This document shows, in pieces, positions 1 through 31,011 of a stretch of 31,011 nucleotides of DNA; the first letter of the stretch is position 1; each line of letters begins with the position of its first letter. A model generated the notes under the pieces. That model worked only from the letters and a program-made list of their open reading frames with translations. It searched no databases and had not been told where the DNA came from. The stretch is taken from positions 1 through 31,011 of the IMG/VR virus record IMGVR_UViG_3300025000_000315. One strand, given 5' to 3'. Both the position numbers and the translations under genes were made by a program. This DNA comes from a virus.

Positions 1-1262
1 AAAAAGCCACATTTACGCAAGTGGGAATGGGACTTGGGGACATAGCACTAAAAGAACTCAAGAACCTTACACGCGACGATATTATGACTATGTTTAGAGT
101 TAGCAAGCCAATTTTAGGAATATTTGAGGACGTTAACTTGGCAAGCGCAAAGACGGCTCATTATGTATTTATGAAAGAAATTATTGATCCAGAAATGTAT
201 AGAATTGTGGACACGCTAAACAATGAATTGATTGAACGATACGGCGACGGATACCAAATTGGATATGAAAGCCCGGTGCCGGAAGATCAGGCCGAGAAAA
301 TTGAATATTACAAGGCAGGGATCGATGTTTGGTTGACTACAAACGATATACGAAGCGCCGAAGGGTTAGACGAAATGGACGGCGGCGGCGTTATTTACAA
401 GCCGATCAATTTAGTGCCGATTGGAGAAGAACCAGAACAGCAGGCGCAAGCAAAGCACGTAGTTTTGAAAATTAAAACAAAGGAATTTAAGATCGAAGCC
501 GAGCAAAAAGAAATGTTTAGAATTGAAGTTTATAAGAGGCAAGAACGATGGCAGAAAAATATGTATTACCTTATGCGCAAATTACTCAACGATCAAATGA
601 AAGGGATTTTAGCAAGGATCAACGGACAGAAAAAGAAAGCATTTGAAGATTGGTTGTTTGATGACGCGGCCGAACAAAAAGCGTTCACAGAAAAAATGAC
701 ACCTTTACTTTTGGAACTTATGAAGGAGCAGGGACAAAGCGCATTTGACCTACTCGGACAGGAAGGCGATTTTGTAATCACAGAGAAGATCAAAGAATAT
801 GTTGCCGCCCGGACGGATAAATTTGTGCCGGAATATTTAACAAATGTTAAAAGCGATTTGGTTGCGACACTTACGGAAGGCGTCAACGCCGGAGAAAATA
901 TCAGAGATCTGAAAAAACGAATTGAAAAAGTTTACGATACGCAAAAAGGCAAGAACGCCGAACGAATTGCGAGAACCGAAACGGCATACGCAAGTAACAC
1001 GGCCGCAGTAGAAGCATACAAACAAACTGGGTGGATTGAAGGCAAGGAGTGGTTCGCAGATCCGGACGCTTGCGACTTTTGCCAAACGATGAACGGCAAG
1101 ACGATATCACTAACGACTAACTTTGCTTCACTTGGCGACGCGGTACAAGGCAAAGAAGGCAACGGGCAATATTTGGTAGATTTTATGGACGTAGGAGAAC
1201 CGCCTTTACACCCACATTGCCAATGCACAATATTACCAGTTAAAAAATTAGCAAGGGAGTAA
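1..1262 (+). CDS. Portal (C-terminal part) fused to Mu-F-like head morphogenesis protein, 5' truncated
   Basis: The frame is open from the first base (KATFTQ precedes the GTG at 21), so the gene starts outside the window and the GTG is probably internal. The first ~150 visible residues read like the end of an HK97-type portal: a 'FRVSKPILG' segment, then 'MKEIIDPEMYRIVDTLNNEL'. The portal is the ring through which DNA enters the capsid. From about residue 230 to the end (numbered from the GTG) it resembles the phage Mu F / SPP1 gp7 minor head family, with the family's likely metal-binding residues C351-x2-C354 and H397-P-H399-C400-Q-C402 near the C terminus. Both domains in one chain are unusual, since they are normally neighbouring genes. 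The stop at 1260-1262 is one base before the next ATG. The Mu-F part is confident; the portal call rests on short family-like motifs. Confidence 0.83.
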   Translation, partial: KATFTQVGMGLGDIALKELKNLTRDDIMTMFRVSKPILGIFEDVNLASAKTAHYVFMKEIIDPEMYRIVDTLNNELIERYGDGYQIGYESPVPEDQAEKIEYYKAGIDVWLTTNDIRSAEGLDEMDGGGVIYKPINLVPIGEEPEQQAQAKHVVLKIKTKEFKIEAEQKEMFRIEVYKRQERWQKNMYYLMRKLLNDQMKGILARINGQKKKAFEDWLFDDAAEQKAFTEKMTPLLLELMKEQGQSAFDLLGQEGDFVITEKIKEYVAARTDKFVPEYLTNVKSDLVATLTEGVNAGENIRDLKKRIEKVYDTQKGKNAERIARTETAYASNTAAVEAYKQTGWIEGKEWFADPDACDFCQTMNGKTISLTTNFASLGDAVQGKEGNGQYLVDFMDVGEPPLHPHCQCTILPVKKLARE

Positions 1263-1263
1263 A

Positions 1264-1611
1264 ATGGCAAATAATTTAGAAATCTTTAGAGGCGACACCA
1301 AACAATATACTTTGAATTTCAAAGACGCCGTCGGCGTAGCCATAGATATTACTGATTGGACAGTATTTTTCACAGTAAAAAAAGAAAGATCAGATTTAGA
1401 CGCGGCGGCGAAGATCAGCAAGACGGTCGTTTTACACACGAACGCGGCAGAGGGAACAACAAGAGTAAACATTACGGCGGCAGAAGCGGCGACGCTTGAA
1501 CCCGGACAATACTATTACGATATACAAGTTAAGAAAAGCGACGGCAGTATTTTAACGATTATTAGCGATATGCTTGTAATCAAAGAGGACATTACGAGAA
1601 GGACGGTATAA
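1264..1611 (+). CDS. Small Ig-like / BppU-N-like structural protein
   Basis: 115 residues, ATG start one base after the upstream stop, with GGGAG just ahead. The pattern is a small all-beta domain: it opens with 'LEIFRGDTKQYTLNF', then 'VAIDITDWTVFFTVKK', and ends with an 'AATLEPGQYYYDIQV' strand. This is seen in many phages as an Ig-like module related to the N-terminal domain of lactococcal upper baseplate proteins, where it anchors fibres to the particle. It sits directly before the collagen-like fibre and abuts it without spacing, so it may be the fibre's attachment protein. No signal peptide or membrane segment. The family assignment is by pattern and its exact role is inference. Confidence 0.6.
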   Translation: MANNLEIFRGDTKQYTLNFKDAVGVAIDITDWTVFFTVKKERSDLDAAAKISKTVVLHTNAAEGTTRVNITAAEAATLEPGQYYYDIQVKKSDGSILTIISDMLVIKEDITRRTV

Positions 1612-3747
1612 ATGGAAGATACAAACGTAGTTATATCGGACGAAACAATAGACGTTGTTATTACGGAAGGCGAAACGATCAACGTTACTTTTAATATTAT
1701 TGAACAATTAACAGGCCCGGCCGGCGAAACCGGACCTCAGGGACCACAAGGCGAAAAAGGTGACACGGGAGAAACGGGAATACAAGGACCAACCGGCGCA
1801 CAAGGTCCGCAAGGAGAGCAAGGAATACAAGGAGCAACAGGACCACAAGGCCCGGAGGGTTCAGTTGGACCGACAGGACCACAGGGGGTTCAAGGCCCAG
1901 AAGGCCCAGAGGGATTGGGATTCTATATTGCTAAATATTATAGCACAGTCGCGGCGCTATTAGCCGACACGACACCAACCGGAATTGACGCCGGAGAATT
2001 TGCGTTGATTGTTACAGATGACGTGGACGATCCGGACAATTCACGACTTTACATTTGGACAGGGACGGCATACGCTTTTCAGAGCGATTTATCAGGCGCA
2101 CAAGGAATTACGGGACCGGAAGGCCCGCAGGGAGAGCAAGGCCCGACAGGATCACAAGGACCGGCAGGCGCAACTGGAGCAACTGGTGCAATAGGACCAC
2201 AAGGCGCGCAGGGGGTTCAGGGTATTCAAGGACCGCAAGGCATTCAGGGCGAAATAGGAGAAACCGGAGCAACAGGTCCACAGGGTGCAACTGGAGCAAC
2301 CGGCGCAGACGGGCAGAGGGTGTTTGTTGCTGAAGCCGGAGAAATGGAAACTTACGTTATGGGGAGCGAATCGCAAGTAGGCGATTTTATAGTAAACAAT
2401 GATGACAATACTTTCGAAATAATAAATAAAACAGCCGCGCTATATACGGACCGAATTGAATTTAGAGGAAGCATATTAGGAGAAGAAGGACCAACTGGAG
2501 CAACAGGGCCAACAGGACCGGCAGGAGCGCAAGGCTTAACTGGACCAGAAGGACCGGCAGGCGCAGATTCAACAGTACCCGGGCCACAAGGACCAATTGG
2601 AGAAACTGGGCCACAGGGCGCGACCGGATTACAAGGACCGCAAGGATCAACCGGACCGCAAGGTATTCAAGGAGTTCAAGGACCAACCGGAGCAACCGGG
2701 CCGCAAGGATCAACCGGACCGCAAGGACCGCAAGGACCAGAAGGACCAGAAGGCCAACAAGGAATACAAGGTGCAACGGGACAGGGTTTTAATATTGCAA
2801 AGATTTACGCAAGCGTTGCGGAATTAGAGGCGGATACAAGCCCGACGGGAATAATATCGGGAGAGTTTGCGATTGTTACGACAGTAGATCCAAACGACGC
2901 GGACAATTCAAAACTTTATTTATGGAACGGATCAATTTACGCATATACAAACGATTTGAGTGGAGCGCAAGGTATTCAAGGACCAACAGGAGATACGGGA
3001 CCACAAGGCGCGCAAGGTATTCAAGGCGAAGCGGGTCCACAGGGCGCGCAAGGTATTCAAGGTGAGCAGGGAATACAGGGTATTCAGGGTATACAAGGCG
3101 AAGCCGGAACAAGCGCGGACGTAGCGGCGTCAATTCACGGCGTATTAGAAAAAGACACGCCGGTAGACGCAGACGAGTTCGGATTATCTGACAGCGCGGA
3201 TACTTATTTATTAAAGAAAATATCTTGGGCGAACATCAAGGCCAAATTAAAATTATATTTCGATACGCTTTATATGACTTTTGCAGGCGGAACGCTTACA
3301 GGCGATATTACATTTGGGGAAAACACGGCGTTAGCATTAGACAGCGCATTAAGCGCCGACGGGAAATATTGCGGGATCACGGAAGCGGGGACGGCAGGAG
3401 CGGCATTGGCGTTTGGAGATCTTTGTTATTTTAATAACGAGGACAGCCGTTGGGAATTAGTGGACGCCAATTTAAGCGACGGGTATAACAAAAAATTAGG
3501 AATATGCGTATTAGCGGCCGGAGCGGACGGAAACGCGACTGAAATGCTTTTGTATGGAAAAGTCAGAGCGGACGCGGTATTTCCGACGCTGACAATAGGC
3601 GCACCGGCTTACATTAGCGAAACGGCCGGAGATATTGTTGTTGCACAGCCGACGACGACAGACGCCGCGATCAGGATAGTAGGATTTGGAAACACAGCCG
3701 ACGAATTGATGTTTAATCCTTCGCCTGATTATATGACTCATATTTAA
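1612..3747 (+). CDS. Collagen-like fibre protein
   Basis: 711 residues. Four blocks of Gly-X-Y triplets (about 1711-1914, 2095-2316, 2482-2790 and 2965-3108) are separated by globular segments. Two of these, encoded at about 1915-2094 and 2788-2964, are copies of one ~60-residue module (compare '[17 protein letters not shown]' and '[17 protein letters not shown]', both ending in 'DLSGAQG'). The middle one is unrelated. The non-collagen C terminus (~200 residues) is beta-rich and probably forms the trimeric tip. Gly-X-Y repeats form a triple helix, so this is a long trimeric fibre. Many triplets are GPT, GAT or GST, giving many threonines. Its position between portal/MuF and the capsid protease suggests a head-borne fibre, although a tail fibre is possible. 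The collagen-like nature is certain; location and receptor are inference. Confidence 0.9.
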
Positions 3748-3756
3748 GGATAATAA

Positions 3757-4611
3757 ATGGCAACAAAAACAGTAATTTTAACTTCATCACAGACATATTC
3801 ATTGCCAACTACTGGAGAATTTGCTTGGGACGGCAATGCTTTTACAGTTGAAGCCATCGGCGGCGGTGGCGGTGGAAAGTATTCTGCTCCTCCTGGAAAT
3901 GGTGGAGGTGGCGGCGGAGCGTATGCTATTAATCCTGCCGTTACGGATGGGACAAATGTAGTTGTTACTATCGGTGCAGGAGGCGGAGCAAGTACCGCTG
4001 ACGGTGGAGATACCTCTTATGGTGCTGATGTTATCGCTAAAGGTGGAGTAACTGCTACTTTAAGAACTGGTGCGGCAGGCGGAGCGGCGGCGGCTTGTAC
4101 TCCGACAACTGGTGCGTACTCAGGCGGTGCAGGTGGAACTGGTGGTGGTATAGGTGGTAAAGGTACTGGTGGAGGTGGCGGAGCGGCAGGTGCTCACGGT
4201 GCAGGCGGTGCAGGCGGAAACGGAAGCACTTCTGGCGTATATCACGGTGGAGGTGGTGGTGCAGACGGCGGAACAGCAGGTGGTGCGGGCACGACTGTTC
4301 CTGGAACTGCGGGCGTAGGTGCGAACGGTGGTGGTAATGGCGGTAGCAATTCAGCAGGGTTAGACGGTACAGAATGGACTACTCACGGTTCGGGCGGTGG
4401 AGCAGGCGGATTATTTAATGGTGGAAACTACGGGGGAGGTGGATCTCAAAATGGTGCTGGTACTAACTATGGTGGAGCAGGAATAGTAGTAATTACTTAT
4501 ACTTACATCTCCTCAGCAATTAAATCTATAAACGGGTTAGCAAAGAGTTCAATAAAAACAATTAACGGATTAGCCATCGCATCAGTTAAGTCGAGAAACG
4601 GATTGACTTAA
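3757..4611 (+). CDS. Glycine-rich fibre/adhesin-like protein with C-terminal INGLA repeats
   Basis: 284 residues. The N-terminal ~35 residues ('FAWDGNAFTVEAIGGGGGG') match the start of the common phage glycine-rich domain, which continues as many poly-Gly runs to about residue 245, ending in 'GGAGIVVITYTYIS'. Such domains are thought to pack polyglycine II helices, as in T-even gp38 adhesins that bind the host. The C terminus has three imperfect repeats: IKSINGLAKSS, IKTINGLAIAS and VKSRNGLT. Codon choice differs from the neighbours, with many T-ending codons (GGT, ACT, GCT), suggesting separate acquisition. It follows the collagen-like gene with a 9-base gap, so both are probably surface parts of the particle. 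Receptor binding is inferred. Confidence 0.72.
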   Translation: MATKTVILTSSQTYSLPTTGEFAWDGNAFTVEAIGGGGGGKYSAPPGNGGGGGGAYAINPAVTDGTNVVVTIGAGGGASTADGGDTSYGADVIAKGGVTATLRTGAAGGAAAACTPTTGAYSGGAGGTGGGIGGKGTGGGGGAAGAHGAGGAGGNGSTSGVYHGGGGGADGGTAGGAGTTVPGTAGVGANGGGNGGSNSAGLDGTEWTTHGSGGGAGGLFNGGNYGGGGSQNGAGTNYGGAGIVVITYTYISSAIKSINGLAKSSIKTINGLAIASVKSRNGLT

Positions 4612-4635
4612 CAATCAAAAGAGGGGGTGTTCTTT

Positions 4636-5001
4636 GTGAGTTGGAGAGAAGCGAAACGACAGAGAGCGCAAGAAATCGGAGGTTGGTTTTGCGAGGATTG
4701 CGGACGACCAATATCTTCAAGGAAGGCGGTAGGACACCATATAAAATACCGCCGGGACGGAGGACCGGACACGGTCAGGAATTGCCGATTGCGTTGCAAG
4801 TTTTGCGAACACAGGGACAAGCACATTGGAGGCAAACAAAATGGACAGACGCGAGATACTGAACGAAAGCGCAGAAGTCCTGATCAAAATCGGACGCGGT
4901 TTGACTTTGACATTGGACCTTATAAACAAGGAGATCGAAAAGGCCGGGCTCTTAGACGCCGGAACTTACGTAGCGATCGCCAACGTAACGACCTTGCTTG
5001 A
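4636..5001 (+). CDS. HNH-type endonuclease-like protein
   Basis: I prefer the GTG at 4636 (MSWREAKRQR) over the GTG at 4627, because GAGGGGG at 4621-4627 is then properly spaced. The first ~65 residues hold a compact HNH/zinc layout: 'CEDCGR', then 'VGHHIKYRRDGGPDTVRNC', then 'LRCKFCEHRDKH'. The paired CxxC motifs would bind zinc, and the HH and N are the expected catalytic positions. After about residue 68 the frame runs 161 bases into the next gene and encodes a low-complexity Arg/Asp-rich tail, which looks like a shadow of that gene. Either the tail is tolerated, or the true protein ends earlier through a frameshift or sequencing error. It could be a homing or packaging-associated nuclease. 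Confidence 0.6.
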   Translation: MSWREAKRQRAQEIGGWFCEDCGRPISSRKAVGHHIKYRRDGGPDTVRNCRLRCKFCEHRDKHIGGKQNGQTRDTERKRRSPDQNRTRFDFDIGPYKQGDRKGRALRRRNLRSDRQRNDLA

Positions 5002-5179
5002 AGAGGGGATCAACGACATTTGCCACGAGGCAAAAGACATTCAGTTGAAACTGATTTACGATTGCGAAGGAAGCGATCAAATAAATTGCCCGAAATGTGG
5101 AGGAGAATTGATAGAATGCGCGGAACATTACAAATGCGTCGCCGACAAATGCGGTTACACCGACGCCGGAACGAACTAA
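4841..5179 (+). CDS. Hypothetical protein with C-terminal zinc ribbon
   Basis: The ATG at 4841 follows GGAGG at 4828-4832 with suitable spacing, so the in-frame TTG at 4826, which overlaps the ribosome-binding site, is not the start. 112 residues. The first ~75 are helical and charged ('ILNESAEVLIKIGRGLTLTL', then an 'EKAGLLDAGTYVAIANV' stretch). The end is a zinc ribbon with C83-x2-C86 and C99-x4-C104. I do not recognise the family. It overlaps the HNH-like frame by 161 bases and lies in a cassette of three metal-binding proteins, which suggests nucleic-acid binding or regulation. Confidence 0.6.
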   Translation: MDRREILNESAEVLIKIGRGLTLTLDLINKEIEKAGLLDAGTYVAIANVTTLLEEGINDICHEAKDIQLKLIYDCEGSDQINCPKCGGELIECAEHYKCVADKCGYTDAGTN

Positions 5180-5193
5180 CGAACAGACGACTG

Positions 5194-5216
5194 GGGAGGG
5201 CGTCTTTCGTCCTCCC
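5194..5216 (+). terminator. Hairpin between zinc-ribbon gene and Com-like gene
   Basis: GGGAGGGCG and CGTCCTCCC form a 9-bp stem (one G-U pair) around a TCTTT loop. The following ATTTAATT is only a weak U tract, so this may be a poor terminator or an mRNA-stabilising or processing hairpin. Confidence 0.4.
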
Positions 5217-5234
5217 ATTTAATTAAAGGAAAAA

Positions 5235-5444
5235 ATGGACATACGTTGTAAAAATTGCGGTTACTTATTTATGAAAGAGCCGGTTATAGTTATCGGCGAG
5301 ATTAAGTGCCACAGATGTAAAACGATCAATAAAATAAACGTAGTTTCGCAAGGCGGAGTTGCGAAAAATAGCCAATGTGGTATAATGCCAAGTAGAGGAC
5401 ATTTAGATCCCGATCAGGCGCATTTTAGAATACGCCATTATTGA
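5235..5444 (+). CDS. Com-like zinc-finger protein (Mu Com family)
   Basis: 69 residues, ATG start after AAAGGA. The N-terminal ~40 residues resemble phage Mu Com: 'DIRCKNCGYLFMK', then 'GEIKCHRCKTINKINV', a C-x2-C...C-x2-C zinc finger. Mu Com is a small RNA-binding protein that opens a stem-loop and switches on translation of the DNA-modification gene mom. No mom-like gene is visible here. The last ~30 residues are not conserved-looking, because that DNA also holds an 8-bp inverted repeat, a promoter and most of a terminator hairpin. The reading frame may therefore extend fortuitously past the functional domain. Its regulatory target is unknown. Confidence 0.65.
   Translation: MDIRCKNCGYLFMKEPVIVIGEIKCHRCKTINKINVVSQGGVAKNSQCGIMPSRGHLDPDQAHFRIRHY
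5344..5366 (+). repeat. 8-bp inverted repeat overlapping a -35 box
   Basis: TTTCGCAA (5344-5351) and TTGCGAAA (5359-5366) are perfect complements around GGCGGAG. The right arm contains the -35 (TTGCGA) of the promoter below, so the repeat could be an operator. As RNA it would be a hairpin with a GGAG-like loop, the kind of target Com proteins act on. Confidence 0.5.
5359..5393 (+). promoter_or_regulatory. Extended -10 promoter inside the end of the Com-like gene
   Basis: -35 TTGCGA (5359-5364), a 16-base spacer, and TGTGG directly before a perfect -10 TATAAT (5381-5386). The predicted start is near 5393. It would drive either a very short RNA ending at the hairpin at 5409-5456 or, by readthrough, the capsid genes. 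Confidence 0.55.
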
Positions 5445-5456
5445 TCGGGTATTTTT
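5409..5456 (+). terminator. Two-part hairpin terminator/attenuator before the capsid protease
   Basis: CCCGATCA (5409-5416) pairs with TGATCGGG (5442-5449), and inside it GGCG (5417-5420) pairs with CGCC (5433-5436). TATTTTTA follows. The structure lies only ~16 bases after the predicted start of the upstream promoter and ~20 bases before the protease gene, so it may attenuate capsid expression or end a ~60-nt RNA. Confidence 0.6.
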
Positions 5457-5475
5457 AATAACAGGAGGCAAGACA

Positions 5476-6399
5476 ATGGACGAATTAACTATTGATACAA
5501 AGGAAATGAAATTTAGCCCACAACTCAAGGCAATTTCGGTTAAAGATTTGGGCGAAGGCGAAATTGAAGCAATCGTAGCGACGGAAAACGTTGACCGAGT
5601 TAACGAAATTTTGGTTATGAGTGGGTTGGACACTAAAAATTATATGAAAAACCCGGTTGTACAATGGGGACACGATTATAGTCAACCACCGATTGCAAAG
5701 ACGATCAGTTTGAAAAAAGTAGGAGATCAACTCGTAGCAAGAATGAAATTTGCGATTGAAGTATATGACTTCGCAAGATTGGTTTATAACTTAATTCAAG
5801 GCGGTTACATTAACGCATTTTCGATTGGATTTATTCCAAAGGAAATGGAGGACGGCAAGAACGGCCAATTAATTTGGACCAAATCGGAGATGTTGGAATA
5901 TTCAGTAGTGCCGATTCCGGCCAACAGCCAAGCGCTTTTAACGGCAAAGAAGTTTGGAATTGATGTAGATTATTACAATAAAGTTGCCACCGGCGAAATT
6001 AAGATCGAGAAAAAAGAGATCGAAGCAACCGAAACCGGCGAATTGGAAGATATTGAAGTTAAGCAAGGCAAAGTGTTGAGCAAGAAGAACAGAAACATAC
6101 TGGAAGCCGCCAGAGCCGCGTTAGACGAAGTTTTGAGCGCAGACGGCAAAGAGGACGCAGACGAAGGAAAAGACGAAACCAAAGGCGCAGAGGACGAAGA
6201 AATACAATCAAACATTGATTTAATTAAAAAATCCGCTTCGGCGTTGGAGGCCAATGCCTCCGCCGCAACCGAACCGGGCGCGAATAAAGTTAAATACCTG
6301 ATTAAGTTAAAAAAGATCGCTCAAATCAGCGATAGGTCGACAGAATTACTTATCAATCAGGTTAAAGAAAAAATAGCAAAGGAACAAAATGGAAAATGA
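5476..6399 (+). CDS. HK97-family prohead maturation protease with acidic scaffold-like tail
   Basis: 307 residues, ATG after AGGAGG. The N-terminal ~160 residues are a peptidase of family S78 (HK97 gp4-like). Likely catalytic residues are H66 in 'VVQWGHDYSQPP' and S116 in 'NAFSIGFIP', with E141 in the 'EYSVVPIPANS' strand. This enzyme trims the capsid protein's N-terminal arm during head maturation. Residues ~165-307 are highly charged and helical, rich in Glu, Lys and Ala, and could provide scaffolding. The gene overlaps the capsid gene by 11 bases, which suggests translational coupling. Confidence 0.9.
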   Translation: MDELTIDTKEMKFSPQLKAISVKDLGEGEIEAIVATENVDRVNEILVMSGLDTKNYMKNPVVQWGHDYSQPPIAKTISLKKVGDQLVARMKFAIEVYDFARLVYNLIQGGYINAFSIGFIPKEMEDGKNGQLIWTKSEMLEYSVVPIPANSQALLTAKKFGIDVDYYNKVATGEIKIEKKEIEATETGELEDIEVKQGKVLSKKNRNILEAARAALDEVLSADGKEDADEGKDETKGAEDEEIQSNIDLIKKSASALEANASAATEPGANKVKYLIKLKKIAQISDRSTELLINQVKEKIAKEQNGK

Positions 6400-7540
6400 A
6401 GAAAAGACAATCGAACTTGACGAACAAACTCAATCCGCTATCGCCGACAAAGTTAGCGAAGGTTTGGGCGCTACCGTCAAAACCTTAGTTGACGAAAAAG
6501 TCAACGAAATTGAAGCCACTATCAGCAAGAAAGCCGAATTAAAAGGCGGCGAAGGTTCAGACGACGCAGAAACCAAAGAAATGAAATTAGTCCGCTTTGT
6601 AAAAGCAATGCGCGACAATGATTTTGCAGAACTTTCGAAATTCAAAGCAATGAACGAAACCACTGACGCACAAGGCGGATACCTTGTACCACCGGCCGAG
6701 TTTATTGCCGAAGTACAACGCCTTGAAGAAGGTTATGGCGTAGCATTAGCAAACGCCAATGTTCGCAGAACAAGCCGAACGTCCGTATTGATTAACAAAA
6801 AAGACGCCGGCGTTGAAGTTTACGAAACTGCAGAATTAGCAAGCAAAACCTTAACCGGTATGACCTTTCAACAGGTTGAAGTATCGCTAAGAAAATATGC
6901 CGGTATTGCTCCTCTATCCGACGAATTGGACGAGGATTCAGCAGTCAACGTGTGGAACGAATTGACAACCGACTTCGCTCGCGCTTTTGCAAAAAAGCAA
7001 GACGAAATAATGTTTAACGACACCACATACGGAATTACCAAAATTTCCGGTACCAACGTCGTTACCATTACCGGCGGATCAATCGCAAGTTTGACTTTTG
7101 ACAATCTTATTGACGCGGTTCACGGCGTGCCGACCGACTCAATGTCAAATGGCAAATTCTACTTCCACCGATCGGTATTAGGGACAATCAAGAAAATCAA
7201 AGACGAAAACAACAATTATATTTGGCAACCCGGACCAAACGGGTCCGTCAACGGCACAATCTGGGGTTACCCTTACGTTTTGACCGAAGTTCTTACTGCC
7301 GTTTCAGCAGATGCACTTAATACAGCGTTCATAGTTTTTGGGGATCTGAAGTATTACACTCTCGTTCTCCGAAATGTTATGACCTTGAAAGTGTTGGAAG
7401 AAGGTACAGTTGGAACCGGAGATGACGCCATTAACTTGGGCGCGCAAGACGCAAAAGCGTTAAGAGCAGTTCAAAGAATGGACGGACGCGCAATTTTTGC
7501 CTCCGCTTTTTCCGTTATTAAGACTGCCGCCGTTTCCTAA
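6389..7540 (+). CDS. HK97-fold major capsid protein
   Basis: 383 residues. An N-terminal acidic, coiled-coil-prone arm (about 1-88) is the expected delta/scaffold domain removed by the protease. The conserved body begins at about 'TTDAQGGYLVPPAEF' (residues 91-105), the usual start of the HK97 N-arm and E-loop. Further family features are the E-loop/P-domain stretch 'RKYAGIAPLSDELDEDSA', 'KKQDEIMFND' and the late 'NGTIWGYPYVLTE' segment. It forms the capsid shell. Cleavage probably falls near residues 85-92, by analogy with HK97. The start overlaps the protease stop. Confidence 0.92.
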   Translation: MENEEKTIELDEQTQSAIADKVSEGLGATVKTLVDEKVNEIEATISKKAELKGGEGSDDAETKEMKLVRFVKAMRDNDFAELSKFKAMNETTDAQGGYLVPPAEFIAEVQRLEEGYGVALANANVRRTSRTSVLINKKDAGVEVYETAELASKTLTGMTFQQVEVSLRKYAGIAPLSDELDEDSAVNVWNELTTDFARAFAKKQDEIMFNDTTYGITKISGTNVVTITGGSIASLTFDNLIDAVHGVPTDSMSNGKFYFHRSVLGTIKKIKDENNNYIWQPGPNGSVNGTIWGYPYVLTEVLTAVSADALNTAFIVFGDLKYYTLVLRNVMTLKVLEEGTVGTGDDAINLGAQDAKALRAVQRMDGRAIFASAFSVIKTAAVS

Positions 7541-7541
7541 T

Positions 7542-7575
7542 CTTCACAGACCGGCTCACGTAGCCGGTTCTGAAG
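7542..7575 (+). repeat. Stem-loop after the capsid gene
   Basis: CTTCA/TGAAG outer and ACCGGCT/AGCCGGT inner arms form a strong hairpin with a CACGT loop just after the capsid stop. No U tract follows, so it is more likely to protect the 3' end of the capsid mRNA or reduce readthrough than to be a full terminator. Confidence 0.55.
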
Positions 7576-7587
7576 GCGAGGAAAAAT

Positions 7588-7722
7588 ATGTTTATAGACA
7601 AAATAAAAAATATGGCAATTTTAAGGCCGTTTATTACAAAGAAAAAGGACGAAAAAGAAGGGAATAAAAAATGGCGTACACAGATCAAACGACGATCGAA
7701 AAATACCTCCAAAGAGAATTAA
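7588..7722 (+). CDS. Small basic protein, 44 residues
   Basis: ATG at 7588 preceded by GGCGAGG. It begins MFIDKIKNMAILRPF and is very Lys/Arg-rich afterwards. It overlaps the next gene by 52 bases in another frame, and the overlap part is probably not selected for its own sequence. No family is recognised. It may be a real small head gene or only a leader frame that couples translation to the connector gene. Confidence 0.4.
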   Translation: MFIDKIKNMAILRPFITKKKDEKEGNKKWRTQIKRRSKNTSKEN

Positions 7723-8225
7723 CGGACGACGAAAAAGCCATAATCGACGTTTTAATCAATGCGGTTAAAATCTTTATTGACAGCACGGCCGGAAAGACAT
7801 TTGAGGCCGCGACCGAAACGAGATATTACGACGGCAACGACAAGAAAGAATTATTTATTGACGAATGCCAAGCGATTACGGCAATTAGTTATGTGGATAT
7901 GGACGACGACGAAGTTACGGCTTATACGACAGATGATTACTTAACTTGGCCTTACAACGAGGACACGATCAAATCGATAGTTAAGAAAAGCGGATATTGG
8001 CCGAGCGGAATTAAGAATATTAAAATAGCAGGATCGTTTGGAAGCGCCACAAGCGCACCGGATAACGTTGTTACATTGGCCACAATGATTGCGGCAAAGG
8101 TTATGGAAAATCCACAGGACATTATTAGCGAGTCGATTGAAGGATATAGTAAAACAATTGCGCAAGCCGTCGGACCGACGGAGCAGAAGTTGTTAGACAG
8201 TATTGCGCCTACGATATTGATATGA
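7671..8225 (+). CDS. Head-tail connector / adaptor protein (gp6/gp15-like)
   Basis: 184 residues, ATG after GAAGGG. It starts 'TDQTTIEKYLQRELTDDEKA', the typical helical start of HK97 gp6 and SPP1 gp15 adaptors, followed by 'INAVKIFIDSTAGKTFEAAT', a beta-rich insert with 'YWPSGIKNIKIAGSFGS', and a helical end. Adaptors form a ring below the portal. Its order right after the capsid gene fits. The stop overlaps the next ATG (ATGA), so it is translationally coupled. Confidence 0.75.
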   Translation: MAYTDQTTIEKYLQRELTDDEKAIIDVLINAVKIFIDSTAGKTFEAATETRYYDGNDKKELFIDECQAITAISYVDMDDDEVTAYTTDDYLTWPYNEDTIKSIVKKSGYWPSGIKNIKIAGSFGSATSAPDNVVTLATMIAAKVMENPQDIISESIEGYSKTIAQAVGPTEQKLLDSIAPTILI

Positions 8226-8551
8226 TAAACCATTTTTTGAAGCATACAATTTACAAGTTTACGGCAACCAAAAGCAAATATGGCGATATTGAATATTCAG
8301 GCGACGGGACGGAGATCAAGGGTTGGATAAGAGAAAACGCTGAAGTAGTAAGAAGCCAAAACGCGGAAACGATCAATTGCGACGCTATGGCGTGGTTCAA
8401 GCCGGACGAGGGTTTACGAGAGGACGATATAATCAAGTTTGGGGATAGTTATTACAGGATTAAGAAAATGATTTATGCGCGCCGGCTCGGAAGCAACCGG
8501 ATCAACTTTCTGAAAGCATTGTTGCAAAGAGAAAAGGGAATGATATCGTGA
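8222..8551 (+). CDS. Head completion / stopper-like protein
   Basis: 109 residues. A compact beta-rich protein with 'HTIYKFTATKSKYGDIEYSG', 'EIKGWIRENAEVVRS' and 'DDIIKFGDSYYRIKKM', a pattern shared with phage head-tail stopper proteins (SPP1 gp16-like), which close the neck after DNA packaging. It overlaps both neighbours by four bases within the standard connector gene order. Assignment is mostly by position and fold pattern. Confidence 0.6.
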   Translation: MINHFLKHTIYKFTATKSKYGDIEYSGDGTEIKGWIRENAEVVRSQNAETINCDAMAWFKPDEGLREDDIIKFGDSYYRIKKMIYARRLGSNRINFLKALLQREKGMIS

Positions 8552-8913
8552 GTTACAGAATAATTGACAATACGAAAAAATTTGCGGACACGGCCGAGAA
8601 AAGATTAGATTTATTTTTATCAGATATGGGAGTGGACATAGAGCGGTTGAGTAAAATGTATGTTCCAAGAGATAAGGGTATGTTGAGAAATAGCGGCAAG
8701 GTCCAGAAGTTAGGAAGGTTCAAATACATTGTTAGTTACTGGATTGCTTACGCACTTTACCAAGAGCGAGGAATGCGCCGGGACGGAACGCATAAAGTGA
8801 GAAAATATTCACAGCCCGGCAAAAAAGCGCATTACTTGGGCGACGCGGCCAAGTCGATTACGGCCAAAGGCAAGGAAAAGATTAAGGCATATCTAAACGG
8901 GGTAAGAGTATGA
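8548..8913 (+). CDS. Tail completion / HK97 gp10-like protein
   Basis: 121 residues, GTG start overlapping the previous stop. A helical N terminus is followed by 'RDKGMLRNSGKVQ', 'YIVSYWIAYALYQERG' and 'GKKAHYLGDAAKSI', the pattern of HK97 gp10-like neck proteins (residues surrounding 'YA..qErG'). These join the head and tail. Its end overlaps the next ATG by four bases. Confidence 0.7.
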   Translation: MSYRIIDNTKKFADTAEKRLDLFLSDMGVDIERLSKMYVPRDKGMLRNSGKVQKLGRFKYIVSYWIAYALYQERGMRRDGTHKVRKYSQPGKKAHYLGDAAKSITAKGKEKIKAYLNGVRV

Positions 8914-9296
8914 TTTTAGAAGCAATTGCGGATTATTTAGAAAACGAAGGCGTCGGAACAGTAGGGACGGACATTTTTATTGGAGATTTTCCAAACGAAA
9001 CCGACAATGGTATAATGTTGATAAGCAGAGGCGGAGATAACGAAAAGAATTATGACTTGAGATTTTTGACAATAGACATATGGGGACGAAACAAATCAAC
9101 CCGGTTAAGTTGGGATAAGATTTTTGACGTTATGAAGGCGTTACACTTACAAAACAATTTCGACGTTACGGGTTACCATATTTACAGAAGCGAAACGGCT
9201 AACGTAGAGGATTTGGACCGGGACAGCGAAGGCAGGAAGATATTCAAAATACAAGCGCGGATCATTTATAGGGACACAAATAACATAATAAGTTAA
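8910..9296 (+). CDS. Tail terminator protein
   Basis: 128 residues. The helical start 'ILEAIADYLENEGVGTVGTD' and following strands ('IFIGDFPNETDNGIMLISRG', 'LTIDIWGRNKSTRLSWDKI') match the minor capsid/tail terminator group (SPP1 gp17, lambda gpU-type). The protein caps the tail tube and fixes its length. It is the last gene of the connector block, right before the tail tube gene. Confidence 0.7.
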   Translation: MILEAIADYLENEGVGTVGTDIFIGDFPNETDNGIMLISRGGDNEKNYDLRFLTIDIWGRNKSTRLSWDKIFDVMKALHLQNNFDVTGYHIYRSETANVEDLDRDSEGRKIFKIQARIIYRDTNNIIS

Positions 9297-9314
9297 ACTC
9301 ATTAGGAGGAAAGA

Positions 9315-9839
9315 ATGACAGGGAACATTGCGAACGTAAAAATCGGGGTTTGCCAAGTGGTTTTTAACGGCGTGGATTTGGGCCACACCAAAGACGGCGT
9401 TAGTTTTAGTTATGAGCCGGACATTGCCGACGTTACAGTTGACCAATACGGGTCAAGCCCGATTAACAAGGTTTTAATCGGCGAGAATTTGCAAATGAAA
9501 CTTTCTTTAGCAGAACAGACATTAGCCAATATGAAAGTTGCTTTACCTGGTGCAAGCCACGAAACCGGTGCGGAAGGTAGCAGACTTGAGATCGGCCGAA
9601 ATTGTGGTTACGAATTAGACAACGAAGCACACTTATTAAGACTTCACCCGATTGCCAACGAAGCCAGTGACTTGAGCGAAGACGTGGTTATTTACAAGGC
9701 CGTTGCAGTTGAAGCGGTAGAAACCAATTATAAAGTGGACGAGCAAAGAGTTTTAGAGGTTACATTCCAAGCGCTTATTGACGAAACAAAGAGCGAAGGA
9801 AACCGACTTGGCCACATTGGCGTTGATAGCATTAGTTAA
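9315..9839 (+). CDS. Major tail tube protein
   Basis: 174 residues with a strong AGGAGG site. Its beta-sandwich pattern includes 'VVFNGVDLGHTKDGVSFSYE' and 'VTVDQYGSSPINKVLIGENL', typical of siphovirus tail tube subunits, which stack as rings around the tape measure. The strong ribosome-binding site fits a highly expressed protein. It is placed between the terminator and the chaperones, as in most siphoviruses. Confidence 0.82.
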   Translation: MTGNIANVKIGVCQVVFNGVDLGHTKDGVSFSYEPDIADVTVDQYGSSPINKVLIGENLQMKLSLAEQTLANMKVALPGASHETGAEGSRLEIGRNCGYELDNEAHLLRLHPIANEASDLSEDVVIYKAVAVEAVETNYKVDEQRVLEVTFQALIDETKSEGNRLGHIGVDSIS

Positions 9840-9855
9840 AAAATAAAAGGACAAA

Positions 9856-10230
9856 ATGAACGACATCAAGTTAGACCTTGACGTTTATGCGCCCAAACCG
9901 GAATACGCACAATTGGGAGGCAAAGCAATTGAGATTTACCCGCCGAAGTTAAAAACCATTGTTAAACTCTTGGCAATTTTTGAGAGAATGAGCAAGGCAG
10001 AGGCGGACGAAGATAAGAGCAAGGCATTTGCCGAACTCACAGAATTGCTACTCCCAATCGTACCGGCGTTAAAAGAACCAGACGTCGATTTGACGTTTGA
10101 GCAAATGGGCGCGCTAATAAAATTTGTTTTTGAAATGTCGCAACCGAAGGACGGACAAGCGTTGAAAGCGGAAGGCATAGAACTTACAGGCGACGGAAAC
10201 GAAGAAGGAAAAAAAAATCCGACTGCTTAG
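9856..10230 (+). CDS. Tail assembly chaperone (G-like)
   Basis: 124 residues; helical, acidic, with an 'EIYPPKLKTIVKLLAIFERM' segment. It lies between the tail tube and tape measure genes, where lambda-like phages encode the G/GT chaperones that coat the tape measure protein. Its last codons cross a run of nine A's (10209-10217) and it ends at TAG 10228-10230. Ribosomes that slip on this run would make a longer GT protein (see next two entries). Confidence 0.75.
   Translation: MNDIKLDLDVYAPKPEYAQLGGKAIEIYPPKLKTIVKLLAIFERMSKAEADEDKSKAFAELTELLLPIVPALKEPDVDLTFEQMGALIKFVFEMSQPKDGQALKAEGIELTGDGNEEGKKNPTA
10207..10219 (+). other. Programmed frameshift site (A9 run) in tail chaperone
   Basis: GGA followed by nine A's and T. 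The downstream T-like frame is +1 (equivalently -2) relative to G. It is open only from 10181, after stops at 10163 and 10178, so the shift must occur between 10181 and 10230, where the A run is the obvious slippery site. Lambda shifts -1 and Mu-type tails shift -2; here the arithmetic fits +1 or -2. Confidence 0.72.
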
Positions 10231-10522
10231 GTTGGTAACATATTTTCTACGAAAGTTTCCGGGCTATACATTCCAATCACTTATGGACGAATACGCGATC
10301 AGATTTTATTCCTTAGTCAGCCAATCCGTTAAATTGGACGCGGCCGAACGTCGGGAACAAGCATTGATCGCTGTTTTGCCAAATGCTAAAAAAGGCGAAT
10401 ACGAACGAATAATGAAACAGTTTGAGAACTTTAGCGAAGATCCGATTGAAAGGTTTTTAATCAACCGCCCGGACAACAAGAAAAGTGGCGTAGATAAATT
10501 AAAGGGTTTATTAGGAGGATAA
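10217..10522 (+). CDS. Tail chaperone T extension, read by frameshift
   Basis: Its only early start codon (TTG at 10232) has no ribosome-binding site, and the conserved-looking sequence ('FLRKFPGYTFQSLMDEY') begins straight after it. I therefore read the frame from the A9 slip. About 100 residues, helical, with 'EDPIERFLINRPDNKKSG' near the end. As part of a G-T fusion it would link the chaperone to the tape measure protein. It ends just before the tape measure GTG. Confidence 0.7.
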   Translation: MRLLRLVTYFLRKFPGYTFQSLMDEYAIRFYSLVSQSVKLDAAERREQALIAVLPNAKKGEYERIMKQFENFSEDPIERFLINRPDNKKSGVDKLKGLLGG

Positions 10523-10523
10523 A

Positions 10524-12599
10524 GTGGCCGACATAGCAGGATCAACAGAAATAGGAAAAATACATTATGCTCTCGATTTAGATAGCAAAAAGTTTGATAG
10601 TGGGCTGGACAAAGCGGACGGCAAGTTTAAGGGCTTGACGGGAATGTTAAAAAGCGCGGAAGCCGGAAGCAAGGCATTTGCGGCCGGGTTGGCGATTGCC
10701 GGCGCGGCACTTACCGCTATTTCGATTGCAGGAATTAAATCAGCCGCCAGTTTGGAAACTATGAGATCGGGATTTATTACGCTTTTGGGATCAGCGGAGA
10801 AGGCAGACGAAGCGTTGCAAATGATTAAGAAGGACGCCACCACAACGCCTTTCGAAATGGCAGGACTTGTACAAGCAAACCAATTATTGACTTCCGTTAC
10901 AAAGGACGCCGGACGATCAGAAAAAATGTTATTAAACGTTGGGAAGGCGTTAGCGGCTATGGGAAAAGGACAGCCGGAACTCGACAGAATTATCGTTAAC
11001 TTACAACAGGTTGGAGCGGTAGGAAAAGCCGCTATGATGGACGTAAAACAGTTTGCCTTTGCAGGCATACCGATTTTTGAAATGCTTTCACAAGCAACGG
11101 GCAAGACGGGCGAAGCGTTGAGTGACTTTATCACAGACGGCGGAGTTACTTTTGAAATGTTGGAGAAAATGTTCAATGACGCCGGAATGGCCGGAGGACG
11201 TTTTGAGAACGCTTTTAGAGATCAAGCCGGAACGTTTAACCAACTTTGGAGCAATATGAAGGACAATCTTTCTATTGCCGGAGCGGAGTTTGTTAAGCAA
11301 ACTGGGATCTTTGACTTGGCCAAAAAAGCACTCGGGATTTTCATTAAGTTTTTGGACGAGAACTTGCCAAAGATTATTGAAGGGATTAAGAACTTTACGG
11401 AAATTATGAAGAACAATTTACCGATCGTTATTGGAATTATAGTAGGAGCGCTTATACCGGCGTTTGTTGCTTGGGCCGGAGCGGCTTGGGCGGCGGCCGC
11501 AGGAGTTTGGGCGGCGTTGGCGCCATTACTACCGTTTATAGCGGCAGGAGCGGCATTAGGCGCGATTGTTCAATTACTATTGAACCATTTTGGAGGTTGG
11601 CAAGGAATTATGGAAAGATTACAACCTTATATAAATGCTATGAAACCGATTATAGAATTATTGAAAGGCGCATTCCAAGCGCTTATACAGACGCTCAAAG
11701 AACAATTATTGCCACTATGGAATGACCAACTTAAGCCGGCGCTTATTGCGCTTTGGCCGCTTTTCAAGTTGATTGCGACGATTATAGGCGTAGTTATAGT
11801 CGGATCGATTATGGCAGGGATCGCGTCGTTTGTAATACTGATCGGGATTTTGACCGGCGTATTAAAATTTGTAGCAACTTTCGTTACAGGCGTTGTTCAA
11901 TTCTTTAGCGGACTTTGGCAGTTCATTTCAGGTTGGTGGGGAATGATTTACGGACTTTTTACGGGCAACACGGAATTAGTTAGAGCGTCGGTTGAGAAAA
12001 TGAAGAACGGAATAATTAGCATATTTTCGGGACTTTATAACGCGGTTTACGGATCGGTTAAAAGTTTGGTAGAAGGGATTTTTGGATTTTTCAAAAATCT
12101 TTACGATAATTTAATAGGACATTCGATTATACCGGACATTGTAAACGGGATTGTAGATTGGTTTAGGGACTTGCCGAGTAGATTAGTTGGAGCGTTGGGA
12201 GGAGTTTACGACGCGGTTACGACACCATTTAGAAACGCTTTTGAATGGATTAAGGGCAAGGTAGGAGGCGTTAAAGAAGCATTGGAAAAGATCAACCCGT
12301 TTCACAGAGAGTCGCCGAGTTTGGTTGACAATATTAAGGCCGGCACGGCACAGATCATTGGACAGTACCAAGATATGTTTAGCGGTATTACGGATATGAC
12401 CGGAGGGATCAGACCGGAGTTACAAATGGCCGCCACAGCGCCTATGAAAGCGCCGGAGATCAACTCGGCCGGCGGAGGCAGGACCGAGAACCATTTCCAC
12501 ATTGGAGAGATGTTGGGGACGCCACAGGACTTCTCTACCTTCGTAGAAAAGGTTAGTCAAGAACAGTCAAGGCAAGACAGAGCAAAAGGAGGAATATAA
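10524..12599 (+). CDS. Tape measure protein
   Basis: 691 residues, GTG start after AGGAGG. The N-terminal ~260 residues match the family's conserved domain ('LETMRSGFITLLGSAEKADE', 'ATTTPFEMAGLVQANQLL', 'FAFAGIPIFEMLSQATG'). Hydrophobic stretches follow at about 295-350 and 415-460, and the C terminus is amphipathic. The protein sets tail length and helps DNA pass the membrane. By the usual ~1.5 angstrom per residue this predicts a tail near 100 nm. It is short for the family but complete. Confidence 0.9.
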   Translation: MADIAGSTEIGKIHYALDLDSKKFDSGLDKADGKFKGLTGMLKSAEAGSKAFAAGLAIAGAALTAISIAGIKSAASLETMRSGFITLLGSAEKADEALQMIKKDATTTPFEMAGLVQANQLLTSVTKDAGRSEKMLLNVGKALAAMGKGQPELDRIIVNLQQVGAVGKAAMMDVKQFAFAGIPIFEMLSQATGKTGEALSDFITDGGVTFEMLEKMFNDAGMAGGRFENAFRDQAGTFNQLWSNMKDNLSIAGAEFVKQTGIFDLAKKALGIFIKFLDENLPKIIEGIKNFTEIMKNNLPIVIGIIVGALIPAFVAWAGAAWAAAAGVWAALAPLLPFIAAGAALGAIVQLLLNHFGGWQGIMERLQPYINAMKPIIELLKGAFQALIQTLKEQLLPLWNDQLKPALIALWPLFKLIATIIGVVIVGSIMAGIASFVILIGILTGVLKFVATFVTGVVQFFSGLWQFISGWWGMIYGLFTGNTELVRASVEKMKNGIISIFSGLYNAVYGSVKSLVEGIFGFFKNLYDNLIGHSIIPDIVNGIVDWFRDLPSRLVGALGGVYDAVTTPFRNAFEWIKGKVGGVKEALEKINPFHRESPSLVDNIKAGTAQIIGQYQDMFSGITDMTGGIRPELQMAATAPMKAPEINSAGGGRTENHFHIGEMLGTPQDFSTFVEKVSQEQSRQDRAKGGI

Positions 12600-12600
12600 T

Positions 12601-12951
12601 ATGTGGATTTTAGACGGAAACCAAATACCAACACCACAAAGAAAAGTTATTAAAAACGACGTTGTAGCCGTTGTGCACCGGACGCTCGACGGAGGATTCA
12701 GCCGGGACTTTGTGGGAAGCGAAAAAAAGATTTTTGAATGCGAATATACGCCGATTAGCGCGGAGGATTATGAGGTTATTAGAGCCGAGTACGAAGATCA
12801 GCGCGACAACGGCACGGCTAAAATATTGACGATTAGCGACGACGATTTTACATTTAGCGCCGGAGTTATTATTTCAATGCCGGAAATGAATTTTAATTTT
12901 GCCAACCATTACAATTACAGAAACGTAAAAATAAACTTTACGGAGGTTTGA
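12601..12951 (+). CDS. Distal-tail-type minor tail protein
   Basis: 116 residues, ATG after AGGAGGA. Beta-rich ('MWILDGNQIPTPQRKV', 'EYTPISAEDYEVIRAEYEDQ', 'NYRNVKINFTEV'). The overall pattern is that of short tail proteins that read like half of a Dit or lambda gpM-type protein and join the tail tube to the hub. It is located between the tape measure and the hub, where Dit is expected. I cannot assign a precise family. Confidence 0.5.
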   Translation: MWILDGNQIPTPQRKVIKNDVVAVVHRTLDGGFSRDFVGSEKKIFECEYTPISAEDYEVIRAEYEDQRDNGTAKILTISDDDFTFSAGVIISMPEMNFNFANHYNYRNVKINFTEV

Positions 12952-12952
12952 G

Positions 12953-14980
12953 GTGCAAACAGTAACAGAAGAATTTGACACCGCAAGCAAGGCCAAGATC
13001 AGGCGGCCGGTCGCCGGGTTGGGAGTTAGTTGGTTAAGAAACTACGAAGGCCACGATTGGTTCACGATAGGGACCTCCACAATCGGCGGAGGCGACGTTA
13101 TTAAGGGCGAGGACAACGTTGTGCCGGAAAGCGATAATTACGATTACATAGACGAAACAGAATACCTTATGAGTATGGAATATGACCGTTATTTTGATGA
13201 GCCGGTTTTTAGTGTTGCGAGATCGGTTTGCGACGTTATTTTAGACAACAATTCGGATAGATTTTTGCCGCTTAATTTTACGGACGAACTATCGGACAGT
13301 TACGCAGAAGCAAATGCGAATGAGTTTTGGAACGCTTACTCTGGGAACGTTACGGGATACGCACAGACCTTCGAAGCATTGGGAGGAGTTTTAGACCGGG
13401 TTGCTTTTTACATTAAAAAGACCGGAAGCCCAACAGGAAACATTACGGCCAAAATTTACGCTAAAACCGGAACAAATGGGGTGGACGCTTGCCCGACCGG
13501 GACAGCATTGGCAACTTCGGAAACAATTGACATTAGCACTCTTGAAACTTCAGGCGAATTAAAAGTATTTAATTTTACGGGCGAACAAAGATTGGAATTA
13601 ACAGCCGGTACGATATACGCGGTTGCGATTGAATACACCGGCGGAAACGCTTCAAATTGTCTTTCGGTTGGGTTAGACACTTCAAGCCCAAGTCACGATG
13701 GGAATTACAGTTATTACGGTTGGGGAGCGTGGGGAGGCGAAGCAACTCAAGACGTTTGTTTTTACGTTTATGAACAAGTCGGAGTTAACGAAATTACTTG
13801 GGACATAAAAAGCAGGAGGCCGATTAGAGCGAGCGCAGGGTTCAATTACAACGGAATTTCAAACAGAATACAGCAGTTTGTTGGAATGATTATTGAAACG
13901 CCGAAAATCGACCAAAAGGAAAACACTTGCACAATTCACGCGATCGACTTTACGGAGGCGCTTTGGGGTTACCCGGTGGAAAGAACGCAACTTTACCAAG
14001 ACAAGCGAAGCGACGAATTGATCGACATACTTTTACAAACCGTCGGACTCACAACCGGACAATACATTTTAGATCAAGGGCTTATAACTATACCTTTTTG
14101 TTTTTTTGAGGCCGGACAGAAGGTTGGAGATATAATTGCAAAGATTTGCCAAGCCGAGCAGGCCACGTTTTACGTTGACGAAAACGGGATATTTAGATTT
14201 GAGAATAGATTGCATTTGCTAAACGCGCCGCACACGGCTTCGGTATTAACTATTACAGACGCAATTATATTAAAAGAAGAAAATCAAAACATAGACAAGA
14301 TTATCAACGTTGTGGAGATCAAAGCCACACCGCGCGCCGTAGTAGCGGACGATAAACAAATTTGGACATTACCGGCGGCAAGCGAAGCGATCGCGCCCGG
14401 CGCAACTTACGAATTATTTATAAATTATGAAGATCCGATTTTTAGCAACATAGAACCGACGGCCGGAGGCGGACAAAGTAACTTCACGGCGAACACGGCT
14501 ACGGACGGAAGCGGTACAAATTTGACGAGCGATTTTGAAATTACGGAATGGACGAACTTTAGCAAGGCGACGAAATTAGTTATACGAAACAACCACGCGA
14601 CGCTCACGGGATATTTAACGGCTATGAATGTATTCGGAAAGCCGGCCGAAAAGATTTTGGAGCAAGGACTTTATTTGCGAGAGGAGGACGCAACAAGCGT
14701 TACGGATTACGACGAACACGTGGTTACGATTGAAAACGATTATATTCAAAGTTACGCGACAATGAAATCAATCGCCAGTTCGATATTGTTAAACAGAAAA
14801 GAGCCGGGCAATTATAAGATAATTACGATTAGAGGATTACCGCAATTACAGTTGGGGGATTTGGTAACACGCGGAACGGATAACTACTTCGTTATAAGAA
14901 TAAAATCAAAGATTACGGCTTCGGAAGGTTTTACGCAAGAATTAACGATTGTAAAGAGAACAATCTCATCTATTAGTTAA
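12953..14980 (+). CDS. Tail hub / tip protein with inserted jelly-roll-like domain
   Basis: 675 residues, GTG start six bases after GGAGG. Residues ~1-120 and ~275-675 look like a gp27-type hub: 'FDEPVFSVARSVCDVILDNN', 'RIQQFVGMIIETPKIDQKEN', 'SDELIDILLQTVGL', 'FYVDENGIFRFENR' and a C-terminal 'LQLGDLVTRGTDNYFVIRIK'. Between them (~122-275) lies a separate beta domain ('GYAQTFEALGGVLDRVAFYI', 'TAGTIYAVAIEYTGG') like choice-of-anchor/carbohydrate-binding modules of surface proteins. Hubs close the tube; the insert may bind host glycans. No protease or lysozyme motif is seen. Confidence 0.72.
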   Translation: MQTVTEEFDTASKAKIRRPVAGLGVSWLRNYEGHDWFTIGTSTIGGGDVIKGEDNVVPESDNYDYIDETEYLMSMEYDRYFDEPVFSVARSVCDVILDNNSDRFLPLNFTDELSDSYAEANANEFWNAYSGNVTGYAQTFEALGGVLDRVAFYIKKTGSPTGNITAKIYAKTGTNGVDACPTGTALATSETIDISTLETSGELKVFNFTGEQRLELTAGTIYAVAIEYTGGNASNCLSVGLDTSSPSHDGNYSYYGWGAWGGEATQDVCFYVYEQVGVNEITWDIKSRRPIRASAGFNYNGISNRIQQFVGMIIETPKIDQKENTCTIHAIDFTEALWGYPVERTQLYQDKRSDELIDILLQTVGLTTGQYILDQGLITIPFCFFEAGQKVGDIIAKICQAEQATFYVDENGIFRFENRLHLLNAPHTASVLTITDAIILKEENQNIDKIINVVEIKATPRAVVADDKQIWTLPAASEAIAPGATYELFINYEDPIFSNIEPTAGGGQSNFTANTATDGSGTNLTSDFEITEWTNFSKATKLVIRNNHATLTGYLTAMNVFGKPAEKILEQGLYLREEDATSVTDYDEHVVTIENDYIQSYATMKSIASSILLNRKEPGNYKIITIRGLPQLQLGDLVTRGTDNYFVIRIKSKITASEGFTQELTIVKRTISSIS

Positions 14981-14983
14981 ATA

Positions 14984-15002
14984 TGTTAAAATAGAGGCAA
15001 AT
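14984..15002 (+). promoter_or_regulatory. Possible extended -10 promoter and ribosome-binding site
   Basis: TG-T-TAAAAT (14984-14992) resembles an extended -10, but no good -35 is present. GAGG at 14994-14997 serves the ATG at 15003. Confidence 0.28.
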
Positions 15003-15443
15003 ATGAAAATAATTTGTTCACAATGCAAGCGACACATCGGGACCATAAAGATAGGGTTTTGGGAATACGAAAAAAAGAACGGCACAAGAGAAATGAAGTT
15101 TATAGAAGATCCAAACGGGACGGACGTTAAGTATATTCAAGAACGAGGAATACTATCTTGCCGTAAAAGATTTGACGGGCATTGGGGGTTCAGTTGCGGA
15201 ATTTGCGGAAATGACAGCCGGATCGCCGAAGCGGAAAAAGGAATAATTGGAACAAAAAAAGTTGATAGCAGAGGACGAATTACCGTCAGAATACCAACCA
15301 AAAGAGATATAGCGAGGGTTTTTAGAAACTTGGAGAAAAGGCCAACCGGCGTAAAAGAAGCCAGCCCGGAAAAAAGAGTAGTAGATAATTTTGAAATAAC
15401 AACCGAAAAAGGGGAGGAAAAATATGTCTTACAATGCAATTGA
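15003..15443 (+). CDS. Zinc-ribbon phage protein
   Basis: 146 residues. The N-terminal C5-x2-C8 ('ICSQCKRHIG') and a later pair in 'GFSCGICGN' form a likely two-part zinc ribbon, and the C-terminal third is charged and helical. I do not recognise a function; similar small zinc proteins are common between tail and lysis genes. It overlaps the following fibre gene by 20 bases. Confidence 0.6.
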   Translation: MKIICSQCKRHIGTIKIGFWEYEKKNGTREMKFIEDPNGTDVKYIQERGILSCRKRFDGHWGFSCGICGNDSRIAEAEKGIIGTKKVDSRGRITVRIPTKRDIARVFRNLEKRPTGVKEASPEKRVVDNFEITTEKGEEKYVLQCN

Positions 15444-16044
15444 TTTTGTTTATGGAGAACAACCGAGCGCTACAAAATGGAACTACTTAGGTTCAAACGA
15501 CGCCGGGTTTAAGGACGGGACAAATATTGACGATGACGCGATTATAGCAAGACATATTGCCGACAATGCGGTAGGGACCGCGCAGATCGCAAACAACGCC
15601 ATAACAGCCGATAAGATTGCGGCCGGAGCGGTAGGAGCCGACGAAATAGCCACGAACGCCGTAGGAACGGCCGAGATCGCGAACGACGCCGTTACGGTGG
15701 ACAAATTAGCGGACAACTGTATTGCTCAACCACAATTACAAAACGATTGCGTTGGGATAAACGAGATTGAGGACGGGTTGTTTCCTTTCAACAATCAAGG
15801 ACCTTACACCAACTTAAATATTATTTTTAACATATTAAATACGACAAACACGGGTACTACTTGGACGTTTCCTTCAGCAGGACAATTTGCTTCTTCTTCA
15901 ACTTATGCGGTAGTAGCGACGGTACAGGATGGATCAGCCGCATCAGGGATTGTGGCAACAATTAAAAGTAAAGCGGCAGGGAGTTGTATTGTTCAAAACA
16001 GTTGGGGGACGATTGCAACCTCTATGATCGCGATGGGGAGGTAA
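15424..16044 (+). CDS. Tail fibre / tip protein with short helical repeats
   Basis: 206 residues, ATG after GGGGAGG. Residues ~35-105 hold imperfect ~9-residue repeats of the type NAVGTAQIA / NAITADKIA / NAVGTAEIA, as found in the slender trimeric stems of many phage fibres. The last ~85 residues ('TTWTFPSAGQFASSST', 'VQDGSAASGIVATIKS') form a beta-rich head that is the likely receptor-contact domain. It sits after the hub and before lysis, the usual place for a tail-tip fibre. Confidence 0.68.
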   Translation: MSYNAIDFVYGEQPSATKWNYLGSNDAGFKDGTNIDDDAIIARHIADNAVGTAQIANNAITADKIAAGAVGADEIATNAVGTAEIANDAVTVDKLADNCIAQPQLQNDCVGINEIEDGLFPFNNQGPYTNLNIIFNILNTTNTGTTWTFPSAGQFASSSTYAVVATVQDGSAASGIVATIKSKAAGSCIVQNSWGTIATSMIAMGR

Positions 16045-16047
16045 ATT

Positions 16048-16293
16048 ATGACACGAAATTGGAACATTAAATCAAAGAAGGATTATAACGAGGAATATTT
16101 TGAGGTGGTGGTTGATTTGCCGGTACACGAAACGATCAACCCGGCCGGAGTTATGGTAGATAATTTAGTTATGGTTAACAAACAAAGAATGAAAAAATAT
16201 TTAGAAGAAGGTAAAACGGAGGATCAGGCAATTAAGGGCGTGTTAGACGAAACGGCCGACGAGCATTGCGATCCTTCAAAGTTTACAATTTAA
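16048..16293 (+). CDS. Hypothetical small acidic protein
   Basis: 81 residues following the fibre gene by three bases. Contains 'EYFEVVVDLPVHETINPAG' and a helical C terminus. No family, membrane segment or metal motif is recognised. Position suggests a fibre accessory or a protein of the late operon. Confidence 0.6.
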   Translation: MTRNWNIKSKKDYNEEYFEVVVDLPVHETINPAGVMVDNLVMVNKQRMKKYLEEGKTEDQAIKGVLDETADEHCDPSKFTI

Positions 16294-16306
16294 GCAGGAG
16301 GGAATT

Positions 16307-16558
16307 ATGACCGGGATCGAACAAACATTAGCGAACGCCGGAGTGCTTGGAGCAGTAGTACTCTGGTTTATGCTTAGATCAGAAAAACGAACGGACAATT
16401 TAACGAAGGCGCTGAACAACAATAATTTATTGGTTGTTTATTTGATTGAAACAGTAGCAAATTGCCCGAACAACACGACGGCCGCAAGTTCAATGCGCGA
16501 CGAACAAATGGCCCGGATCAAACAAGAGATTTTAGGCCAACAAAACGCCGAAGGTTAA
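16307..16558 (+). CDS. Single-pass membrane protein, BhlA-like holin candidate
   Basis: 83 residues with a strong AGGAGGG site. One hydrophobic segment at residues ~8-23 ('LANAGVLGAVVLWFML') is followed by a charged tail ('RSEKRTDNL') and a second weakly hydrophobic stretch. This is the layout of BhlA/UviB-type small holin-like proteins. It starts a block of small membrane genes ending at the amidase, so a role in lysis is likely but inferred. Confidence 0.55.
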   Translation: MTGIEQTLANAGVLGAVVLWFMLRSEKRTDNLTKALNNNNLLVVYLIETVANCPNNTTAASSMRDEQMARIKQEILGQQNAEG

Positions 16559-16559
16559 A

Positions 16560-16658
16560 ATGACAGAAAAGGTTATACAGATTGGGATTATATTTTACTT
16601 CGTTGCAACCTCAACAGTTTTATGCTATTATTTGATTAAACAAGCGAGGAACAAATGA
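16560..16658 (+). CDS. 32-residue single-pass membrane peptide
   Basis: ATG at 16560, one base after the previous stop, and ending in an ATGA overlap with the next gene. The peptide is MTEKVIQIG followed by a ~17-residue membrane span ('IIFYFVATSTVLCYYLI') and a KQARNK tail, an N-out/C-in-like charge pattern. Tight coupling on both sides argues that it is real. It could be a mini-holin, an antiholin or a membrane anchor. Confidence 0.55.
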   Translation: MTEKVIQIGIIFYFVATSTVLCYYLIKQARNK

Positions 16659-16969
16659 ACGAACTATTTACATTGGTTTTTTTACACTTTCTCGGCGACT
16701 TTCCATTACAAGGAAAATATTTAAGCGATAAGAAATGCGAATTACCGATAGTTATGATAATTCACTGTTTTATTTACGGCGGATTATTTTTTTTATTTGC
16801 GGATTTATCAATTTATTTAACGGGAATTATTATGGCAAGCCATTACGCGATCGACTACGCTATGGCCTGCAAATTTATTAAAATGCGCCCGGACTACAAG
16901 TTGGCGCTTGACCAATATTTACACGTTTTATTACTTGTGATTATTTGGTTTTTTAGTCAAGGAGTATAA
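16655..16969 (+). CDS. DUF3307-like membrane protein, lysis block
   Basis: 104 residues, three or four membrane spans. The start 'FTLVFLHFLGDFPLQGKYLS' followed by 'KK' and an 'IIHCFIYGGLFFLF' span matches the DUF3307 pattern of an 'hxLgDFxLQ' motif, then Lys-Lys and a His-containing helix. Its function is unknown in that family. Its ATG overlaps the upstream peptide's stop, and its TAA overlaps the amidase ATG. It may form the membrane hole that releases the amidase. Confidence 0.62.
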   Translation: MNELFTLVFLHFLGDFPLQGKYLSDKKCELPIVMIIHCFIYGGLFFLFADLSIYLTGIIMASHYAIDYAMACKFIKMRPDYKLALDQYLHVLLLVIIWFFSQGV

Positions 16970-17832
16970 TGTTTATACAAAGCCCGAATTACACAAAGGG
17001 ACGAGGCGGAAAACCGGCAAGCCTGATTATTATACATTGGTTCGGAGTAGGAACGATTGACGGCGCTATTGCTTCTTTCCAGAACCCGGCACGAGAGGCC
17101 AGCGCACATTATTTAATATCAGACAGCCGCTTGGTTCAAATGGTGGACGAAGGCGATACAGCGTGGCACGCGGGGGTTTATGCGGTCAATCAAATATCAA
17201 TCGGGATAGAACACGACGCCAACCCGGACAAACAGTTGAGCGAGGCAAGTTATCAAACTTCGGGAAAATTGGTTAGAGAAATTTGCGCCCGGCACAGCAT
17301 ACCAATCGACAGAGAACACATTAAGGGCCACAACGAGATCAAGGCAACGCAATGTCCTGGAACAATAGACATAAATAAAATAATTGAAATTGCAAAAGGA
17401 GGCAGCAATATGGATAAGTTTCACGAGTTTGTTATTGCGACGATCAGACGAGCGCGCGAGGTTATGCTTAGCGGTCCGCTTGACAATCCAGGCGCGGAAG
17501 CGGACGCCAAAAGGATTGAAGCCGAATACGCCGCCGGAAATCAATACGTTTTAGAGCAGTTACTTTTTGACGTTTACACGAAGGCGGGGAATTATCAACT
17601 TATGACAAAGGCGGAGCATAATACGATTATGGCAAAAGCGGAAGCCGACGCCAAAGAAACGGCGGATCAGGCTTACAAAGACGGTGCGGCAGGCGTGGTT
17701 TGCCCGGAATGCCCGGAACAAGTCATTTGCGAACCTTGCCCGGAATGCAAACCGGAGATCAAAGTTATTACTGATTTGAGCGGACCGGAAATAATAAAAT
17801 TTGGAATTAAAAAATGGTTGGGGATAGCATAG
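16969..17832 (+). CDS. N-acetylmuramoyl-L-alanine amidase (endolysin) with Cys-rich tail
   Basis: 287 residues. Residues ~1-140 are an Amidase_2 (T7 lysozyme/PGRP-like) domain. Likely zinc ligands are H23 ('LIIIHWFG'), H121 ('KGHNE') and C129 ('CPG'), with 'SAHYLI' (H47) and 'AWHAG' also conserved. It cuts the bond between N-acetylmuramic acid and L-alanine in peptidoglycan. A helical linker (~150-240) leads to five cysteines at 245, 248, 254, 257 and 260 in CPEC-type motifs, then an amphipathic end (GIKKWLGIA). There is no signal peptide, so a holin is needed. The ATG overlaps the upstream TAA. Confidence 0.88.
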   Translation: MFIQSPNYTKGRGGKPASLIIIHWFGVGTIDGAIASFQNPAREASAHYLISDSRLVQMVDEGDTAWHAGVYAVNQISIGIEHDANPDKQLSEASYQTSGKLVREICARHSIPIDREHIKGHNEIKATQCPGTIDINKIIEIAKGGSNMDKFHEFVIATIRRAREVMLSGPLDNPGAEADAKRIEAEYAAGNQYVLEQLLFDVYTKAGNYQLMTKAEHNTIMAKAEADAKETADQAYKDGAAGVVCPECPEQVICEPCPECKPEIKVITDLSGPEIIKFGIKKWLGIA

Positions 17833-17877
17833 GAAGCGACAGGGGGATCTTCCTTCGGACGGCGTAATTTAATAATT

Positions 17878-18372
17878 GTGCCGCCGAAAAGAAGGGAGGC
17901 CAAGCCTATAGAAACTTTTTTAACGTTGGCATTACTTCAGATAAGTCAGATTATGCCGGTTACAATGCCGCCAACGGCAAAACAAGCAAAAGTAGTCGAG
18001 GTCAATCAATTTTTGGAAAAACCTTTGGTTGCGGAAACTGAATTAACACCGCAACCCGTGAAAGGGAATCACAAGTTTGCTAACGGTAACTGCACAAAGT
18101 ATGTTGCCGATAAAAGAGGCGGACTGCCGTGGTCGGGTAATGCCAACAGGTGGCTCTATAATGCTCCAAGATTTAATTACGAGGTGGGAGATGAGCCGGA
18201 GGTCGGAGCAATTCTTGTAACAAACGAGGGTTGGGTAGGACACGTTGCTTATGTAGAAAACATAGACAGCGACCGGATCACAATTAGCGAGATGAATTAC
18301 AAGGGATTTGGGGTCGTTTCACAAAGGACAATTTCCAAAAATTACAGTGCGATTAAGGGTTACATTTATTAA
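17878..18372 (+). CDS. CHAP-domain peptidoglycan hydrolase with hydrophobic N terminus
   Basis: 164 residues if started at GTG 17878. The C-terminal ~100 residues are a CHAP (amidase/endopeptidase) domain with C72 ('NGNCTKYVA'), H122 ('GWVGHVAYVE') and E138/N140 ('ISEMNYKG') as expected catalytic residues. The N terminus has a hydrophobic segment ('IETFLTLALLQISQIM') and could be a signal or membrane anchor. The GTG has no ribosome-binding site, while AGGGAGG at 17893-17899 is spaced for an ATA codon at 17908; the true start is uncertain. It may be a second endolysin or a secreted lysin. An imperfect hairpin precedes it at 17831-17854. Confidence 0.75.
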   Translation: MPPKRREAKPIETFLTLALLQISQIMPVTMPPTAKQAKVVEVNQFLEKPLVAETELTPQPVKGNHKFANGNCTKYVADKRGGLPWSGNANRWLYNAPRFNYEVGDEPEVGAILVTNEGWVGHVAYVENIDSDRITISEMNYKGFGVVSQRTISKNYSAIKGYIY

Positions 18373-18388
18373 ATAAGAGGAGGCGCAA

Positions 18389-18571
18389 ATGAAAACAGGG
18401 TTAGTTACAACCGAGTTTTGGGTGGTAATTGCCACCTTTTTGACCGCTATCTTCGGAGGCGATCAAAACGAATGGGTAAACGCAATACAAGCAATCGTCG
18501 CCGGCGCGGCCGGAGTTGCCTACATTGTCTATCGTATCCAATTGAAAATTGCCGCGAACAAAAAAAAATAA
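18389..18571 (+). CDS. Two-span holin-like protein
   Basis: 60 residues with a strong AGAGGAGG site. Two membrane spans (about 10-23 'FWVVIATFLTAIFGG' and 32-51 'AIVAGAAGVAYIVYRIQL') and a Lys-rich C terminus are the standard class II holin layout. It is the last gene of the late block, directly before a strong terminator, and follows two peptidoglycan hydrolases. It is the best holin candidate of the window. Confidence 0.68.
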   Translation: MKTGLVTTEFWVVIATFLTAIFGGDQNEWVNAIQAIVAGAAGVAYIVYRIQLKIAANKKK

Positions 18572-18578
18572 GGCAAGG

Positions 18579-18615
18579 AAAAAGAAGGTCAACTCACGCA
18601 CGGCCTTCTTTTTTA
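18579..18615 (+). terminator. Rho-independent terminator of the late operon
   Basis: AAAAAGAAGG and CCTTCTTTTT pair around a ~13-base loop and run into six T's. It closes the late gene block. Confidence 0.82.
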
Positions 18616-18635
18616 GTTATCCACAGGACGAGGGC

Positions 18636-18671
18636 TTTACAAAATAAAATAAAAGGCGCATAATAAAAGCA
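18636..18671 (+). promoter_or_regulatory. Promoter P1 (shared phage motif)
   Basis: -35 TTTACA (18636-18641), 17-base spacer, -10 CATAAT (18659-18664), start near 18671. The bases CTTTACAAAAT around the -35 and GCGCATAAT around the -10 recur in promoter P2 at 19665. Confidence 0.72.
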
Positions 18672-18781
18672 CTATGAATGATCCAAAAATAACAATTTGT
18701 GTTTTTGTAAAGATCGACAATTTTATTGTTGGTTCGTTACATAGTCCAAATGAGTCCACCGGGTAACCGGAGGGCTTTTTT
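18671..18781 (+). ncRNA. Short transcript unit (~110 nt), possible leaderless 30-residue peptide
   Basis: The unit runs from the start predicted by P1 to the terminator at 18753-18781. It holds an ATG at 18674, only three bases from the predicted start, opening a 30-codon frame (MNDPKITICVFVKIDN...) that stops at 18764-18766, inside the terminator loop. It could be a small regulatory RNA, a leaderless peptide, or an attenuated leader of the regulator operon. Confidence 0.42.
18753..18781 (+). terminator. Terminator/attenuator in the regulator leader
   Basis: AGTCCACCGG and CCGGAGGGCT pair around GTAA (one A-A mismatch, one G-U), followed by six T's. Readthrough is needed for P1 to express the downstream genes. 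Confidence 0.62.
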
Positions 18782-19077
18782 GGTTGTTGAAAGCAGGACG
18801 GATTAAACTCTTTTCTGCTTCTAATAACTAAACTTATTGGAAATTCGTGGCACAACTCACCGATAGAGGTAATGAGCGAATTAAAAGAATTTGATTACAA
18901 GTTCGGGGACGTTAGACAACTACGGATACCTCACTCACGGGCAGACAGTTAGGACACGGGCAAGCGCCTAAACACTAACTGCCCAGAGAAGGAAACGGCT
19001 GGGAACGCACTATGGGATTAGGCAGTTGGGAACAGGTTCCATAAGAATAGAATACATAGCATACAAAAAGGAGTAGT
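18782..19077 (+). other. ~300-base leader with competing RNA structures, no convincing gene
   Basis: GGGC (18939-18942) plus AGTTAG (18947-18952) pair with CTAACTGCCC (18975-18984). The same AACTGCC can instead pair with GGCAGTT (19021-19027), enclosing a CCCAG/CTGGG hairpin (18982-18986/18999-19003). TTAGG/CCTAA (18949-18953/18967-18971) is a third alternative. AAGCAG/CTGCTT forms a hairpin upstream. A 26-codon frame at 18872-18952 (MSELKEFDYKFGDVRQLRI...) has a GAGG site and faintly resembles the start of an antirepressor. A weak promoter (TTGGGA 19026, TAGAAT 19048) may also be present. I recognise no known riboswitch or intron. Confidence 0.45.
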
Positions 19078-19230
19078 ATGGAAGGAAGGGAAAAATGGTT
19101 GCCAAGAACAATCAGGATGCCCGACGATTTATGGTATAAACTGGCTTTAGAGTCAGCAAGAAGGAAGATACCAACGTCGGAATTAGTGAGAGAATTAATT
19201 GTAAAACAATTGGAAACGGAGGAGGGTTGA
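19078..19230 (+). CDS. Ribbon-helix-helix DNA-binding regulator
   Basis: 50 residues, ATG after AAGGAG. 'RTIRMPDDLWYKLALESA' followed by 'RKIPTSELVRELIVKQLE' is the classic ribbon-helix-helix form (one strand and two helices, CopG/Arc-like), which binds DNA as a dimer through the strand. The long structured leader and the repeated promoter motif nearby suggest it may control the early promoters, but the operator is unknown. Its stop is five bases before the next ATG. Confidence 0.8.
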   Translation: MEGREKWLPRTIRMPDDLWYKLALESARRKIPTSELVRELIVKQLETEEG

Positions 19231-19234
19231 GGAA

Positions 19235-19477
19235 ATGGAAGAACAGCCATTATATAAGTTTGTAGAAATTAACGGCAAGAAGTATTGCGATCACAAGGTA
19301 TTTGGATTACAGGACGCGGAATGGTTCAGGGATCACAAAGTTAATCCGGAGGACGAGGCGATACCGGTGTTTCAAAGAGATAACAAAGTTATGATCCACC
19401 CGTTTTTTATGGACGCGGAGAACAGAGAAAAATACAAAAATTATTACGAAAGGCAGAAGGAGTTAAAAAATGATTGA
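19235..19477 (+). CDS. Hypothetical protein
   Basis: 80 residues, ATG after GGAGGG. Contains 'KFVEINGKKYCDHKVFGLQD' and a Tyr/Lys/Glu-rich end. No family or membrane segment recognised. It overlaps the next gene by eight bases, in the same early operon as the ribbon-helix-helix regulator. Confidence 0.65.
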   Translation: MEEQPLYKFVEINGKKYCDHKVFGLQDAEWFRDHKVNPEDEAIPVFQRDNKVMIHPFFMDAENREKYKNYYERQKELKND

Positions 19478-19658
19478 AACTGGGAATAGGATTTACTTTA
19501 TGGACGCGGAAAAACAGTATTTATATTTTTATAGGAAATCAAACGGTATTATAAAAGGGAGTTTCGACGAGTCGGAACAGCCGTACAACAAAAACGAAAT
19601 GGCGATTTTGGAGCAATTGCGCGGCGACGACTACTGTTTTAACGATTTAGATAATTAA
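19470..19658 (+). CDS. Hypothetical protein
   Basis: 62 residues. Aromatic-rich start ('IYFMDAEKQYLYFYRKSNG'), acidic end. Unknown function. It is the last gene of the short regulator operon and stops seven bases before promoter P2. Confidence 0.6.
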   Translation: MIETGNRIYFMDAEKQYLYFYRKSNGIIKGSFDESEQPYNKNEMAILEQLRGDDYCFNDLDN

Positions 19659-19664
19659 AAAAAC

Positions 19665-19700
19665 TTGACAAAATTAAAACCACAGCGCATAATTAAACTA
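19665..19700 (+). promoter_or_regulatory. Promoter P2 (shared phage motif)
   Basis: -35 TTGACA (19665-19670), 17-base spacer, -10 CATAAT (19688-19693), start near 19700. It is the strongest-looking of the three related promoters and precedes the antirestriction and recombination genes. Confidence 0.78.
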
Positions 19701-19773
19701 CGATCAGCAAGCGCCCATTGGCCCAACAAAAAACAAAGTCAGATGAGGCGAATATAGATCTAAATGGAGGACT

Positions 19774-19802
19774 GGAACGCCGGGACAACCGGCTTCCGGT
19801 TC
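19774..19802 (+). repeat. Three CCGG arms with alternative hairpins in the P2 leader
   Basis: AACCGG-CTT-CCGGTT (19787-19801) is one hairpin. GAAC-g-CCGG (19775-19783) can instead pair with CCGG-TTC (19796-19802). The 155-base leader between P2 and the ATG at 19855 has no supported gene, so this structure may regulate elongation or RNA stability, or be an operator. Confidence 0.4.
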
Positions 19803-19854
19803 AAACACAAGGGGAGGGACGTTAACAATCAAAAAAATAATAGGAGCAAACATT

Positions 19855-20121
19855 ATGACAAAATCAGAATTTAAGTTAGAAGAATTTAATAATTGCCGAC
19901 CGAATTTGGTTTTAGGACAGATCAGTGCTTTTGATATTGAATACGTGGACTTGCCGAAGGATTTTTGGCAGAACACCGGAGATACGTTAGTATTTAAGAC
20001 GAACAAAACGGACTTCCAAACCGGGATTGAATTAGGCAATTTTGCGGTACAAATGAGCGCCGACGAAATACATATGATAAAGGACGGCGACGACACGATT
20101 ATAAGATTATGGTTTGATTAA
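19855..20121 (+). CDS. Hypothetical early protein
   Basis: 88 residues, first gene after promoter P2, ATG after AGGAG. Beta-rich ('LGQISAFDIEYVDLPKDFWQ', then 'ELGNFAVQMSADEIHM'), acidic. No family recognised. As the first early gene before ArdA-like protein it is a candidate anti-defence or host-takeover factor, by position only. Confidence 0.62.
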   Translation: MTKSEFKLEEFNNCRPNLVLGQISAFDIEYVDLPKDFWQNTGDTLVFKTNKTDFQTGIELGNFAVQMSADEIHMIKDGDDTIIRLWFD

Positions 20122-20144
20122 GAACTAAAAAATAGGAGGGGATT

Positions 20145-20342
20145 TTGAGAAAACCGATTAAGGAGAAAACGATTTGGCCAAAAATAACAACTTGGGCATT
20201 CTTTATTTTTTTAATGATCTTTTTTGCTTGGATTATGGCAAAGACATTTTTGGACGCGGTGGACACGACTTACGAGAGCCGATGTCCGGTATGGTACGCC
20301 GGAGATGAACAAGCGATTAACGAATGCCAAGAAAGGAAATAA
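20145..20342 (+). CDS. Small single-pass membrane protein
   Basis: 65 residues, TTG start supported by AGGAGGGG at 20135-20142. A basic N terminus (RKPIKEK) precedes one membrane span ('WAFFIFLMIFFAWIMA') and a ~30-residue C-terminal part with two cysteines ('SRCPVWYAG', 'INECQERK') that would face outside and could form a disulfide. Function is unknown; early membrane proteins of this size often act in superinfection exclusion. Confidence 0.6.
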   Translation: MRKPIKEKTIWPKITTWAFFIFLMIFFAWIMAKTFLDAVDTTYESRCPVWYAGDEQAINECQERK

Positions 20343-20633
20343 ATGGATAAAAGTAAAGCAGAACAAATGAGCGAGGAAAATAGTTTAGACGTTGATATAA
20401 ACCAAGCGTACATCGATTTAGTAGGAGAAGAGTATGCGACAGCCGACGCGGCAGAAGAAGCATATCAAGGAGAATACGGAAACGATGAAGATTTTGTTGA
20501 ACAATTATTGGAAGATTGCGGCGATATTCCAAAGGATCTACCGGCCTATGTTCATATTGATTGGGTAGGAACAGCCAGAGATGTAATGATGGATTATAGC
20601 GAACAAGACGGATATTATTTTAGAGATTTATAA
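20343..20633 (+). CDS. ArdA-like antirestriction protein, short form
   Basis: 96 residues and very acidic, with about 27 Asp/Glu against five Lys/Arg. The C-terminal two thirds fit the ArdA pattern: 'AEEAYQGEYGNDEDFVEQLL', then 'YVHIDWVGTARDVMMDY' and 'GYYFRDL'. ArdA proteins mimic bent DNA and block type I restriction enzymes. Tn916 ArdA is about 166 residues, so this one carries a single repeat/domain. It follows P2 in the early operon, as expected for a protein needed soon after infection, and overlaps the next ATG by one base. Confidence 0.72.
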   Translation: MDKSKAEQMSEENSLDVDINQAYIDLVGEEYATADAAEEAYQGEYGNDEDFVEQLLEDCGDIPKDLPAYVHIDWVGTARDVMMDYSEQDGYYFRDL

Positions 20634-20950
20634 TGACAGAAAAACACAAACAGCAAATTAGAGATTGGGAAAAACGAAACCCGGACAAGATCAAGGAGTA
20701 TAGAAAACGATATTACGAGAAAAACAAAGAATCAATAAGCGAAAGTCAACGTGAGAATTATAAATTAAAAAGGAAATACATTCGAGCGGTCCAAAAAAAA
20801 TACAGAGATTCAATTAAGGATCAAGAATGGTTTAAAATCAGGAACCGAAAAAACGCGAAGGAGTGGAGGGAAAAGAACCGGGAAAGATATTTAGAATACA
20901 AAAGAAAATATAGAGCCAAGCAAAAGGCATTAAAAGGAGTAGAATGTTAA
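20633..20950 (+). CDS. Very basic coiled-coil protein
   Basis: 105 residues, dominated by Lys, Arg, Glu and Tyr in repeats such as 'WEKRNPDKIKEYRKRYYEKN' and 'WREKNRERYLEYKRKYRA'. These look like long helices that could bind DNA or RNA. Similar repeats occur next to HNH domains in phage nucleases, but no HNH motif is present. It overlaps both neighbours slightly and sits between the antirestriction and annealing genes. Function unknown. Confidence 0.55.
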   Translation: MTEKHKQQIRDWEKRNPDKIKEYRKRYYEKNKESISESQRENYKLKRKYIRAVQKKYRDSIKDQEWFKIRNRKNAKEWREKNRERYLEYKRKYRAKQKALKGVEC

Positions 20951-21612
20951 AAGAAAAATTAGTTAAAATTCAGAACAAATTAAAAGCGCCAAAGGGACAG
21001 CGCAATACTTTTGGGAACTACAATTACAGAAGTTGCGAGGATATTTTGGAAGCGGTTAAACCGATGTTAAAAGAAGAAGGTTTGATTTTGACTATTTCCG
21101 ATGAATTGGTTCAATTTACAAGCACTTCCGCACCGACACCAGTACAGATAACTGATAAAAACGGCACATATACAGAGATAATTGGTGGAGATAGATTTTA
21201 TGTTAAAGCGACAGTTCATTTGTCAGAAGCCGTGTCTGGAGATTCTGGAGATATTGAGGTTACAGCCTACGCAAGGGAAGAAGAAAATAAAAAGGGAATG
21301 GACGGATCACAAATCACAGGAGCAAGTAGCAGTTACGCCCGGAAGTATGCTCTAAACGGTTTATTCTTAATTGACGACACAAAGGACAGTGACGCCACAA
21401 ACACCGGCAAAGGGACGCCCAAAGCGGCGGCCAAGACCACAAGCGCACCGGCAGGAGAATTAAAATGCCAACAATGCGACACGACGATCACCACCGCCGA
21501 AAAATCTTACAGCGCGGCCAAATATGGAAAAGCGCTATGTAGAAAATGTCAGAGCGCGCAAGTTTTAGGAGGATTGCCGAAGCCGGGACAAGCGGTTACG
21601 GCTAACGATTAG
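20944..21612 (+). CDS. Erf-family single-strand annealing protein with zinc ribbon
   Basis: 222 residues, ATG after AAGGAGT. The family's core is visible as 'GNYNYRSCEDILEAVKPMLK' near the start and 'GSQITGASSSYARKYALNGL' plus 'FLIDDTKDSD' around residues 118-147. Erf proteins form rings that anneal complementary single strands in phage recombination and replication. A linker rich in Ala, Lys and Thr leads to a C-terminal zinc ribbon with C-x2-C twice ('CQQC', 'CRKC'). The RecB-like nuclease downstream is its likely partner. Confidence 0.85.
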   Translation: MLKEKLVKIQNKLKAPKGQRNTFGNYNYRSCEDILEAVKPMLKEEGLILTISDELVQFTSTSAPTPVQITDKNGTYTEIIGGDRFYVKATVHLSEAVSGDSGDIEVTAYAREEENKKGMDGSQITGASSSYARKYALNGLFLIDDTKDSDATNTGKGTPKAAAKTTSAPAGELKCQQCDTTITTAEKSYSAAKYGKALCRKCQSAQVLGGLPKPGQAVTAND

Positions 21613-21619
21613 GAGGAAT

Positions 21620-21874
21620 ATGATACCGGGACAAGAGATCGACGAAGCATTATTAGATAGGTCTGGGGAAAAGATTTTGAAATTGGCAAAGGAAAAGCCG
21701 GGTTGGTTATTGAAAGCAATTGAATTAAGGCAGACGGAAATATCAATAATGGTTTTAGGGTTGTCCAGGATTAGTTCACAATATAGATCAGAGGAATTGG
21801 AATTTGAAAAAAATTTAGGAAATTTATTAAAAAAGAAGGACGGAAACAATGAAAATAGAAATAGAGAAAATTAA
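21620..21874 (+). CDS. Hypothetical recombination-operon protein
   Basis: 84 residues, ATG after AGGAGG. Helical ('ILKLAKEKPGWLLKAIEL'), ending in a low-complexity Asn/Arg/Glu tail that coincides with the start of the next gene (26-base overlap). No family recognised. Confidence 0.58.
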   Translation: MIPGQEIDEALLDRSGEKILKLAKEKPGWLLKAIELRQTEISIMVLGLSRISSQYRSEELEFEKNLGNLLKKKDGNNENRNREN

Positions 21875-22280
21875 GCAATTAAAAGAGGACGCCGGCCAGA
21901 TATTTTTAGAGCCGGAAGGCGAGGAGGTTTTACTACAATTTTTGGAGATTAAAAAGCAAGTAGAAGAAGCCGAGAAGGCGATCAAAGCAACATTGGAAGA
22001 AACGGCGTTAAAGATCAGCGACGAGTTCAAGAGCATTCAGGGCGACAATATCAAGGTTTATTACAGGTTTTTCGGAAGCCGATACACATTAGAACCCGGA
22101 CTGGAAGATCAAGTGCCAAAAGAATTGGTTGAAGAAAAAATCAAATATTCATTAAAGACGAAGGAATTGGAAGAATACATTGAGCAAAAGAACGGAATAC
22201 CTTATGGAGTACGCGAAACGGATCGACAAAAACAGATTACATTCAAATTAAAAGGGGAGGTTGAAAATGACGCCAATTAA
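21849..22280 (+). CDS. Hypothetical helical protein of the Erf operon
   Basis: 143 residues, mostly coiled-coil in the first half ('LQFLEIKKQVEEAEKAI') with a beta-like middle ('DNIKVYYRFFGSRYTLEP') and a helical end. Similar proteins are common beside phage annealing and nuclease genes, but I cannot name the family. It overlaps the YopX gene's start by 14 bases. Confidence 0.6.
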   Translation: MKIEIEKIKQLKEDAGQIFLEPEGEEVLLQFLEIKKQVEEAEKAIKATLEETALKISDEFKSIQGDNIKVYYRFFGSRYTLEPGLEDQVPKELVEEKIKYSLKTKELEEYIEQKNGIPYGVRETDRQKQITFKLKGEVENDAN

Positions 22281-22650
22281 ATATCGCGCCTGGAACAAAG
22301 CAAGCGATAAAATGGAAAAAGTTATTAGCATTTGGGTTTTGAATGATGAAATTTCAAGTATAGTTATTAAAAAAGGTGATAGTTGCGATACTATATTTAA
22401 GGATTATGAACTTATGCAATCGACCGGCCTTGAAGATCAGAATGGAAAAGAAATATTTGAAGGAGACATAATCCAGTACAGGCGCAAAACAAAGATTGGC
22501 GAGGTAGTTCATAACTGGATTGTTTTTTGGGACGACAAGACGGCGAGGTTCAGGATTAAGATGGGCGACGAGACAAACTCACTTTTCCAGTCGCTAAATA
22601 ACGGACATATTTTGGTAGGAAATATTTACGAGAATAAAGATTTAATATAG
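22267..22650 (+). CDS. YopX-family protein
   Basis: 127 residues from ATG 22267. The upstream TTG at 22261 directly abuts AAGGGGAGG and is too close to be the start. Family features are 'IKYRAWNKASDKMEKV', 'YELMQSTGLEDQNGKEIFEG' followed by DI, and 'ILVGNIYENKDLI' at the end. YopX proteins are widespread in Bacillota phages and plasmids, where they assemble into oligomers; their exact role is not known. Confidence 0.87.
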   Translation: MTPIKYRAWNKASDKMEKVISIWVLNDEISSIVIKKGDSCDTIFKDYELMQSTGLEDQNGKEIFEGDIIQYRRKTKIGEVVHNWIVFWDDKTARFRIKMGDETNSLFQSLNNGHILVGNIYENKDLI

Positions 22651-22661
22651 GAGGCGAAAAA

Positions 22662-23237
22662 ATGCCAAAGTTTAGAGCAAGTTATAGTGTTTTGAGCGCT
22701 TGGGAAAGGGGAGATTGGCAAACGGCGATACAGATGTATTTTAAGTTAGACACTCCAACCAACGCCGCAATGGAAGCCGGGAAGGAATGGCACGAAAAAT
22801 GGGCGAAGCACATAGAACAAAATAAGACGATACCAAATGAATTTAATTTTAAGGATGTGATATTAAAAGAACCAAAGACGGAATTGAAATTAGTTATTGA
22901 ATTAGATGATTGGTTAGACCTTGTAGGGGTTATAGATTGCCACGACGGGGACACGATTTACGAATGGAAGACCGGCGTACAAAGTTCGGTTGCTTATTCA
23001 AACGGACAGCAGGGCGGCGTATATGGGCTATTGGCGGCCAAGACGGGAATACCGGCCAAGAAATGTTACATTGGACATTACAATCAGCACAGCAAGAAGC
23101 CGGACGTTTCTATGTTCTGGTTAACCGACAAGGTTATTGAGGAAGCGGAAAACTGGATCATTACGATCGCAGGGGAAATGTACGAGTATTTTAATACTAA
23201 TAATTTATGGGAACAGTTGGGAAAGAAGGAAGGATAA
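22662..23237 (+). CDS. PD-(D/E)XK exonuclease, RecB/Cas4-like
   Basis: 191 residues, ATG after AGGAGGC. The nuclease core is legible: H44 ('AGKEWHEKW'), D92 ('LVGVIDCHDGD'), E101-x-K103 ('IYEWKTG') and a Q-x3-Y motif around 117-121 ('QGGVYG'). These residues bind metal and define the RecB-like subfamily. Such nucleases usually resect DNA ends so that Erf can anneal the strands. No cysteines form a Cas4-type iron-sulfur cluster. Confidence 0.82.
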   Translation: MPKFRASYSVLSAWERGDWQTAIQMYFKLDTPTNAAMEAGKEWHEKWAKHIEQNKTIPNEFNFKDVILKEPKTELKLVIELDDWLDLVGVIDCHDGDTIYEWKTGVQSSVAYSNGQQGGVYGLLAAKTGIPAKKCYIGHYNQHSKKPDVSMFWLTDKVIEEAENWIITIAGEMYEYFNTNNLWEQLGKKEG

Positions 23238-23459
23238 ATGTTTTATAAGTTTATAGGAAAGCCGGACAAGGTTTTTCCGTTTCTTGAAACCGGAGAGATT
23301 TACAGTTTAGAAGTTAGGACAACATTTTTCACTAAAGAAATAGTTATAGACAAGCCATTCTTTTGCCCTTATTCAAGTTGGGAAACTTTTTACCAAAATT
23401 GGGAACCTTATTTTATTACGATTAAGTTTCCGAAATTCAGTAAAAAGAGATTACGTTAA
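23238..23459 (+). CDS. Hypothetical protein
   Basis: 73 residues directly after the nuclease stop. Aromatic-rich beta pattern ('FYKFIGKPDKVFPFLETGEI', 'PYSSWETFYQNW') with a basic end (KKRLR). Unknown. It is the last gene before the transcription stop at 23515. Confidence 0.58.
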   Translation: MFYKFIGKPDKVFPFLETGEIYSLEVRTTFFTKEIVIDKPFFCPYSSWETFYQNWEPYFITIKFPKFSKKRLR

Positions 23460-23467
23460 GAAATAAA

Positions 23468-23503
23468 TTGAAGGCGGCCGGGATTGGTGGTATAATAAAT
23501 ACG
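23468..23503 (+). promoter_or_regulatory. Promoter just upstream of a terminator
   Basis: -35 TTGAAG (23468-23473), a 17-base spacer ending in TGGTGG, and a perfect -10 TATAAT (23491-23496). The start would be near 23503, only ~12 bases before the terminator stem. Confidence 0.55.
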
Positions 23504-23514
23504 CACTCGCAGAT

Positions 23515-23547
23515 AAAATCCCGGTTCTACTCCTTCCGGGATTTTTT
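23515..23547 (+). terminator. Rho-independent terminator of the recombination operon
   Basis: AAAATCCCGG (23515-23524) and CCGGGATTTT (23536-23545) form a 10-bp stem around an 11-base loop, followed by T's. It ends the operon from P2 and also bounds a ~45-nt RNA from the promoter above. A second CCGGGATT copy (23479-23486) upstream could pair with the same arm in readthrough RNA. Confidence 0.8.
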
Positions 23548-23562
23548 GATAAGACAAAAAAC

Positions 23563-23598
23563 TTTACAAAATTAAGATAATACTATACAATGAAAAAG
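23563..23598 (+). promoter_or_regulatory. Promoter P3 (shared phage motif)
   Basis: -35 TTTACA (23563-23568), 17-base spacer, -10 TACAAT (23586-23591), start near 23598. The sequence CTTTACAAAATTAA matches P2 almost base for base. It drives the accessory operon starting at 23618. Confidence 0.74.
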
Positions 23599-23617
23599 GG
23601 AGAGGAGAAAATAAATA

Positions 23618-23869
23618 ATGGAAACGACCGAAGTAAAAATTGAGCCGAACGGATATTACAAACCTTCTGAAGTGATTACACTCCACCCGTTTTTCGCTAA
23701 AAAAGGTTATATGTGGTTGAGAGATAATTGGACAACCGATCCGCAGGAGGCCGAACAAAACGGAATGATATTGGTTAGGAATACGAGTTTACCTGGACGA
23801 AAACCAAGTTACATTTTTACAGGCCAAGCGTTGATTGATTACCTGATTAAGAACAATCACAAAATCTAA
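23618..23869 (+). CDS. Small HTH/excisionase-like protein
   Basis: 83 residues, ATG after GAGAGGAG, first gene behind P3. 'GYYKPSEVITLHPFFAKKGY' followed by 'RDNWTTDPQEAEQNGMI' and 'YIFTGQALIDYLIKNNH' resembles the winged-helix layout of excisionase/AlpA-like DNA-binding proteins, but the match is loose. It could regulate P3 or the downstream sugar operon. Confidence 0.45.
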   Translation: METTEVKIEPNGYYKPSEVITLHPFFAKKGYMWLRDNWTTDPQEAEQNGMILVRNTSLPGRKPSYIFTGQALIDYLIKNNHKI

Positions 23870-23889
23870 AAACTATTTAAGGAGTGGAA

Positions 23890-24423
23890 TTGAGCAGAGT
23901 AGTTATTGAACTAACAGAGGACGAACAAGCGCGAATGATCGAATGGTGCAAGAAGGTTCAAGCCGACAAGCAGGCGAGGAACTCCATAGACAAGCGTGTG
24001 GACAAGCGGTTCAGTTCTTTTGATATTATGCTTTTGGGACTTTGCGGCGAATACGCGATCTGCAAGCACTTGGGAATACCTTACAATTTTAGGCGCTGGG
24101 ACGAACAAGGCAAAGGCGACGTTACGCATAATGGTTACGAGATAGAAGTTAAAACAAACAAATACCGCGACGACCTATTAAAGATACCGGAGTGGCAAGT
24201 AGACTGCCCGGCCGATATTTATGTATTAGCGCAACAACTTTACAGATTAAAACTGTTTGAGATTTTAGGTTACGCGACAAGAGAAACATTTAGAGCATTG
24301 AGGTACAAAAAGACATTTCCTGGATACGAGGATAAGCCGATGTTCGTTATGGATTATTTAGATTTGGAACGGCCGGAATACTTTAGATCAGCGTTATTAT
24401 TACAAAGAGGAGCGCAATGCTAA
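23890..24423 (+). CDS. PD-(D/E)XK restriction-endonuclease-like protein
   Basis: I start it at TTG 23890 (MSRVVIELTED), since AAGGAG at 23879-23884 is correctly spaced and the GTG at 23884 overlaps that site. 177 residues. The nuclease core is 'LCGEYAICKHLGIPYN' (E54), 'GKGDVTHNGYEIEVKT' (D77, E86-x-K88), a clean PD-(D/E)XK set like those of type II restriction enzymes and transposon nucleases. No methyltransferase partner is beside it. It may act in host DNA breakdown or as a phage-borne restriction nuclease. It overlaps the ferredoxin gene by seven bases. Confidence 0.7.
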   Translation: MSRVVIELTEDEQARMIEWCKKVQADKQARNSIDKRVDKRFSSFDIMLLGLCGEYAICKHLGIPYNFRRWDEQGKGDVTHNGYEIEVKTNKYRDDLLKIPEWQVDCPADIYVLAQQLYRLKLFEILGYATRETFRALRYKKTFPGYEDKPMFVMDYLDLERPEYFRSALLLQRGAQC

Positions 24424-24590
24424 AAATCAATTATTCAAAATGTGTTGGTTGCGAAACTTGCGTTAGGACATACCCGGATCATTTTCAGGTGGTTTATGGC
24501 GCCGTCAGCATTACAAACCCGGACGGTCCGAACGAGGCGGCCGCAGTTTGCCCGAACGAAGCGATAGAGGTGCAAGATGAGAAAAATTAA
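24417..24590 (+). CDS. Small ferredoxin, single [4Fe-4S]
   Basis: 57 residues, ATG after AGAGGAG, overlapping the nuclease stop by seven bases and the next gene by 14. 'SKCVGCETCVRTYPD' gives C9-x2-C12-x2-C15 and 'AAAVCPNEAIEV' gives C45-Pro, the four ligands of a bacterial [4Fe-4S] ferredoxin of the short (Fer4-type) class. It carries one electron at low potential in the cytoplasm. No partner reductase or radical-SAM enzyme is visible in the window. Ferredoxin genes are rare in phages and are usually host-derived metabolic genes. Confidence 0.8.
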   Translation: MLKINYSKCVGCETCVRTYPDHFQVVYGAVSITNPDGPNEAAAVCPNEAIEVQDEKN

Positions 24591-25362
24591 GGTAGCAATT
24601 TTAGGATCAAGCGGAATGCTTGGAAGTATGGTTAAAAATGTTTTAGAACGCGACGACAGAATACAATTATTTTGCCCGAGCCGAGAGGACTTTGATGCCG
24701 CTTGTGTGAGCGTTTCACAATTACAGACGGCTACTTACGATTGCGATTGGATTATTAACTGCATTGGGGTTTTGAACAAATACATTGACGAAAAGAACCC
24801 GGAGAGCGTAAAGAACGCGATCAGAGTCAATGCGCTATTTCCATACACTTTAGCAGAAACAGGAAAGAAGATCATTCAGATCGCGACCGATTGCGCCGGA
24901 GAGCCGGACACTTATGGAATGACAAAAAAATTAGGAGAGGTTAAGGCGCCAAACTTTATCAATATCCGCTGTTCAATTGTAGGTCCGGGAAACCCGACCG
25001 GGTTATTGGATTGGTTTTTGTATCAGCCAATGAGCGCGATAGTACAAGGATATACGAAAGCGATTTGGAACGGGGTTACGACATTGGCATTTGCAAAACT
25101 TTGTTATGGAATAGTTACGAAGAATTTAACCTTGCCAAACCAAAACAATTTTACGCCACACGACGCGGTTACAAAAAAATTGATGCTTGAAATGTTCAAA
25201 AAATACTTTTCAAGAGAGGATATTAAAATAGTGTCAGTTGAAAACGGAACAGATAGACAGGTAGAAAAGGGCGACGACGACTTATGGAGATTGGCAGAAT
25301 ACGACCAAGTGCCGACAGTAGAATACCTAATAAAAGAATTAGTAAATTATATGGAGGGTTAG
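24577..25362 (+). CDS. RmlD-like nucleotide-sugar reductase (extended SDR)
   Basis: 261 residues. An N-terminal NAD(P) fold with 'VAILGSSGMLGSMVKN' (GxxGxxG) is followed by 'DWIINCIGVLNKYIDEKNPE', the family's conserved Asn-Cys-x-Gly region, and 'TYGMTKKLGEV' with the catalytic Tyr-x3-Lys. This matches dTDP-4-dehydrorhamnose reductases, which finish L-rhamnose-type deoxysugars. The substrate here is uncertain. The ATG overlaps the ferredoxin end by 14 bases, and its stop abuts the next gene. Confidence 0.78.
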   Translation: MRKIKVAILGSSGMLGSMVKNVLERDDRIQLFCPSREDFDAACVSVSQLQTATYDCDWIINCIGVLNKYIDEKNPESVKNAIRVNALFPYTLAETGKKIIQIATDCAGEPDTYGMTKKLGEVKAPNFINIRCSIVGPGNPTGLLDWFLYQPMSAIVQGYTKAIWNGVTTLAFAKLCYGIVTKNLTLPNQNNFTPHDAVTKKLMLEMFKKYFSREDIKIVSVENGTDRQVEKGDDDLWRLAEYDQVPTVEYLIKELVNYMEG

Positions 25363-26121
25363 ATGAAAATTTTAATCACTGGGATTGCCGGAACTTGGGG
25401 TAAAGAGTTCACAAAACAATTATTAGCCGAAGGTCACGAAGTTTTAGGGATTGACGTTACGGAGCAAGCGTTAGCGGCGTTTCAGCACGAATACCCGAAC
25501 ATAGATACTTTGCTTATGGATATTGAAGACGTCGATTTTAAGCAATTACCGGTGGACGTTGTTATTCACTTGGCGGCACACAAGCACATCGACATTTGCG
25601 AAAAGAACGTATTCGAAGCCGTGGAAAACAATGTTACGAAGACAGCGAAATTATTTGACAACGCGCGCAGAAATGGAGTAAAGATTTTATTCGTCAGTAC
25701 CGACAAAGCCGTGGAACCGGCGAGCGTTTATGGATTTACGAAAGCATTGGGAGAACATTTAGCGTGGGAAGCAGGCGGACAGGTGGCAAGAAGTGGCAAC
25801 ATTATGGGAAGCAATGGGTCGGTTTTAACAGTTTGGGATAAGGCGATTAAAGAACACAGACCGATCAACATCACAGATCCGGAAATGACAAGATATTTTA
25901 TAGAAATTGAAACGGCCGTAAAAAGAGTTTGGGACGGGTTCAACGCCGGCGAACGGCTTATCATTGTTGCTATGGGCGAGCCGACACGATTAGGCGACCT
26001 TTTGGACGAGGTTTTGACATTACACGGATTTTCACAAGAAAATTACCCGGCCGGAATTACAATCGCCGGACGACGACCGGGCGAGAAACAGCACGAACGA
26101 CTGACTTGGGACAATGAGTAA
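25363..26121 (+). CDS. CapD/PseB-like nucleotide-sugar 4,6-dehydratase or epimerase
   Basis: 252 residues. NAD(P) motif 'ILITGIAGTWGKEF', then 'VVIHLAAHKHIDICEKNVFE', 'ILFVSTDKAVEPASVYGFTK' (catalytic Tyr-x3-Lys), 'ARSGNIMGSNGSVL', 'ITDPEMTRYFIEIETAV' and 'GRRPGEKQHERLTW'. These are the full set for polysaccharide-biosynthesis SDRs such as UDP-GlcNAc 4,6-dehydratase. The protein is compact, since related enzymes have about 330 residues. With the RmlD-like enzyme it could make a deoxysugar nucleotide. It overlaps the next gene by eight bases. Confidence 0.82.
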   Translation: MKILITGIAGTWGKEFTKQLLAEGHEVLGIDVTEQALAAFQHEYPNIDTLLMDIEDVDFKQLPVDVVIHLAAHKHIDICEKNVFEAVENNVTKTAKLFDNARRNGVKILFVSTDKAVEPASVYGFTKALGEHLAWEAGGQVARSGNIMGSNGSVLTVWDKAIKEHRPINITDPEMTRYFIEIETAVKRVWDGFNAGERLIIVAMGEPTRLGDLLDEVLTLHGFSQENYPAGITIAGRRPGEKQHERLTWDNE

Positions 26122-26389
26122 AAAATTAAAAAAGATTTATTTAGACAAAGGGATCACATACTGCGAACTTAGATTACCGCATAAATGTTGGGGAAACGCC
26201 GGATTGAGTTTTGCTCATAAAAGAAAACGAATTGAGTATAAAAGTTGCCCGGAAAAATTGGATACTTTTGAGGAAACGTTATTACTATGCCCGGAGGCGC
26301 ATAACCTTATAGAATACGGGGACAAGAAAAACACCGGTAGAGAACTAACAGCGATAGCATTTAACCAATTAAGAGGAGAAGGAAAATGA
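26114..26389 (+). CDS. HNH-like protein with an altered zinc site
   Basis: 91 residues. The pattern 'ITYCELRLPHKCW', 'LSFAHKRKRI' and 'LLLCPEAHNLIE' is that of a phage HNH-like family with CxE...C, AHk.kR and CxxCHxxiE. The second Cys of the last motif is Ala (C59-P-E-A62-H63), so the zinc site may be damaged or different. It sits inside a sugar-modification operon, which suggests insertion or a role in DNA transfer. It overlaps both neighbours. Confidence 0.6.
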   Translation: MSKKLKKIYLDKGITYCELRLPHKCWGNAGLSFAHKRKRIEYKSCPEKLDTFEETLLLCPEAHNLIEYGDKKNTGRELTAIAFNQLRGEGK

Positions 26390-27321
26390 AAATATCTTAT
26401 CTTGGAAACTTCAAATTTCCGTGGTGTACGGAAGTTCACATTAGCAAAACATTAGAGGCGTTGGGACATACGGTTATTCGGTTACAAGAGGACGAAGCCG
26501 ATATGAAAGTTGTTTTGGATAACGCTAACACAAGCGATATGTTCTTATGGACAAGGACGCCGGGAATGTTGCGATTTAACGGGTGGGAAATGATTAGCAA
26601 AATCAAAGTATTAAAGGTCAGTTACCACCTTGATTTATATGTCGGGATCAGCCGGGAAAATTGGTTGGACGATGAGGCATTTTTCCATACGGATTATGTT
26701 TTCCAAGCCGACGGAGATCCGCACAGTATGGAGGTTTTTAAGCAAAAGAATGTCAACGCGATTTGGCAGAAGCCGGGAGTTTACGCGCCGGAATGCACGA
26801 TCGCAGAACCGGCCGCCGACTTAATAACGGATATTGCTTTCATAGGAAGCCACGAACGATACCACGAAGAATGGCCTTACAGAATGCAGTTGGTAGAATG
26901 GTTAGGAAATACTTACAAGGAACGATTTAAAGCCTTTCCAACGCCGACAAGCGGGGTAATAATGTGCGAGCGGTTGAACCAACTTTGTGCAAGCGCCAAG
27001 ATAATAATTGGCGACGCGCTTTGCAAGGACTTTACGCATACAAATTATTGGAGCAACCGGGTTTATGAGATCACCGGGCGCGGAGGATTTATTATTCACC
27101 CGGTAATTGAAGGATTGAAAGAGGAGTTTGGAAACAATATTGGTTATTACGATTATGGGAACTTTGGACAATTAAAATCCTTGATTGATTATTACATTTC
27201 GGACAACGCGGCAAGGGAAGAATTAAGAAAAAAAGGCCACGAATTGACAAAGAATAATTACACTTTTACACACCGGTTACAAGCGATGTTTGAGATACTT
27301 GAAAAGGAAGGTGCGATTTGA
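26386..27321 (+). CDS. CgeB-like glycosyltransferase (GT-B)
   Basis: 311 residues. 'NRVYEITGRGGFIIHP' and 'YYDYGNFGQLKSLIDYYI' are the donor-site motifs of the Glyco_trans_1_2 family (CgeB-like), with 'DIAFIGSHERYHEEWPYRMQ' in the middle linking the two domains. CgeB of Bacillus acts on the spore outer layer. It probably transfers the sugar made by the upstream enzymes. The four-base overlap with the next gene suggests coupling. Confidence 0.8.
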   Translation: MKISYLGNFKFPWCTEVHISKTLEALGHTVIRLQEDEADMKVVLDNANTSDMFLWTRTPGMLRFNGWEMISKIKVLKVSYHLDLYVGISRENWLDDEAFFHTDYVFQADGDPHSMEVFKQKNVNAIWQKPGVYAPECTIAEPAADLITDIAFIGSHERYHEEWPYRMQLVEWLGNTYKERFKAFPTPTSGVIMCERLNQLCASAKIIIGDALCKDFTHTNYWSNRVYEITGRGGFIIHPVIEGLKEEFGNNIGYYDYGNFGQLKSLIDYYISDNAAREELRKKGHELTKNNYTFTHRLQAMFEILEKEGAI

Positions 27322-27986
27322 AACAGATTATTAACGTATTTTATAAGAATAAAAACTTACCTTTTTGGATCAGGCCAGAATACAAGGACAAAAAAAAGAT
27401 TATAGACATACAGGTTTTGGGAGAGATATTTGACCAAAATGTTTATAAGTTAACGCCGGAACATTTTAAGACGGGGACGATCATTGATTTGGGATCAAAC
27501 ATAGGAGCAGTTGCTATACAGGCGGCGCAACTCGGAGCAATCAAAATAATTGCGATTGAGCCGAACAAATCAAACTTAGCATTATTAGAGGACAACTTGA
27601 GAGAAAATAATTGCGAAGCAGAAATATTAAGAGTAGCAATTGGAGCAGAACCAGGAGAAACTTCGATCACGGACGAAGCCGGCAACAGCAAAACAGGAGA
27701 AGAAGGGGAAAAGGTAAACGTTACAACGCTTGAAGAAATAATTAGTTTCCATTTTGCGGACCAAGAAATTGACGTTTTGAAAATAGACGTAGAAGGGGAC
27801 GAGTACAAAATCCTATTAAGCACGCCAAAGGAAGCATTGGAAAAGATCAGAGTTATTACAATGGAGTTTCACGCGACAGACGAGGAAACATTTGGAAAAT
27901 TGATTTGTAAATTGAGCGAAAGTTTCGTAGTTGAAACAATAGGATCATTTGACAAGGGCGGACAAATAACAGGGAGAAGGTACTAA
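27318..27986 (+). CDS. FkbM-family methyltransferase
   Basis: 222 residues, TTG start overlapping the previous stop, after AAGGAAGG. The SAM motif is 'TIIDLGSNIGAVAIQAA', with the acidic 'IAIEPNKSNL' end and 'VLKIDVEGDEYKILLSTP', the family's IDVEGxE signature. FkbM-type enzymes O-methylate sugars or polyketides. Here it could methylate a sugar on the glycan built by neighbouring transferases. SAM could come from the MetK encoded two genes downstream. Confidence 0.83.
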   Translation: MKQIINVFYKNKNLPFWIRPEYKDKKKIIDIQVLGEIFDQNVYKLTPEHFKTGTIIDLGSNIGAVAIQAAQLGAIKIIAIEPNKSNLALLEDNLRENNCEAEILRVAIGAEPGETSITDEAGNSKTGEEGEKVNVTTLEEIISFHFADQEIDVLKIDVEGDEYKILLSTPKEALEKIRVITMEFHATDEETFGKLICKLSESFVVETIGSFDKGGQITGRRY

Positions 27987-28658
27987 ATGACTTACAAGAT
28001 CGTAATACCTATTTATACAAACGAACACTTGGCAGATAACTGCTTAAAAAGCATTGATGTTGATTGGAAACATTTGATTATAGTCGACAATAGCAAAGAT
28101 AGTTTTTGCAAGAAATACGAGGGACGAGGCGCGACGATTTATTATTACCCGGAAAACATAGGAGTATCAAGGGCTTGGAATTTGGGATTAAAAGCGGACG
28201 CGGATTGGACTTTTTTTGTTTCGATTGCCGTTGCGTTTCCAAACGGATTTAGCGAGGTTTTGGCGGAATTAAAAAACGCAAACGACTATTTATTCTGTTC
28301 GGACTTGGCGTGGCATTGTAACGCGATTAGTCGGGAATGCGTTAAGGCCGTTGGGTACTTTGACGAAAACTTTTACCCGGCTTACTACGAGGACACGGAT
28401 TATGTCAGGCGAATGCAGTTATTAGGAATACCAGTTACGGTAGTCAGGACAAGCGCTTACAGCGCCGTGCAATCTAACTCAACGGAAAGCGACAGAGGGT
28501 TGCCGGTACATTACCTAAATTTGGAAAAATACTATATCGAAAAATGGGGAGGAAAACCCGGACACGAAACATTTGACAAGCCATTTGGGGACAAGGGGAT
28601 CGGGTATTGGGTCGGACAAACTATTAACACATTAAAACAGCGATATGGATTGGAGTAG
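27987..28658 (+). CDS. Family-2-like glycosyltransferase (GT-A)
   Basis: 223 residues directly after the methyltransferase stop. Starts 'YKIVIPIYTNEHLADNCLKS', has 'HLIIVDNSKDSF' and 'NIGVSRAWNLGLKADADWTF', and ends with 'YYEDTDYVRRMQLLG', the catalytic-region ED motif of GT2 enzymes. A usual DxD is not obvious (a VSIAV stretch takes its expected place), so the donor site may be altered. It follows the FkbM gene as part of the glycan operon. Confidence 0.78.
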   Translation: MTYKIVIPIYTNEHLADNCLKSIDVDWKHLIIVDNSKDSFCKKYEGRGATIYYYPENIGVSRAWNLGLKADADWTFFVSIAVAFPNGFSEVLAELKNANDYLFCSDLAWHCNAISRECVKAVGYFDENFYPAYYEDTDYVRRMQLLGIPVTVVRTSAYSAVQSNSTESDRGLPVHYLNLEKYYIEKWGGKPGHETFDKPFGDKGIGYWVGQTINTLKQRYGLE

Positions 28659-28661
28659 AAA

Positions 28662-29675
28662 ATGAAAACAGCCGAAGCAGTTATGCCCGGACACCCGGAC
28701 AAAGTGGCGGATCAAATTAGCGACGCAATACTCGACGAATACTTACGGAGAGATCCATACGCGAGGGTAGCGGTGGAAACAATGGGCGGACACGGCAAAC
28801 TCTATATTTGTGGAGAGGTTACAGCCAAAGGAAAACCATTATACAAAAACGAAATCGTTGAAATAGCGAGAAGGGTTTACGCGAGGATAGGTTATAAAGA
28901 TAGATTAAAAATACAGGTCAATATTGTTAACCAAAGCCCGGACATCTCGCAAGGAGTCGAGATCGGAGGAGCAGGAGATCAAGGAATAATGGTTGGATAT
29001 GCCTGTAATGAAAACGAGCAAATGATACCACAGGAATTATATTTGGCGCGCAAACTTATTATGAGAATTTACGAGGACGGGATTTTTGGCCCAGACGGAA
29101 AATGCCAAGTTACGCTCACAGAGGACAACCAAATTGATACAGTTGTTTTATCAGTACAAACGCACGACGTTACAGATATTAAAAAAGGTTTTGTAGAAAA
29201 GTTTTTAGGACAGTCGGTTAAAAATTATCACTTCAATCCGACAGGAAAATTTGAGATTGGAGGGTTCGCGGCCGACACGGGATTAACAGGCCGAAAGTTA
29301 GCGGTGGATAATTACGGTCCGCAGATACCAGTCGGAGGAGGAGCGTTTAGCGGAAAAGATCCGAGCAAGGTAGACAGATCAGCCGCTTATATGGCAAGAA
29401 GGGTTGCGATTGACGCGTTACGATTTATGGAAGCGGAAAACGTTACAGTTAAATTAGCGTATTCGATAGGAGTAGCAAAGCCGGTTATGGCAATGGTCGA
29501 TATAAACGGCAAAGAACAAGAGGACACGGAGAAAAAAGCAAAATGGTTGATGGCGAAGCATTATGACTTCACGCCAGAGGGGATTATTAGACAATTAGAT
29601 TTACGCAAACCGATTTACGAGATCACTGCCAGAGAAGGACATTTTGGGAATGAAATATTTAGTTGGGAGAAATAA
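28662..29675 (+). CDS. metK: S-adenosylmethionine synthetase
   Basis: 337 residues, shorter than the ~384 of the E. coli enzyme but with all three domains. Family motifs: 'PGHPDKVADQISDAILD' (H11, D13, K14), 'GAGDQGIMVGYA' (around 103-114), 'FNPTGKFEIGG', 'TGLTGRKLAVDNYG' and 'GGGAFSGKDPSKVDRSAAY' (226-243, the phosphate-binding loop). It makes SAM from ATP and methionine, probably as a tetramer. No obvious catalytic residue is missing. A phage-encoded copy in this operon could feed the FkbM enzyme or keep SAM high during infection. Confidence 0.93.
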   Translation: MKTAEAVMPGHPDKVADQISDAILDEYLRRDPYARVAVETMGGHGKLYICGEVTAKGKPLYKNEIVEIARRVYARIGYKDRLKIQVNIVNQSPDISQGVEIGGAGDQGIMVGYACNENEQMIPQELYLARKLIMRIYEDGIFGPDGKCQVTLTEDNQIDTVVLSVQTHDVTDIKKGFVEKFLGQSVKNYHFNPTGKFEIGGFAADTGLTGRKLAVDNYGPQIPVGGGAFSGKDPSKVDRSAAYMARRVAIDALRFMEAENVTVKLAYSIGVAKPVMAMVDINGKEQEDTEKKAKWLMAKHYDFTPEGIIRQLDLRKPIYEITAREGHFGNEIFSWEK

Positions 29676-29777
29676 ATGCCGAAGATAGACGAGATAATTG
29701 CACGATTGGATTATAGGTGGGATTACAGACAGGACGAAGTACCGCTCGAAGTTCAGATCGAAGGTATTTATTTGTAA
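29676..29777 (+). CDS. Possible 33-residue peptide
   Basis: ATG immediately after the metK stop, encoding MPKIDEIIARLDYRW and a short charged end, then TAA. It has no own strong ribosome-binding site and could be translated by coupling. No family; it may be a small gene or a remnant. Confidence 0.35.
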   Translation: MPKIDEIIARLDYRWDYRQDEVPLEVQIEGIYL

Positions 29778-29809
29778 ATTAAACAGCAGGAAGAAAAAGA
29801 AGGAGGAGA

Positions 29810-30844
29810 ATGAGGATAGGGCTAATTTGCCGCGCCGATAACGGAGGATTGGGAGCGCAAACTCACGACTTTTATAGGAATATGAACCCGGCCAAGACGC
29901 TCGTAATAGACATTAGCCACCTTACGGGTTTTGAAAACCATTTAGAAAGATACCCGGACGCAAAGGTCCACAAAGGGTTCTTAGATAATGAAGCAATCGA
30001 ATGGATTACAGATAATGTTGATGTTATTTTCACGATCGAAATACCTTACAATTACGCGCTATTTGAAACCGCAAGAAGGAAAGGCGTCAAGACGTTTTTA
30101 CAATACAATTATGAGTTTTTGGATTATATGAGAGAGCCGGAGTTGCCTTACCCGGACGTTTTAATGGCGCCAAGCCATTGGAACTTCGGAAAGGTATTAG
30201 AGAAATTTGGGAGCAAAGCGATTGTTGATTATTTACCGGTGCCGGTTGACCGGACAATATTTAAGTACAGGAAGCGCGAGCAGGCCAAAACGTTTATTCA
30301 CGTCGCCGGGCATACTCTTTATGAGGACAGGAACGGGACGGAGATAGTAATAGAAGCGTTGAATTATTTGAAAAAAGGCGCAAAGATTATAATTTACAGC
30401 CAACACGATTTAGGAATACCAAAAGAAAAAATAGGGAAGTTTCCGCAATACGAACTGGAGATAAGAGAGGGCGATTTTAAGTACCGGGACGAACTTTATA
30501 AAGAAGGGGACGTGTTAATTTTTCCAAGACGATACGGCGGATTATCATTACAGTTAAACGAGGCAATGAGTTCGGGAATAGTGCCGATTATGACAGACGT
30601 TATGCCGCAAAACACGATGTTAAAACAAGAATTATTATTAGCGCCGATACACATTAAACCGATACAAACAAGAGGAGCGGACATAGATTGTTACGGAGTA
30701 GATCCGAGATTGTTAGCATTAAAAATCGACGAGATGACAGGACAGAGGATAGGATATTTGAGCGATTGGTGCAACAAAGAAGCGGAGAAAATAAGTTGGG
30801 AAACAATGAAACCGAAATACGAAAGGTTTTTTGAGGAGGTTTGA
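29810..30844 (+). CDS. GT4-like glycosyltransferase (GT-B)
   Basis: 344 residues, ATG after AGGAGGAG. The N domain starts 'IGLICRADNGGLGAQTHDF' and the C domain carries 'FPRRYGGLSLQLNEAMSSGI', the family's donor-binding region with its Glu. The linker segment 'APSHWNFGKVLEKFG' and 'VPVDRTIFKYR' matches GT4 enzymes. It is probably another transferase for the same glycan. Its end is followed by an overlap-free start two bases later. Confidence 0.8.
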   Translation: MRIGLICRADNGGLGAQTHDFYRNMNPAKTLVIDISHLTGFENHLERYPDAKVHKGFLDNEAIEWITDNVDVIFTIEIPYNYALFETARRKGVKTFLQYNYEFLDYMREPELPYPDVLMAPSHWNFGKVLEKFGSKAIVDYLPVPVDRTIFKYRKREQAKTFIHVAGHTLYEDRNGTEIVIEALNYLKKGAKIIIYSQHDLGIPKEKIGKFPQYELEIREGDFKYRDELYKEGDVLIFPRRYGGLSLQLNEAMSSGIVPIMTDVMPQNTMLKQELLLAPIHIKPIQTRGADIDCYGVDPRLLALKIDEMTGQRIGYLSDWCNKEAEKISWETMKPKYERFFEEV

Positions 30845-30845
30845 C

Positions 30846-31011
30846 GTGGAGTACAGGCTGATTAAAAAGGTGGAAAACCCGAAATATAGTTTTATTTTAC
30901 CGATATCAAGAGATTGGGCTATTTTGGAAATCTTCAAGTATTTGCACAGCGCGATTTTACCTTACGAGGAAACGGAAATGGTTTTTTATGTTGACGAGGT
31001 TAGGATGGACG
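30846..31011 (+). CDS. Glycosyltransferase-like protein, 3' truncated by the window end
   Basis: GTG start after GAGGAGG. Only 55 residues are visible: a basic start (MEYRLIKKVENPKYS), then 'FILPISRDWAILEIFKYLHS' and 'EEMVFYVDEV'-like strands. The strand-helix-strand order with a hydrophobic 'SFILPIS' is what a GT2/GT-A domain begins with. The call rests on this short stretch and on the neighbours. Confidence 0.45.
   Translation, partial: MEYRLIKKVENPKYSFILPISRDWAILEIFKYLHSAILPYEETEMVFYVDEVRMD

Follow-up and report, generated by a model that had tools for sequence, protein, structure and literature searches.

A single-cluster ferredoxin encoded by a siphophage and a candidate radical-SAM partner in the same phage

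The stretch of viral DNA analyzed here (the window) is the linear IMG/VR virus record IMGVR_UViG_3300025000_000315, which is 31,011 bases long and reads as one siphophage segment with its genes on the plus strand. The structural and other genes in the window include those for a portal/head-morphogenesis protein, a head protease, the major capsid protein, a collagen-like tail protein, the tape measure, an endolysin, and an Erf annealing protein, and an accessory block extends from ∼22.6 kb to the window end. A terminase gene was not found within the 31,011 bases, and the record is probably incomplete. A Mu Com-like zinc ribbon is encoded in the head gene block (5235-5444; PF10122, E 1.5e-4, just below the cut-off); the Com family is known for regulating the translation of a DNA-modification gene. 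An endolysin/amidase (16969-17832) and a CHAP-domain protein (17878-18372), both for cell-wall lysis, are encoded by adjacent genes, and positions 20343-20633 code for a 96-amino-acid C-terminal ArdA-like antirestriction domain (PF07275, E 2.4e-7, over the cut-off).

Table 1. Genes surrounding the ferredoxin gene in the window and genes on the upstream extension of the sister contig; negative positions lie upstream of window base 1.
Feature	Position	Strand	Evidence
ParB-like	-5272 to -4631	sister contig minus strand	
Radical-SAM protein, 420 aa	-4631 to -3369 (sister contig 7316-8575)	sister contig minus strand	CGHNCAYC, NF033668
TAGT/HMC-type DNA glycosyltransferase	-3372 to -2587	sister contig minus strand	PF20691, phrog_842
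Small terminase (TerS) and large terminase (TerL)	after glycosyltransferase, block ends -758	sister contig minus strand	
Putative PD-(D/E)XK nuclease, 177 aa	23890..24423	+	E54, D77, E86-V-K88 motif
Predicted single-cluster [4Fe-4S] ferredoxin, 57 aa	24417..24590	+	Fer4_13, PDB 1dwl, AF2 model
RmlD/CapF-like SDR (nucleotide-sugar 4-keto-reductase type)	24577..25362	+	RmlD_sub_bind E 7e-4, below cut-off
PseB/FnlA/CapE-like nucleotide-sugar dehydratase/epimerase	25363..26121	+	Polysacc_synt_2 E 7.7e-57; PseB E 1e-31
Glycosyltransferase	26386..27321	+	Glyco_trans_1_2 E 6e-12; phrog_28745
FkbM-family SAM methyltransferase	27318..27986	+	fkbM_fam E 1.3e-24, over cut-off
Glycosyltransferase (GT2-like)	27987..28658	+	phrog_29879 E 4e-20
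MetK, S-adenosylmethionine synthetase	28662..29675	+	TIGR01034 317.8 bits, cut-off 309.4
Glycosyltransferase group 1	29810..30844	+	Glyco_trans_1_4 E 2e-6, over cut-off

It is near certain that the 57-amino-acid product is a genuine single-cluster ferredoxin, complete as the initial annotation had it. In profile searches the protein exceeded the cut-off of Fer4_13 (PF13370; 30.7 bits compared to 24.5; E 5.1e-7) and likewise those of Fer4 and Fer4_15, and phmmer matched it to Desulfomicrobium ferredoxin I (1dwl; E 1e-5). Its only cysteines are C9, C12, C15, and C45, all four predicted to ligate one [4Fe-4S] cluster; we infer the cluster type and the redox potential. A single copy of the pattern CxxCxxC(x4)P...CPxxAI is present in the window, whereas 100 shuffles produced none. 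A tyrosine occupies the position at which the Thermotoga and Desulfovibrio ferredoxins have a non-ligand cysteine. A bacterial-type ferredoxin fold is confidently predicted by an AF2 model built from nine input sequences (pLDDT 91.4), for which the Thermotoga maritima ferredoxin (1vjw) was the top solved match in both Foldseek and VIA-align (TM 0.80, Z 8.5). A search of BFVD did not find a fold match to the model.

The ferredoxin gene overlaps its neighbors on both sides, as first noticed, by 7 nt upstream (24417-24423) and 14 nt downstream (24577-24590). The nuclease-like, ferredoxin, and SDR genes are in differing frames and each has its own stop, so the arrangement is an overlap and not a fusion; the ferredoxin gene is also preceded by its own Shine-Dalgarno sequence, GAGGAG. 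The earlier description of nuclease and ferredoxin as fused in translation was thus incorrect. It is possible that the ferredoxin is translationally coupled to its overlapping neighbors. Its codon usage (CAI 0.69, GC3 0.49) resembles that of other phage genes.

For the open reading frame upstream of the ferredoxin gene, the probable start is TTG 23890, which has AAGGAG ahead of it, in preference to GTG 23884. The product of this frame had been called a PD-(D/E)XK nuclease. The E...D...ExK pattern, recognized by eye, agrees with that assignment, but matches to DUF5843 (E 6.8e-5, below the cut-off) and phrog_18407 (E 0.001) were weak, and the AF2 model, made from single-sequence input, was not confident (pLDDT 48). 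The protein is therefore best described as a probable nuclease only. Searches for relatives of the protein, and of the nuclease-ferredoxin gene pair, found none; the single bacterial match to the nuclease-like protein was a TsaD-type protein and was discarded as a chance similarity. A second PD-(D/E)XK-like pattern (D..EWK) is present at 22662-23237, with a weak phage exonuclease match (phrog_69, E 0.006).

To judge from their sequences, the genes 3' of the ferredoxin gene look like a nucleotide-sugar and glycosylation cassette. The SDR has the GxxGxxG and YxxxK motifs (identified by eye), and its closest bacterial relative (33% identity, E 3e-25) is encoded after a CapE/FnlA-like gene and before a UDP-GlcNAc 2-epimerase-type gene (neighbors named by eye). 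Single-sequence scans of viral contigs with the SDR-neighbor epimerase and with MetK returned no match. The visible enzymes of the cassette are of NAD(P)-dependent types and need no ferredoxin, and none of the 49 window genes examined encodes a CxxxCxxC protein.

Proteins with the exact cysteine spacing of the phage ferredoxin were found at ten loci in a scan of ∼85,000 species genomes: six in named Bacilli/Erysipelotrichaceae-type MAGs, three in DPANN archaea, and one in an uncultured bacterium, whose protein groups with the Bacilli/Erysipelotrichaceae-type ones. Better matches came from searches of this Bacilli class and of one order within it; in the order, 69 of 196 genomes matched at E ≤ 1e-3, the best at E 5e-10 with ∼40% identity. 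The ligand cysteines, all four of them, are invariant across the bacterial homologues, which also keep the CP..AI tail, and the TYPD motif is shared (TYPDHF in the phage, TYPDDF in the Bacilli relatives). The ferredoxins of these uncultured Bacilli resemble the phage protein in length and in the pattern CxxCxxC...TYPD.F...VCP.xAI, and in both a tyrosine or arginine replaces the non-ligand cysteine. They differ in genomic setting: at the loci read, the Bacilli genes are stand-alone and chromosomal, typically adjoining a RibU-like transporter gene (transporter assigned by eye), whereas the phage copy has diverged and lies in a phage operon. In a 39-row tree, based on a short alignment and on sampling centered on Bacilli, the phage ferredoxin fell inside the Bacilli clade (99/98 support) on a long branch. 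Within this Bacilli-centered sampling, the nearest relatives found are housekeeping ferredoxins of uncultured Bacilli. The similarities point to an old capture from a Bacilli-type host, a host assignment in which we have moderate confidence. Prophages of related Bacilli showed only remote capsid similarity to the phage.

The rarity of phage ferredoxins, remarked on at the outset, held up in the collections searched. In tblastn searches of 50,697 phage records, neither the phage ferredoxin nor a Bacilli homologue found a relative. When the T. maritima ferredoxin was the query, four of the same records matched. Two of these belong to Bacillus phage SP-15, in which the ferredoxin (SP15_183) was already annotated and is the sole bona fide ferredoxin in the set; the other two, MT835911.1 and MT836913.1, are labeled "Bacteriophage sp." and were rejected because they read as fragments of bacterial chromosomes. 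Scans of IMG/VR viral contigs, which used short patterns of limited sensitivity, revealed no relative; two exact-spacing pattern matches were attributed to chance. PF13370 had no match in 24 records, many of them fragmentary, that encode related major capsid proteins, and no related phage carrying the gene was found in the phage records and viral contigs searched. Single-cluster ferredoxins of phages are thus a kind already known but very rare in these collections.

A capsid-based scan recovered a second IMG/VR contig of the same phage, IMGVR_UViG_3300025154_000355, whose sequence matches window positions 4-17537 at 100% identity and positions 15943-19942 at 99.95%. The two share ∼19.9 kb, and the sister contig reaches 5.8 kb further upstream. 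A radical-SAM gene, sought beyond the window, is present on this extension, 3.4-4.6 kb before window base 1. Together with the ParB, TAGT, TerS, and TerL genes, which overlap or abut (sister contig 4705-9216, minus strand; -5272 to -758), it forms a candidate operon for DNA modification, located upstream of the terminase. The assignment of the 420-amino-acid protein to the radical-SAM superfamily is supported by a CxxxCxxC cluster motif (CGHNCAYC at residue 28) and by a match to the NCBIfam PA0069 model (NF033668; E 5.5e-21); the Pfam Radical_SAM match (PF04055; 25.8 bits, E 1.3e-5) was below the cut-off of 29.5. Because the NF033668 score was 75 bits compared to an equivalog cut-off of 360, the protein is considered a PA0069 relative rather than a PA0069 equivalog. 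The adjoining glycosyltransferase matched PF20691 (TAGT, TET-associated; 43.5 bits, cut-off 27.5) and phrog_842 (beta-glucosyl-HMC-alpha-glucosyltransferase; E 4e-27). In Dulem virus 36 (18801-20738), an unrelated phage, a ParB gene is one gene away from a homologous PA0069-family radical-SAM gene, and phrog_13321 (unknown function) matches the radical-SAM proteins of both phages.

The initial annotation had suggested that the ferredoxin may feed electrons to a sugar- or DNA-modifying enzyme outside the window, or to a host enzyme. A plausible acceptor outside the window does exist, the PA0069-family protein beside a TAGT/HMC-type glycosyltransferase, and the transfer itself would be as follows. 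Radical-SAM enzymes contain a [4Fe-4S] cluster that needs a one-electron reductant, commonly ferredoxin or flavodoxin. The phage would own a low-potential single [4Fe-4S] ferredoxin, an old acquisition derived from a Bacilli-type host's housekeeping ferredoxin. In the infected cell, ferredoxin reductases of the host, for example pyruvate:ferredoxin oxidoreductase, would reduce it, and it would donate electrons one at a time to enzymes that depend on [4Fe-4S] clusters and are needed in infection. The most likely acceptor would be the phage's own radical-SAM protein, encoded upstream of the terminase beside the DNA-type glycosyltransferase, and the phage MetK may top up the SAM that this protein uses. 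MetK in the window, the radical-SAM protein, and the ferredoxin give this phage a source of SAM, an enzyme that cleaves it, and a possible donor of electrons. We infer the pairing from the co-occurrence of the two genes in one phage on two overlapping contigs, and a ferredoxin of old host origin that powers mainly the radical-SAM protein, with SAM from MetK, is a tentative reading to which we would give somewhat less than an even chance. The substrate of the radical-SAM protein might be a DNA base or a glycan, or the protein might act in lesion repair like spore photoproduct lyase; the sequence decides for none of these. A more specific version, in which the SAM synthetase, the low-potential ferredoxin, and the radical-SAM enzyme form a phage-owned module with which, in an anaerobic host, a hypermodified and glycosylated base or glycan is built, is rather unlikely.

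Several observations count against the pairing. Along the known sequence, ∼28 kb separate the radical-SAM gene from the ferredoxin gene; the two belong to different clusters and have not been seen on one contig here. Nor do they co-occur in either comparison phage: Dulem virus 36, with its ParB and radical-SAM genes, lacks a Fer4 match, and SP-15, with its ferredoxin, lacks a Radical_SAM match. The host's own ferredoxin could already suffice for the radical-SAM protein, and the incomplete phage genome may encode further acceptors. It is nearly as likely, and a serious possibility in its own right, that the ferredoxin acts as a general AMG, adding to or substituting for the pool of host ferredoxin in the infected cell and having no phage partner dedicated to it; in an anaerobic host its users might include class III ribonucleotide reductase activase, pyruvate:ferredoxin oxidoreductase, and hydrogenase. 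Such a role is consistent with the closest relatives found being host housekeeping ferredoxins and with the ferredoxin of SP-15, which occurs without a Radical_SAM match; a Nitrospirota virus ferredoxin 86% identical to that of its host has been read likewise (PMC7678222). However, the strong divergence of the phage protein (∼40% identity, long branch) fits a specialized partner at least equally well, and this phage does have a radical-SAM enzyme of its own.

The immediate neighbors of the ferredoxin gene suggest other roles. Its overlap with the SDR gene, followed by the dehydratase, glycosyltransferases, FkbM methyltransferase, and MetK, would fit an electron-consuming step of the sugar/glycan cassette, catalyzed by the product of a gene between base 31011 and the far end of the sister contig. 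This seems improbable, since the sugar enzymes in view are of types that use NAD(P), no CxxxCxxC protein is encoded in the window, and unrelated genes are often bundled in phage operons. On the other side, the adjoining and overlapping PD-(D/E)XK-like gene raises the idea that the ferredoxin serves that nuclease as an Fe-S subunit or sensor, the pair being a split counterpart of Fe-S nucleases like Cas4 and AddB. We consider this very improbable: the ferredoxin has the makings of a complete, free-standing carrier of the Bacilli type, the searches turned up no relative for the gene pair, and the nuclease fold is itself only putative, with its AF2 pLDDT of 48. Equally hard to credit is a functionless gene, hitch-hiking or decaying. 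Relatives were absent from the other phages searched, as such a gene might lead one to expect, but the ligands and fold are intact, the gene has its own ribosome-binding site and phage-like codon usage, and it has diverged for long without being lost.

As to the function of phage single-cluster ferredoxins, the partner here has a concrete candidate, the PA0069-family radical-SAM protein of the same phage. Because one phage encodes the ferredoxin, the candidate acceptor, and the SAM-making enzyme, a three-protein test is possible. The question raised is whether a phage itself furnishes the electrons that a radical-SAM modification enzyme consumes; if so, this would be a case of phage radical-SAM modification with a dedicated, phage-encoded electron donor. 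A literature search for phage ferredoxins in connection with radical SAM or DNA hypermodification found no matching paper.

Among characterized ferredoxins, those of T. maritima (1vjw) and the Desulfovibrio type (1dwl/1fxd) have the same fold and four cluster ligands as the phage protein but differ in a longer middle segment and an extra non-ligand cysteine before the proline. SP-15 resembles the present phage in combining a single-cluster ferredoxin with sugar and DNA-modification genes. Its DNA is hypermodified and sugar bearing (PMC5977210), and its ferredoxin goes unmentioned in that report. Unlike the present phage, SP-15 has a Bacillus Fer-type sequence, a 222-kb genome, and other neighboring genes, besides lacking a Radical_SAM match. 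The ferredoxin VP_99 of a Lake Baikal Nitrospirota virus, interpreted as an AMG (PMC7678222), is likewise a 4Fe-S ferredoxin within a virus genome. It differs in its host and in being a recent capture, because it is 86% identical to the host protein. A Prochlorococcus phage ferredoxin is phage encoded too but unrelated to the 57-amino-acid protein, and presumably has the plant-type [2Fe-2S] fold. Electron transfer by the Prochlorococcus phage protein has been demonstrated (Campbell 2020, as cited in PMC9973337).

Follow-up and report, generated by a model that had tools for sequence, protein, structure and literature searches.

What does a phage decorate when it carries its own sugar pathway: its DNA, the surface of its host, or its own particle? 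This question is raised by an operon at the end of a 31,011-base stretch of viral DNA (IMGVR_UViG_3300025000_000315), which was analyzed in its entirety and is referred to here as the window. The operon spans positions 24417 to 31011 on the + strand, as do all features described below, and it follows recombination genes, outside the visible head module; because the record is a virus fragment, and the contig stops within the operon at 31011, the operon's end is not seen. Nearly all of its genes overlap or abut, with intergenic distances of -14 to +3 bases and a single larger gap of 32 bases before the GT4 gene. An earlier sequence-only reading had listed two nucleotide-sugar SDR enzymes, three glycosyltransferases (GTs) with a partial fourth, an FkbM methyltransferase, and MetK, as well as a collagen-like protein elsewhere in the window, and all of these genes, with their coordinates, are borne out. 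Two operon ORFs were absent from that reading, a ferredoxin-like ORF at 24417 to 24590 and a 91-aa ORF at 26114 to 26389. The clustering of GT genes with an S-adenosylmethionine (SAM)-dependent methyltransferase is also a feature of phage virion-glycosylation cassettes. Because several relatives keep the sugar operon beside particle-building genes, the sugar coat is most likely meant for the virus particle itself, on a putative acceptor protein, and not for the DNA or the host.

The first SDR gene (SDR1; 24577 to 25362) encodes an RmlD-like NDP-4-keto-sugar reductase. RmlD models are its best named matches, yet it falls far under their cut-offs (RmlD_sub_bind E value, 6.8e-4; Pfam score, 19.2 bits versus a cut-off of 27). 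Its relatives include a nearly full-length one with 42% amino acid identity in L106, an independent phage contig, and one with 38% identity in L114, and the GxxGMLG, TD, and YxxxK positions are conserved across four sequences. The second SDR gene (SDR2; 25363 to 26121) encodes an enzyme of the UDP-GlcNAc 4,6-dehydratase type (PglF/CapD/CapE/PseB family), with a whole-domain match to Polysacc_synt_2 (E value, 7.7e-57) that includes what we take to be the nucleotide-binding, TDK, and YxxxK motifs. Its top PDB match is WlaL (5bjy; E value, 2.4e-32), to which the STDKA and YxxxK region aligns, and its ortholog in L106 is 55% identical; SDR2 scores under the equivalog cut-offs of PseB and FnlA and is shorter than WlaL and CapE. 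Since the sequence of SDR2 matches the UDP-GlcNAc 4,6-dehydratases PglF, CapD, and CapE, its likely product in combination with the RmlD-like reductase is a UDP-6-deoxy-HexNAc. The sequence-only reading had seen here a rhamnose-type gene set resembling the chemistry of BclA, which is unsupported because SDR2 groups with the UDP-GlcNAc 4,6-dehydratases and no window ORF scanned matched RmlA or RmlC; only the sub-cut-off RmlD matches of SDR1 favor it. A dTDP-rhamnose gene set was thus not found among the ORFs scanned, and the operon sugar is probably one other than rhamnose.

The SDR genes are followed by a CgeB/YkvP-type GT-B glycosyltransferase gene (26386 to 27321; PF13524 E value, 5.9e-12; phrog_28745), the product of which is confidently modeled (mean pLDDT, 87.5) with a predicted structure that matches GT-B enzymes. 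Next come an FkbM-family methyltransferase gene with a TTG start (27318 to 27986; TIGR01444 E value, 1.3e-24; PF05050 E value, 2.1e-15) and a GT2-type glycosyltransferase gene whose phage clade occurs in capsid modules (27987 to 28658; phrog_29879 E value, 3.9e-20; PF00535 sub-threshold only). Beyond metK lies a GT4-type glycosyltransferase gene (29810 to 30844; PF13692 E value, 2e-6; 28.5 bits versus a cut-off of 27), relatives of which are present in 11 of 27 loci containing the CgeB-type GT. The 5' end of a probable further glycosyltransferase gene (30846 to 31011), cut by the contig end, was recognized by a 47-residue match (E value, 5e-6) to a 280-aa protein of L114, which is GT2-like only below the Pfam cut-off and is related to ORFs without Pfam matches that follow GT4 in two other phage loci, L109 and L113.

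From this gene content, we consider it reasonably probable that the operon makes a short methylated glycan and that, as virions assemble, this glycan is attached to a virion protein of the phage itself. In the cytosol of the infected cell, SDR2 would dehydrate UDP-GlcNAc to a 4-keto-6-deoxy sugar, which SDR1 would reduce to a UDP-6-deoxy-N-acetylhexosamine, perhaps of the QuiNAc or RhaNAc type. The CgeB-type GT, GT2, GT4, and the truncated GT could then add sugars in a presumed succession, and FkbM would methylate the chain using SAM, part of which the phage MetK may supply. Candidate acceptors are the collagen-like protein, the capsid, the tail tube, or another fiber.

The gene content, order, and conservation of the operon and the linkage of its relatives to head and packaging genes are observed directly, whereas the sugar, the order in which it is transferred, the site in the cytosol, and the acceptor are inferred. 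In L106, genes for TerL, the portal, and a capsid-like protein are followed by an 81-aa ORF and a GT-like ORF, beyond which the orthologs of the operon genes are arranged as in the window, with identities of 54% for CgeB, 38% for FkbM, 42% for GT2, and 38% for GT4 in addition to those of the SDR enzymes; TerL and portal exceed their Pfam cut-offs, and the capsid call is sub-threshold (E value, 2.3e-4). In L109 (and its near-copy L110) and in L113, terminase and portal genes are preceded by a group of genes that includes CgeB, GT2, and GT4, and the portal of L109 is 34% identical to that of the window phage. For the GT2 family, 79 viral loci were kept, with matches confirmed and ranked against the window protein, and a GT2 ORF was called in 74. 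GT2 lies between the capsid gene and a gp6-like connector gene in all 30 of these loci that show both, compared with a mean of 10.4 and a maximum of 20 of 30 for random ORFs (1,000 draws), although the search profile took in two phages with GT2 already known in the head module, which may bias this neighborhood test. GT and methyltransferase genes also stand beside portal, capsid, or long fiber-like genes in S-CBS4, phiPsal1, and the five Streptomyces phages examined of nine that matched. Such adjacency to structural genes is thus seen for L106, L109, L113, and the GT2 family, whereas the window operon follows recombination genes and is cut by the contig end at 31011.

The same neighborhoods argue against the view that the operon serves to modify glycopolymers of the host in the course of infection or lysogeny, thereby blocking superinfecting phages, which we regard as quite improbable. 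Enzymes for UDP-6-deoxy-HexNAc are typical of surface polysaccharide loci, and CapD and CapE are among the matches of SDR2. Host-surface conversion is also a common reading of phage glycosyltransferases and has been proposed for pelagimyophages in the relevant passages of PMC7029224. However, capsid, portal, and terminase genes accompany the relatives, and no lipid-carrier transferase, flippase, or ligase is found among the family matches of the visible operon genes, where the membrane or lipid-linked glycan enzymes of a host-surface locus were sought and not seen. Hydropathy peaks are low for the operon proteins (10 ORFs, with the 33-aa ORF left out), except for one stretch of FkbM (19-residue mean, 1.79), which is presumably the core of its fold. 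The CgeB clade is, moreover, nearly absent from cellular genomes in pattern scans, with 27 loci in virus contigs versus a single locus, on a MAG contig of 3.4 kb, among 84,980 cellular genomes, the two scans having used differing alignments and patterns.

Evidence for modification of the phage DNA comes from G001, an overlapping contig of the same phage (99.985 to 100% identical over about 19.9 kb), in which genes for ParB, a radical SAM protein, and a TET-associated glycosyltransferase (TAGT; PF20691 E value, 4.5e-11) lie just upstream of terminase. Sugars might accordingly be placed on 5-hydroxymethylated pyrimidines of the DNA, with TAGT starting the chain and the operon GTs extending it. 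TAGT relatives occur in two distinct annotated phages, beside TET in P12024L and a pyrimidine hydroxymethylase in ctUhy936, and a C5-cytosine methylase gene is immediately upstream of the CgeB gene in L113. Phage sugar-nucleotide enzymes can serve DNA modification, as described for the UDP-xylose pyrophosphorylase of Thanatos in part of PMC12838424. Nevertheless, TET, a thymidylate-synthase-family hydroxymethylase, and C5-methylase were unmatched in G000 and G001, from which the stretch between the window end and the G001 end is missing, by searches that gave matches in positive-control records known to carry these genes. TAGT was not found in any of the 17 virus records of GT-cassette relatives searched, many of them fragments, and the GT2 family tracks capsid genes; we therefore judge DNA modification unlikely. 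The observations that weigh against a virion glycan are the position of the window operon after recombination genes, the TAGT gene in the same phage and the C5-cytosine methylase of L113 (both of which fit DNA modification), the possible bias of the GT2 neighborhood test, the sub-threshold capsid call in L106, the hydrophobic FkbM stretch, and the lack of matches to MetK, the ferredoxin-like ORF, and the 91-aa ORF in the 27 CgeB loci.

If a virion protein is indeed the acceptor, there is about one chance in three that it is the collagen-like protein. This 711-aa protein (1612 to 3747; PF01391 E value, 2.5e-42) is encoded between portal/MuF and prohead protease genes, next to its partner, a BppU_N-like small fiber or adaptor protein (1264 to 1611; PF10651 E value, 2.4e-4, just under the cut-off; phrog_1084), and the pair recurs in L036 and L042 (17 to 21% identical; E value, about 1e-7). 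As a special case of the virion glycan, the sugars could sit on Thr of this protein and stabilize or cloak the fiber, a reading that we hold as tentative and rather doubtful. It is favored by the presence of operon and collagen gene in one phage and by L036, where the portal, BppU-like, collagen, protease, capsid, GT4, 168-aa ORF, and GT2 genes form a single module. In L055, genes for a GT2-like/TPR protein, a GT2-methyltransferase, and an HtrL_YibB-domain protein precede and abut a collagen gene in which 116 of 133 triplets (87%) are GXT. Against it, the operon and the collagen gene are about 21 kb apart in the window, and the collagen described as GxT-rich in the sequence-only reading does contain GXT, but in just 27 (28%) of the 98 triplets in runs of at least five, with GPQ (18) the commonest triplet. 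With GPT at 7 triplets, the collagen region is not GPT-dominated as in BclA. Among 19 virus records that contain a CgeB-type GT, many of them fragments, none has PF01391 over the cut-off (two gave weak matches below it), nor does any of eight records of named phages that carry related GT cassettes, and collagen runs occur in only 3 of 79 GT2 loci in the stretches available. Most sampled relatives thus lack collagen, so that the outcome named as refuting in the sequence-only reading, the operon in relatives without collagen, is partly observed, and the specific link to collagen is weakened; of the glycosylated virion fibers suggested earlier, it is virion glycosylation that remains most likely, given the gene order of L106 and the position of GT2. 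Slightly more doubtful still is a fuller version, in which UDP-6-deoxy-HexNAc made by a tailed phage would go into a methylated glycan carried by a collagen-like fiber of the head, glycosylated Thr in the Y position would replace hydroxyproline as the triple-helix stabilizer, and the resulting phage system for collagen glycosylation would also include L036 and L055.

Known collagen-like proteins offer partial parallels. BclA of the Bacillus spore hairs is a collagen-like acceptor with methylated deoxy-sugars, but neither its rhamnose gene set nor a collagen dominated by GPT is found in the window phage. The gene for gp12 of phage SPP1 is among head genes. Part of PMC7602432 describes gp12 as a protein that decorates the capsid and has a predicted collagen-like nature, for which it is likened here to the window protein. 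Mimivirus, as portrayed in sections of PMC4691112, glycosylates its own fibers and collagen-like proteins with self-encoded enzymes, and, as proposed here, combines virus-made unusual sugars with methylated surface glycans; unlike the window phage, it is a eukaryotic giant virus.

To our knowledge, glycosylated virions have been demonstrated for only a small number of phages, most of which infect actinobacteria. In mycobacteriophages, cassettes of Corndog (cluster O), cluster J, and Che8 have been credited, by proposal or report, with capsid and tail-tube glycosylation in passages of PMC4351075, PMC3706429, and PMC12619734, and virion glycosylation is attributed to Freeman et al. 2023 where that study is cited in PMC12619734, PMC11256854, and PMC12691614. 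Like the window operon, these cassettes combine GTs and SAM-dependent methyltransferases, and they adjoin genes for the portal, protease, capsid, or connector, whereas the window operon is outside the visible head module and adds UDP-GlcNAc 4,6-dehydratase-type and 4-keto-reductase-like enzymes, MetK, and a ferredoxin-like ORF. The GT2 proteins of the GT-methyltransferase-GT2 cassettes of phiPsal1 and S-CBS4 are 28 to 31% identical to that of the window, which shares a C-terminal motif with S-CBS4. Streptomyces phages of the Dryad/Yara type have CgeB-type GTs 26 to 32% identical to the window's, and Dryad has an FkbM-domain methyltransferase. All of these cassettes, whose function is putative, are without a nucleotide-sugar SDR pair among the annotated genes of the stretches examined. 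Phage TET/TAGT DNA glycosylation clusters have TAGT in common with the overlapping contig, but no TET or hydroxymethylase is visible here, and searches of the sampled operon-relative records gave no TAGT. That unrelated phages share a conserved operon which includes sugar-nucleotide steps and is linked to their capsid and packaging genes suggests custom methylated particle glycans in many environmental phages. Concrete loci, including the abutting GT-collagen gene group of L055, are available for asking whether such a coat keeps particles stable, acts in adsorption, or helps them to avoid binding.

The 57-aa [4Fe-4S] ferredoxin-like ORF (PF13370 E value, 5.1e-7; PF00037; both over cut-off) stands at the head of the operon and overlaps SDR1, and neither it nor the 91-aa ORF, which has no credible Pfam, PHROG, or NCBIfam match, was matched in the 27 CgeB loci. 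MetK, an S-adenosylmethionine synthetase (28662 to 29675; TIGR01034 E value, 9.1e-95; 317.8 bits versus a cut-off of 309.4), does occupy the place in the operon first ascribed to it. Its role in the sugar pathway is doubtful because the available stretches of the 27 CgeB loci hold no relative of it and because, in phages with capsid proteins related to the window's, the genes downstream of MetK are those for a DNA methyltransferase or ParB and for terminase. It is more probably a gene long present in the lineage than a dedicated member of the pathway.

The sequence-only reading had placed a sugar operon in this region, and open reading frame (ORF) and family matches confirmed it at positions 24417 to 31011 on the plus strand. 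The genes are, in order, a ferredoxin-like ORF, SDR1, SDR2, a 91-amino-acid ORF, the CgeB-type glycosyltransferase (GT), the methyltransferase FkbM, GT2, the S-adenosylmethionine synthetase MetK, a 33-amino-acid ORF, GT4, and a gene truncated by the end of the 31,011-base virus record, and they abut or overlap apart from a single gap of 32 bases. The first ORF (24417 to 24590, plus strand; 57 amino acids) resembles a [4Fe-4S] ferredoxin, and its end runs into the beginning of SDR1. Its product might donate electrons to a radical SAM enzyme encoded on G001, a second contig of the same phage, or act at some step within the operon. Since the truncated gene matches a protein of virus locus L114 that is GT2-like below the Pfam cutoff, it probably encodes a glycosyltransferase. 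A 36-base pattern taken from the end of the window and searched for exact matches found no contig that continues past 31011.

The closest solved relatives of SDR2 in a PDB search were WlaL (PglF), CapD, and CapE, all UDP-GlcNAc 4,6-dehydratases. SDR1 is RmlD-like, with matches below the cutoffs, and retains the nucleotide and YxxxK positions. Going by what is known of these families, a dehydratase (SDR2) followed by a 4-keto reductase (SDR1) would yield a UDP-6-deoxy-N-acetylhexosamine. The rhamnose-type sugar first proposed for the operon was not borne out and was dropped, because SDR2 groups with these dehydratases. PDB sequence searches with the CgeB-type GT, GT2, GT4, and SDR1 gave no significant match; fold searches with the CgeB-type GT matched many GT-B enzymes and gave no pointer to an acceptor.

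An alignment query built on GT2 recovered 79 distinct loci, drawn from the best 80 of at least 540 relatives, in which GT4, HK97 capsid, prohead protease, gp6-like connector, cytidylyltransferase-like, and SDR genes recur as neighbors. The neighborhood test covered the 74 of these loci with a GT2 ORF called by a simple ORF finder (five, including L043, were left out); in 52 of the 74, a gene from the clusters labeled capsid, connector, or protease or, identified by eye, portal or tail tube lay within 5 kb. GT2 was located between capsid and connector in 30/30 loci containing both, compared with a mean of 10.4 and a maximum of 20/30 for random ORFs, the other 44 of the 74 loci lacking one or both genes. 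The same placing of GTs beside head genes is described for mycobacteriophages: cluster O phages have GTs along with an O-methyltransferase in the interval from portal to protease, for which capsid modification was proposed (PMC4351075), and cluster J phages carry GTs between capsid and connector genes (PMC3706429). Glycans on the mycobacteriophage capsid and tail tube were reported by Freeman et al. 2023, as cited in PMC12619734. We regard this as a real and conserved phage glycan operon whose most likely role, assigned with moderate confidence, is virion glycosylation.

Single-sequence scans of viral contigs with MetK, the CgeB-type GT, and SDR1 found no relative, and alignment queries were required; a single-sequence scan of cellular genome contigs with the CgeB-type GT likewise found none. 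The CgeB alignment query recovered 27 virus loci, which contain near-duplicates (L109 and L110; L117 to L121, with identical matches). Within the stretches compared, relatives of GT4 were present in 11 of the 27, of GT2 in 7, of FkbM in 6, of SDR2 in 3 (two of them weak), and of SDR1 in 2, while MetK, TAGT (TET-associated glycosyltransferase), the ferredoxin-like ORF, and the 91-amino-acid ORF had no match in any. GT4 had no relatives among annotated phages. Locus L106 carries SDR1-SDR2-CgeB-FkbM-GT2-GT4 in the order of the window, downstream of TerL, the portal gene, and a gene resembling capsid (Pfam match with an E value of 2.3e-4, below the cutoff), from which the cluster is separated by an 81-amino-acid ORF and a GT-like ORF. 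The cluster is interrupted by genes for UPF0047, LicD, a further GT2, and a methyltransferase, as well as by cupin and cytidylyltransferase genes, which, like the scaffold gene of L106, were identified by eye. In L109 (near-copy L110) and in L113, whose terminase and FkbM were identified by eye, a set including CgeB, GT2, SDR, and GT4 lies upstream of terminase and portal. The ORF after GT4 in L109 and L113 has no Pfam match and is related to the L114 protein matched by the truncated gene of the window, from which we infer that the operon of the window likewise leads toward packaging genes. The GC-rich contig L043 has CgeB, GT2, and GT4 in window order with two methyltransferase-like ORFs in between (these and a connector-like gene were identified by eye), and its CgeB-type GT (5891 to 7984, plus strand) appears to be split beside the conserved YW...SDR motif by what we take to be an intein of about 390 amino acids.

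In cellular genomes, the CgeB clade gave a single match in a pattern scan whose patterns differed from those of the viral scan. Given this and the position of GT2 between capsid and connector, an origin as ordinary host LPS or capsule genes acquired by the phage was rejected. The same single match speaks against the rival explanation that the operon converts the host surface, as do the lack of a lipid-carrier enzyme among the operon family matches and the low hydropathy peaks, the exception being 1.79 in FkbM. The matching contig, of 3.4 kb (L133; JAUPWC010000493.1), could be a viral contig that was binned into a MAG, since its other long ORF resembles, by eye, a DNA methyltransferase.

In Javan369 and an Anaerosphaera phage, whose capsids are related to that of the window, MetK precedes genes for a DNA methyltransferase or ParB and for terminase; FP_Brigit shares this arrangement, and the stretch of it examined gave no capsid match. 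The MetK of the window fits this older position, so its presence in the operon does not on its own demonstrate a methyl-sugar pathway. For this reason, and because it had no match in the stretches compared of the CgeB loci, MetK was rejected as proof of a dedicated pathway of this kind, to which FkbM does point.

An IMG/VR contig comparison showed window positions 4 to 19,942 to be shared with G001 at 99.985 to 100% identity. G001 adds about 5.8 kb upstream, with ParB, radical SAM, TAGT, a presumed TerS, TerL, and the portal start; the ParB, radical SAM, and TAGT genes (locus L007, 9530 to 12215, minus strand) are a short way upstream of terminase. Scans of viral contigs with the capsid and with TAGT both led to G001, and the capsid scan also led to two distant short contigs. 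This TAGT gene keeps alive the alternative that the operon modifies phage DNA, as do a C5-methylase in L113 and the description in PMC12838424 that sugar-nucleotide enzymes for such modification can be phage encoded. However, TET, a thymidylate-synthase-type hydroxymethylase, and a C5-methylase were not found in the available sequence of this phage, although positive controls matched, and TAGT was found in none of 17 sampled records of relatives (17 of the 22 loci used for the collagen profile test).

If virion glycosylation is the role of the operon, the collagen-like protein, originally suggested as its target, is a possible acceptor. Its gene (1612 to 3747) lies between portal/MuF and protease, downstream of a BppU_N-like gene (1264 to 1611). 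A similar pair is found in L042 and, at the same head-module place, in L036, where GT4 and GT2 follow the capsid gene. On L055, a virus contig of 131 kb, the region from 7774 to 14607 (plus strand) has genes for a GT2-like/TPR protein (its GT2 match falls slightly short of the cutoff), a GT2-methyltransferase, and an HtrL_YibB-domain protein ahead of a collagen gene with GXT in 116 of 133 triplets (87%), the last junction abutting; this is the best place for testing phage collagen glycosylation. Some 5 kb from there, the opposite strand of L055 carries another, weaker collagen region.

GT2-type and collagen genes occur together in L036, L042, and L055, and collagen is lacking in most of the relatives sampled. 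Collagen runs occur in 3 of the 79 GT2 loci, a count with no base rate from matched phages without GTs, and runs of at least 10 triplets in none of the 27 CgeB loci. A profile test took 22 of 106 loci (4 GT2, including L036, L042, and L055 as already known carriers, and 18 CgeB); with L043 as the 19th, 0/19 virus records with a CgeB-type GT had collagen over the cutoff, G010 and G015 giving weak matches, and 0/8 named phages with related cassettes did. Collagen is therefore a possible acceptor in this phage and not a general one. No title or abstract among the papers listed dealt with glycosylated phage collagen, which does not prove its absence.

The collagen gene is followed by one for a glycine-rich protein (3757 to 4611, plus strand) that aligns with phiPsal1 sequence 16055 to 16744; the alignment may reflect low complexity, because composition correction was off. 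The capsid protein has relatives of about 26% identity in 300 phage records, 82 of them Vibrio records, and the 25 best listed of the 300 are all phages of Firmicutes.
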